DNA from: Polytrichum commune
Lineage: Eukaryota > Streptophyta > Polytrichopsida > Polytrichales > Polytrichaceae
Length of the DNA: 64,000 nt
Reading direction: 5' to 3'
Assembly: GCA_950295325.1 (NCBI GenBank)
Contig: OX485803.1
Span: forward strand, 65,053,554 to 65,117,553
The translations under genes were made by a program, and so were the position numbers. The notes below the pieces were generated by a model. The model made no database searches. It worked only from the letters and a program-made list of their open reading frames with translations, and was not told the DNA's origin. Positions 1 to 64,000 of this stretch are shown here, piece by piece. The first letter of the stretch is position 1. Each line of letters begins with the position of its first letter.

Positions 1-95
1 ACTAATTTGAGGTATAATCCCATGGATTCCTCTAAAGTTGTCAGTAATTTTCCTGAAGTCTTGAACTTCAACCGGTTCATCTGTAACTATGCAAA
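1..95 (-). repeat. Dispersed LTR-like repeat A, fragment
   Basis: Read on the minus strand this segment aligns with 50,540-50,640 and 11,320-11,410: the same order of blocks resembling AGATGAACCGGTTGA, GGAAAATTAC, TTTAGAGGAATC and ATATACCTCAAAT is present. A further copy lies near 42,205-42,262 (minus). No coding is visible. It is probably a piece of an LTR, because the 50.5-kb copy follows a Gypsy pol remnant. Confidence 0.6.
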
Positions 96-99
96 ATAC

Positions 100-480
100 G
101 ATATTAAGTGTTTGATACACTAAATACAAATGCATACACTAAATATCAATACCCCTATGAAAGTAAGTAACCTTAAATGTAAACTCAAACACTAAATATC
201 AACTATGGTAATATGTGGAAGTTATATGTTTGATTTTAGTGTTAGTAAAGATATGAAAAGAATGCCATCAACTTCGGCAGATGAGAAATCAACGAGTAGA
301 AAGGTGGGACGCCATCCCTAAAATCACAAGTCCAATGAAATCCATGCCTCACAGGAAGGGAGGTGGCAGTAGGGAAGGTAGCGGCACATTTATGTCTAAC
401 ACTAATTGTCAAGGAATTGAAAATTAGTGTTGAGCAAGGTAACATGGTAACAACATTAAATATAATCAAACACATTGATG
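100..480. repeat. ACACTAAAT-rich segment, possible CACTA-like subterminal debris
   Basis: The nonamer ACACTAAAT or its complement ATTTAGTGT recurs near 112, 137 and 188, with variants near 236, 400 and 424. The same motif recurs at 2,778-3,180 and 5,529-5,600, and the block at 400-475 matches 5,510-5,580 closely. Clustered short motifs of this kind are typical of subterminal repeats of DNA transposons, but no terminal ends are visible here. Confidence 0.4.
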
Positions 481-757
481 ATCCAAAGTAGCACGTTTCT
501 CACTGTTTCGAGTTACACAACGCTCTCACTATTCAACGAGAATGTAATACTTCCACTTAGCAAACTCATGTGTGTCGTGGAATGTCCGAACAGTAACCTA
601 TTGAACTTCCGTTAGTAAACACTTGAACTCCTGAGGAAGACGGTATCGCACTGCATGACTCCGAATAGCGATGTGCATCGATCGGGACGATCCGTGCACC
701 TTGTCGTTACTAGCTCAAAGAGACGGTAAAAAGTTTGTAGGCCTCATTTAGACTTTA

Positions 758-1013
758 ATCACTATATTCGTTAATTTGAGACTTTCTCTTGTCTCAAATT
801 AATATATGGATCACAACAACATGGTCTAATGTTTGGGTCATCCTACCTAAACCATCTTGATATGAGTTCTTAATTGGGTTCTTGATATGAACACCCGCTT
901 CAAAGTATTTGCATCTTACAACATTTTCCAATATCTATGTGATTTTATCCATGTTCTTATATTTGTAACTGTCTCAAAATGCCAAAAAAGTCCAAATTAA
1001 CGAATATAGTGAT
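758..1013. mobile_element. Small TIR element (MITE) with 5-bp target duplication
   Basis: This 256-bp element has perfect 21-bp terminal inverted repeats starting ATCACTATATTCGTTAAT, and CTTTA lies immediately outside both ends (753-757 and 1014-1018). The left end continues into a second small palindrome (TTAATTTGAGAC / GTCTCAAATTAA). There is no coding capacity. The superfamily is uncertain; a 5-bp duplication with these ends does not match a family I can name. Confidence 0.8.
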
Positions 1014-1391
1014 CTTTACGGAATGCGGATGTGTGTGTATGTGCACTTTGCAGCATCAACTCGTTCCTACACCATTCGATTCGATTCGATTCAATCCGAT
1101 CTGATGTCACGTACCTATGTTAAAAATTTATGAATTTTTCATCGAGCATTTATGAATGCTCAATGAAATCCAGTTGCGGGTGTGATATGCGGTATGTGTG
1201 TGTGTGTGTGTGGGCATCAGAATCCGATTCCAGGGAGTCATTCTTCCACCGACACCGAGTGGGATTTGGCAAAAAGAAAAGAGACCGTCGAGCCATTTTT
1301 GCAGCATTTCAGGGAGTCGATAGACTCCACAGCTTCAGGTAGATAGATTTGCAGTGGGCTTTGGGGACGATTCGAACGTTTTACTCAGAGG

Positions 1392-2120
1392 CAGTGTTCA
1401 AGTTTGAAGTGTGCATGTGCATTTCAATGTGAAGTGCTTCAGAATAATCCCACTTCACTCAAACTTTTTTGCAACACTTCACCGAAAAACAAACTTGATA
1501 TTGGCCGTTTTGTCTTGGATGTGAAAATGATGTGATGTCTCACTATATTGAAGAAGTGCATGCAATAGATTGATGCACTAGAATTATTTAGATTCCCTAC
1601 GTAATGCACGTAATCATCACCCGACTCCGAAGGCAAAGTCCTATGGTTTCTGGTCGATTTTCAAGTGTCAAAAATTCTAGCCCAATCCATATTTTTCATC
1701 GGAGTGACGATTGAATAGTGATACTCGCATCAATGCATCCGATGTTTCAAGTTTCAATCCACTTGTGCGATCACTCTTCACCCAATCCGGTTTGGGAAAT
1801 CCACGTTCACATATAGATGCCGAAGTTGCAGCCGATGCCGAGTCGAAGTTGCAAAGTCGAAATTGCAGGAGTTATTGGAATTTGGAAGTGTCTACTAGAG
1901 TGCCAAGATTGGAGTCCAGCTATGATTTTATTTGCAAAATGCAGCCATTGTATATTCTGACGGGTTGTTTTTGGAGAGGCCTTCACTATGACTAGTGGAA
2001 ACTCTGCAGAGCACATTTTTGTGAAGTGCCCACCCAAAAAAAAAAAAAAAAAAAAAAAAGACTTTTTTGACGGCCAAAATAGCATTTTACAAGTGTTGAA
2101 GACTTCAATATTGAACACTG
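1392..2120. mobile_element. Non-autonomous hAT-like element with 8-bp target duplication
   Basis: CTCAGAGG occurs directly outside both ends (1384-1391 and 2121-2128). The termini are inverted repeats beginning CAGTGTTCAA and continuing TTGAAGT with two mismatches. An 8-bp duplication plus CAG-type ends is the signature of hAT transposons. The 729-bp body contains a 24-base A run (2036-2059) and no transposase, so it depends on an autonomous relative. Confidence 0.78.
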
Positions 2121-2128
2121 CTCAGAGG

Positions 2129-3880
2129 TGTGGGGGCTGGGAAAACCGTGGAGGATTTGTTCCCCCGCTATTGTGTTTATTCTCTGCAAATGTTTTTCTA
2201 TCATGAATGCTGGAACTCCAGTTGCAAAACACGCTGCAGCAAAAAACCTTTGTATGTGAGGTCTACTGTATCTGTTTAAGGGGAGGCCTTGTATTATAAA
2301 TATTGGTGCATTTATTTTTAATTTATTTTGAAATACACATTTTAAAATTCATTTTAAAATACTCAGCAAATTTTGAGGTATTTTTAATTATAAATTCACA
2401 ACTACAGTTAGTCCAAGCCAGTATGGCAAATATAGACATGCTCAACTTCGTCAATTGTTCCATATTATCATATAGCGTTAGTACATTCAATCTAAATGAC
2501 AATGTCTAAGCCTTGAGTGACAAATACCGGAATACATAATGCACCACATGGCACACTGGACAAGTCGTGAATGGTGGTTTGCATTCGCAGTGTCTTCATT
2601 CTTGGATCAATACTTGGGCGGAGAAGAGCTCATAAAACTAATCTTAGAAGAGGGGAATGTTTTCGACAATTATTTGCCATAAAGAACCTCACAGACTGAT
2701 GTCATTTGATGATTTTCAAATAAAAAACATAAAAAACATTTAATAATGCCACCTCCGACCTCTAGAATGAAAAATGCAACACTAATTATAATCCCTCGCA
2801 CCCTACAGTAGCTACACTAACTATGAAATTTAGTGTCAGTATGGTACCTTTTCGGATGACACTTCTTGGGAACAAGTGAACCGATATTGTCATGGGTTGA
2901 TGGTTGAGTTCATCCATTGCCCAAATCCTTGCCTTCTCTTGTCAACACAACAACTTGTGATGAAATGTTGTCATGGATGATTGAGATTTGGATAAAAAAT
3001 CACTGGGTAAAGTGAATGTAACTGCAACATTGTGAACCAATAATCCCCCCAAATTTTTTTACAAGGAATGACAAAGAATGTTAGGGTTAACATTTAGTGT
3101 TGGTGTCACTATACTGCGGTTTACAATTAGTGTTGAGTGAGACAAGTAGGATTGGTGGCACTAAATACCATATTTAGTGTAGCTTGTTCAAATTAGGAAC
3201 TTGTCTTGTGACACAATCGCAGAGGAACAGTTAAATAAAACCATAGTAGTTCACTGGCTAGCTAGGTTCATAACACTACTTAGCTGATGAGTTGAGTTCA
3301 ATTACTGTGACTTCATATTCAATCCGGTTGTAGTGGATTCCGACATTCGGAGTCTATTGTCGGACCCATGAACAGAGCTCATTACCCAAGTAATGTTATG
3401 TTTCAAACATCCAACTAAGTAGGAAGCTTCCTAGTTTTGCAAGTACCCTATACCTTCCCACCTTCTATTTAAAGAAGGAGCACAAGTGAGAGGCTATGTG
3501 TAATTAAGATTTAGGTGCGTTTTATTTTTTTATTTTTTTTATTTTTTTGGGGGGGAGGGGGTGGGGGAGGGATGGGAGCATATTGAGAATAAGCCCCAAC
3601 GATGTCTCATGTCAATTCCATTTGTTCGTTTTTCTCCTTCTTTTATTTTCAATTTAAACGACCTGCACAAGAAAGCGGTCACACCCTCTTGGCATATCGT
3701 CAATCTCCATGTCATTTGTTATGAGGATCAATCTAATGCAACGATGACATGTGGCATCCTTGGGCAGAAAGTGATTGATTTTCGCCTAATTCGAACCCAC
3801 AGCACGGTTTTCTATTGTTGGGTTGTTCATAGTTTTTTTGGTAAAAAAATCTAATCATACGAGGTCCAACAAAATCCAAT
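2129..3880. other. No gene seen; short repeats and G-rich tract
   Basis: No open frame here looks like protein. The stretch contains ACACTAAAT-type motifs at 2,770-3,190, a T-rich run followed by a G-rich run (about 3,518-3,575), and at 3,225-3,425 a repeat whose second copy lies at 13,375-13,530 (shared core TACTTAGCTGATGAGTTG). Confidence 0.6.
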
Positions 3881-3904
3881 TTTATTCACTGTTATTTATG
3901 ATTT

Positions 3905-4240
3905 TTTTTTCATGCATTTAACCCAAGAGCCCAATGAAGTGGCTGGGAAAAGTTGGGTTTTTTTTCTACCCTTCATGATAACTATTAGTTGGAATGCACA
4001 TGATGGCAGCTGAAATAAAACCATGATTTCACTCATAGAAATCAAGGTTTTTGCATTAAACCCGAAAACCCAATGCATCGGGCATGAAAACGTTTGGGAT
4101 TTTCCCCCACCCTTGATGATAACTACCGGTTGGGATTCACATGACGACAATTGGGAGAAAACCACGATTCCATTCGCAAAAATCAAGTAGTTTTTTTACA
4201 TTAGCACCCAAAACCCAATGCATCAGCCGGAAAGAAGTTG
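3905..4240. repeat. Tandem repeat, about 140-148 bp x 2.3
   Basis: The block ACCCAANNGCCCAATG, a short spacer, a CCTTGATGATAACTA-like block and an AAATCAAG-like block recur with starts near 3,921, 4,060 and 4,207. The units are diverged and carry no conserved frame. Confidence 0.7.
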
Positions 4241-4879
4241 GGAGCTATGTTCGGGGAAAACCGATGGCTAGTTCATTATTAGCCGATGGATTTCCCCTCA
4301 TGGCCGGTTCAAATTTCTAACCATCGGATGGCAATCCGATTGTAATTTCAATCCTCCAGCAATTAGCCGATGGACCAGAAAATGTCCCGGAAATGTAGCC
4401 GATTCTTCTTGTGAGTTATTGGATTTCAACAGGAAGCATCCAGAGCGCTATTTGTCTGGGGCATCTGATGATGCAATTGAGGAAGCACCCTAAACCTTAA
4501 ACTTTTTGAATTATGCAACCTTTCCATGACCAAATCCAATTGCTTCTATGAAGAATTGGGGGACCCTTGACCTTCCAGCGGTGAAGGCATTGCTAGGTTG
4601 AATTCCTGCCAAGGATATTAACTCTTCAAATTTAAAGTTTTGAACATGCCTTTCTTTTCACTTATTCAAGATTTTGTACTAAGAAATGATTTCTAATTAC
4701 TTTTCATACATTTTTTAAACAATTAGTGCCGATATGAAGTCCATTTAATCGGATATTGGCCAATGAAAATATGAAAACATAGGCAATTGGCCGATTGATT
4801 TTACAAAAGACGGGCTCTTGCCGATGTAAATTGGGAAAAATCCGACCCTTTGTAGCAACTACTGGCAATTAGCCACTAA
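4241..4879. other. No gene seen; GCCGAT-rich repeats
   Basis: Short dispersed copies of TAGCCGATGGA and related GCCGAT motifs are present in both orientations. There is no coding evidence. Confidence 0.5.
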
Positions 4880-6089
4880 GGGGCGGTTTACACTATGGAC
4901 CATGAAGTTGGACCAGGGCTCTGCAAGGCAGTTGATTGGCTCTTAAAGTTGTCCTGGGACAACTTCGGTTTACACTAAGGAAAAAATGGCAGAAGGACCA
5001 TGGAGGTTGAGGTCCCCAAAATATAAATTTTAAGGCCTAATAAATACACTGACATGGTCCAACGGGTTTTGTGATGAGAGAGGCAAGAGAGGTGGTCTGG
5101 TAGGAAAAGGCAAGGGCCCATGTCAGAGAAATGCCATTTCAAGAATGTTTTAATGAATCTACCTTTTCTGTGCCTTAATTATATTATAGCCCATGAGACA
5201 TACCAGCACTACCTTGCCCTACCCCTTAAACCGGCTTACACGTGTTTCATCAAACAACGCGGGACATCTAGAACTCAAGAATTCAAGTGCATATTTGTTT
5301 TTTTGGTCTACCAGCTGTAATGTTTGGAATTTGGGGGCGTGTAATATACCGCTGGAAAGGTCTTGAAAATGCCTTTCCAACAGTATATTACACGCCCCAA
5401 AATGTTTAAAACCTACAATTGCAAAAGAAAAAAGAAAAAAACGTAGTCGTTTAGTGACTGTAGATCAGGGTGGTCAAAAGAAGCACAATGGGAAATCTTC
5501 TAACATTAATAATCAAAGAATTGAAATTTAGTGTTGAGCAAGGTTGGGTGGTAACAACATTAGATATAATCAAACACTAAATATCTTATTTAGTGTAGTG
5601 ACAACACAAGGTACATGTCACATGTACAAATTGAATCGCTCATTTTTTTTGTAAAAATTGTTGTGAGAAGATTTGCAAGCCACATCTTCGACACATTTAA
5701 CAAGAAGTGAAGATAGTTGAAGCCCAAGAGATTACAAGAGAATGATCAAACTTTAAGGCGAAAAGAAGAAAAAACTAAGTGACAAGATAAGTGAAGGCAT
5801 GTGTAGGCAAGTGAAGGCAAATTGAAGTCAACATAATTATCAAACTTCATTTTTTTTCCCAAAACTGCCCTTTTTGGGCTTATATTAAAAAAAAAAATCA
5901 GCACATCCACTTCTTGCCACATGGTCATTCCTCTTGGTCCACATTCGGTTTACACCTAGTGAGGGGCCCAACGGCTTTATAAATCAAATTTTTAAGAACT
6001 CGAACCATGAAATGTAGACCACGTACTCGTACCGCGGAATAAGGCATCTTCCGTGGGACGAGTTCATGGTCTATGGTGTAAACCGCCCC
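4880..6089. mobile_element. Harbinger-like non-autonomous element, 1.2 kb
   Basis: The left end begins GGGGCGGTTTACACTATGG, and the complement of the right end begins GGGGCGGTTTACACCATAG. Similarity runs about 28 bp with two mismatches. TAA lies outside both ends (4877-4879 and 6090-6092). TAA/TTA duplications with G-rich ends are typical of PIF/Harbinger (Tourist-type) elements. No transposase is encoded. Internal copies of CGGTTTACAC near 4,969 and 5,946 suggest a composite or rearranged element, and the centre holds ACACTAAAT repeats and a hairpin. Confidence 0.8.
5331..5400. repeat. Short hairpin, 30-bp arms
   Basis: TTGGGGGCGTGTAATATAC and the following GGAAAGG are repeated inverted after a loop of about 10 bases, with about three mismatches in 30 bp. 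It could be a minimal nested inverted-repeat element or a small-RNA precursor; nothing here decides between them. Confidence 0.55.
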
Positions 6090-6092
6090 TAA

Positions 6093-6680
6093 GGCTTCAA
6101 AAACTTCCCGAACTCTGGTTGGGAGGATCATTTTTCCCCCACCCTTGGAAATGGAGCAGCAGCAGCAGCAGTGGTGGATGTAGTAGTGGGGGGCCATATA
6201 TACGGTAGACGACGGATGAACGAGTGCTGGGAATGTACCCATTAGCCATGAGGGGTGAAGACCATTAAAAGTAAAGGCCTCGTACAGATAGAGCCGCATC
6301 TCTGGGCTGACTCCACCTTGTCAGATAATATCGGTATTTGGGAATTCGGAAGCATTCATTCATTCATTATTATACTACAACATTATACCATCGTGCTTTA
6401 ATTTACTCACCACAGGCCCATCATCATTCTCAACATATATATATATATATTATAACTTACCACTTATAACTAGGCATTACATATGGTATGGTATGATATG
6501 ATATGTGGCCTTCTAGCTTGTGGATCGGAGCATTTCCGACCACAGTCGACGATTTCAGGCATTGAATCGCATCGACACTTGTCTCACTTGGTTAGTAACT
6601 TAATTGTGAATCACGGACATTTGTCATATGCTCAAGTTTCGGAATCGAAGCCGGGATGCGAAACTCATGCCAGTAATTAA
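6093..6680. other. No gene seen; microsatellites
   Basis: The stretch holds a short CAG run (about 6,151-6,166), CATT repeats (about 6,353-6,368), a TA run (about 6,437-6,451) and a TATGG/TATGA run near 6,482-6,503. The 124-codon minus-strand frame (6299 down to 5925) crosses the element end at 6,089 and shows no family features. Confidence 0.5.
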
Positions 6681-6693
6681 TGCCACTGTAAAA

Positions 6694-7067
6694 AGGCACC
6701 ACGGGCCTTGGCTTGGTGGTTAGGGCTCATGGCCCCCAATGAGGAGGTTGTGGGTTCTATTCCCCATGCCGGCGTGTTGCTCACCACCTTAGTCCACCCA
6801 ACTATGGTGGGGGGTCCTTGGACCTTGTTGTATGGGTACCTCAAAGCCCTTTGGGGGGATACCATATCCGGTATCTTCAAGGCACTAGTGGCTAGCTAGG
6901 AACTAGTACAGTGTGTCACTATAGTGTCCATCCTCGAAAGGGGAGAGTAGTATTTGTCCCAATGTCCCCTTGTCCAGTGGGCATCGGGTCATTGGCATTA
7001 CGAACGGACACTTTATTCACGCGGGCCCCTTGCTTGAAAGGGGTTGGAGTTTCTATCTATCTCTCTC
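6694..7067 (+). mobile_element. tRNA-derived SINE with 13-bp target duplication
   Basis: The head carries an RNA polymerase III promoter: box A TGGCTTGGTGG at 6709-6719 and box B GGTTCTATTCC at 6753-6763, 10 of 11 bases matching the GGTTCGANTCC consensus. The tRNA-like head is followed by an unrelated body and a TCTATC/CTCTCT tail. TGCCACTGTAAAA flanks both sides exactly (6681-6693 and 7068-7080). Head, body, simple-repeat tail and long target duplication together define a SINE insertion. The intact duplication implies it is fairly young. Confidence 0.9.
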
Positions 7068-7147
7068 TGCCACTGTAAAACTCTCCGACTTTATCATCAC
7101 AAACTAGCTAGCTAGGCACTCGCAGTTGTGGTCACTACACTATATAA

Positions 7148-7686
7148 GGCCCGCTCGCTTGCTTTACACCTAGAGGCCGGGCCAATTCATCTTGAGGCCG
7201 ATTGCATGAAGTTTCAGCCCCTTTTGGGTTCGAGGCCGGCCTCCACTACACATTATAATAAGATTATGATGGGGGCCAGTTTTCCCATATGTAGAGGTAT
7301 TAGGGCTGAGAAGCTACGCCGATTCAATAAATCTAGGATAATCCGACGGATTTAGCGTAATCTAGCATAGAGCCGTTCATATTTCCACATAATCTAATGG
7401 ATACGGTTCGTTAAAAAATAAGATTTTATTTGTTTTTTTAATTTATATAATTGTAATATGACGTTGGTCCCAAGACCAAGAATTGGCCCTCCATTTTGGG
7501 TGCACCCAATTCAACGAGCTCGGGCCGTGTTAGACCATGCATTTTTTGATTGAAAAATTCATACCACCAAATCGGCCCTGGCCTCTAAGTATAAAGGGGT
7601 TGGGGCCGATTTCAACCTTTTGGCCAATCACAAGTAAGGATCTCTTACACAACGAATTGGCCCGGCCTCTAGGTGTAAAGCGGCCC
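7148..7686. mobile_element. Harbinger-like non-autonomous element, 539 bp
   Basis: TAA flanks both sides (7145-7147 and 7687-7689). The shared terminal block GCTTTACACCTAGAGGCC continues GGGCCAATTC on both arms. The left end has about 8 extra bases before it. There is no coding. The ends resemble those of 4880-6089 and 10,211-11,275 (GGGCCRCTTYACAC type). Confidence 0.8.
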
Positions 7687-7982
7687 TAAATATACCAATT
7701 AGTAAGGGTGGGAGATTAGGGAGGGTGATACTACACTCCTTTATGCTATGAATTAGTGCCACCAAAAGATCTTAGATCTAGGAAGCATTGTTCATCTCGG
7801 CACTTGGCACTATTCATTGGCAAGCATGTGGCGCGCACTAATCACAAACAAACACTCATATTCTTGAAGTTTGTGGTACATGAGCATAGAATTTATCGTA
7901 GTCGTGAATTTAGTCACTCAGTGTCAACTTTAGCCCTTGATAACTTTGAGATTTGGCTAGATTGTGTGTGCGACTTGAATTA

Positions 7983-8326
7983 GGTCCGCTTTACATGAGG
8001 AGTCAAGGCATGTTTGGGGTTCCAACGTGTGTAAATCCCTGTACATGATTGACCTAATCCACTAAACAAACCCCAAGGCCTTTACAAGATGGAATCAAAG
8101 CCATTCCGCGAAATTCATATTTAAATGAGATGAAATGATATGTTTAAATGCACTCAAGACAAAATTTGATACCGAGAGTAGAGAATTGAGTTGAACCAAA
8201 ATGAAAACCCAATTTGCTTCCTTAAGATCGTGTCATAGCTTCCCCCTTCTTAGCTCGAGTCAATATTTGGAGTGAATTGGCTTCATATTTCCAAGGCCTC
8301 AATGCCCCCTCATGTGAAGGGCTCCT
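7983..8326. mobile_element. Harbinger-like element, degenerate
   Basis: The left end is GGTCCGCTTTACATGAGG and the complement of the right end is GGAGCCCTTCACATGAGG, 14 of 18 positions matching. TTA precedes the left end (7980-7982) and a TTA lies at 8327-8329, so the exact right boundary is uncertain by a base. There is no coding. Confidence 0.6.
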
Positions 8327-8832
8327 TTAGAGTGACCAGTCACCACATAACTTGGCACACAAACTGTACTCAGAATAATTCTTAAAATCATGAGGCCAGG
8401 GAGCAATGTTTCCAAGAACATGCTTTGCCTGGATAATATGCTTAATTTGGTGGTAGATTTATAAGAACATATGCCGTCTTTGCCAATGAATGGGGAAGAA
8501 TGGCTACTAGTTGCAAACGAACCGGTTCAATTCCCCATATTACCCCTTCAAATCAAAACTCTAGGAAACGAAGTGAATCATAATGTTATTTCTATTTAAA
8601 GCATAAATACAAGAAATAATTAAAGTGTCACTTCAATGGAGAATTGGTTGATAGTAAAGAAGTAAGGATAGTGACCAAGTTGGCTCGAATTTTCCCCGTT
8701 CATTGATTCATGTTAGTACATAAAATATGGACGGTGTGTATTTTTTTCCCCTTGCATTTATCCTTTCAAAGTTTTGGAACAAACATAATCACTCTATGAG
8801 TCCATTCATAGATTGTAATGAACAATAAGTCT

Positions 8833-8939
8833 ACAACCAAGTAGACTTCACATTTATCTTGCATGATCCATTCAGTGCCATGTAGGACTCTACATCCATC
8901 ATGCGTATGCACAAATGGATGTGAAGTCTACTTGGTTGT
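8833..8939. repeat. Palindromic hairpin, about 107 bp
   Basis: ACAACCAAGTAGACTTCACA is repeated inverted at the far end (21-bp perfect arms), with a second inner palindrome CATGTAGGACTCTACAT. Inner words resemble the middle of the foldback element at 10,211-11,275. Confidence 0.6.
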
Positions 8940-9840
8940 CAATTTGTACCGGGTCTTAAATCCTTTTTTGGCCAAGTGTTGGGAAAGTGAGGTTGCTTTG
9001 CTAGCTAATCTAGAGGGGAATAGGTGGGCAAATTGTCGTTGAAAGCTCGTAGTGAGCTTGAGAGCTTATAATTCTATGGGAATTTCTCCAAATTCGGCTA
9101 GCAAAATATAATAGGTATTTGTAGAATGCACTTTGACATGAGACAACATATGCATCTTCTTGCCCTTCTCAAAAAGCTTCCAACAATGAGAGTTTTCAAG
9201 TGGCCTCCCAAAATTTTCCGTGCCACATGTGAAAGTTGGAAGCACCAAAGCCTTGAATAGATGGCATTTCAGTTCCCAACATGTGACTATTGCCTCTTTC
9301 CTTAAAGTGCCCATGAAGACTTTCATACTTGTGATTCTTCATCTTTTGCTAGATGGCTCAAAGTACCATGTGAACAAAAATCAATCCCAAGGTATTCGCA
9401 TTCATGGGTCATCTCGAGTTGGTCTTCGTATAGGCAAAACGCCTCTTGGTTTAATTTCTTTTTGTTGCACCCAAAAATCATAATTTTGGTTTTAGATAAA
9501 TTGATTTCAAGGCTAGAAGCAGCGCAAAACTCATATAGCTTGTTGAAAGGTCCTTGTAGGCCTGTTCTTAATTTAGAAAGTAGAACAACATCGTCAGCAT
9601 GAAGAAAAATGACATGCACTTTTCAAACAAACACAAAGAACCACCGTCAATCTCGTCCAAATGCGGTCCATGTTCGTCAATGCACAAGGCAAGCCGTATA
9701 GAGCGTGGGAGCGCGAGAGAGAGAGGACATCCGTTCTTTAATACCACGGAGAATATGATATCTTCTTTCAAGGTCCCGGGGCCTTTTCCATCCTCCTTCC
9801 GTGTCACCGTCCGTCCATCCGTCCATCCATCCGCCACCTT
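8940..9840 (-). pseudogene. LINE reverse transcriptase fragment
   Basis: Minus-strand frames encode in order a PLSLAL-like block, a CIDEHGPHLDEIDG block, the catalytic ADDVVLLS motif of non-LTR reverse transcriptases (near 9,595), the KTKIMIFG thumb region, and a C-terminal part with GTLRKEA and LAEFGEIPIEL. Frames break several times, so it is dead. The second LINE at 39,380-41,850 has the same family words (NKRKLNQEAF, YLGIDF). N-terminal RT and endonuclease regions are absent, consistent with 5' truncation. Confidence 0.85.
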
Positions 9841-10210
9841 GTCATGTGGTTGCTTTGGAGGTCGGCAAACAATGAGTTAATTTAGCTCCTTTTGGGCCCC
9901 GCACGCCCCTAGCCTATTTACTCCACTCCATTGTGATTGGGTTCCACATATTCAACATCAATGCCCCTGAGCACAAAAAGTAGACGGCATGTTAAAATAC
10001 ACACATCAATTAGCGGATCTCGTCCCCCTCTATCTCTTCGATCCTTCAAGGCTGTTGCTTGTTGCTTTTATTTATTTATTAAGAACTGGGTCATATATAT
10101 TCAACTGGTGGCGGGCTGCAACTTGTGGACGGCCAGTGGGCCACTTGATGGGGAGATCTGGTAGGAAATTGGGTGGTCCCTGAACAAACAACCACGTGCA
10201 ATTCCACTAA
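9841..10210. other. No gene seen
   Basis: I find no gene, RNA or recognisable element between the LINE remnant and the foldback element. Confidence 0.5.
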
Positions 10211-11275
10211 GGGCCACTTCACACATGAGCCAAGAGCCGTGACCTTGTAATGGTGAGGACCCTTGACTCTCATCCAAAGGCTGTACCATGGGTGTTGGGA
10301 AAGCCATTTTATGTAGTCTTTGGCCGTCAAGCATAGTGTGAAGTGAGAATGAACCATGTTGCGGGACCATTGCATATTTTGTTGGCGGAAAAAGAGGGGA
10401 GGATTTGGTTTAACATAATATGTCTCCAAGTTTATCAATTTAAGATAACTACTTGGTGGTGTTTGTTTGTCCTGGAATCTGCCATGTAGTCTGTCCTGAA
10501 ATATGTCCTGTTGGAAAAAATATTTAAAAAGTCATGGTCTCCCGGAATTTGCGTCAAGCCCACCTCTTGGAGGTGGGTGTGACGCAAATTCCGGTAGACC
10601 ATGCACCCTTATCCACAACTAGCCATGTAGGACTCCATGTAGACTTTTCATCCACGAACTTTTCTTTGGGCCTTTAGGCCTTCACCTCCTAGTGTGAAGT
10701 GAACTTGGACGGTCTCCGCCTTTTCGACCAATCTACGAGCTCTCATTGGTCGAAAGGGCAGAGACCGTCCAAGTTCACTTCACTCACGAATGTGAAGGCC
10801 TAAAGGTCTAAAGAAGATTTCATGGATGAAAAGTCTACATGGAGTCCTACATGGCGGAGTATGGATAAGGATTCATGGTCTCTCGAAATTTGCGTCAGGT
10901 CCACCTCCAAGAGGTGGGCCTGACGCAAATTCTGGGAGACCATGACTTTTTTTTAATATTTTTTTGGTAGGACATATTTCAAGACAAATTGCAAGGCAAA
11001 TTGCAAGGCAAATTCAAGACTATATTCCAGGGCAGACAAACACCACGAAGTGATTATCTTGAATGGATAGAGTTTGAGACATATCCTCTTCTCTTTCTCC
11101 ACCAACAAAATATGCAATGGTCCCGCAACATGGTCCATTCTCACTTCACACTATGCTTGAGTACCCGTGACTACATGAAACGGCTTTCCCAACACCCATG
11201 GTACAGCCTTTGGATGAGAATCAAGGATCCTCACCATTGAAGGTCACGGCTCTTGGCTCATGTGTGAAGTGGCCC
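10211..11275. mobile_element. Harbinger-like foldback element, 1.07 kb near-palindrome
   Basis: The two arms (10,211-10,732 and 10,745-11,275) are inverted copies of about 520-530 bp separated by a 12-base centre. Termini start GGGCCACTTCACACATGAG, and TAA flanks both sides (10,208-10,210 and 11,276-11,278). Each arm contains its own smaller hairpin (GTGACGCAAATT type near 10,550-10,600 and 10,890-10,930). No transposase. A sister copy with TTA duplications lies at 55,893-61,040 and a diverged one at about 34,520-35,009. Confidence 0.88.
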
Positions 11276-11299
11276 TAAGAGCACGGGTCCACAATGAAC

Positions 11300-11570
11300 A
11301 GGGAAGACCGACCACTAGTTTCAAATGCAACGATTGAGTTTGAGAAATAACCAGTTGAAGTTCAAGACGTCGGGAAAATCACCGCCCATTTCGGAGGAAT
11401 TCTAGAGAATATGCCTCAACTTCAATGAAGAGAAACTGAACGATGTCAATATGTTAAATGGTTGGACTTGGAAACACTAGGATCTTGAATGATTATGCCC
11501 AACAATCTCCCTAGATATTGCACCCCCACCATCAGAGATGTATCAAACTGGCCTCTGCTAAGGTGGATGG
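11300..11570 (+). repeat. Dispersed LTR-like repeat A
   Basis: Aligned blocks with 50,520-50,815 include TTGAGTTTGAGAAATAACC, CACTAGGATCTTGA and CAACAA plus CTCCCT. No coding. Same family as 1-95 (minus) and 42,205-42,262 (minus). Confidence 0.65.
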
Positions 11571-12300
11571 GTCATAACCCCCTAAAGGTCGAAGTGAACA
11601 TTTTTGTCCATGTAGTCATTGTTGTTCAACAATAACAACATACACGTCTGCATTATAATCTTTTGATTTTGGACGTGTGGATGGTTGGAAAATTGTGTGA
11701 ACAATCTTAGTTGCATAAAAGATGCCATCAGAGGTGTCAATGTTCTTCAGTAAGTTGTTGGATTAACTTGAACTGTTTTAGACGATTTTGAAAATTGGGA
11801 ATATTTTTCTTTGATCTTTAGGGAGATGGCTACTTTAGTGTTTGTTAGCCCCACTTCTCTTAGGTTACGAACCACATGATTAGTACAAGATGGTTAGCAA
11901 ATACAAATAGAGGCCATAGCCACTCTCCTCTTGATGTTTGGAGCTTCTATGAATATCATATTCATTGTCAAGTGAAGATTCCCATGCTCATTAGATGATC
12001 ATATGGTCCCCCAATTATATTGACCATTGAGCCTAGAATGGTCAACAAATTTGGAGCATGTATATTTTTGGTGTAGTTCCAGATTAGATCCACATATAAC
12101 CACATACCATGTCCGATTAATTATGATACAACTAAATTAAGCACGCCAACCTCTATAGTTTTTAAAACTTGATGGGCAAGATGGAGTTGCTTGCCTCACC
12201 ATATACGTGTATGTATCCAAAACTTTCTTTGACCACTCATTATGGCATGTAGCGGAGTCTTATTGAATTTGATGAATCAAAGAGGCCTTAAGACATGTCT
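11571..12300. other. No gene seen
   Basis: AT-rich sequence with no supported frame or repeat structure. Confidence 0.5.
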
Positions 12301-12560
12301 ATCACCATGCCCTACTTAATTACGAAGCAATACACATTTTTATTCTTGCCCATTAGGCCTAAAAACCAACTAAGGGTGGAAGTGCCCTTTAGATGCCTAA
12401 AAGTAGCCTCAATCTCTCTCCACCCCCCCCCCCCCAAATGTTTATGGTATGTGGCATCACAAACATGTGTGTATATCATGTTGGGCCCACCCAAATTGGG
12501 TACGAGCCACCGCATCCCTACTACATTGCAACTCTATATATGAGTTCCATGGCAACCTAT
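12300..12560 (-). pseudogene. Possible Ty1/copia pol fragment
   Basis: A minus-strand frame contains W-x2-IEATFRHLKGTSTLS, resembling the YLKGT block that precedes RNase H in copia polyproteins. The preceding glycine run comes from a 12-base C homopolymer (12,422-12,433), probably an expansion. No other copia domain is visible, so this rests on one motif. Confidence 0.3.
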
Positions 12561-13370
12561 CCACCGGCACAACACGGTTCATGGTATTTAGTGTCGCTTA
12601 CTATTCAAACTTATGGAATGCTATAACTTCTTACTCAAAGATTTCATTTCCTATCAACAAGGGTTGAATTGGTTGTTTAGATATTATAGAACATAGATGG
12701 CTTCACTTGTTTTTCAAAAACTACATCCTCAATAAACTAAAAGTTACAGCTTTGTGTAGTTCCAAATAGGAAGTGACATTAAATTCCATGAACAACATAC
12801 ACAGGTCGCGCGATTCCTCAAAAAATGGACATGATAGTCAAGCATTCAAAGTGACTCTCATTGCGCGTCCAAGTTATGCGGAGTGAGCTCTTGTTCCGAA
12901 CAATTCCTCGATGATCCTTGGAACAATCCCGAGTGAAAGCTGATATCATTTATCCATTTCCAAACATTGTTGACTTTTGTGTCCATACTATTCTAAAATT
13001 TTGATGTGGACACAGTAGTCCAATGTCTTTTTAAAACCCTCACAAATGATGTAACCAACTTACATATATCCATCAAACCTAATTTATTAGGAATTGTACA
13101 CACAAAACACATAGTACAGCTATATATATATACCGTGAGCACCTCGTTCTCTGCAAGACATGAAACTCGGACCAGAAACAAGGAAACATTGGAGAAAATG
13201 ACTTGAATATTGCTCTTTCTCCTCTTTACCCCTTTGATTTGGGAGACCAAATTTATCCCAAGTGTGGAGGTCTTCCAAGCCACTTGATTTCATCACCGGT
13301 GACGCATAAGTTAAGAAATTGCAAGACGCAACTGCAAAAAATGTTGATGCTGACATGTCAGTAAGGAACA
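12561..13370. other. No gene seen
   Basis: Weak open frames on both strands (for example 13,120-13,407 minus) show no family features. Confidence 0.5.
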
Positions 13371-13374
13371 ATTT

Positions 13375-13530
13375 TGTTTTATAGTGGACTCTCCAACCAC
13401 ATAACATTACTTAGCTGATGAGTTGTGTTCAATTGCTTTGACTTCAAATTCGGTATGAAGCAATGGGATTCTGGCATCCAGAGTCTTTATTCTCGAATCT
13501 ATTGCTAGGCCCTTGAATACAAGTCATTAG
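13375..13530 (+). repeat. Second copy of the 3,225-3,425 repeat
   Basis: Shares TACTTAGCTGATGAGTTG, TTCAATT, TGACTTCA and a GTCTNTT block in the same order with 3,285-3,420. No coding and no termini defined. Confidence 0.6.
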
Positions 13531-13740
13531 GTGAGTGATGTTATGCACAATGTACACATTCTCAAATCATGTGCATGCCATGTTCGACGTCACTAGTATC
13601 AACGCAGAGCACCTGGAAAACAAAGATCTTGGTCATAACTCGTGTAGTCAATTGGCACACGTTGCTATGAAATTCATAAACTTTTCCTGAGCTAATTTGT
13701 TTGCATCCAAATTTGGATAGCCACCAATCCCTTGTTTATG

Positions 13741-14330
13741 TAAGGTATGTGAGCCTTTGTCGTCGCTCTTCTTGATTGAACACTATATGTGAGGGGTACT
13801 ATAAAGTGCTATCTAGTTTAAGACTTTGTGTGTTGTAAGCTAATAGCATGCCCACACTTACTGGCGTGGACGACCAACGAACAACTGCTACCAATAACGG
13901 CCACTTTTAACTCCAATTTGCCAGCAAGAGCCACTGGATGCAACCGATGCTAGTAGAACCCGTTCGATGGTGGCCCACACTAGTAGGCATGGGTGAACTA
14001 TAATTTTGAATTGGATTTGACATTGTCTTGACCAATGTGGATACAACAGGTGGCAAAATTATACCAAACAATAATTATCTTGCGTCAAACTAGACATCAC
14101 TCTATGCTATATGACAAGGCCTCTAATTACGAACATACACCACAAGGACAGATGTCATGGTGAGTTGGGCTGTAAAACACAGGCACCATTCGAGGTTCTA
14201 CAGCTGAATCGCACATTGATGTGGTCATTCAGAGAGGAGGATAATTGTCATTTTGATTTCTCAGTTCCTATTATGATAGTTGATATCACAATCTTTACGA
14301 TTCTCAATTGCTAACCAGATGAAATGTGTT
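13741..14330 (+). mobile_element. Repeat B copy (TAAGGTATGTG-type ends)
   Basis: Starts TAAGGTATGTGAGCCTTTG and runs through blocks shared with 17,268-17,830 (TTTGTGATTTACAATTGC-like and GGTTCAATAG-like words). Right boundary unclear. It lies just beyond the 3' end of the large minus-strand gene. Confidence 0.5.
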
Positions 14331-14499
14331 TCAGTCCAATCCAACGACCACGATTATCTGGAGTTGGAAGTGCTTACAATAGAGCCACATACGTTATGGA
14401 ATTTACCAATTTGTTTTAAAAACTCTCATTTGAGCAGATTGATTTATATTGACAGTAAGGTCACATGTTTATTGTACATGTTTTGTAGCTTACTGCCAA

Positions 14500-17400
14500 T
14501 CACACACTGGAGCTCGCTTCCGAAGTCTGCTTGACATTCACCAACGCTCGAACATTGGAGGCTAGACTGGTCATGAAAGAAGTTCTCGTGACAATTCTTC
14601 GAGGAGGCTTATTAGATTGCAGTGCTGGCGATGATGGACCCCTAACTCACAGAAACGAGTTCTCAATGACATGGAATTTAAGCATTGCATACAATGATAA
14701 TAATAATAATAATAATCATTCATTAGTTACCATAAATATACTGTATTAGGTCAGACCATGCGGGATACAATCATATTGTTCTCTCCAATTGAATACTGTT
14801 ACAAGCAACAATTTGATTAACAAGCCTTCCAAGGTAAATTTTTACGTACTTGTTTCCAAGATTCATCTCAATTTGCTGATTGTGTGGAGGATCAGCAATT
14901 GACAACTGCAACTGGCCACTCTCTAATTCCTATATTCGGCCACCATCACAATATCAAGTAAATATAGGTATAAATGTTGATACATAGATAGTCTACAAAT
15001 TGAACAGAGCTTTCATAGAAAATGCGGTAGACATGCCTAATTCCAACTTAGCGACAATCTGGACACCTATATATATTGGAGTGGAGTGTGGCTCAATAGT
15101 CAACATAATTGTGGGGACCCATATGACCATTTAATGAGCAGAGAATCTTCACTATGATGAATGAATAAGATATTCGTATGAGCTCCAAAATCTTGAGACA
15201 AATGGTTGCGGGCAAGATTTGGATTTGCTAATTCATCTTGCACTAATTGCATGCTTCTATTTTGTACGAGAAGCGGGTGCAGAGAGGAAGGATCCATCTC
15301 AGGCACGTCTTACTTTAGTGTGAACATATAGACTTACCGAGTCATCAATGTGTGAGATTTGAAAACATGTGTGATCAGTACTTTCATGGTTCACGCAATC
15401 TGAACATACGATCTGTCCGAAATTGGTCATTGGTTTGTCCACCACATTATCTTCACTACTTGCCATTGATATCCATTCCAACCTGTTAAACGTCACCAAA
15501 AGATCATTAATATCTCAAGTTAATAATTTCAAGATCTATGCTCCCAAAACTGAAAAAGTTGCATTCTAATGTACCTTGAAGAGGGATTGTGGTCAAAGCC
15601 TCCATCAATTTGTTTTAGAGGTGCTTCGTCATGAATAGAATCTTGTGGAATTGCATTGCTGGATGAATCAATAACATGCGAGTCAACACCATTCTGCAGT
15701 ATGGTGCAAGTGAAAATTGTGAATTTCTTGGCTTTCCGGAAATTAAGTGGCCTTTAAACTGCCCACTTCAAATCGAGGCAGCAGCTATTGCCCATATATA
15801 TATATATAGGTCCCCTTCAAACCTGTTGATTATTGAACTTAAGATAGTTGACAAACTTTCAGCATATAATCCAATCTTTTTTAAACACATTTTTCTTTGG
15901 TGTCTATTCTTAGATTTATATCTAACCACTTACCACTCACATATAGGTGTTTGAATCTTAAGATAAGTAACTGAATTACGCTCACTTATCTTACATAACA
16001 TTACTTTGAGATGAGTAGAAGTAAGAATTGATGTCACAAACTAGAGACCTAGAGGGACTAGGCTTCTACAAACGTGTAAATCATCAAAATCTCATATATT
16101 CAACTTTCGAGTGACTACCTCATGAAAGTTTGAGGTCATCGCTTCAGAAGATTTGTCATCGATGATTGGTTGAGAAGTTAGTTTTGTTTGTGATGGAGTG
16201 CTCAATTTCCTCTTCTTTGTGAACATGGATTGTTTTGAAGCAATATCTTCTTGTGACTCCCTATTCAAAAATTAAAACATATGTTACTAAGAAATTCCAC
16301 AATAACTTGTGAATTGTAAAAAAAATTAAAAAAAAAATCCACCACAACCATATTAAATTGTAGCTTACTCTAGCCTACCTCATGATGCTCAACGAGAATG
16401 GCGGTTCAAGGGAAGTGTTGTTAGAGCGCTTCTGCATAAGTTTGGCTTCGCCTCCAACCTACATAGAGAATAAATTGTTAATACGAAGCACTCAAGAGTT
16501 GGAACATGTGCTTTGGGGAAAATTATATGCTAGGAATTGAACATGAGGAGTTTAGAGCTTTCAATTTTGTCACAAATGATATGCCTCATTTAGGAAGATG
16601 GGGAGTTTATATGTTAGAAATTTTCGAACATGTGTATTCTGGAGAATGTTTTGAAGTAATTCTGGGGACACATACGACAGCTTATAATTTACACCGTCAA
16701 TCCCTGGAACTACCCCAATTATATTTGCATGTCCATCTTCCATCTCCAAAGCCCTGCAAAAGGTGTTGCAAACATTCAGAATCTGGAATGCACTTCAATG
16801 TTCTGCCTACCTATGTGGCTGCACAAGAATGCCAAAAAGCACAAAGTAATTCGATTTCATGGGTACTTAGAAAAGCAGACATTCTATTTAAATTTGACAA
16901 TGAAAGTCAATGGTAGTAATATAGAGAGTGAGTACGTAGTACTTGAATCCTGAAAGGTTTTATACATATTAATTGGCAAGTATCTGACAAGTCCTTCAAA
17001 CATTTGGATGCCATAAAAGTTCATGATTGAACAAAATTCTTACCCCATATTGGATGATGTGCAGCTCGAAGCCATGGCTAGCCTCTTCAAAAGTGTTAAA
17101 TCCTGAGGATCATTTATGAGGTCAAACCTAGTCTTGTACTCAAGCAAACAACGACTCTTTTGGTCATGCTTACAAAAACAAATCTTTCTCAAAAGTGGTA
17201 CCCAACATTATTTAATTGTTTCAGCATCAAAATGAAGTGTATTGATTCATAGCAATATTGAAATATAAGGTATGTGGGCCTTACGTGGTCACACTTCTTA
17301 ATCAGACACCTATTTGTAAGTGCTATATGGCAAGGTTTGTAGTTAAGGAAATCACACCAGACTGACCCATGTTATGATGCAATTGAAGTATGTGCACAAT

Positions 17401-20400
17401 ACAAACATCATTCTAGGTTCAATAGTTACCACAATTGGAAAGACCTATATGATCACTTAGAGAATGAGAATTTTCACTTTGATCTCTTATAACTTGTGCA
17501 TTAGTGCACAAGGTTCATGTGGTCACCTTATTGGACCATGTCATCGGGTTCAATATTTTCACACAAAAGTGGGAGAAAGTCATGATTGCAATTATCTAGA
17601 TTGTATGCAAACTTCCCCAACTTATTGTTGCATTGTGGTGGACGTCATCAATGATTACGTCCCCCTGCACTATAGTAAAAATTACTACATGATTAGACTA
17701 GTGTTTTCCATCTTCTAAATTGGTCAATTTGCCAGTGACTAGACCATGTTATCCTTGTAGTGAATTCATCTCCTATTTTGAAAGTTGAAATTTCAATCTT
17801 TGTGATTTACAATTGCTAATTGGATGAGTCAATCCAAGGGCCATAAGTTGTATGTGTAGTTGAAATTGCCCACTATAGGGGCGCACACCTTATATGAATT
17901 TTATTTACTTAGGATGCATGGGAAATACATTGAAGATATGCACCTCAATCTTTGATGCTTGTGAAATTTTGGACACTTGTTTCCCTTGCTTCATCGGAGG
18001 AGCTTTTGAAGGTTGATGGGAGGAGGCCAAAGTAGTACACCTTCCAAAGCAATTTGGCTGGAGATTCTTGACATCTTTGTTGCCTAAATATGGTAGTCTA
18101 TGTTGATGCAATACACCAAGAAGCTAACATTAGTTGCAAAGTGTCATGAATATAAGATTATATTTGTACTTTGTGTGCGGTGATTAAAAGGAGAATTAAT
18201 AGAGTATAAAATGTTGATGAACTTATACTAAGTTTGTAGCTTTAACTATGTTACAAATAAATTTTGCAATATTCACTTACTTACGATTGGATCTCTCACT
18301 ATTGTTGTCAGTTGATGATGATATTGCATTGTTATCATCACCAGGAAGTCTTGCATTCTTAGTTGGTCCCTCACATTGTTCACACTGAGCATGGAAATCA
18401 AAAGGTTAAATACAATCCAACCGCAATATGAAACAATATTGGCGAGTAGGCTTTAAATAAGACTTGCACCATTTATTTCAACTTCGAAATAGTGTGGATA
18501 ATGGATAGAGTGCAAATGTCTTAGAATTAGAGTGGAGCACGTCTAAGAGTGCCGAATCTACAAAATCACAAGCGGAATGATGTGTCACATGGCTTGGCAT
18601 AATTCATGTATCAATGAAGGTGTGACTATGATATATGACATGTTGTGATGCACACCAAAAACAACGGTGGTGCCACATTACACATACACAAGTGTTTCTA
18701 TATCAATCGGCTTCAAAATACATCCAATTGTGCACACCTAAAATCAAGGGTATTGTGATCACAAAGAATATGCTAAATGGTCTCCAAAAACATATAAACC
18801 AAGTGAAGGCATAGCATAACCCATGTGCAACACATGGCAATTTCATCAAGTACCTATCGTGTAACACACCGTGAACACAAACAAGTGAGTGAAGGCTCCA
18901 ACATAGGTACTATTTGGCCATGGATTACCAATTTAAAACTTCAATGACCTTCATGTTTATAAGACATTGCGAGCTGAATGTGGCATGCAACTAGTGGCCT
19001 TGCATTCTTACAATCTTAAGGTGCTAGGTAGGATCATAAACCAATCACTCTCCAAGAGCAAAATGGTTCTTAGACATCGTCATGCTTTCTCCATCCAAGG
19101 AGGCATGATAGCATCCATAATTTATAGATTTTGTCCACGATCTGATTGGTTATGATCTATAACCAACTCGAGTAGGTGGATGACTCACCGCATTTGCGGC
19201 TTGTCATTCACTGTCCTCGTGCTGGTAATCTAGTTTGTAATAAGTCATTCAATAACCACTTTATCCCATACAAAAGGTGGGAGTGCATGACCAACATGGG
19301 TTACACAATGGATGCCCCTATGTGACCACAATGGGTCACATGGGTGAACTCTTCACTTAGAAATACCCTAAGAACTCAAGATACTTATGGTTCAAGTATG
19401 TTGAGTTGCATGGCTTCCATATCCACCTTGAATTGCTAATGTAATGAGATGATCAACATGTAAATTCGATCGCTCTAATAAATATGCAAACATTGCAAAA
19501 TGTCCACGATAGGTGGGCTTATCTTACCTATTTGCACTAATTCTGCAAACTTATTGTGTTTCCTGAATTTGATGAATCACTCACCTGGTTGCTTGTTGGG
19601 ATGTTGGATTCTACTTGGCCAATTGTCTGCACATCCCTTGTCACCGACTCCCTCTTCATCCCTCCTATTGTGTCCATGCTTATTTTGCAACTTCCAAACT
19701 CTCTTTTCAACTGTGGTGGTGAGGTGCCCAAAATATAAGGATTCCAACCAAGGTTTGTTTCCAGGGCTTTGTCTGATGTCTCTGGTTTCACCTTTGTTGT
19801 TGAAGAATTCTTCCTTGCAATATGAGAATTGTTGTTTTCAGTTATTTGGTTTTGTGTTGTTGTTCCAGATAACATCCTAATCTTTTCAGTAGACGGAGGG
19901 TTGCTTTGAGGTTTTTCTACTATTGACCTCTCAACATGAGGATTTTCTTCTATTGGTAGAAACGCCCTTCTTGCAACTTGAGGAGGATTTTCTACTCCTG
20001 TTGGTAGAGGTATGCTTCTCTCAACATCAGGAGGATTTTGTGACGTTGTTAGAGATATCATTCTTTCAGTATGAGGATTTTCTTTTGTTGGTACTACTGT
20101 TGGTAGAGACATCCTTCTCTCAACATTATGAGGATTTTCTACTGTTGTTAGAGACATCCTTGTTTGAATCTGAGGACTTTCTCCTGTTGGTAGAGACATC
20201 CTCCTCTCAGCATGACGAGGATTTTCTACCGTTGTTAGAGACATCTTTCTTTCAGTGTGAGGGTTTTTTCCTGTTGGTAGAGACATCCTTCTCTCAACAT
20301 TAGCAGGATTTTCTTCTGTTGGTAGAGACATCATTCTCTCAGCATTAGCAGGATGTTCTACTGTTGTTAGAGAGATTTTTCTTTCAGTCTGAGAATTTTC

Positions 20401-23400
20401 TCCTATTGGTAGAGACAACCTTCTCTCTGCATCAAGAGGATTTTCCACTGTTGGTAGAGACATCTTTCTCTCAACATTAGGAGGATTTCCTACTGTTGTT
20501 GGAGAGATTTTTCTTTCAGTTTGAGAATTTTCTCCTATTGGTAGAGACAACCTTCTCTCAACATTAAATGGATTTTCACCTGTTGGTAGAGACATCCTTC
20601 TCTCGACATTAGGAGGATTTTCTATTGTTGGTAGAGACATCCTTCTCTCAGCATAAGGAGGATTTTCTATTGTTGTTAGAGACATCCTTCTTTCAGTTTG
20701 AGGACTTTCCCCTGTTGGTAGAGACATCCTTCTCTCAACATTTAGAGGATTTTCTGGTGCTATTAGAGACATCATTCTTTCAGTCTGAGGATTTTGTTCT
20801 GTTGGTAGAGAAATGATTTCAAGATGCTCATCTATTCTTGAAAACTTTCTTTCAATTTGAGGATTGTTTTCAGGTTGGTCTTGTGTTGTTACAAACATAT
20901 TCCTTTCGGTTTGAAGATCAATATCACCTGGGGTTTCTGTGTTGAAAGATGGAGTTCCTTCAGGATGAAGGTTACCACTTTCAGGCAAGGTTTCTGTTGT
21001 GAAAGACTTCTTACTTTTAGTATGAGGAGGACTACCCTGAGACTGAGTAAGGATTTCCTCATAGGAGTTGAGGATCGACTTTCGCTGCTCAACTGTGCTT
21101 GATACAGTCTCAATAGGCTCAAATTTGAATTGGTCGATGACTGTAGCTTGTAGGGATGTAAATGGATTGATCCACCATGCACTTTGTGCTGCATTTTGAG
21201 ATGTGTCCACATGTTCTTGTTGTTGTTCAGCATCATCAACAGTTTTTGATCCTGATTCATCCATATTTGTTTGAACACTTACACCCATCCTCGGCCACCA
21301 TGAATATTCCTCCTCTGGTTCACGGGGTGAGGTTTGTGATGCATTTGATGTCACATCGATTCCTGTGGTCCTCGCTAGCCAACCTAAAAATGTCTCATCC
21401 TCAGTTACAGTTGATGTTTGTACGCCAATCTCTGATGGCTGCTGAGCAATGCTACTACTTTCTTTGGACACTTTGGAGTCATTTTGTGTTGACGAGTTTT
21501 GATTGTCTACGTTATTACTTTGGCTGGATTTGTCGGTACCAAAATGCAGACCCATCGCAGAAGGTAGGAGGCAAACACTCGGACCACATAAATCGTGAGT
21601 ATCACTCTTCACCTCAATGTTCGTGGGGGCATTGGCAATGATGTTTGCAATTTGTTGTTTGATATTTGCACTTGATGCAAATGTTGAAAAATCTTCATGA
21701 TGAGTATCACCTGATGGAGAACTTGCTGGTAAGTATGGATGGGCATCATCATCACATGAGAAAATGTCTGCAATTTGGTTATTAATGTCTGGTTTTGATG
21801 CACTACTTAACATCATCGCCTTTCCCATTGCAACGGCATTTGATATTACTATGACATCGTCACTTTGGGTCTCACTATCTACAATACGTGGAATATGGGG
21901 GCTCTCAACATCTTCTGTAGTCGTCGTTGCAACAACTACAGATTCAAATTGAGATTTTTTTCTTGGAGGCACATTCACCGCTGGGGAGGATGAGGGGCGG
22001 CGGTATGGGTCTTCAAGTGCAACAAAATACTCAGGGTTACAACTTGGTCTTTGGATGTATGGCGACATCATCTTGGGAGCCATGACTTTATAATGATTTT
22101 TGTCTTCTTTGTGTAATTGATCATCACGAGGTTGAGTTGCCTCCAAATTGTTTTTGACTTGGATGTATGGCAACATCTCGGCGGGAGCCATAGCCTGAAG
22201 ATGATTCTTGTCTTCTTTGAGTAATTGATCATCATGAGGTTGAGTTCCCTCCAAATTGCCTTTGGCTTGGATGTATGGCAACATCATCTCCGGAGCTATA
22301 GCCTGAAGACGATTCTTGTCTTCTCTGAGTAATTGATCATCACGAGGTTGAGTTCGCTCCAAATTGTCTTTGGCTTTGGATTTGGTTGGCACTTGCAAGC
22401 ATTCGGGAAACCTAATACGACGCTCTTTGCATTGTGCTTTAGAAACTTCTTCACATTGTGAAAACAAACTCTCAAGCATGCTGAGTTCGTCAAACAATTG
22501 CCTTGACAACTGCCTTTTCTTACCACAACTAGCAAGCTTATTCATTGACTCATCCACATGATCACACCAACTCGAGATTGCATCTTCTCCAACTCCACCC
22601 AAGTTCAAGCAATTTTCCGAATTAACCTTGAACCTGTCATTCATATCTTCAGAGGGTAAGGTCACCGGGTTATTATTCTCCCGTTGTCCCACCACACAAT
22701 TCGATTTTCTCGTCTCATTCCACCAATGTGAGCCAATGCCTTTTGGTGCAACTTCTTTGCAAGGCCAACTTAGGTGTGTTTGTAGATGATCTCTTTGATC
22801 TTCTGTGGGTGTCAGGGAGGGCGGTCCACATCGTGCATGATTTGATGAAGATGATGATCCTCGATGGTTGGGAATGTTTATCATCTCTACTGGCTCAACA
22901 ATATTCTTCATTCTTGAGAGTGGAACACACTCATTTCCTTTTGATGAGTACACACATGAGTTTAAAACAATTGAGCTTTCCAACAATGCCCCGTAGATCG
23001 TTTTGATTTGTGTAGGATCACTGCACTTCAACAGAAGTTTGTAGAGCAGGATAGGCCGGCTCGGGGATTTCTTCGGGTAGGATGAATTTCTTTTTACATG
23101 GTTTTCTTGCATCTTGTTCAACTTTTTGGGAGGTTGGGTAACGCTCTCATTGAGAATTTTGGAGCTTTTGAGTATGGCGGCCTGCAATCGATTGACTTGC
23201 TGTGAGTCGTAGCATTCAACCAAAATCTCGTACTCAAAAGTGGGCTCTGGTCTTGACGAGGATGATGATAACCTAGGGTTAAGATTCTTGTCCTCCACAT
23301 TGATGAAATTGGAGTTTACATGGTCCTCCAATCTCTTGTTGTTAGGGAATAGTCCATCGTAATTCATACTTGGTTGAAGCTCCTCCTTTGCCTCCTGATG

Positions 23401-25183
23401 ATCAACACCAAACTCCATGTTCTTTGTTTTCGACACTCTTCCAGGTCTCCTAGTTGTGAAAGATTCACGCTTCAAACCTTGTTGCTTTGACATATCCCTA
23501 TCCCGATCCCGTCCCTTCGGATCCATCCCTTCCGGTTGCATCATCCCTCGATTGCTTGAATAGGTTGTAGTTTCACAATTGAATTGATCTTGTCCATCCC
23601 AAGAATTATGTCCACTTCTATCCATTTCAATTGTGTTCTCCAGAGGCTTTGCGCATTCTGGCCACCGTCCTCCTTCAAGCTTTTCCAGATTCCGTTTCAG
23701 TGGAGAATCTCTTGTCTTCAAGCAGCTTGCCATGACATCTTTGTAAACATGACCATCATTGCCCGGGGGGTCTCTATCAAAACATTGAACAAAATCAGGT
23801 GAAGCCCCTAATCATGTAGCTTCTTAACACCATGCAATAATAGGTATACACATATTTCTGGTGGGTAGGAGGATACATAGATATCCATGTTGATTATTGA
23901 GCATGCTTATTACAACGACATTAAAAACTTCAAGGAACAACCCATATTTTAGAAGAATTCCAGGTCTCGACGTCATGCCCTTGCACGGAACTTAGTTTGG
24001 AATTGAAGAAATGGAATGTTTGCAAGGGGAAACACATTTTTTAGTGCAATGTTAACATTATGTTCTGTTTGCATCATCAACATTAGGTCAAGTTGTACAT
24101 CGAGGGTTGGAAACAACTATTCACTTCTTTAAACAATCTTCAAGAATCAATAGGAAACAACAGACAGAGAGACATACAAACAAATAGTTGACCAAACCTG
24201 CTAATGTCTTGGTGCATAAAAATGGCATACTTATCAATATCTTCCCCTGACTCGGTGAGTTGCATGGGACTTGTACCGCGCAGTTTGTTGTTCTTGGAAT
24301 CTTTGTAAGGCCCTCTGTTCAAGCTACCACGTGTGCCGCTCAAGTAAGGAAAAGGGGGAGGGTGTGAAGGAGGTTGTGATGTTGATGATCCTATATCATG
24401 TGCACCACTGCCAACTTCCCTCAAAGCATCCAACCTTTGTTGCACATTATCACTCTTGTTTTGTTGTTGTTTTTGTTGTTGTTGTTGTACCTCCTTGTCA
24501 GGATGGCCATATACAAAACCCTCATCCACCACTCTCTCCTTGCTCAGTGGCCTCTTCACAAGGTCGGAGGCAAATTGCAATGTCCGCTTTGATGGCACTC
24601 TCTGCACTGCGATGTGGACCTGTGGTTGATTCATGTTGTTGTCCATGTACTTCTTTGTGTCATACAATTGCTCCATGTTGCTATTGCTCCTATTACTCGT
24701 CATGCCCGCACACCCATCAGCAAGATCTGGAGCAAACGTGCCCACTTTGTAAAGTTGCACAGAGTTATTTGGTGTCAACAAACTCAAGTTCAAGTCTGTG
24801 GAATATGTGCCTTGTTCATCTGCCTTTTTTGCTTCGAATTTATCCCACTTCTTCTGCCATGGGGTTATGTTTTTCTGCATCTTTTGCAACGTGTTGGTCC
24901 TGAACCTCTGCAATGCGCAAGAATTGTGATCAAATCTGTCTTTCAGCATTGACCCTAACCTTTCCTCCTGCATCTCAGTTGCAAACCTAGACCTCTCTGG
25001 TGTCGGAGCTGTGTGTTGAGGCCTTCTATCTCCACCTCTTGGTCGGGCGGCCGACGATCGCTCCTCTGTCATGTTTCGGTATCCTGGACTAGCACCACAA
25101 AAGTTCACATGGACGTCACCAAGACGCTCTCGTCTATGTTGGGATAGCTCCGCCTTCAGGTTGTCAATCTTGTGGTTATCCAT
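14500..25183 (-). CDS. Large unrecognised repeat-rich protein, 11 exons, about 2,053 aa
   Basis: I recognise no family. Exons (minus strand): 25183-24198, 23773-19585, 18384-18285, 18083-17944, about 17082-17044, 16458-16379, 16260-16119, 15693-15575, 15482-15338, 14929-14850, 14641-14500. All joins are GT-AG and keep frame, and most donors fit plant consensus (CAG/GTGAGT after exon 2). The 39-nt exon 5 and its acceptor are the weak link. The protein is hydrophilic and probably mostly disordered. It has a basic helical N-terminal part with the block ITPWQKKWDKFEAKKADE, a Q-rich stretch (about residues 240-255), two similar 31-residue segments, three 36-37-residue repeats, VQT/SQT motifs, a 20-fold RRMSLP-type repeat, a KKRKL basic patch in exon 7, a C-x2-C-x2-H-x4-H-x-C cluster in exon 9 and a basic C-terminus (PPRRIVTRTS). 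There is no signal peptide or membrane span. A scaffold or cytoskeletal role is only a guess. Confidence 0.8.
15022..15317 (+). mobile_element. Repeat B copy in the intron between exons 9 and 10
   Basis: Left end GCGGTAGACATGCCTAATTC and right end CAGGCACGTCTTACTTTAG match the TAAGGTAAGCAGGCCT-type inverted ends of the copy at 28,112-28,492. The internal order of blocks (GGGGACCCATATGA, AAGATATTCGTATG, CACTAATTGC) matches 29,970-30,110. It lies inside the large gene's intron, opposite to transcription. Confidence 0.6.
17268..17830 (+). mobile_element. Repeat B copy in the intron between exons 4 and 5
   Basis: Starts TAAGGTATGTGGGCCTTACG and continues with GTCACACTTCTTAATCAGAC, shared with 29,830-29,865 (GTCACTTCTTTATCAGAC). 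Right end not resolved. Confidence 0.55.
19915..20815 (-). repeat. 20-unit coding repeat, alternating 15 and 14 residues
   Basis: Within exon 2 of the large gene (about residues 1316-1615), units of 42-45 nt encode ENPPNVERRMSLPTG alternating with a shorter ENPQTERKMSLTTV type. I count 20 units, the last three degenerate. About 16 of the first 17 keep Arg three residues before the Ser (R-x-x-S); unit 15 keeps it only as QTRMS. Ten also have Pro at +2 (SLP). Alternating unit types show that the pair was duplicated as a unit of about 87 nt. Repeats vary by substitution and not by frame, so the frame is under constraint. Confidence 0.92.
22045..22375 (-). repeat. Three coding repeats of 36-37 residues
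   Basis: Also in exon 2: three tandem units of about 108-111 nt encode NLExTQPxDDQLLxEDKN followed by a short linker, MAPxxMLPYIQ and a linker. Frame is kept in all three. This is a second, independent tandem expansion in the same exon. Confidence 0.9.
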
Positions 25184-26360
25184 TCTATGTCTGATTGCAA
25201 ACTATGCAAAAACAATCACATGAGCTACATATCAATTGCCCCTGGACACCTTCATGGGAAGCGTGGTGCCATTGATTATAATTGTTGCCCCTATTGCATT
25301 ATTTTGTGTCTCAAACATTGGGAAGTGAAAGTTGTCCAAATTTCGGAGCTAAAGTCACTATACTGTATATCTAATTTTGTATAACATCAAGACTTGATGC
25401 GTCATGTTGAAATTGATGTGCCAACAGAAGTTCACATGCGTGTCACCAAGACGCTCTCCTCTTTGCTGTGACAAGTTGGCCTTCAAGTTGTTGATACTCT
25501 TGTGGTGGTTATCCATTTGATCTCTGATTGCAAACTATGCAGAAGCAATCACATGAGTCACACATCAACCGCCCTTGTACACCGTCATGGAAGCACAATG
25601 CCATTGATCATAATTGTTACGTTTGTTGCATTCTTGTATCTCAAACTAGGAGTTGAATGTGTCCAAATTTCGGAAAGGGGCTCACTACACTGAATACCTG
25701 ATTTTGTGTAACATCAAGGAATGATGCGCCCTGTTGAATTTGATGTGCCAACAGAAGCTCACATGCACGTCACCGATCTCGTTTCTCATATGATAACTCA
25801 ACCTTCAAGTTGTCGATACTCTTGCGGTTGTTATCTATATAATCTCTCATTGCAAATTGTGCAAAAAGCAAAAATTACATAAGTCACATATCAATCACGC
25901 ATGCAAAGTCTAACTCTTTCCACACCTTCATTGGAAGCATGGTGCTATTGATAACAATTCTTGCGCCTCCTGCTCCATCCTTTGTCTCTCAAAATCATCG
26001 AATTCATTGTGAGGTGAATGTGTCCAAATTTCGAAGATGGAGTCACTATGTTGTACATCTGATTTTGTGTATTGTCAAGAATTGATGAGCCCGCTCTTGT
26101 CTCTACTAGGACAACAACCCAGCCTTCATGTGGTCGATCTTGCGGTTGATATCCATTTACTCTCTGATTGCAAATTGTTTAAAAGCAGCAATCACATGAG
26201 TCACATAGCAACCACCCCTTGCAAAGTCTTACTCTTCTCACCACCTTCATTGGAGCCATGGTGCCATTTGGTTACAACTCTTGCGCATGCTCCATCCTTT
26301 GTGTCTCAAATTCCTTGAATTTACTGGAGGTGAATGTTGTCCAAATTTCAGCCTTAGCTT
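25075..26360. repeat. Four tandem copies of the gene's 5' end, unit about 320-330 bp
   Basis: Anchor words TGATTGCAAACTATGC and the start-codon region recur near 25,160, 25,490, 25,810 and 26,131. The first unit contains the start and first 30 or so codons of the large gene. Unit 2 still reads MDNHHKSINNLKANLSQQ in the minus frame, unit 3 has lost the ATG and has a stop, and unit 4 keeps the ATG and then stops. The array therefore duplicates the promoter-proximal region plus the 5' coding end, with decay in the distal copies. Confidence 0.85.
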
Positions 26361-26384
26361 TTGGTTGGCTTTGCTTAAATTTTG

Positions 26385-27090
26385 GTTCATTTTCTTAAGC
26401 CCTATGGAACCCACAACAAGGTCACCTTCCTCTCTCAACCCTCCATGTAACAAGACATCTCTTTCACAAACATAATTTGCACACCTACATTGCTTCTAGT
26501 GCGGACATCATGGTAAGTACATTGACTTCAATATCATATCGGTTAATTGGCCTCCTAAGGAAGCAAGCATAAATGAAGAGCCTCATTGCCTGCAAAATTC
26601 TATCACCTTTCGGTGGAGGTGGAGATTTTTGCTTTATTTCTTAAGCCCTATGTAACCCACAACAAGGTCAACTTCTTCTTAGAGCACTCTAGATTGTAAG
26701 ACGTACCTTTCAAACACATGTTGTACACATACATTACTATTGGTGACCACATTGATTGCAATATCAAATAGATACATAGATTGGCTTCTTGAGGAAACAA
26801 GCCTAAATGATGAGCCTCTTCGCTCACAAGCTACTGTCACCTATCGGCGGAGACTTCTGGTTCAGTAGGCCTTGTGTAGCCCACAACAAGGTCACCTTCC
26901 TCTCTTAGCACTCCAGGTTGTAAGACATACCTTTCACACAAATTTGCACACATGCATTGCTATTGTTGTAAACAAGGTGACCACATTGAGTGCAATGGCA
27001 AATAGATAGATAGATGTGTTGATTTCCTGAGGAAGCAAGCATATATGAAGAGCTTCTGCGCCTGTTGGCTATTGTTCACCTTTCAGTGGA
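26385..27090. repeat. Three tandem units of about 225-247 bp
   Basis: CCCACAACAAGGTCAACTT-type blocks recur near 26,407, 26,654 and 26,879, each followed by TTGTAAGACATACCTTTCA-type, TTGCACACATGCATTGCTA-type and GAGGAAGCAAGC blocks. No conserved frame. It lies directly upstream of the 5'-end array of the large gene and may be part of its 5' region. Confidence 0.8.
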
Positions 27091-27955
27091 GGGTACGACT
27101 CCAGGAGACGCAGACTGAGTTGACAAATCCAATATCTAAAAATCTAAGAATGGAATGCTCTGAGGTTGAGAGCATACTCCATCCAACTCATAAATTATAC
27201 TGGTCAAAATTAACACATACTGCAAAGATGAGCATGAATTGATTTTTGGCTCCCAACCACAAGATCATAACCCTAATAATACTCTGTAGTCCTGAGGTGG
27301 ACTACTCTAATCTTCACACCATATATGGATAGGTAGCTCTGTTCTCTGCTTGTCGTCAGAAAAAAAGCCGCTGACTGGTCTTCAAATCTTGAAAGGGCAC
27401 AACGCGACTCTCTGAATCACGTCTGATCATTAACTTCATTTCCCTAGTAACAGTTTGTTGTATCCATATAACCATTTCTTTTGTCGTCTGCTGTCCACAA
27501 ATGGATGCCATCACATGAGATAGAACACAAATCCAAATGGAGGATGTAGACTAAGCCGAAGCACTGTCATACAAATTAAGTGAAAACTTCAACTATTGTA
27601 TGGATTGATTGCTAAGCAACCTTTCAAGATTTTTTCAATAACAGCATGCCTTTGTCACTTTATGTGCTTCATGTGTCAAGAATTTTAACATGATGGGATT
27701 TGAGTCCTTCAATACCCAATGGCATCAAAATTTACCCAAAACCCACTCATTTGATAGTTGCAAGGATTTGAAGGTCCATGTTCAATATACGACATTAGGT
27801 ATCTCTGTTCATATTACAATTTCATACAACTTCTGTCAATGTTTATGTGTAGCAACCTAGCCTGCCAAGCTGGCAAACCCTATCCACATACATCCATGTA
27901 TTTTACAAAAAGAGAAGCCCATCCTCATCAACTTAGTTTTTTTTCTCGGACACCC
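27091..27955. other. Intergenic, no gene seen
   Basis: This separates the 3' end of the phosphatase gene from the repeat arrays upstream of the large gene. I see no supported frame. Confidence 0.5.
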
Positions 27956-30736
27956 CTATGCCTGAAGTAGCATTTTTATTATGGCCTCCACGTCCCTTGC
28001 TGACGTCCACGTATGAACAGTAGCTTTTACAGCACTGCTTTCTTTCAATTTTTTCAGAAGAGGGAACCTGCATATTGACACATAATAAGATGCATGCCCC
28101 TTTACAGCATGTAAGGTAAGCAGGCCTAATTCAATTATATCTTAATTGGACAAACTATATTTGAGTAGTGATGTGGTGAGGTGTGGATCTAAGTACGGAG
28201 ACCAAAAAGGCATCAAGTGTTTACAAGAGATTGGACTATGTGCTCAAAATTGTTAACTATCCTAGGTTCCATATTCAACATATTTGGGCAGACATAGATC
28301 CTATAGACACTCATTCAAAGAAGAAAGAGTATTTTCTTGATAATAAAGATAATATTGATATGGGTTCAGAGTATTGTGAGAAAAATGGCTATGGCCACAA
28401 TTTGGAATTGTGAATCATCTCATGCTAATCGCATGTTTGATACGAAGTGGGCACATAGTAAAAAAGTGTTCATTCCAGGCCCACTTACCTTATGCTTAAA
28501 TTCAACAAGCTTCACAAAAACATCCAAGGAATGTGAATACCTGTTTCTGGCTAGAACATGGTCGCCATCCAAAAGTCGCAAGGAAGGACAGAAGTCTCCA
28601 CCGCCGTCCCCGACATAAATCACACGCCTTCTTGCAGTGCCTTCAGCTTCAAGTATGCTATCTAAAATGGATCCCTACAGAACATGATTAAAAATGTTCC
28701 AACAATAAGCTACAGACAGTAGGAACATCAATACTCAGCAAAACTCATACATCAATAGAGATAGCTCTCTACCTCAACATGAACTTTGGCTGGGAATTCA
28801 TTGTTTTGCATACAAAAGCTTTCATGTACGGTAAGTTTTCAGTGCATGCTTGGAGGAAGTGTGGAGGTTTGAACAGGAACACTCCATATCGGTTCATTGA
28901 GGGTCAAACTCATTTTGCCATGCACTGAAATGAGTTTGGCCCTCAATAAACCCAAATAGGTTGCTCTTCATTCAAATTCAAGCTCTACCTCCAAGCATGC
29001 ACCACAAGTGGAAAGAAATTATTGATATTATATGCAATACATCCAATGGAAAATTACAGGGGGACCAACTTCAGACAAAGAGTCCCATTAAGTTAAAGGA
29101 TAACTCTAATGATGGTTTTGTATTTCATGATGCAAAGACATCACAAAAGCTGGAAGAGATTGGGGTGCTTGTATAGAAGCACAAAAATATTTGGAATAAA
29201 AAACCAGGACACCTTCTCCAGCCTGGAAAACATTTGGCACCATACCTTACACATATTAGGTGGACATAGAGGGCACCCATGAGGCAACTTGTCGTCCAGA
29301 TGGAAAGGGAGAACCCGCAGAGCTCCACTTTCAGCCAAGTGCGCTGGGTTTGTGTGTACTTTTGTGAAATGGTGCCGAAGGCCGTGCTTGTCCAGAATTA
29401 CTTCGATAAAATGTGAGTTCGCATCGCTCACAATGTGAAGTTCACATCTGGGGGAAAGTAGAAGATGTTGTCATTAAGGGCTTTTTGGGCATGTGTGCAA
29501 GCGCAGGTTCTTGAACCAAGGGCTTTAGCAAGGAGCATAATGAGACACATTGTTATACTTGAGAATTAACCCAACCAGACCTCCAACCAAGTTTTGGTTA
29601 CATACCCAAGTTTTGCCGCCAATTGAATTGTTGCTATCATTACGGGCTCAATGGGAGCCAATTGTAAACACTGATTAATGTCATCTAAGGAGCAACCAGA
29701 GGTATGTAGCTGTGTCATCATTGTGTCCTACACATGACAAATTTGCCATGGTCAGTTGCAAGAAATGAATGATAACTATATGCATAACAGAGGTGGAGGG
29801 GGGGAAATGGTAAAGTAAATTAGGTCTGCAGGCCTTTCATGGTCACTTCTTTATCAGACAGCTATATTTGAGTGGCATGTGGTTAGATGTAGATCTAAGA
29901 ACGGACACCAAAAAGAAAGAGATTGGACTACATGGTCAAAATTTGTTGATCGTACTAGGCTCAATGGTCCACATAACTGGGGGGACCTATATGACAAGTC
30001 AATGAACTCAAGAATCTTCTCTTCAATAAGATATTCATATGGGCTCCGAAACTTATGAAGCAAACGGCCGCAGACACAAATTGGAATTGGTAATCGTGTC
30101 GCACTAATTGCGTACAACACATCCTAGGAGATGTGGGTGCAGAGCTAAAAGTGTCCATTTCAGGCCTGCTTACCTTAGGAACAACAAAGGCTCTGAGTAT
30201 CAGAACTGGACATAACGCAGCAAAACCATAAAGAAAGGATGGAGAGACCAGGCATGAGCCAGTGGCACAAACAAAAAAAACACAACTGTAGTTTGGCACA
30301 ATAGAAATACAAACCATAAGTTGATTGAAGGAAGCACGACACTAAACCCAACACAAAAACCCATACACAATCTTTCTCTCCTTCTTTCTTGAAAATGACG
30401 CCAACGAAAGCAAGAGCAAGGCAGAGTGAAAATACAAACCATAAGTTGTGTCCAAGGCAGTGTGTGGAGGAGCGATTTCATGGTATCCCCTCCTCCCAGC
30501 TTTTCGACCACCCAAGTGTCGCTGTTGCAGTCTATCAAGCTCCAGTCAAAATCAAACACTATGACCGTGTTTGTATTAGTGTTTGTAGTGAGCTCCCCCA
30601 CAAATTCTTCGGATTTTTTGACTCTTGTGTTCTTGGTGAAATCTTCCAGCACCCCCAATGCTTCTTCAGATCCTCCAATTCCTTTCTGCTCTGAGACCCC
30701 ATTTTGCACCACCAATCCTTCGCGACCGAAGTTCAT
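27956..30736 (-). CDS. Phosphoethanolamine/phosphocholine phosphatase-like HAD hydrolase, 5 exons, 288 aa
   Basis: Exons (minus strand): 30736-30440, 29727-29606, 29447-29246, 28674-28541, 28067-27956. All GT-AG, frame kept, 867 nt. The product is a cytosolic HAD-superfamily phosphatase of the PHOSPHO1 / plant PECP1-PS2 family, which releases phosphate from phosphoethanolamine and phosphocholine during membrane-lipid turnover. Motif I is DFDWSLID (residues 62-69, catalytic Asp62 and Asp64), motif II is SDAN (147-150), LCPPNMCK follows (200-207) and motif IV is GDGGGDFCPS (229-238). Length matches the family (about 280-295). The first 55 or so residues, before motif I, are a longer, low-complexity N-terminus (TTNTNTNT) than usual. 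I chose the ATG at 30,736; an in-frame GTG three codons earlier is not needed. In plants these genes are commonly induced by phosphate starvation; I saw no clear P1BS site just upstream. Introns 1 and 4 hold repeat B copies. Confidence 0.93.
28112..28492 (+). mobile_element. Repeat B copy in phosphatase intron 4, with clear inverted ends
   Basis: Left end TAAGGTAAGCAGGCCT and complement of right end TAAGGTAAGTGGGCCT give about 16 bp of terminal inverted repeat with two mismatches. If TA is the target duplication, the element would be Tc1/mariner-like, but the flanks do not prove it. Length about 381 bp, no coding. It occupies most of the 473-bp intron. Confidence 0.65.
29817..30183 (+). mobile_element. 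Repeat B copy in phosphatase intron 1
   Basis: Right end CAGGCCTGCTTACCTTAG is the complement of the family's TAAGGTAAGCAGGCCTG end; the left end TTAGGTCTGCAGGCCTTTC is diverged. Interior blocks match 15,080-15,300. No coding. Confidence 0.6.
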
Positions 30737-31540
30737 GGTGACCACTCCTTCAAGGCTCTCTTTCTAGACCTAACCATGAGAGCTACATACAAATGTTGCA
30801 GATAAGAATTCCTCTCGCAAAGCATTCCTAAGCATGTGTAAGGATGTATTCTTTCTATTCTAATTTATTAATTGTCAAGAGTCAAGGTCCATGAATATGT
30901 GCATGAATGCCAAGGATAGTCAAGTGGCAAGCCCTCATTAATCATCACCAACCTCATTGTTGTTGCCTATCTTTAGACACAAAGCCTTCTTCCATCTACC
31001 AAGATTTTGATTGAAGAGGTGTGTCCAAGTGGAACATTGTTTAGGTTATCCAGTTTACCTCACAGCAAAAACTTCTATTTCACCCTCATGTAACATGGTA
31101 AATGTTGGTAATTTTGAAGGACCTCTTGTAACTTGCAAATCCATAGCCTAGCTCTTGTAATTGAAGAGAACTACTACTTGCAAAGTGGTACAAATGGAAC
31201 TCAAAGTGGACATACCATCATGACAATCGTGGCAGTCTAGAGTATGGTGGACTCGTTTGAAGCCTCTCTAGTCCAAAGACTAACCTTCATATTATTTAAA
31301 ATCATTGAATGAGCCTTACTTTGCAAGAAAGTTTGAATGAACAGATGTGCTAACTACACCGCTCGATGAGGGCAGTTCTCATTGGTTGAATCTGTACTCC
31401 AATATCTGCAGAAGGAAACAAACAAAGAATTAGAGATTGCATTAAGGACTGCTTATATATGCACCTCTTGGATTGAGTGGCCATACAAATGTTGAGAAGC
31501 ATCCATGGGACATGACTACGAGGAAAGGCAGCCCTATCAC
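30737..31540. other. Upstream region of the phosphatase gene, no other gene seen
   Basis: This should contain the phosphatase promoter. I see no convincing TATA box at a fixed distance and no other frame worth reporting. Confidence 0.45.
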
Positions 31541-31549
31541 AACTCTGAC

Positions 31550-32600
31550 AACAACTCAAACTAGTCACAGAGATGTACTTTGGATTTGGTGTTGCTAAGT
31601 GCACTTGAGTTGAAGGCAGTTTGAGTAAACCTAATTCCATGAAGACGGCTACTGTGCAAAATGTCATGTCTATTTTGAAGTGCATTTGTGGTGCATTTGA
31701 GGTTTGCTATAACTTGGGTGGTTGCTATATGCACTTCAATTGAAATTTGAATGTTCAATTCCAGCCCTCTTTATGGCCTCGGATTTACTCAATTTTCTTG
31801 AAAATATTCAATTCGAATGGATGTACCAACATCCAAGCCATCGCTATCCCCAAATCCAAATCATGTGCACAAGAAAGCTTAAAATGGAAGTAGCCTAGTG
31901 CACATCGGCCCTCATCATGGAGTTGGGTTAACTCAAACTTCTTGAAGATCTACAATTTAAGTGCACGTAGCAACACCGAATCCATAGGCAACCTCAAATC
32001 CACCACAAATCCACAACAAAGTTTCACAAGAGGACATGACATTGTGCACATCAGCCCTCTTCGTAGTGTTGGATTTAGTCAACTGCTTCCAAAATCTCGA
32101 TTACAGTTCACGTATAAACAATGAGTCCACCTCTTCATACACAACTAAGCTTCAGAAAAGGACATGACAATGTGCACATCAGCCCTATTCATGATGTTGA
32201 ATTGCTCAACCTACTTCATTAATTGTAATTTGGGCGTGCATAGCGGCACCCAAGCCATAGCCAACCTCAAATCCACCTCAAATGCACAACAAAGCTTCAA
32301 AATGGACAAGACATTGTGCACATCAGCCCACTTCACAGCCTTGGGTTTAGTCAACCTACTTCCAAATTTTCAAATATAGTGCACAAAAATACAACGCATC
32401 CACCTCTAATGCACAACAAAGCTTCCGAAAAGGACAAAAAATGTGCACAAAGCACCACCCAATCCATAGCCAACCTCAAGTCCACCCCAAATGCACAACA
32501 AAGCTTCAAAATGGACACGACATTGTGCACATCAGCCCTCTTCATGGCCTTGAGTTTTACTCAAACTTCTTCCGTAAAAGTAAGAGAAGATAGCACCCCT
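31550..32600. repeat. Minisatellite, units about 130-150 bp, with inverted flank copies
   Basis: GACATTGTGCACATCAGCCC recurs near 32,038, 32,166 (one change), 32,309 and 32,519, with a diverged copy near 31,895. Between anchors come CATAGCCAACCTCAAATCC and CAACAAAGCTTC blocks. At 31,560-31,760 about 1.3 units occur in the opposite orientation. Open frames across the array (such as 32,316-32,921) are by-products of the repeat, not a gene. Confidence 0.8.
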
Positions 32601-34500
32601 GAAGCCATAGACAATCTCAAACCCCCAACAATTGCACAAGACATCCTCAAAGAGAGGTTCCGGAGGGCACTCACTCACCATAGCCCAGATCACTCTAACA
32701 TCACCACAGCTCCGGGCTTCCCCTCCAACACTACGTCTCCGTGCTCAACATCAACCAGAGCTTCCACCGAATTATTTATGATATCCGGCTCTACAGGGTA
32801 TAAGAAGTTCATACCCGCCAGAGCTTCGGTTATATCATCCTATACCCTGGTTGACGTTAACATGTTAGGGACCTATCCATTAGTTACCCTACCGGTCCTC
32901 GTCGGTTTCGTTCATGATTAAATTTAGCTAGGTCCCCCTATGTAGATTTTTCTAAGTGTCACATGGCGTGTTGTCATTGGTTGATCGTATTATTAAATAT
33001 TATGTAGCATTTTGAGAATTTCTTTTTTAGAACATTCACATAATCATTTTCAAATCATTTTTCTTTGTGGTCCCTATAATTCATCAAATGCATTGAGTCT
33101 TTGAGCATCACATAGGGTGGTCCACTAAAGTTAATAATTTGATAAGTGAAAACGACCACAAAACCACACTTATAGCTTGTGAGAGTCTTGTATGAAATAA
33201 GGGTATTGTTTGACATCTTGTTGAACACTTCTTAAACCCAATTGTTGAGCAAGTACATTCCAAATTAGTCTTTATGATTGATCAAAGTTGGTTTGTTTCT
33301 TAAATTGTTCATGTATTCTTCTTGCTCTGCCACTACGATTAGGCAATGTGGTTCTATTTTGTACTTAATGCGACATGTGATTAGTGGCTTTAATTTATTT
33401 TTCTTACTCTTATGCACACTTGCACGTATTATGAGAATGAATATAGGTGTTAGAATCATGTAAGTGACACAATATGGACTGCTTACCATTTGTAAGTATG
33501 TTAATCAAAGAGGTGAGCCTCTATGAAAGTCCAAACAAGAGCAATCTCATGTTCTAACATTTGCGAATGTCCTTCGCATGGAAGTCCATGAAAAATCACT
33601 TGCAAACATAGTATTCTAGAAAACATCACATTCACATGTGATGCTTTTTTCCTTCAAGGCCGACTTAGTTTCCAATCTTGTAGAATGCACTTGAACTTTG
33701 GAAAAAGTTGTACTTGGCAAAAAACTACCTCCAAAGACCAGTTCAAGCTAATATTCCTTGCATTTGAGAAAACAATATATATGACATTCTTACGTGCCAT
33801 GTGACGTTTTCACGAATACCATGTTTGCATTGTGTAGCCAACTCCAATACTTATCTATGGCATAAGAAAAATAAATACATAGGTGACATTATATATTGGC
33901 TAAGCGTCAACAATTTGAAAAAAAAAGTAATTGTGGGAACCCCATTAAATTCAAAGAATTCATAGTAATTAAAAAAGCTTTGATATAATGAGTGCTCCCT
34001 AATATTCATATCTTTTTAAGTCTAGAGTGCAATATGTAGTGGTTAGGGTCAAGTGATATTTTTGATATGTCCAATCATGATTGGATATGAGGAGGCCCAT
34101 TGCCACATGTAGTTGATGACTATGTCATGAGCCCACCACCACAATCAATAACGAACATGTGCCACCCTGTCATCGATGTTCATAAACATCCAACAACATT
34201 CCCATCTTTATTGCCGCTTGAGTAGGTTGGAGATCCTATTACAACTTGTGCAAGGCTCCTTCCATACATCACCGAATACATATTAGTTAAATAAATATTG
34301 TGAATTATGTGTATGAACAAATATGAATGAATCTGGTTTGGGTTCATGTCATCCCGGGCAATTGCACTCATGCATACTAACTAATGTCCCCATGCCATCA
34401 TATACCGTTTGCCCAACATGCCACCATATGAGACAACCAACCGCTTTAGAACTTTAGAACAACAACATCCGCCCTCACCGTTGCCCAAGCCCAATTGTTT
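32601..34500. other. No gene seen; AT-rich intergenic
   Basis: A 201-codon plus-strand frame ends at 32,921 after leaving the minisatellite; its last 100 residues (about 32,620-32,921) show no family features. From 33,000 to 34,500 I see no gene or defined element. Confidence 0.5.
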
Positions 34501-34519
34501 ATTAGAATGCACCACCAAG

Positions 34520-35009
34520 TCTCATGGTCACTTTTCAACTAGAGCTTGAGGGCCCTTGACATGTGATAAACAAATTATGTGATTGGCCAAGAAGCTAGAG
34601 ATGGTCCAAGTTTACTTTACATTGGACCTCGAAGGCTTGAGGAGCCAAGAATATTTGAATGGATAGAATACCTACATGACCTCCTACAACAAGTACATTA
34701 TGTTTTGTGGTTTATCGAATAATTTACATTAGACCCATCAAAAAGACGTGTGTTCATTACAAAGCTAGAGAACGTGATAATCAACTAAATTATCATTGAC
34801 TCCTAAAATATTATGATATCATCATAGGGTCCCAAACCCAAATATATGTTGCGGTCCCTCAACATGATCCACTTTCACTTTACACCAAGCTTGAGGGCCC
34901 ATCAATTGCAAAATTGGATTTCTAGTGCCCACGGTACGGCTTTGGATAGTTTTCAAGGGCCCTTAGATTTCCATGGAGGAGGCTCGTGGTTTGCGTGTAA
35001 AGCGGGTCC
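34520..35009. mobile_element. Diverged Harbinger-like element copy upstream of RPS27
   Basis: The order of blocks matches the right arm of 10,745-11,275: ATTGGCCAAG, GTCCAAGTTTACTTTAC, TTGCGGTCCCTCAACATG, CACTTTACACCAAGCTTGAG, CCCACGGTACGGCTTTGG. The right end reads GTGTAAAGCGGGTCC at 34,995-35,009, the complement of a GGACCCGCTTTACAC terminus. The left end is not defined. The element end lies about 230 bp upstream of the RPS27 start codon. Confidence 0.6.
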
Positions 35010-35105
35010 TCAGTGAAAGACGAGTGTGCGTTACGGGGACAGGGGGTCGGGAGGGGGACGGGTGACCCGGCCAAACGGCGGGTGAACCTTGCGGGGGAGA
35101 TTCAG

Positions 35106-35114
35106 AAACCCTAA
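35106..35114 (+). promoter_or_regulatory. Telo-box (AAACCCTAA) upstream of RPS27
   Basis: AAACCCTAA stands 128 bp before the RPS27 ATG, followed by a pyrimidine-rich leader (about 35,157-35,200). Telo-boxes near the transcription start are a known feature of plant ribosomal-protein and translation genes. The second half-copy CTAGGGT follows at 35,123. The transcription start itself cannot be read from sequence. Confidence 0.7.
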
Positions 35115-35241
35115 ATGCGGGGCTAGGGTAAAGCCCAAGAGAGCGTCGGCTGACATCCTCTTTCTCTTTGCGCTCGCGCTCTCGCTTGCCGCTCTGAGTG
35201 CCTCGCACCACTCCTTCTCGCGTTCCTGCCGCGCCAGCATC

Positions 35242-36593
<1,352 letters not shown>

Positions 36594-38930
36594 ATCGTAG
36601 TTGTGGACATAGGTCCTGCGAGGACTAATCCACACTCCAAATGAGTTCTAGGGCTGCAAGGTTTGTCGTCAGGATCAGTTACAGTGGCTGCAAGCATTGT
36701 ATGGATCAGTGATTGTCCACGTTTCTGGCTCTCACCCAAAGGTTTCAATTGATCAACGATACTTTTGGTTACTACCTTATTTTGTAGACCATATTAAAGT
36801 CTGGGTTTTGATTGTGCTATTCGATAAATTTAATTGTTGCAGCCTCTTGTGCTTTCCGATGGAAATATTAATAGTGGCCCCGATGAACGTATTAGTAGTC
36901 TGCATTAAAAAAATTGTATTCCCTGAATTATTTGAATTCGTGATGAGGTCTTATGTAGACGATATATTGGGCTGATGCCTGCGGTATTGTAGTAAAAACT
37001 TCATTTGTAGGATCAAAGATTGCAAGGAGATGTTGGAAAGCGTATAAGGTTATTCATCTGGCTTTTACGCATGCTCAAATTAAAGTTTACATAGAAAATG
37101 TCATAACAAGATAATACTTGTCGCTTTGAGTTCTTTCCATAGTATGCGTGGAGTTCTTTCCATGTCTGAACCTCATGAATATGGGTTGGTTTGCACAGGC
37201 TTTTGTGGCCTTGCAACGACGACTTTTATTTCATAAGATCTGGAGCTGCATTATTGCTAAGCCTCTTAGTTTGACAGCTGTAAACCTGATCCAGAATCAA
37301 GTTTGTTTGTGCGAACTGTTAGTCATCTAGTATCCGTAGTAGCCGTGTCGCATTATTACCCAGTGTGCTTCTGCGGAATTCGGATCAATGCGCTAGTACT
37401 GTTAAGTACATTTGTGTCCCATGAAGTTAATTCGTGTGTCCCAAGAAACTCCGGAATATTTTGACTTAATTGATAAATTCGTGACTGAAACGCCAATCAA
37501 TTCCTAGATTATAGATTTTTAGTTATATGTATAATGTCATCCCCTCTTAGTATTGCTTCGTACTAATTGAGTGATGAAGTGGTAATTTAGGGGCATTGAA
37601 GTCAGACCTACCGTGAACTATTTTAAAGAACATTGCATCTCGGACAACTTGTTGGAATATTGCGACCCTTTTTCTATGCCGAATGTACTGGGGATGTTTT
37701 GCTGTCTAATCCTCGTTTACTTATATCTCAGAAGGGCGCATGTGCCTAATCAAAGGGAAGGACACTTGTTTAAGCTCCAGCTCGACAATGTGAAGGACTT
37801 GCTTTTGAAATAGAGTGAGTTTTGAGTAATTATATCTTATAGAAGTTTCTGGAGGGCTTTCTGTGGAAGTTAGTTTTTTGAGTGGAATTGCACATCTATT
37901 TTGAAGGTCGTCAGACTCTTGTCAATATATTTACCTGCTGTTTTCCGTAGGAAATGGATTCCTCAATATTGCATACTGGGTAATACAGTAATGTGCTTAA
38001 TTACATTTAATCATACTTAATTAGTTCGAATGTGTAAGAATACTTGTGAAAGTAGAACTTGGACTAATATATCATAAAATGAACAAACTCAAAACTAAAT
38101 ACTAATTCTAGTTTCATTTTAGAATGACAAAGACCCTTCCAAGTGGAAAGTTGCAACTTCATAACTGCAATGCTAATGAGGATTTTGTAATGTTCATTAC
38201 TTCCAAATTGTTTACATACTTTATTTTGACTTTTTTAAGAATTAAATCTCAATCAATTGCTTATTTACTAAGTGAAATGAACATACTATATATATTGGAT
38301 TTTGAGCCTTGAAGATGAAGTCCACTCAATATGGATTATATGGACAAGCGACCTTCAAAATTGCATGGGCAATATTTTTTCTTCTGAAGGTAGGCTGAGT
38401 GGACAATAGTTTTTTGTATGGATCTGGAATTTTCATATTTATTTTTGAGGTTGTCCGGTGTGCCAGAGCACAGGCCCCAGCCCCTGTCCACCTCCACATG
38501 AAAGGTCGTAGCATATATCCACTTCTATTTTTTTTTTTCAACTATTGTCAAATTGTACAAGTTCATGTCAGTTTCCTACAAAATTGCATGGAGGATCATG
38601 TTCTTGTTTGTAACATCTATCATTCAACACTATGTTAACAATACTGAACGCCATGATAAGTGGACAAATTACAGAAACCATGATGCATGTTTTAGAGCAC
38701 ACCTGGTTACATAACAATCCAATGCTTGTCACAATCTCTTCCAAAGTCATCTCTTTCAACTAACCAGCAACATAACCTTTCAAATGCAAGACTTGTTTGT
38801 GAAGATGAACTTTGTAACATCAACCCATTGATAGGTGGGTGTAATTATGTTTACATATCAGGCACCTTCATTTGAGTGCTACGATGTGGCCAGACTTCAA
38901 AAGTGAGCGAACACAACAAAAATGTGCCTG
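36594..38930. other. 3' flank of RPS27, no further gene seen
   Basis: The first 200-300 bases are presumably the 3' UTR. The remaining AT-rich sequence contains only short frames without family features. A fragment resembling repeat B (GGCACCTTCATTTGAGTGCTA) lies near 38,860. Confidence 0.5.
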
Positions 38931-38943
38931 ACCTGAACAGAAC

Positions 38944-38962
38944 AAAACAAAACAAAACAAAA
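38944..38962 (-). terminator. RNA polymerase III terminator tract for tRNA-Ala
   Basis: On the minus strand four successive TTTT runs (TTTTGTTTTG pattern) begin about 18 nt after the tRNA 3' end. T4 runs are the normal Pol III stop signal. Confidence 0.75.
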
Positions 38963-38979
38963 CAGGCAAAGTGTCCTGA

Positions 38980-39052
38980 TGGAGACGCCGGGTATCGATC
39001 CCGGTACCTCTCGCATGCAAAGCGAGCGCTCTTCCATTTGAGCTACACCCCC
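38980..39052 (-). tRNA. tRNA-Ala (anticodon UGC)
   Basis: The 73-nt gene folds as a full cloverleaf: acceptor GGGGGTG/CGTCTCC, D stem GCTC/GAGC, anticodon stem CTCGC/GCGAG with loop TTTGCAT (anticodon TGC), T stem CCGGG/CCCGG, discriminator A73. The G3-U70 wobble pair, the identity element for alanyl-tRNA synthetase, is present. Box A is TAGCTCAAATGG and box B GGGATCGATACCC. There is no intron and no encoded CCA. An open frame on the same strand is incidental. Confidence 0.97.
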
Positions 39053-40319
39053 AGATTCATGATGAAAACAGTATTTAGTGTTTATTATCACATAAGACGT
39101 TCGGACATAAGAAACACTCTTATTTGGGATGCAAACAAAAGGAATTACGTCTTTTGCTAAAAAGTGATCCAAAATTGTTTTGGAAGAGCTTTGAAGAAAT
39201 AAAAAATTCTTCCTTCTGATTTACGCCACAAGAAGCAATGGATTGTAGCACAAAATTATACACCTCATGCCAAAGTATCAATGATCATTTTGTCCCAAAC
39301 ATTTGATTTGTAGATGCTTTAACATAAAGGAAAGATGGGTCAATATGAATGATCTAGAAAATTACAAGGCATGAGATATTCATGGGTTTAAACTTGAGTT
39401 TTTGAAATGGGTGCAACTGATCTATGTGAGCCACTCACAAAGCTGTTTAATTTAGTGGCTAGAGAAGGTTTTCCCGGCTTTATGGATACCAACATTATTC
39501 AAATGGTTGTCAAATTTGATGAAAGAAGCTCCTTGGGGAACTATAGGACCATAATGCTTGGCACAATCTTTAGCAAGCTCTACGGCTCTGCTTTGGAGAA
39601 AATAATTATTCCATAAGCATAATTGAAAGGGGTTAGAGTGAGAGGCCAAGCATGTTTTAGGGAAGGCAAATCTATTGTGGACCACATCCTTACATTATGT
39701 AATTTAATTGAACAAGAAATATATGTAGGTCGATGTCTCTATTCCTATTTTGTTGGCTTCAAAAAAAATTTCAACATAGTTCCATGTGACAAGCTTTGGG
39801 AACGCCTTTGATAATTAAGCATACCACTTCATTTGCAACAAGTTGTAAAAGCTATGCATACTGTAGTTTACGCAAAAGTATGAATCAATGGTGATACACA
39901 TTGCAAAGTAATGTATGACATCATAGTTATACAAAGATGCCCCCTTTCCCACACCCTATTCAACTTGTACATTGATGGACTTGAAAATATTTAGACGAAA
40001 TTCATGAGGATTTTGCATGTTTATTTGATAGAATGGTTTCCATTCTTCTTTATGTTGATGATGTTGTTCTGCTCTTCAAATTAGGAGCATGCCTACAAAG
40101 ATTTTTGAACAATCTACATGAGTTTTGCACTTCATCTAGCCTTCAAGTTAATTTATCTAAAACTAAAAATCGTGATCTTTGGCCGTAACAAAAGGAAATT
40201 AAACCAAGAGGCATTTGACCTATACAAGCACCAAATTGAGATGACCCAAGAATATAAATACCTTGGGATTGATTTCTATTCACATGATTACTTTGAGCCA
40301 TGGAGTAAAAGGTGAAGAA

Positions 40320-40437
40320 TCATAGGCATGACATTATTCAGATCCATAACAATGTAATGTGGGATTGACAATATTCTACGAAATATTGTCAATCCCACAT
40401 TACATTGTTATGGATCTGAATAATGTCATGCCTATGA
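40320..40437. repeat. Perfect palindrome, 56-bp arms, 6-base loop
   Basis: Left arm 40,320-40,375 and right arm 40,382-40,437 are exact inverted copies (starting TCATAGGCATGACATTATTC), with loop CTACGA. It sits inside the decayed LINE between the codons for RRI-IGM and KALMDTL, so it arose after the LINE inserted. No mismatch in 56 bp while the host LINE is riddled with mutations means the palindrome is young. Confidence 0.92.
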
Positions 40438-41100
40438 AAGCCTTGATGGACACTTTAAGGAAAGAAATAGTGGTCGGTATCACATGTTGGGAACCCTAAT
40501 CCCATCTACTCAAGACTTTGATGCTTTTAACTTTCACATGTGGTATTGAAATTTAGAGAGGAGACTTGAAAACTCTCATGGGAAAGTTTTGAGAAGGGCA
40601 TGAAGATACATATGATGTCTCATGTCAAAGTATGTTCTTTGACAACCTATCATGTTTTGTTGACAAATTTGGAGAACTCCTCATAGAATTATACGCTCTT
40701 AAGCACACCATGGGTTTTCAACAATGCCTTGCTCACTTACCCTCCTCTTGGTTAGTTAGTCAAGCAACCTCACTTTCCTGACACATGGCCAAACAAGGAT
40801 TTAGCACTTGGCACAAATCGACAATCATGTGGAAGACATCATGAGGTCTACCTCATTGGGAAACCCACAACAACCCAACAACATCAAAAAATCACATTAG
40901 ATGATATCATGGAGGCTTTTCTTGCTAAAGTGTGGAATCCTTTCCATCTCTTAGGGCGAAACTGGATTATCTCAACCTCAAGGATTCCCTCAAATATAAA
41001 TGTGATTTGTACTTGAAGCAACCATTGACACCACCACAATGCAAGATCATCGAAGCATAGACTTGGAATTGAAAATGGATGGTTGTCCAGGGAGTGCACT

Positions 41101-41586
41101 GTTCAAGTACTGTAAATATACACGTGCGTGCACAAAAGGGGTATTATTTAGAACAAGCATGTACAAAATGTACGTACAAGAGACATATTGCTATTAAGCA
41201 GGAAGTAGATATACATTAGGCTGGAGATAAGGCTATAGAAAAATATATGTAAAGTACGCGTTTACGCGTTTACACGTTTACGCGTTCAAGTCAGACCTGG
41301 ACCAAGAATCATGCGTTTTTTCATCCACTAAGTAACGACTTTATAACTAAAAATCCATAATTTGATATTATACATATAATAGGGCCATATTTTTGCATTT
41401 CCAAACATTTGTACACATGTTATATACAATTTATGTATATGTTTTTGGACCCTTGTGTACGTATGGAAATGTATTTTGAAGCAATGAGATTTGTAAGTAT
41501 ATTTCTTGATTTTAGCAAAAATAAAATGTATACATGGGTATTTTAATAAGGGGCATGCACGCACGTGATGCTTGGTTTTAATGAAT
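41101..41586. mobile_element. Insertion in LINE with 8-bp direct flanks
   Basis: AGTGCACT occurs at 41,093-41,100 and again at 41,587-41,594, and LINE coding resumes beyond it. Inside, CACGTGCGTGCA near the left and its complement near the right (about 41,122 and 41,562) suggest subterminal inverted repeats. AGTGCACT is itself a palindrome, so the duplication is slightly weaker evidence. No coding. Confidence 0.5.
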
Positions 41587-42204
41587 AGTGCACTCCTTGA
41601 GGATGGTTGTCGACTAATTCTATCTCTAGAGATAATCAAATATGCCACTTTTGCTCTTACAATGTAGTTGAAAACGAGACATACTTTATGTTGGAGTGTC
41701 CCTTATATATCCCCATTAGAGATAAATTTTCATCAATATTTAAGAATGTAGTACTGGAGAGGCTCAAGTCTTTCTTCAACGAGATCATGAAATTGACATT
41801 AGTCTCTATCTCACGGAGGCTACTGCACTCCGCCACTCTCAAGAATTAATTGGTTTGAAACCATCATGATGTACTTTTAGTCCCATTAACCTTTTGAGTT
41901 CCCGGACTCTCAAATCGATTTCATTTCAATTCAATTCTTTATGGAGATTGAGTTTCATGATTGAATACAAAAGTCTCCAAAACATTTTACTTAGGTCAAC
42001 AATGTGAAGAGCCTCAAAGGCCACTTGAAAGGGAGCATTTTGAACTATTCCCCAACGTGAGTCCAAGAAGTTTTTGAACAAAATTGGTGGAGATCCAAGT
42101 GGTTTCCAAGTCCCAACAGTTACATGTTGATTATCTTTCGGTTTTTCTTTACCAATTAAAGATAGATTCTATAGATACCCATAAAATGATCGACAATTTG
42201 CGTA

Positions 42205-42262
42205 AAGTCTTTGAACTTGAACTGGTTATTTCTCAAATTCAACCGACTCATCTATAACTATA
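42205..42262 (-). repeat. Dispersed LTR-like repeat A, small fragment
   Basis: On the minus strand it reads GAATTTGAGAAATAACCAGT, matching 11,335-11,355 and 50,550-50,570. Confidence 0.55.
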
Positions 42263-42569
42263 GTAGCAGTTGGATCTCCCTTTTCATAGACCCTAACAAC
42301 ATCTCGGAAAAAAATGTTCCACCAAAATACACACCAAACATTGGTCACAAACAATGAAGGCTTTCATATCCCATCCAAAAAGCAATGACTTCTACCACAT
42401 TCATCATTCAGATGACATTCATCCAGAAAGTGTAAGCATGGCACAATGTATATAAATTTGGTTGTCAGCTGCAAAGTTTGAGTTATATTTTTTGGAGTTC
42501 ATGCGACAAATTGATTGATTTATAACTAGTTGTACTGAACATGTCGCAACATTGGATGCAATATACAAG

Positions 42570-42800
42570 ACTTCTTATAGTGATACTACACCATTTTGGG
42601 TATTTGGTGTCACATGTGTAATAGTGTCACTTACCCTATTTTGAGGTGTATGTTTGGTTACATTACTGATCAACAAGTTCACTATTAGTGTCACCTCGTG
42701 ATATTTGGCGTTCAATTGTGCTTACTTGTTTGTTGGCATTAGTATGTTTAATAATGTTAGGAGATCTATGCCTATATTACACAATGCTTTACAAGTTGAC
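42570..42800 (+). repeat. Repeat C copy, possible CACTA-type end
   Basis: CTACACCATTTTGGGTATTT is followed by GGTGTCACATGTGTAATAGT, CTTACCCTATTTTGA and TGTTTAATAATGTTA. The same series recurs at 53,285-53,500. A terminal ACTACACC plus internal TTTAGTGTC-like words resemble CACTA elements, but no complete element is seen. Confidence 0.5.
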
Positions 42801-42968
42801 TAAACTGTACACAAATGACATTTGATATCATACGCTCAAGAATATCTTCCTCTTGCATAAACACTATATTCGGTAATTGGAAACTTTTTGTTGATTATGA
42901 GACTATTTAAGGACGCACTTTTCAAATTTGGACTAGTAATAACAACCTAAAAATCCCATATGTATAAT

Positions 42969-44001
42969 CAGGGTTGTCTATTGTGTCGTGACGGAGGGTA
43001 ATCCCGACATAATGTCGTGCCGTCACGACACGTATCCGTCACGACACGTATCCGTCACGACATTATGCCGGATGATGTCTTTATCCTGCCGGACTTGAAT
43101 TTTACCGATTTTTTTGTGTATTTACATTACCCCATTGCGGACACGTAGGAGTTACGATGTCCACGTGTGATGACATGTCAGCAAAGTTAAGGTAAAGTGG
43201 GGAATAAAATTACTAGCGCCCGTCCGCCCTCCCGTCCGCCCCCGTTCCCCGTACCCTAACTCCGCTCCCTTAGCCCATTAACATGTTCCCTAACCCGTTC
43301 CCTACGTTCCCTCCCGTCCGACCCCCCCGTCCGACCCCCCGTTCCCCTCCCCCCTCCCCCGTTCCCCTAATCCCGTTCCCATCCATCCCGTCCTATCCAA
43401 ACCTCCTAAACCCGCTCCCACCCCCCGCTCCCCACGTTCCCACACGCTCCCCGCGTTCCCCCCCGTCCGCCCCCCCCCCCCCCCCGTTCCCACTTACCTT
43501 CCCCCCGTTCCCCGTCCTCCCTCCCCCGTCCTCCCCGTCCTCCCTCCCCGTCCTCCCCGTCCGACCCCTCCCCCCGCCCGACCCTCCCCCCGTCCGCCCC
43601 CCCCGCCCGACCCTCACCCCCGTCCGACCCCACGTTCCCCCGCGTTCCCACACGTCCGCCCGCGCTCCCCACCCGTTCCCCCCGTCCGACCCTCCCGTCC
43701 GACCCTCTCCCCCGTCCAACCTACACCCTCCTTAGTAATATTTTATTACTTTGATTTTAACAAAATGGTAAACACAATGGCAAAATGGTTTACATGCCAA
43801 GGGAAATATGCACATCCACGTCGGCATTTTTTGCCACATAGGACGCCACCTTGGCAAGAAGGTAAGTATTTTACCCACCCTACTAGGTTGACCCTAGTTT
43901 GACCCTACGAGGAGCCTATTGTGTCGTGACGGAGGGGTCCGACCCAACACGACGCGTCATGACGGCACGACCCCGTCATGACGTCGCGATAGACAACCCT
44001 G
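42969..44001. mobile_element. Non-autonomous hAT-like element, 1.03 kb, 8-bp target duplication
   Basis: TGTATAAT flanks both ends exactly (42,961-42,968 and 44,002-44,009). The termini are CAGGGTTGTCTATTG and, on the complement, CAGGGTTGTCTATCG. Many subterminal copies of GTCGTGACGG or its complement CCGTCACGAC lie within about 120 bp of both ends, as expected for transposase-binding arrays. The core is a C-rich low-complexity tract. No transposase. CAGGG ends plus 8-bp duplication place it in hAT. Confidence 0.88.
43215..43735 (+). repeat. C-rich low-complexity core of the hAT-like element
   Basis: About 500 bases built from CCCGTCCGACCCC, CCCGTTCCC and CCGTCCTCC-type words, almost free of A and strongly strand-asymmetric. 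The long proline-rich and glycine-rich open frames on its two strands are composition artefacts. Confidence 0.9.
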
Positions 44002-44254
44002 TGTATAATTTTGGATACAATTATCAGACAGAAAGGCATCAAAGTGAACAAAAATGTGAAGCATACATGAAAATATTTGCGTATGAAATGAGAAATCGTT
44101 ATGAATGGAAGGGAAGATGCGGAGAATGATTGGAAATTGAATGAATTCAATTTGATTGAAATACAAATATAATGGAAATACCATCAATGTCTTGAATAAC
44201 TTGAAATAGAATAGAAATTAAGCACTAATATGTTCTACACCTAATCGCATTTAG

Positions 44255-44320
44255 GGAGTCCGTCCCACTAGTACGTTTCTAGTCCCACTAGTCTGTCCCA
44301 CTAGTCCGTCCCACTATTTT
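44255..44320. repeat. Short tandem repeat GTCCCACTAGTCC
   Basis: Four to five imperfect 13-14-bp units (GTCCCACTAGT plus CC/CTG/ACG). It marks the start of a GC-richer block holding the next two entries. Confidence 0.75.
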
Positions 44321-44550
44321 TTTTTCGCGGCCTTGTCCTTGCTTTTGGCAGCCTCCATGGCTCTGAAAGTTTCCGGACCGCGACTGTAACCATCTTTGTT
44401 GACGGGCCCGGAATATGTGTCGTTCTTCCATATATCCGGACGCACTCCCGAATTGTACGAAGTGGTATTATGAGTGGAATACAAGTGTGTTTGCGAGAGG
44501 GAATGTCTTGCGCTTCGCCAGAGGCCAAACAATGATCGGACTCGGATGAT
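44316..44550 (-). other. Possible C-terminal exon or pseudogene piece, unrecognised
   Basis: A minus-strand frame ending at a TAG reads THNTTSYNSGVRPDIWKNDT, then YSGPVNKDGYSRGPETF and a Lys/Ala-rich tail. Composition and codon use look more like protein than the other two frames. I do not recognise it, and no upstream exon could be joined with confidence. Confidence 0.3.
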
Positions 44551-44739
44551 GCGGTCTTAAGGGCGTGCCTATCCAATGAAGATGTCGAGGAGGGCCGGCC
44601 ACCAATCGAGCAAATATGTGTCGAAAGGCTCTCCAATTTTGTTAGGTGTGTTTGCCAAATGTCCAACTTCATCCATCCGTTTAGTGGTTATTTCATATAT
44701 TTGTTGTTCACGCATCATTTATTTTTTCCAGGTATGATG

Positions 44740-46248
44740 GCCATGGAGATGGTAAGTATGCCCATTATGGTTTGGATTTTTACCTTGGTGATGCTAATCA
44801 CACAGTCGGTTCATTTGCAAAACTATTGCGCGATTTTGAGAAGCCGCAAGTACATTCTTTCCGTGCACTTTTTGATGGTTGTGGAACGACACCGCGTTAT
44901 GAGACAATACTTCAAAGGAAGGAAGTTTGTATGTCGTTATTGTCGGAACCACCTGGAGAACCCATTTTCGTAAAACCATTGCCTCCAACTCTTCACGTCC
45001 AATTTGATAATTGTGCCAAGGACAACAAATGTCGATACGTATTTTGTTTTTGGTCATTGCTCGTGGCAAAAGGAATCTTCAAAGAGGTGTTTATGTCTTT
45101 CTTGATGGTGGGACACACACATGACGACATTGATGCTTCATTCGGCCGTTGGAGCATGAAGTTGCATGAAGAGGATTTTCCAACGATACCACTTCTTATG
45201 AAATTGTATATGAATTTGGACAATGTGCCGGTGATCCCGCACATGATTGAGGAAGTACCAAATTTCAAGGCCTTCATCAAGCCATACATGTTGAAAGGAG
45301 TGGACTGTTTGGTGGAACATACCAAAACACAACAATTCTGATTCTATATGAGGGATGATGGTGTCCCGGCCATGCAATTCAAGCTTTTGTGCATATCTCT
45401 TAATTGGGGCTCAGATGATGGTATACTCGTATGGCGTCAAGACAAGGATGAGAAATGTTTGCTCCCAGATGGGGATCCAAAGCCTTGCAAACCCGACTCC
45501 ATGAGGAATGGACCAAAAATCATCAAATGCATATCCGGATTCATTGAGTATTAGAAAGAGTTGTGAGAGGAAGACATCACCAGACGTATTAGAGATACTC
45601 ATGAACCGTTGATCACGTATTGGGATCACATTCGCTTGGCCCTAATGGCACTTGGTGGCGACACCCGTACGACTTTGACATAAGGATTTTGGCCACAAAG
45701 TTGTTTGACGGTTGTCGAGTCCGACACTATGTTCTTTGATAATGGCGAGGTTCGTAAAGAGTTCGTAATAGACGAGCATTACGTTGGTCCTGCGTGCAAT
45801 CAGCCCGCACTGTTGTTTCGTGTAGGTGTTGATTGCCACGAAGGTTATATGATCCTCGTACGAGCAAGAGATGAGGAGCACCCAAACCAGTTTGGTTGGT
45901 AAAAACATTATCTTCATCTAATTTTGTTCGAACTAGCCCAACTTTCGTCAAATTGAGGTGAAATATTGCTGTCTAAACACCAAAGACCAGAACGTGTTTC
46001 GCACATATTTAGATTGGGACACCAAAAAGAATTTCAAGTGGACAGTGGATTCAGCTTACGGACCAGTTTGGATAAACATGGATACCATACTTTGTGCTTG
46101 GAAGCTGCGCAAGGGTTCCAAATAAAAAACAATGACCATCTCCCAAAAACATATAGATTTTGCTAAAGACAACTTGGCACGTATTGCAGTTGCGGAAAAT
46201 GACGCCGATAATGGATATGAAGTGGAAGATGGAGATGGAGAAACATAG
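44740..46248 (+). pseudogene. Transposon-type DUF7869-like protein, decayed
   Basis: From 44,745 the frame reads YGLDFYLGDANHTVGSFAKL, then LHVQFDNCAKDNKCRYVFCF, the acidic MVGHTHDDIDASFGRW block, and a long C-terminal part to a TAG at 46,246-46,248. DNxxxxNK and GHTxxxxD blocks are typical of the DUF7869 domain found in multi-copy, transposon-like plant and algal proteins. The family name is from memory. In-frame stops near 45,339, 45,552, 45,682 and 46,123 plus frame changes make it dead. The 5' part is missing. Confidence 0.7.
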
Positions 46249-46860
46249 TATAAGTGAGAATTAATGGTGAAAAACATGGATACTTAGTAGACTTGGTTTT
46301 TAATAGACTTAGTAGAGTAGTTGCATTCAATTGTGACATACGTTTGGGATGTGCCATCCAATTCCATAAGACCTTATATATGGGATGCGCACCCTAAACT
46401 TTATAATGACATTTGTTTTTTAGATTCAATTGTTATTTTCCACATGTAATTCATGTTTTCATTATAATTCAAGGTCTTTCTATTATTAGCAATAGGAATA
46501 TTCTTCACGTGCGAATTTGTAAACCATCATGTTCCTTATGTTCCCAATGTTCCGTATGCTCACAATATTGGCATCCCAAATTATGGCCATATTTTATTTT
46601 GAGACTTTCCAAAGTGCCCGATTAACGAATATAATGTTATAATAAAATATAAATGCATGGCACTTGCCATTAGTATGCTCAATAATATATTCCCCTTGTA
46701 TGCTAAGATGAGAAATTGTCATCTCAAGTACCCAACGTGCTATGCTAAATGTCATAATGTAGATAACATTTCATTCAAAAACATTACTTTTGATGGCAAA
46801 TAACATCACATTGGCATTAGTGGTCGTGACACTTTGAGACCTCTAGGCATCTAGTTTAGG
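46249..46860. other. No gene seen
   Basis: AT-rich spacer between the two transposon remnants. Confidence 0.5.
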
Positions 46861-46865
46861 CCCTT

Positions 46866-46955
46866 CACAAATAGATACCATAAACGTTGTAGCATAAAGA
46901 TACCATAAATGTTGGCATAAAGATACCATAAATGTTGGCATGAAGATACCATAAG
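46866..46955. repeat. 23-bp tandem repeat at Gypsy 5' break
   Basis: AGATACCATAAATGTTGGCAT-type units recur three to four times immediately before the point where the Gypsy reverse transcriptase frame begins, marking the truncation junction. Confidence 0.75.
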
Positions 46956-46974
46956 TGGGGCTTACGTTTACACC

Positions 46975-49290
<2,316 letters not shown>

Positions 49291-49652
49291 ATTATTTGTA
49301 AGAGGGATAATCACTACTGTCATGACGACAACATTGTCATTTTGGTGACTAGGTGCCAAATACACGGCAAAGCACAATTTGATGGGTGGATCACTAGAAG
49401 ATTCGACAACAAAAACCGTTGAAGGTGACTAAGGATGGGGCACCACGTTTGTACCCGGCCTACAAATCTTGTTGCGATGTTTTATCAAAATTATTCCTAT
49501 GCTAATTGGCCGACCCTTGACGTCAACCAAAGATGTGGAGAAATGTAGAGCTTCATCTTCGTCGTGGCAATTGAACCAACTACATTAATTTGTGTAGGCT
49601 TAGCTGATAGACATGGGTGTCTTTCTCAGGTAGGGGGGCAATTGAGAGTGTG

Positions 49653-51125
49653 TTAATAGCATATTTGCTATTTTTTTATTGCATATTTTTCTAGTTATGT
49701 TTTTCGTACAATGTGTTATGTGCATTTACACGACAAAGGGGTGAGAGGCGAGGGTGCTTTGTGCGGAATTTTTTAATTCACCTGTGAAGATCATGAAGCT
49801 ACACTAAACAGTCCTATTAGGTTGGGGCTAGAGCTCATGCTAGACTGCATGGTTTCGGCTTTGCCAAGCAATGACCCCTATCATATTCGAAATGTTTTGA
49901 TCCCAACCGAAAATTATTATCCGCCCTGCCTCACTCCAAATAAAAATTGCCCTTGCATTCTTGATAGTTGCTTGTCCACAAAACTCATATTGTCAATTAA
50001 GCAAGTAGAACCGTGGCCACAATAAAAGAATTTGATGGTGTCTTGAATGGTGCAAGAGGGAATTTGTTTCCTAGCACCTATCAGGGATGTGGTATAATCT
50101 ATTCTTATAGGTTTATTGCTCATTCAAATTGGATAAACCTCAATAGACTAGTTTGGGATCTTTCAAGCCGACTTCAACGTTGATTTGGAATAAAATAGCA
50201 CTCCGAGTCCTACTACATAGGATTAAACTTTTCCACCATCTCTCTAGATGTGGTAAACAGGTACCTGTGTAGGAGCGAATTTGCTTCCTCCTTTCTTTGG
50301 ATTCATTGTCGAGTTCAAACCTGAACTTGACAATCAACTCGAGCCAAAAACTTGGGACCTACCACCAACCTAGCTTGAGACACTTAATTTATCTCCAGCA
50401 TCTTTAGGCACATGGAGTAAGGAAGGAAGGGCTCCGACAAATTCCTTGACCTTGACGATCAAACGGGCAAGCATGAGGAGCTTGAGCTGAAGGTGTGGGC
50501 GGCAACCCCAGACCACTGCTCGGGGAGAACTGGCGGTTAGTTGCAGATGAACCAGTTGAGTTTGAGAAATAACCGGTTGACGTTGGAGACTCCCGGAGAA
50601 TTACCGATCATTTTTAGAGGAATCTATAGAATATACCCCAAATGAATGAAAGCAAAACCGGAATATGTCAACACGGAACCGGCTGGATTTAGAATCACTA
50701 GGATCTTGACCGACTATCCCCAACAACTTCCCTGGTACTGGCCCAGACCACAACTTGATCCCAGCCCCATGAGTTGAGGAGCTGATCACACTGGCCAGTT
50801 GGCTCCCTATAAGGTTTACAGTCAGAGTCTAGTGAACCACTACTTTTTGCAAGACAGATTATCTATATATAAACTGAGTAGTCGGGAGCTGAGAAGTAAC
50901 CAAGAAGTTCGAGAAATAGTGCATAACGGATGATGATAAGCGGAGACTTTTGGCTCCAGTACGTGCCGACTGTGGTGTTGCACGGAGAAGCTGCAATAGA
51001 GCATGACACGGTTTCACAACCTTTATATAAGCTCACTCATAAGATAGACCATCAGCCTTATACAGATTCCTGGACTATGCAGATCCAGAGTTGGAACTGA
51101 TCACCTGGCCTGGCAGTTCACTGTA
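49653..51125 (+). mobile_element. Putative 3' LTR of the Gypsy remnant
   Basis: A purine tract (GGTAGGGGGG, 49,631-49,640) a short way before TGTGTTAATAGC (49,651) looks like a polypurine tract followed by an LTR start. 50,520-50,815 is a member of repeat A, found in three other places. No matching 5' LTR exists in the window, so the right boundary is a guess. Confidence 0.4.
50864..50873 (+). promoter_or_regulatory. TATA box
   Basis: TATATATAAA stands about 310 bp before the small glycine-rich frame. It may be the LTR promoter or the promoter of that gene, or both if the gene uses an LTR promoter. Confidence 0.45.
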
Positions 51126-51185
51126 ATTCAACAATCATTGTGGGGTGCAGGGAAGCTCAATTCAGCTTGCATCTTCGCCGTCAAA

Positions 51186-51383
51186 ATGGTGTTGCCCCTC
51201 TTAGGAGTTGTGATCGGCGTGGTTCTGTTTGAAGCTGCAGCCGTCCTCACTTCGACAGCCGTGTGCGCCGGGCACTCGAGAAAGAAATCCGGCCGTGGTG
51301 GTCGCGGCAGCGCCGATGGGGGTGGCGGAGGTGGAGGTGGCGGGTGTGGCGGAGGTGGAGGAGGCTGTGGTGGTGGAGGATGA
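51186..51383 (+). CDS. Small secreted glycine-rich protein, 65 aa (tentative)
   Basis: Residues 2-28 form a hydrophobic signal-peptide-like segment (MVLPLLGVVIGVVLF, then Ala-rich with TSTAVCAG as a plausible cleavage region). A basic linker SRKKSGRGGRG and a Gly tail with two isolated Cys residues (GGGCGGGGGGC) follow. Secretion to the cell wall would be expected for such a glycine-rich protein. I start at the ATG at 51,186 because the upstream in-frame ATG (51,138) would put a hydrophilic stretch before the signal. A TATA box lies upstream. No homology can be asserted; it could be a chance frame in an LTR flank. Confidence 0.45.
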   Translation: MVLPLLGVVIGVVLFEAAAVLTSTAVCAGHSRKKSGRGGRGSADGGGGGGGGGCGGGGGGCGGGG

Positions 51384-52235
51384 AGTTGATTGGTTAATCA
51401 TTTGATCACCATAACCTTAGAACGTCTTCATCTCCATTCTACAATGTAGACTAGGATTCGATCTGCTTTCACTCACAAGGAGATTATGTGAGACCCCCCT
51501 TTGTTCTAGAGTTAAGAAGAAAATGTCCAATTTTCCTGTGAGAATGAGGATATTTTGTGTAGTGAAAGTACCTTACACACGAAAATAATAGGCAGATTTC
51601 CTTCCAGGATGGTCAGCTGCAAGTTGGAGATGGATTGATCACCATCACATTAGAATAGTCTCAACCATTGGTGCCGGCTCTTCATGCAATCTAGTCTAAA
51701 ATTCTACCTCTTTCACTCAGATGGAGCATATGCGAGAAATCGTGTATTCTACACTTAAGAAGACAAGTCCAAATCCCATTCGAGAATGAGGAAGTTTTGT
51801 GTAATAAAATTACTTTGAACATGGAAATAATTCCTTCAAGCATGCTGAGCTGCAAGGTGGAGGTGATTGATAACCGTATTGTCTTGATCATTGGTGCCTC
51901 TACAGAATCCATTATGCAACGTAGAATTTACCTACTTTCATCGGCGAGGAGGTTATGGGAGATTCCATGTGTACAGTAAAGAAAGAAAAAAAGTCCAATT
52001 CCCGCGCACATGTCAGACTGAAGTAGTTTGTGTAATGATCAGTACCTTGTACATGAAAACCAGTGAAAAGATGTTCTTCAAGCATGCTGAGCTGGAAGGT
52101 GGAGGCGGTTGATCACCATAACAATATAATTGTCTTCATCATCGGTGCCAAGTCTCCATGCAATCAGTGGGCACAATTCTGCCTCCACGGGATCAATGGG
52201 TGCATTTCTTCAAGCATGCTATGCTGAGCCGCAAG
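51370..52235 (+). repeat. Tandem repeat of about 230-250 bp, 3.5 units
   Basis: Each unit opens with GGTGGAGG..GATTGATCACCAT-type sequence, then TCTTCATCATTGGTGCC, a TTTCACTCANNNGGAG block, AAGTCCAATTCCC, and GAATGAGGAAGTTTTGTGTAAT. Starts are near 51,370, 51,622, 51,854 and 52,094. The first unit begins in the last codons of the glycine-rich frame, so the array lies in that gene's 3' region. Confidence 0.8.
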
Positions 52236-52384
52236 ACCACTGCCATTAACGTGACTGCTGTTTCATTAGCTATAAGGGATTGTTTAATCGACCACAGATA
52301 CGCTTCCCGCGGTTACATTACCTGTCAGAATATGAACGATTCTAGTTGTAAGATACGTCGGAACAATCTAACACATCTTGGTGC

Positions 52385-52510
52385 ATGCAGCGGTGTGGGA
52401 TGAAAAGCAGTTGACTGTCTTCATTGCGATGTGCACCGGTGTGGAGCTAGTGAGAAGTACTTGACTGTTTTTATTGCGATGTGTACCGGTGTGGTGTGTA
52501 TTTACATGAG
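52385..52510 (+). repeat. Tandem duplication of about 62 bp
   Basis: TTGACTGTCTTCATTGCGATG with GTGCACCGGTGTGG is repeated once with few changes (TTGACTGTTTTTATTGCGAT, GTGTACCGGTGTGG). Confidence 0.8.
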
Positions 52511-53284
52511 AGCTCCACTTATGCTTGCTGCCATAGCTATCTCCTGAGTTACAATTTACATATTACGGTGTAAGTACGGTGCCTCCTTTTTTAATGGAGT
52601 AGGCGTCATACTTGTCAACTTGTGAGTCCTTCCTAAACCCATTAGCCTTTTCGGCTTCATGGACTTTAAATTAATTTCATTTCATTAGGTGATTACGTTG
52701 TTGGATGTTGACGTGTTGATTGTTGAAGTGGCAACCCTACCGACGTGGGTGATACTTGTGTTATACTGTGCTCCAACAAGCTAAATTGTAAGGAAGAGGA
52801 AGTATAGCTAATATCTTGCTCTTCTTCATGTGTGTGATGAAAAATCAAATTTTGACAAGTCATTTGACACGCAACACGACTATGTGGTTGTTGTAATGAA
52901 CTACGTGGATGATTTGACAATCCCCTAGGTATCAACTAGGATTTTCATTCATGGCAATTTCATGCACACATAACATCTGCAACTTGTGAGCTGCTAGATG
53001 TAGTAGCTATGTTTGTGGATTTATGAATTGAATGTATCGAAATGGCTTGTTAACTTGCCATATTCCCAGCATGGGATCCTTTTTGGGAATTCAAAAAACA
53101 CAAAACCAAAAAAACAAACATTGGTGGTTTCCAAGCCATTGATGTTAATGTGGGGCTTGTTAATCTTATCTGGTTCAAGAGTTGTCTTGGTGCAGGATAA
53201 GATTTAGAAAATCATATTACTACCACTTTGATCTCTTTGGAGATAGTTGGGTTTGTGAAACATGAGGGCCATCTCTTCAACGCT
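52511..53284. other. No gene seen
   Basis: No supported frame or element. Confidence 0.5.
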
Positions 53285-53500
53285 ACGCCATTTATGGTCT
53301 TTAGTGTCGCATGTGTAGTAGTCTCACTTACCCTATTTTGAAGAATATCCTAGGTTATACTAATGATCAACAACTTCACTATTTGTGTCACCTTATGACA
53401 CTAACGTTCAAGTGCGCTTACTAATATCTTGGCATGAGTATGTTCAATAATGTTATGAGGTGTATGCTTACGCTAGAAGTTGACCACACTGAATTTTAAC
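53285..53500 (+). repeat. Repeat C copy
   Basis: Begins CTACGCCATTTATGGTCTTT and shares TTTAGTGTCGCATGTGTAGT, CTTACCCTATTTTGA and TGTTCAATAATGTTA with 42,587-42,760. No element ends are proven. Confidence 0.55.
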
Positions 53501-53940
53501 CGACCATGCCCAAAAATCTCCCGGGACACTGCCCATTGCATTGAGAAATACAAACAAACCAAAGGCACCAAAACAACCCCAGCAAACAGACTTGCAGGAA
53601 GAAGATCTCAAGTGACGTGTGGTTCCAGAAAATCACCTGGAGCTCAAAAGCCTAAGATATACTCTCTCCAAACATAACATAGTAAGGGCATCGCCAGTGG
53701 ATCTAGGTAAAGCTCACTGCAAACCAAAACCTATCTTTTGACTGACCTAAAATTAGAAACTGAAATTACCATCATTAGAAGCACACCTAAATAAACGTGA
53801 GATATTTCTCAAGAAAAAAGAATTGTAAAAATTTGACGTAGGTGAAATCCCTCATTGAAAACACCACATTTTCAAAATTTAGAGGGAGTGCACCAAATCT
53901 TGCTTAAAAATGGAAAGATCCTCCCACACTCCCTCCAAAT
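53501..53940. other. No gene seen
   Basis: Spacer before the LINE 3' fragment. Confidence 0.45.
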
Positions 53941-53941
53941 T

Positions 53942-55325
53942 TCAGAGGGTTTGACTACCTAACTTCCACTCAATATGTAAATTGTGCTTCCTACAAAGAA
54001 CATTCCTAGCACCCCAAGTTTTGTCAAAACCTGGGAGCATGGCCGCCTCAGAGAAGCTACTAATCTTAATTTGTTTAATCATCTTATTCCAAGTCGCTTT
54101 GGCATAAACGATGAGTTCATTCCAGATTTGGTGTTTGACCTTAGACTCGTGCCATTGTTCATAATTGAACACTTTGTCATTGTGTTTGATCCAAATGGTC
54201 CAAAGCATAATACCCCTAAGGAGGTGCCAATTTTTAATTTTTTTTCCGTATTTTTTGGGAATTCTTTCCCAAAACAATGTTTGTTTCCAATTGAAGCTAT
54301 CATTATTGCCCGTTCTAACCCCACAAAGTTCATGCATAATAAGTGTGGCCCATCTCCACGCCCTCCTAGGTTGAATACAATCCCAAAATTTATGCTTGAC
54401 CGATTCGCTTGTGTTAGGGAGGCAAAAAACACATTGCTTGGAAATTGAAGCGGGCGCAATGTGGGCCCTCCACTCATTAACAATAATTGCTTTGTGCCAG
54501 ATTGACCACATGAACGCGGTTCTTTTTCAGAGCAAAGCGGATTCCAAACCTATGACTAGTAGATCATATAATAACCTGGGAGGTAGCCTTGCCATTGTCC
54601 GCCGCACAAGGGGTTCCTATTAATGATAGAACCTCTACCATCTTTAGTGGTGTAATCAAGGAACCGACCTTCATCAATCCAATGCCACCGGTCCGGGTGC
54701 CTACCAAGGGTGGCCAATTTCCCATAGACGAAAGTGATTTGCTCCTTTTCCCTCTCCCTTTTCGGGCCTCTATTAGTCCGGAAAAATTTCACTTTATGAA
54801 AGAAAACGGCCATCTCCCCCTTGGGTTTTTTCCAATCCCTAAGGCATCGAGAGTGAGTGCCCAATGTAAAGCATTGCATGGGTAGGGGCATAGAAAGATG
54901 GTGCAATTGCATACAAGGTGGAGCAAAATCATACACACATTGCAAGATGAAAGCATGATCTCCCCCCCATCGACGTAAAAGCCAACCCATTGCCCATGGT
55001 AAGTAGTATCCAAGTTCTCTTCCAAGAGGTTCCACCACTTTTCGGAGATTTTATCCGTGACCATGGCCCAATCTCCGACTTCCGTTGCTGTGAGGCTAAA
55101 CTTCTCTTTTGCCCTATCCCAAGTAAGAAAATCTCGTTGTTCGCTATCCCACACGTCGTCCATGCATTGTATACCCTTGTGGTAAAGTTCCAGACCTTTG
55201 GCGTAAGTGAATCCATTGTTCATGAGTGCCACAATGTTTGACCACCAAATGTTTGAATGTAGCAATTCCATTCTAGTGCAGGGGGGAGTTGGTATATTCT
55301 TTTCACCAACACTTTCCATGCTTTA
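53942..55325 (-). pseudogene. LINE C-terminal (reverse-transcriptase zinc-binding) fragment
   Basis: The lower minus-strand frame (54,511-53,942) carries the zinc-binding module of plant LINE polyproteins: LWSIWHKAIIVNEWRAHIAP-like start, C-x2-C in CVFCLPNTSESVKHKFWDC, then a W-rich region WTIWIKHNDKVFNYEQW. The upper frames (55,319-54,556) supply the preceding thumb/linker region in pieces (WSNIVALMNNGFTYAKGLEL, LTATEVGDWAMVTDKI). Frame breaks near 54,540 and 54,870 show decay. RT motifs are absent, so it is a 5'-truncated copy. Confidence 0.85.
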
Positions 55326-55892
55326 CTTATATGACCCCACACCTTGGAGCCCACAAACCACAGGGAGGTCACTTCATTGTAAAGTTGAACAACCACGTGC
55401 GAAGACTTTACATGTAAAAAATCCTACTTTTTACATAAAACATCACCAAAATGGGTTAAACTTTTATCAATTTTTTTCATGAGTAGATATACACGGTACC
55501 TATTACATAATAAAAATGGTATCTAAATTTGATTTTTTTTTTTTTTTTATAAAACATACCATTTCTAACTAGAATGATGCAGAATTGAACTAAAAACATT
55601 ACTACAAAAAATGAGGATGACTAAAATTTCCAAAACAATAGACAAAAGATACTATCAATGATTAAGTATATGTAGAAAAAATATCATAAAATTTAAAATG
55701 ATTTATGGCATGTAATATAGGGGTAGCAAACTTTGTTCGCACGTGGTGTTCAACTTGACAATGGAGTGACCTCCCCGTGCCACAAACCCAATGTGTTGTT
55801 TGCTAGTGAACCAGTCAAGGCTAACCCCCCAGTTCCTTCCTCTCTGCGGGTTGAACGTGGCCAATCTATATTTGAGTATAAGTTGCAGGTTA
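55326..55892. other. No gene seen; AT-rich with long T run
   Basis: Contains a T run of about 18 at 55,532-55,549. No supported frame. Confidence 0.5.
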
Positions 55893-56050
55893 GGGCCACT
55901 TCACACACAAGAGTGAAGGCCCATGACCATTGCAATCTAAGAGCTCTCATTGGTCGAAAGGGCAGATTCCATCCAAGTTCACTTCACACACAAAGGTGAA
56001 GGCCTAAAGGCCCAAAGAAGACTTCATGGATGAAAAGTCTACATGGAGTC

Positions 56051-59000
56051 TGTGAGCCCGAAAAACGTACTCACATGTCAATTAACCCTAACACGAGCAT
56101 TAGGAATGAAAAAACAAACTAAAGAGGTTGATTTCAACTTGAAGAAGAAGGAAAATGACATAAATTAAAATGAACGGTAAGAACAATTGTTAAGTGAGGG
56201 AAAGAGGAGCATAAGATGGAAGAAAGGGCCAAGCAGGAAGGCAAAACCCATTTTTTCTCGGGTGGCCCGAAAGATGCCAGGCAACGCGAGAAAATAGGGA
56301 AAAGTTGGAGGGGTCTCGGGAGGTAGGAAAGGAAGGGCTCATAAGCAAGGAAGAGGAGAGACTAGAGGGAGGAGGCGGAAGCCCTGTCTCGTTGGGGAAT
56401 GAGGTAAGGTAGGAAAAAGAGAGAGAGTATAGGGAGGAGGGGTGGAAACTTTATCTCGGTGGGGTGTGCTTGGTGCGATAATGCTTCCAGCAATCTGTGT
56501 GCACACTAGGTCGTGAAAGAGGAGCATAGTGATGGCGACCCCAGTTCCATCGTGTAAGGGGATCCAGGGCCAGGATGCCATGCGAGGTCCCTCCGAGGAA
56601 AGGCTGGACCGATCACCGGTGTAGGGCCTCGTCCTTGCGGATGCGCTGAAGGGGTAAGGGGCGATGATGGCGCCATGTTAGGCCTCGCATCATGGTTGCA
56701 GTTCACACCTTCGGCTTACACGGTTTGCTTTCTTTTTTTCTTTCCTTTCCGTTGCTGCATTGTGAGCCTGCAAGTTTCATCTCATCGCTACTGATCTGCG
56801 CCTAGCGATTAAGATCTGCTCTGGAAGACCGAAGTGGGGGATGGAGGCTCCTATGTGTGCATCATTTAGTCCTTAGGGAGCTTCTTGGAGGCGTCGGCGT
56901 GGTAATGGATCTACAAGGGCATCGAGTACTACATTGAATCGGAGGTTAGAGAGAAGGATTAGAGAGGGAAGGAGGGAGTGTAGAGAAAGTAAGGGGTGGT
57001 CAGACACCGAAGCATCTGATATCGGGTCATGCGTGTTGTGTGCATGCAGGTGAAGTGGACGTCGTGTCAGCACACATTCCACCACAACAAAGTTGCTAAG
57101 TTGTTACCGTGTGTAGTAAGTAAGTGTGAAGTTGGTAAGGCGAACGCATTACTTAAGTTAGGCAAGGTTGGAACTCGTTGGTGGATTGGCGGCCTGCCTT
57201 CAAGCTTATTCATTCCTTTTGAAGAACGATTCGTTCTAGTAATTGATTCAACTGTTGGTTGGCACTCGGCTGCCAGGTCTCCTAGAGCGAGTGGAGAGCA
57301 AGTGGGTTTGTGTAGTTGTTGTTGTCCGTTTCAGTGTTTCCTCTCCACGTGCACAGTATGTGTGTGTGTGTGTTGTGAAGGTTAGTAACTCAGCAATTGC
57401 GTGAAGGGACATTGGGGGCTAAGGAGCTGGTCTGCGAGGTCAATCGGAGGTGTAACACCTAGAGTGGGGGTGAGGAAGGCTGTGGATTGGGTTCTCTGCA
57501 CTACTCATGCTTGGGAGTGATGACGATACATGTTGGGGAGTTTCTGCGACTTGCTTGAGCTACTTGCTTGCTCATGGTGCATCCTCTGTTATCGATCAAT
57601 CAGTCTCAGAGAGAAAGATGCACATGTGAAGAAAATGGGGCGGATTAAGGAGGACGGAAACCAGCATCGTGCTGCTGATCAAAGGGGCCAACAGCTCACG
57701 GCTCTCAAACATGTTTTCAGCCGAAGATCGCCTCTAGTTGCACCACCGAAGATCGGTGTCCTTAGGGCAGCCGGGAATCGAGAGCGGTGACAACATCAGG
57801 GTGAGCACAAGGGCAGCATTCTGGAAGGTTCAACTGGAAGGAATGAGGCAAGCAATTAGAGAAGAAGGCAGTATGGCAGGGTGGTGAATTTGTTGAGGAG
57901 TTGGAGGATTGACTGAGGCACGATGATGGATCGATAAGTGGGTGGGAGACCGGTCAGCAGTGGAGGCGACGAAGGTACTAGGCGCAAAAGGAGAGGATTG
58001 TAATTGGCCACGAGCCCAGGCATGCTTAGGCAGGGGAGTAGGGGTTGGTAGATAATGATAAGGCAGGGGTGGATAGTGAGCTAAGCCCCCGCTTGTGGGA
58101 AATTAGTGAAATTAGGGTAGAGGAACGGTGGGACAAGTGTTTAAGGGGGAATTAACATTGTATGTGACTGAGCATTTGTAAATGCTTACATTCTCTAATA
58201 AGATGGTGTTGTACACACCTGTAAGCCGCAATCACCCCCACCCTTCAATTTCGTCCTAGTCCGGGTGTCAGGGTGAGGGATCATGAGCTACATTCAAGTA
58301 TGCAAGTCACAAGTGCAAGCAAGGAAAAAGATTGGGAGAAGTGGTGTGTATAACACCCTTTTTGTTTAAACGATCCAAGCACTCACAAATGCTTGACCAA
58401 TAACAATGTCACTCAATGGAACCAATTGGAACCGTACCACATCCTAACCTAATTCCACCGTTCCTCCACAAGCGGAGAATTTGGCCCACATCCTACCTAG
58501 CTCAGCCTAGTAATGGAAACTCATGCACTTGCCCATCTTACTGGCTACACCTTGCTTCCCAATTCCTTGCTAACAGGCACTGTGCACTGCCACGAAGCAA
58601 CTTCGTCTCCTCCCTTACCCTCCTTCCTAACTGCCCATCGGCCTCACTCACACTTGCGACTGCCTTCTCACCACCCAGACCTCCTCATGTCTCGAATCCT
58701 TTCGACAGCAGCCTCCTCCTCATCTTGCCTGGTAGGCCCTTGAATTTCTCCCTTCGCCCAGCTCAGCCTCCCCCTCAGGACGTTGTCGCCTTGGTTGGCC
58801 CCCTGATGCTCCGCTACTGAGTGAGCCCTGAGAGTCTTCTCGGGGGCTCGAGCAAGCCTTTCCCAACGTCAGGATTCATGCTCCTGCTCCTGCCAGGATT
58901 CCCTCCTCCGTGTTGAGGAGCGTCTTGATCGTTTCCCGCCCCCCCTAAAAAAAAGCTCTGGCTCCTCTCCTTAGGAGCGAGTGCGGCCTACTCCATTGAA

Positions 59001-60598
59001 ACCGCAATTAGACCCATTCTAGAGTTGTGAAGGAACTCCCACCTGACTGTGCTTTTACCTTGCCCCACGATCACTTTGTGCCCAAGCGGCACCCCCATCG
59101 ATCAAGAAGTTCCGCATCGCTATTCTCGTCAATTAATGCTCAACACAGTTTCCTTCGACTCGCCCCCTTGCACGGCACCAGCAAGAGTGAAGAAGACGGT
59201 GGGTCTGTGGGTCACAGATTCCGGACCATCCCTTTTGCGATGACACACTTCCCCCTAACTGCATCAGTAGACACTTCAAAGTCGACTCTGGTGCGCTCCG
59301 TCGGCAGGTTCCCAACCAAAATTCAGAGATTACTATGCCTTCGATCAAATTCTCCTCCCCCTGCCGACGATCACTAGGAGTTCGAACGTTAGTTCGATTC
59401 CACCACATGCTGCCTCCGGGCAGTACCCGTCCTTGGCCAACGCACCTGAACACCTCTAGAGCAGTACATTTTAGCCCAGCTCTCGTTCAGCTCCTCTTGG
59501 TGGTGCCTCGCGATTTCCCAGATTAACAAAAGTTCCTTACTCCTCTCATTCCCATTTCCCTGCTACATACTCACCTCACACCCACACCAATCCACTTCAC
59601 TACCATGACTCCCTCCCCCTTCTCTGCCACTCATCTCCGCTTCTCCGGACACCTCCGCCACTATTACCGAATCTAAGATCTAGGCCACAAAATCAGAAAG
59701 TCCTAAATCAGCCTTACTGCCTACCCTCCGGTGCCCACAACTATGAGATTTCCTCCCTCTGCATTATTTCTGTAGATTGGGACCCTCGTCCTTCACTCAG
59801 AGGCATCCACTTGGTGCCATTGACACCTCCTCGGTCGGTGCAGACTTCCTGTTGCCGCTCAAAACGGTCGAGGCGTAGTTACCATGTGGCGTCGCCATCT
59901 TCCGCTTTTGATCCTCGCTCCATTGAGCACCAGCCCCTTTCTCTATCTCTCAATGCCCTCTTAGCCATTCCGGCAGGGCTTCGCCTCTTCCCTAGAGTCT
60001 CCTCTCCCCCACTCCTCCTACATGCATTCATTTCCCAACGGAACAAGGCTTTGCCCTCTCCCCCTTCTCTCTCTTTCCTCTACTCCTCAACATGCATAAT
60101 GAGCTCCTTCTCCCTTGCCTCCCGAGACCCCTCCAAACCTCTTTTTTTCACGGGTTGCCCGGCATATTTCGGGCCGCCCGAGAGAAAAAAACAGGTTGAG
60201 ACCTTTTCCCTTGGCCTCTCCCCTTTTAGGCTCCACTTTCCCACTCCTTCACTTGACTTTTTCTCCCCCTAGACTCCCACTTATCTTTACCCCCCTTTAA
60301 TCCTCTAAGGTTTATTGCCCTTCCTAACTCTTATTCATCCTTTAACTTAATCCAATCAAGACTTTTGACCCTTGGCGTTTCTTATCTTTTTGACTACTCC
60401 CGAAAATACAATATTAAAGTTTTAACAAAGTTTTACGGTTAAGTCTTAATGTGGGCACAATCTTGGGCTCACAACACCACTTCTCTCATCATCACTTGAA
60501 GCAAAGTGCACATGTGAATTGTGAAATTGTTAGTGTGAAGAGGGATCCTTCACTCGGACTAGGACGCAATTAAGGGTGGTTGACGATTCTTGCTCACA
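56051..60598 (-). mobile_element. Solo LTR (outer), minus orientation, interrupted
   Basis: Ends TGTGAGCCCG...TTGCTCACA with 5-bp target duplication GAGTC (56,046-56,050 and 60,599-60,603). On the minus strand the LTR begins TGTGAGCAAGAATCG and contains TTGCGTCCTAGTCCG, the same block as in the inner LTR and the copies at 62,796 and 63,061. It ends CGGGCTCACA. Without the inner insertion it is 2,289 bp. No internal retrotransposon domain is present, so it is a solo LTR. Confidence 0.9.
58220..60473 (+). mobile_element. Solo LTR (inner), plus orientation, nested in the outer LTR
   Basis: Begins TGTAAGCCGCAATCACC and ends TGGGCTCACA, with 5-bp duplication ACACC on both sides (58,215-58,219 and 60,474-60,478). 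Length 2,254 bp. The outer LTR is continuous across it (GAGAAGTGGTGTGTACAACA after removal), matching the inner LTR's own GAGAAGTGGTGTGTATAACA. The inner LTR therefore landed about 120 bp into an LTR of its own family. Frames such as 58,416-58,820 are not genes. Confidence 0.9.
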
Positions 60599-61129
60599 GA
60601 GTCCTACATGGCAAACTATGGATAAGGTTTCATGGTCTCCCAGAATTTTCGTCAGGCCCACCTCTAAGAGGTGGGTCTGATACAAATTTTGGGAGACCAT
60701 GATTTCTTTTAATATTTTTTCCAGCAGGACATATTTCAGGATAGATTGCAGGGCAAATTCTTGAACAGATTCTAGGACAAACAAACACCACCAAGTAATT
60801 CTCTTAAATTGATAGAGTTGGAGACATATTATATTAAACCAAATCCTCTCCTCTTATTCTACCAACAAAATATGCAATGGTCCCACAACATGGTCTATTC
60901 TTACTTCAAACTATGCTTGAGGGCAAGTGACTGTATATATAAAACGGCTTTCCCAACACCCATGGTACACCCTTTGGACGAGAGTCAAGGGTCCTCACCA
61001 TTATAAGGTCATGACTCTTGGCTCATGTATGAAATGGCCCTTAGACTCACCTGGTTCCATTGCCTTGATTATCCATTTACAAAGTAAATTAGTTTTGGCT
61101 GCCTCTGGATTCACTGGTCCTAATCCGTG

Positions 61130-62795
61130 ATATTTCTTCTTTAGGCAACACTCTCTCTAGCTAACTTTGATACAGGTAAGTTGCTCCTTCCTGGATCATA
61201 AGTAATTGCAAATTGCTCCTTTGAATTTTCTTAGGATTTTATTTGATCCTCCCCATACAGTGATTAAAAACCACAAGGTGGATAACAACAACTGGTTATA
61301 AATAACCACTCTCCCTGCAAGTAATAATTTTATAGTGCTCCAATAATCTAATTTCTTAGTTATTTTACCGTAGAGGAATCGGTCAACATCGGTTGTGTTG
61401 AGGTTGAGTCCAAAGGGGGTGCTAAGCAATTTGGAGAGGTTGCCTTCCTCTACCCATTGCCAATTATAACCCTTGAGCCATTCCGGCTAATTCACGTATT
61501 TATGAAACCAATAAGCACACGATTTCTCCTAGTTAATTTCCATGCTAGAGGATGCATTGAAGACTTTAAGAAGGCATACTAGCTCGTCCACGTGCCGCTT
61601 ATCCCCTCTGACCATGAAAGAGGAGTCATCCTCATATTGTGAAATGATTTGTTGTTTATTCCCCTTGGCAAGGAGACCTACTTTATCCTCCCCTCTTGCA
61701 CTAATTTTTTTATTGTTTATGTTAACACCTCCCTGACTATGAGAAAAGGGTAAGGAGTAATTGGGCAACCTTGCCTAACCCCCCAATCTGCTTTAAAACT
61801 ATTACCCAGGCTACCATTGAGGTTAATTACAGCCAAGGCGTTCTCAAAGATTAACTTGACCTACTTAATGAACTTCTCGCAAATATTCATCTTCTGCATT
61901 TCCCCGAAAAAGAACCTCCATGATACCTTGTTATATGCTTTAGAACAATCTACTTTTAAGAAGATTGTGGGTTGTTTGGAAATCTTAGCCCAATGCAGCA
62001 TTTCCTAAGTCAACACTATATTTTCCAATATAAATCTCAGGGGAAGGAATGTCGTTTATTCTAGGCTAAAAAAAACCCTACGTATGAGTATTAGCCTAGG
62101 TTGTAAGGTTTTGGTAAATTGCCGTAAGGAGGGTTATTGGCCTCCAATAAGTGAGATCCATGGACTCCCCCTCTTTAGGGATTAGGCTAATAAGCCCCCT
62201 AGTAATGCCTTCATGCAATGCCTCATTTTCTATACCCCTCTTTAGCATTTGGTGAAAATCAAATCCTATCATTGGCCAAAATTGTTGAAAAAACTTCATA
62301 GGAATTTCATCATGCCTGGAAGCTTTCCTCTTTGTCATTGAGATGATTGTTAAAGATAACACTTTCTCCGTGATTTCTCTTGACAGAGAGTCACTCATAG
62401 CGCCTGTAAACATGGTTAGAAGACCCTCTAAGACCTCACTAAGTGTGTTTTTTGATACTTCATTTTATTAATAAACGTCCCGATAGAAATCAAAACATAT
62501 CTTCTCTAGGTCCTTCATTTTCCTAAAGCTTCTACCTTGTTTGTCTCTTAGCTCTAAGATGACTCCTTGCGAGTTTTTTTGTCTTTCTAACTTAAAAAAC
62601 TCTGCAATGCACTTCTCTCCCACCTTTTGCCACTTGATTCTTGATCTTACTTTTGCCCCTCCTTTATGAGACTCTTGTATTGGTTAACCTCCCCTTGTTT
62701 TCCTACGTTATATATGTCATCATGAAAATTAGTCGTGGCTACCTCTAGCTTGGCCCTAATATTGAGTTCTTCCCACTTGTGCTTCTTTGCCTTTT
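61130..62795 (-). pseudogene. LINE reverse transcriptase remnant
   Basis: In minus-strand order: KWEELNIRAKLEVATTNFHD near 62,760, KKNSQGVILELRDK, ASRHDEIPMKFFQQFWP (RT fingers), LISLIPKEGESMDLTYWRPI near 62,150, SQYEDDSSFMV (the catalytic block, YADD changed to YEDD) near 61,650, and the C-terminal LNTTDVDRFLYGKITKKLDY. Stops interrupt it throughout. It is a different LINE family from those at 8,940 and 39,380. Its upstream part is cut by the LTR start at 62,796. Confidence 0.9.
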
Positions 62796-63060
62796 TGTAA
62801 GCCCCAATCACCCCCACCCTTCAATTGCGTCCTAGTCCGGGTGAGGGATCATGTGCCACATTCAAGCATATCATTCACGTGTGCAAGCATAATCAAAGAT
62901 GTGGGAGAAGTGGTGTGTATAACACCCTTGTATTCCAATTACTCAAGCACTTACAAATACTTGAGCTCCCTACAAGGCCAATGGAACTCCTTACCGCTCA
63001 ACTACCCTTAATGTTTTAAGTGCTCACCTACACTTAATTACCCTTTCCTCTCTAACTACC
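62796..63060 (+). mobile_element. LTR fragment, same family as the nested solo LTRs
   Basis: Starts TGTAAGCCCCAATCACC inside the LINE remnant and continues CTAGTCCGGGTGAGGGATCA and GAGAAGTGGTGTGTATAACA, as at 58,220-58,350. It is interrupted at 63,060 by a second LTR start. Confidence 0.8.
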
Positions 63061-64000
63061 TGTGAGGCCAAACCACCCACCCTTAAGCGTCATAGTCCGG
63101 GTGAGGGGATGGGTATCACATTCATGTTTCCATACTCCATTTTACCAAATTCGTGAGACTTCATTACAATTCCCATCAATAATTGCACACCAATCCATTC
63201 CATGATAATATTACAAGTGTTAAGAAACACTCTTCTCTATTATCCCAATCATAACACCCCCTATTGCTATCCAATATCACTCACACCCCACATTCAACCG
63301 CTAATCCTACTATCAACTACTTCTTGTTCTCCTAGTTTACTAACGACTAATTATGTGAACTAATGTTGAGTGACCGCCTAATTAATTATCTACTCCTTAG
63401 CCTAAGGTGGCACCAAGGCTCCCTCCTTTATATAACCTTGGCCCAACTGTCCTGGCAGCTGCCTCACCGCCTTGGCTAAGTATTTAGTTGCCTCCTTAAA
63501 CTGGTCCTAGCTGACCCTTAAACCTAATTCCAGCTGCCCTTCAACCTGGTGTCAGCTGCCTCCTTACTGTCCCCGCTAAGTATTTAGCTTCCTCCTTAAA
63601 CTGATTCCAGCCGACCCTGTAGACCTGGTCCCAGCTGACCCTTACTGTTCCCGCTAAGTATTTAGCTGCCTCCTTAAACTGGTCCCAACTGACCCTTAAA
63701 CCTGATTCCAGCTGCCCTTCAACCTGGTGTCAGCTGCCTCCTACTGTCCCCGCTAAGTATTTAGCTGCCTCCTTAAACTGGTCCCAGCTGACCCTTAAAC
63801 CTGATTCCAGCCGCCCTTAAAACCTGATTCCAGCTGCCCTTCAACCTGGTGTCAGCTGCCTCCTACTGTCCCCGCTAATTAAGTATTTAGCTGCCTCCTT
63901 AAACTGGTCCCAGCTGACCCTTAAACCTGATTCCAGCTGACCCTTACTGTCCCGGCTAAGCATTCAAATCCTAATTAACTAAGTTAATCCCCTACTTGGC
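63061..64000 (+). mobile_element. LTR copy of a related subfamily, cut by the window end
   Basis: Begins TGTGAGGCCAAACCACCC and carries CATAGTCCGGGTGAGGGGAT. CTACC precedes it and could be its target duplication, but the right end lies outside the window. Contains the tandem repeat below. Confidence 0.65.
63440..63960 (+). repeat. Tandem repeat (AGCTGCCTCCTTAAACTGGT type)
   Basis: TATTTAGCTGCCTCCTTAAA recurs at about 63,480, 63,586, 63,658, 63,756 and 63,883 with variable spacing. Between them shorter words (CTGATTCCAGCTG, CTGGTCCCAGCTGACC) alternate. It is a higher-order array of subunits of about 20 bp, likely inside the LTR. Confidence 0.85.

Follow-up and report, generated by a model that had tools for sequence, protein, structure and literature searches.

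A predicted twelve-exon gene of Polytrichum commune encoding a probably disordered protein with a twenty-unit phosphosite-like array

The window considered here, a 64,000-nucleotide stretch of Polytrichum commune DNA, harbors on its minus strand a predicted gene of 12 exons and 2,095 residues, running from a first ATG at 25183 to a stop codon at 14500. Its introns are GT-AG and their phases agree at the junctions. While the coordinates and repeats of the original prediction are retained, its 11 exons and approximately 2,050 residues are not. Exon 1 (24198..25183, minus strand like all features below; residues 1-329) lies in an open frame at 24140-25201 and ends in a donor, GCAG/GTTTGG, scoring 7.7; its frame scores +75.4 against -25.3 and -25.1 for the two others, exon 1 itself belonging to the training set. 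The start codon is uncertain, since a 327-bp tandem duplication, which extends upstream, takes in the first 30 or so codons. Tandem-repeat and genome searches place the upstream copies of this 5' end (approximately 327 bp each) at 25424..26184, where they include an acceptor-like TAG and, in part, the same codons. Exon 2 (19585..23773; 4,189 nt; residues 329-1725; donor CAG/GTGAGT, score 10.1) contains the twin segment, the triplicate and the phosphosite-like array described below, and is found within a stop-free frame of 1,424 codons, for which the chance expectation in any one given frame is about 10^-40 at its own base composition.

The ten later exons are located at 18285..18384 (exon 3; GT-AG with agreeing phase; in-frame score +11.2 bits), 17944..18083 (exon 4; +8.8), 17044..17168 (exon 5; +1.5, the weakest), 16714..16753 (exon 6; +2.0), 16379..16458 (exon 7; +5.1), 16119..16260 (exon 8; +16.0), 15575..15693 (exon 9; +10.4), 15338..15482 (exon 10; +5.7), 14850..14929 (exon 11; +7.0) and 14500..14641 (exon 12, with the stop codon; +8.0). 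With a coding model trained on exons 1 and 2, the predicted frame scores highest in all ten. The training data of the background model were drawn in part from introns of the same gene, together with 25300-30100, so that the negative intron scores are partly circular. The splice matrices are rough hand-entered values, by which the acceptor of exon 3 scores below 3. A 39-nt exon 5 had been proposed earlier; the shortest exon is now number 6, of 40 nt, which is probably the same one and is regained by exon-chain search at all four intron penalties from -8 to -14. Exon 12 is recovered at its start, its end at 14500 being missed. At these four penalties the real chain ranks first each time, above 100 shuffles and 17 real-sequence controls, the latter coming near it (121.2 against 145.9 at -8; 41.2 against 54.1 at -14). 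At a penalty of -3, where tiny exons crowd the chains, the real strand is again first (247.7) and the controls are close, nine real-sequence controls reaching 226.6 and 30 shuffles 196.8. With agreeing junction phases, coding-like later exons and an exon chain that beats its controls, the gene, which lies in a moss-like plant genome, is real, as had been claimed.

Regarding relatives within the genome, exon 1 finds itself and the upstream 5' copy, and exons 3-12 give nine matches, all at the gene's own exons. Searches with the twin region and with the N-terminal helix return self-matches only. Exon 2 finds itself and one match to the array on contig C5 (E 8e-4), which has three internal stops and is taken as chance similarity. 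The best explanation is that the gene is nuclear, with no second intact copy seen in the genome. Beyond it, no relatives of the twin region were found among prokaryote genomes, nor of exon 2 among viral contigs.

The claim that no domain can be recognized holds across the libraries compared. Exons 1, 2 and 3-12, like the twin segment, have no Pfam match above the cut-off, the weak matches to DASH_Duo1 (E 0.054) and INO4-bHLH (E 0.15) staying below it. NCBIfam, a prokaryote library, gives no match to exons 1 and 2, and PDB sequences give none to the same three exon queries or to the twin profile. Disordered, fast-evolving proteins often escape profiles, and the comparison covered Pfam, NCBIfam and PDB sequences; a protein of some described plant family that has diverged too far for these libraries to detect is nevertheless an unlikely identity, given the lack of matches above cut-off in the three.

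The basic helical N-terminus described earlier is reproduced at low to middling confidence as a short helix (residues 3-21) and a long one (residues 63-123). The latter (24815..24997) is predicted by AlphaFold2 without alignment as a single long basic helix, with pLDDT of 53 over residues 61-70 and of 68-78 in the ten-residue blocks of 71-120 (model mean 51.3), and has no Foldseek match in the PDB at E <= 10. DUF4852 (PF16144) was rejected for this helix: its two matches (15.7 and 18.7 bits; E 0.016 and 0.0019) are below the curated cut-off of 22.8 bits and, the region being helical and basic, were judged to be chance. A whole-genome search for DUF4852 gave none, as did 14 control genomes.

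The repeat systems, which are present as previously reported, differ in kind. The twin segment, whose copies A (23140..23244; residues 506-540) and B (22951..23055; residues 569-603) are identical at 13/35 residues and 50/105 bases, is by its sequence an old, constrained duplication. Its ungapped BLOSUM62 score is 70, with 200 shuffles reaching at most 31, and pS is 0.98 for a pN of 0.40. It may fold into a small domain. The modeled region has a beta-alpha ... beta-alpha-beta order at a mean pLDDT of 61.7, and its third-ranked Foldseek match, behind two ribosome entries, is a designed ferredoxin fold (probability 0.92; TM 0.66 by target; E 0.21; 9% identity). The beta-alpha-beta unit occurs twice in ferredoxin-like folds, and the likeness is one of a low-confidence model, with no claim of membership. 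Both the triplicate and the 20-unit array arose by recent duplication of coding sequence. The former (22051..22368; residues 798-903) consists of 36-residue units beginning at residues 798, 834 and 870 (TRF period 108, 3.1 copies, 87% matches), with pN/pS of 1.53, 0.74 and 0.91 for the three pairs. Near the C-terminus, exon 10 encodes the Cys/His cluster that had been noticed, C-x2-C-x2-H-x4-H-x-C as read from the sequence (residues 2000-2013). This frame has weak matches to SLATT_5, DUF5816 and a zinc finger, IRF-2BP1_2 (E 0.13), all of them below the Pfam cut-off (E 0.093-0.13).

The array (19948..20865; approximately residues 1299-1604) comprises 20 nearly identical units, the number originally counted, built around V/A/T-E-R-R-M-S-L-P/T, a common form being close to V-E-R-R-M-S-L-P-T. 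The spacing is 14 or 15 residues in 16 of the 19 intervals. Serine is found in 18/20 units, Arg at -3 in 19/20 and Pro at +2 in 12/20, the complete R-x-x-S-x-P being present in 10/20; position -5 is V, A or T in 18/20 and never Leu. By its sequence it is best described as a young coding minisatellite, with TRF periods of 45, 87 and 132 bp, and it shows no clear sign of purifying selection, so that it is possibly a neutral expansion. Taken further, the array would be a passive product of slippage within a disordered linker, with function confined to the N-terminal helix, the twin domain and possibly the C-terminal exons. This is a serious possibility, though short of even odds. Besides the periods, it accounts for synonymous differences that are fewer per site than non-synonymous ones over 13 codons (pS 0.22, pN 0.30; pN/pS 1.37) and for a GC3 of 0.197 against 0.414 in the remainder of exons 1-2. 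However, the reading frame stays open across all 20 units, pN/pS falls to 0.66 in the six-codon core, and the residues that vary least are Glu -4, Arg -3, Ser and Leu +1, each kept in 18 or 19 units.

Motif counts across the protein bear on the same choice. With the array included, R-x-x-S/T occurs 39 times against a shuffle mean of 21.9, [RK]-x-x-[ST]-x-P 17 times against 3.3 (0/1000 shuffles reaching either count) and phi-x-R-x-x-S 11 times against 3.0, the array units having been copied from one another and hence not counting independently. Without the array, R-x-x-S/T is not clearly enriched (22 against 16.1; 71/1000), as a passive array would have it, and phi-x-R-x-x-S stands at 4 against 2.2 (173/1000). 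In contrast, [RK]-x-x-[ST]-x-P remains above chance there (7 against 2.5; 13/1000), and R-x-x-S/T-x-P sites thus appear in the excess that could be expected of a 14-3-3 client.

The preferred reading, to which a probability of roughly 0.35 is given, is that of a disordered scaffold of the 14-3-3 type, phosphorylated at multiple sites and containing a single small folded domain. The protein is probably mostly disordered, a call made from composition (64/82 windows unfolded-like by the charge-hydropathy rule). The scaffold role suggested in the original prediction is plausible and is here given a narrower form, in which sites of CDPK/SnRK2 type would be turned into 14-3-3 sites. The array serines would be phosphorylated by a basic-directed Ser/Thr kinase from the CDPK/SnRK2 group, as proposed from the motifs, and units with Pro at +2 (R-x-x-pS-x-P) would then bind dimeric 14-3-3, for which at least two loci match in the genome. 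Adjacent units would fill both grooves of one dimer or bridge several dimers, although intervals of 14-15 residues may be rather short for a single dimer, 8/20 units lack Pro +2 and 2/20 lack the serine. Array length would set the amount of 14-3-3 or signal required, the N-terminal helix and the folded twin domain would anchor the scaffold to partners, and the gain or loss of a unit by minisatellite slippage would alter the dose-response.

The array motifs seem to fit those of plant CDPK/SnRK2 kinases and 14-3-3 proteins. OST1/SnRK2 is stated to prefer LXRXX(S/T), and T451 of ABF3, within R-X-X-(S/T)-X-P, becomes a 14-3-3 site (PMC2978106); the lack of Leu at -5 in the array speaks against such a site. 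For CPKs, phi-x-R-x-x-S and RxxS are given, this CPK/SnRK peptide study having obtained no significant motif for SnRKs (PMC11174488). Bidentate binding is described as strengthening 14-3-3 binding, by a stated factor of 500 in one case, and the same source accepts IQT and VQT as LC8 cores (PMC12017986). An alternative is another kind of linear-motif hub, in which a reader other than 14-3-3 would recognize the array sites, by analogy with the KNL1 MELT and p130Cas YxxP repeats, or dimerization would proceed through the LC8-like V-Q-T motifs (residues 1113, 1162 and 1710). LC8-type (Dynein_light) matches occur at four places on four contigs, and [TVIS]QT is found 8 times against 2.1 in the whole protein (0/1000), the strict [TVI]QT 4 times against 1.3 (41/1000). 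Yet three of the eight [TVIS]QT are in the array, the rest giving 5 against 1.9 (39/1000) and the strict form 3 against 1.1 (92/1000), and no KNL1-type or other domain is present among Pfam matches above cut-off. Such a hub is rather improbable, and LC8 scaffolding was set aside as the main reading, the motif excess outside the array not being convincing.

With regard to known systems, the disordered substrate domain of the animal protein p130Cas carries many copies of one phosphosite motif (YxxP repeats). A repeated phosphosite in a disordered stretch is the common feature; the p130Cas motifs are tyrosine ones, and the likeness is an analogy, with no homology shown. KNL1 has arrays of short phosphosite units (MELT) in a long disordered protein, together with a C-terminal RWD-type domain. 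The array layout is alike and the unit sequence here differs; no RWD-type domain matched above the Pfam cut-off in exons 3-12 or exon 2, where a strongly diverged copy could escape. ABF/AREB bZIP factors, with the SnRK2-made 14-3-3 site of ABF3 (T451), likewise have several basic-directed sites including R-x-x-S/T-x-P (PMC2978106), but these are scattered, in contrast to the 20 tandem copies here, and no bZIP domain was found above the Pfam cut-off. No report of a comparable array in plants was found in a non-exhaustive literature search.

A more specific form of the 14-3-3 scaffold can be imagined, though it is doubtful: a minisatellite-built polyvalent platform of the moss lineage with about 20 sites, whose copy number would set an SnRK2/CDPK threshold (e.g., in drought/ABA signaling) and vary between populations, and which a new small folded domain of two beta-alpha halves would anchor. 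Were the array passive, the locus would still hold a well-supported gene without a match in Pfam, NCBIfam or PDB, useful for studying the origin of such proteins. If the scaffold reading is true, it would provide a plant case of a slippage-built regulatory phosphosite array whose copy number could tune signaling, and would contribute a constrained, uncharacterized domain to the set of moss genes.

The gene proposed to encode a mostly disordered protein lies on the minus strand, from a first ATG at 25183 to a stop at 14500. Joining GT-AG sites yields 12 exons (24198-25183, 19585-23773, 18285-18384, 17944-18083, 17044-17168, 16714-16753, 16379-16458, 16119-16260, 15575-15693, 15338-15482, 14850-14929, and 14500-14641, numbered 1 to 12) encoding 2,095 residues with no internal stop. 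Since short exons may chain by chance, the chain was tested, notably with a frame-specific coding model trained solely on exons 1 and 2 minus the array, a 20-unit phosphosite-like repeat in exon 2. Among the six frames tried, the predicted one scored highest in all ten of exons 3-12, with scores summing to +75.7 bits in frame and the remaining forward frames totaling -70.7 and -35.0, although selection of stop-free exons gives them an advantage. The 11 introns have a G+C content of 0.25-0.39 and score negatively in all three forward frames, a partly circular result, since three of them had been used to train the background model.

When exon chains were searched for, the real strand came first at all four intron penalties (-8 to -14). 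At -14 it scored 54.1, the best of 100 dinucleotide shuffles reaching 3.3 and the best of 17 real-sequence controls 41.2; exons 3-11 and the start of exon 12 were recovered exactly, but exon 12 was left for a tiny extra exon instead of ending at the 14500 stop. Penalties of -8 to -12 appended extra small exons, the exon 9 start was shifted at -8, and real and control sequences were less clearly separated in an earlier run at -3. The exon boundaries are supported, short of proof, and the 12-exon chain, the frame scores and the first rank at four penalties uphold the original prediction of a real gene, which is unusual-looking.

The beginning of exon 1 is contained in a tandem duplication (period 327 bp) of the gene 5' end, spanning 25097-26184 with up to four copies of falling likeness. 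A repeat search places upstream copies at 25424-25590, 25774-25866, and 26092-26184, some of which retain part of the reading frame and a TAG resembling an acceptor site. The first 30 codons of copy 2 are open and stop-free, while copies 3 and 4 are interrupted. These may represent alternative first exons or duplicates that have decayed; the start codon is provisional and the true start uncertain. Diverged direct repeats, three copies each and 224-246 bp apart, are found at 26379-27064.

Several other features are found in the neighborhood: a reverse transcriptase fragment (9323-9622, minus, E 1e-7), a Put_Phosphatase match (PF06888; 30200-30763, minus, E 8.4e-9) covering only profile positions 1-50 of 234, clustered degenerate direct and inverted repeats (31610-32651; direct copies 128-273 bp apart), and a tRNA-Ala (TGC) detected by both Rfam and ARAGORN (38978-39053, minus). 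A DUF7869 match (44685-45341, plus, E 1.3e-34) is probably part of a transposable element, and matches to integrase zinc-binding and integrase core domains (47533-48654, plus) are probably LTR retrotransposon remains. Elsewhere, contig C8 carries two adjacent PsaA_PsaB frames, one of which is psaB by its matches; its best-scoring PDB chains (8htu, 6l35, 7ksq) are presumably from the moss Physcomitrium. Should C8 be plastid DNA and contig numbers follow size, the large contigs would probably number seven, in keeping with a moss of n = 7, for example a relative of Polytrichum.

The protein had been described as lacking any recognizable domain, and this holds: no family exceeded its cut-off in Pfam (exons 1 and 2, six pieces including exons 3-12, and the frame of exon 10) or NCBIfam (exons 1 and 2), and no PDB sequence matched exon 1, exon 2, exons 3-12, or the profile of the twin segment. 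Apart from the gene and its 5' copy, a search of the whole genome (407.8 Mb, 64 contigs), in which weak matches may be missed, returned just one match, a weak, stop-broken one to the array. Within the Pfam, NCBIfam, and PDB libraries searched, the gene may be novel.

Within exon 2, the twin segment (residues 506-540 and 569-603) shares 13 of 35 residues, with an ungapped BLOSUM62 score of 70 (highest of 200 shuffles, 31). Its DNA is identical at only 50 of 105 bases, with 21 first-position, 8 second-position, and 26 third-position codon differences, pS of 0.98 vs. pN of 0.40, and different codons behind nine of the 13 identical residues, which marks the pair as old, with its amino acids conserved. 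AlphaFold2 without alignment models the region as beta-alpha ... beta-alpha-beta (mean pLDDT 61.7). Foldseek places ferredoxin-like designs near the top (rank 3, probability 0.92, E 0.21) behind two ribosome entries, and none of the 661 matches reached E 0.001. As a lead only, two beta-alpha-beta halves would suit a ferredoxin-like fold. In the triplicate, a 36-residue repeat at residues 798-903, there is little difference among the 34-residue stretches compared from the three copies, with pN/pS values of 1.53, 0.74, and 0.91.

The array (about residues 1299-1604; TRF periods 45, 87, and 132 bp) retains its Ser in 18 of 20 units and Arg at -3 in 19, with Pro at +2 in 12 and a complete R-x-x-S-x-P in 10. 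Pooling all pairs of related copies gives a rough pN/pS of 1.37 across 13 codons and 0.66 within the core of six codons; purifying selection on the whole array is not evident, which counts against a scaffold function. The simple motif of plant CDPKs combines R-x-x-S and a hydrophobic -5 position; for SnRKs, the same study gives no significant motif (PMC11174488). The CDPK motif is close to the SnRK2 motif LXRXX(S/T), whose preferred Leu at -5 is present in none of the 20 units; in ABF3, such a site within R-X-X-(S/T)-X-P is described as becoming a 14-3-3 site (PMC2978106). Some doubly phosphorylated clients are reportedly bound far more tightly by 14-3-3 dimers (PMC12017986).

14-3-3 matches occur at no fewer than two loci in the genome. 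Outside the array, [RK]-x-x-[ST]-x-P occurs seven times vs. 2.5 expected (13 of 1000 shuffles reach seven), giving modest independent support; plain kinase motifs show no clear enrichment there (counts reached by 71 and 173 of 1000 shuffles). LC8-type binding came out weaker when its motif was tested against shuffles. Under the 14-3-3 reading, the array serines would be CDPK/SnRK2-type sites that, once phosphorylated, could become 14-3-3 sites, and the gene product is a reasonable candidate for a scaffold phosphorylated at multiple sites.
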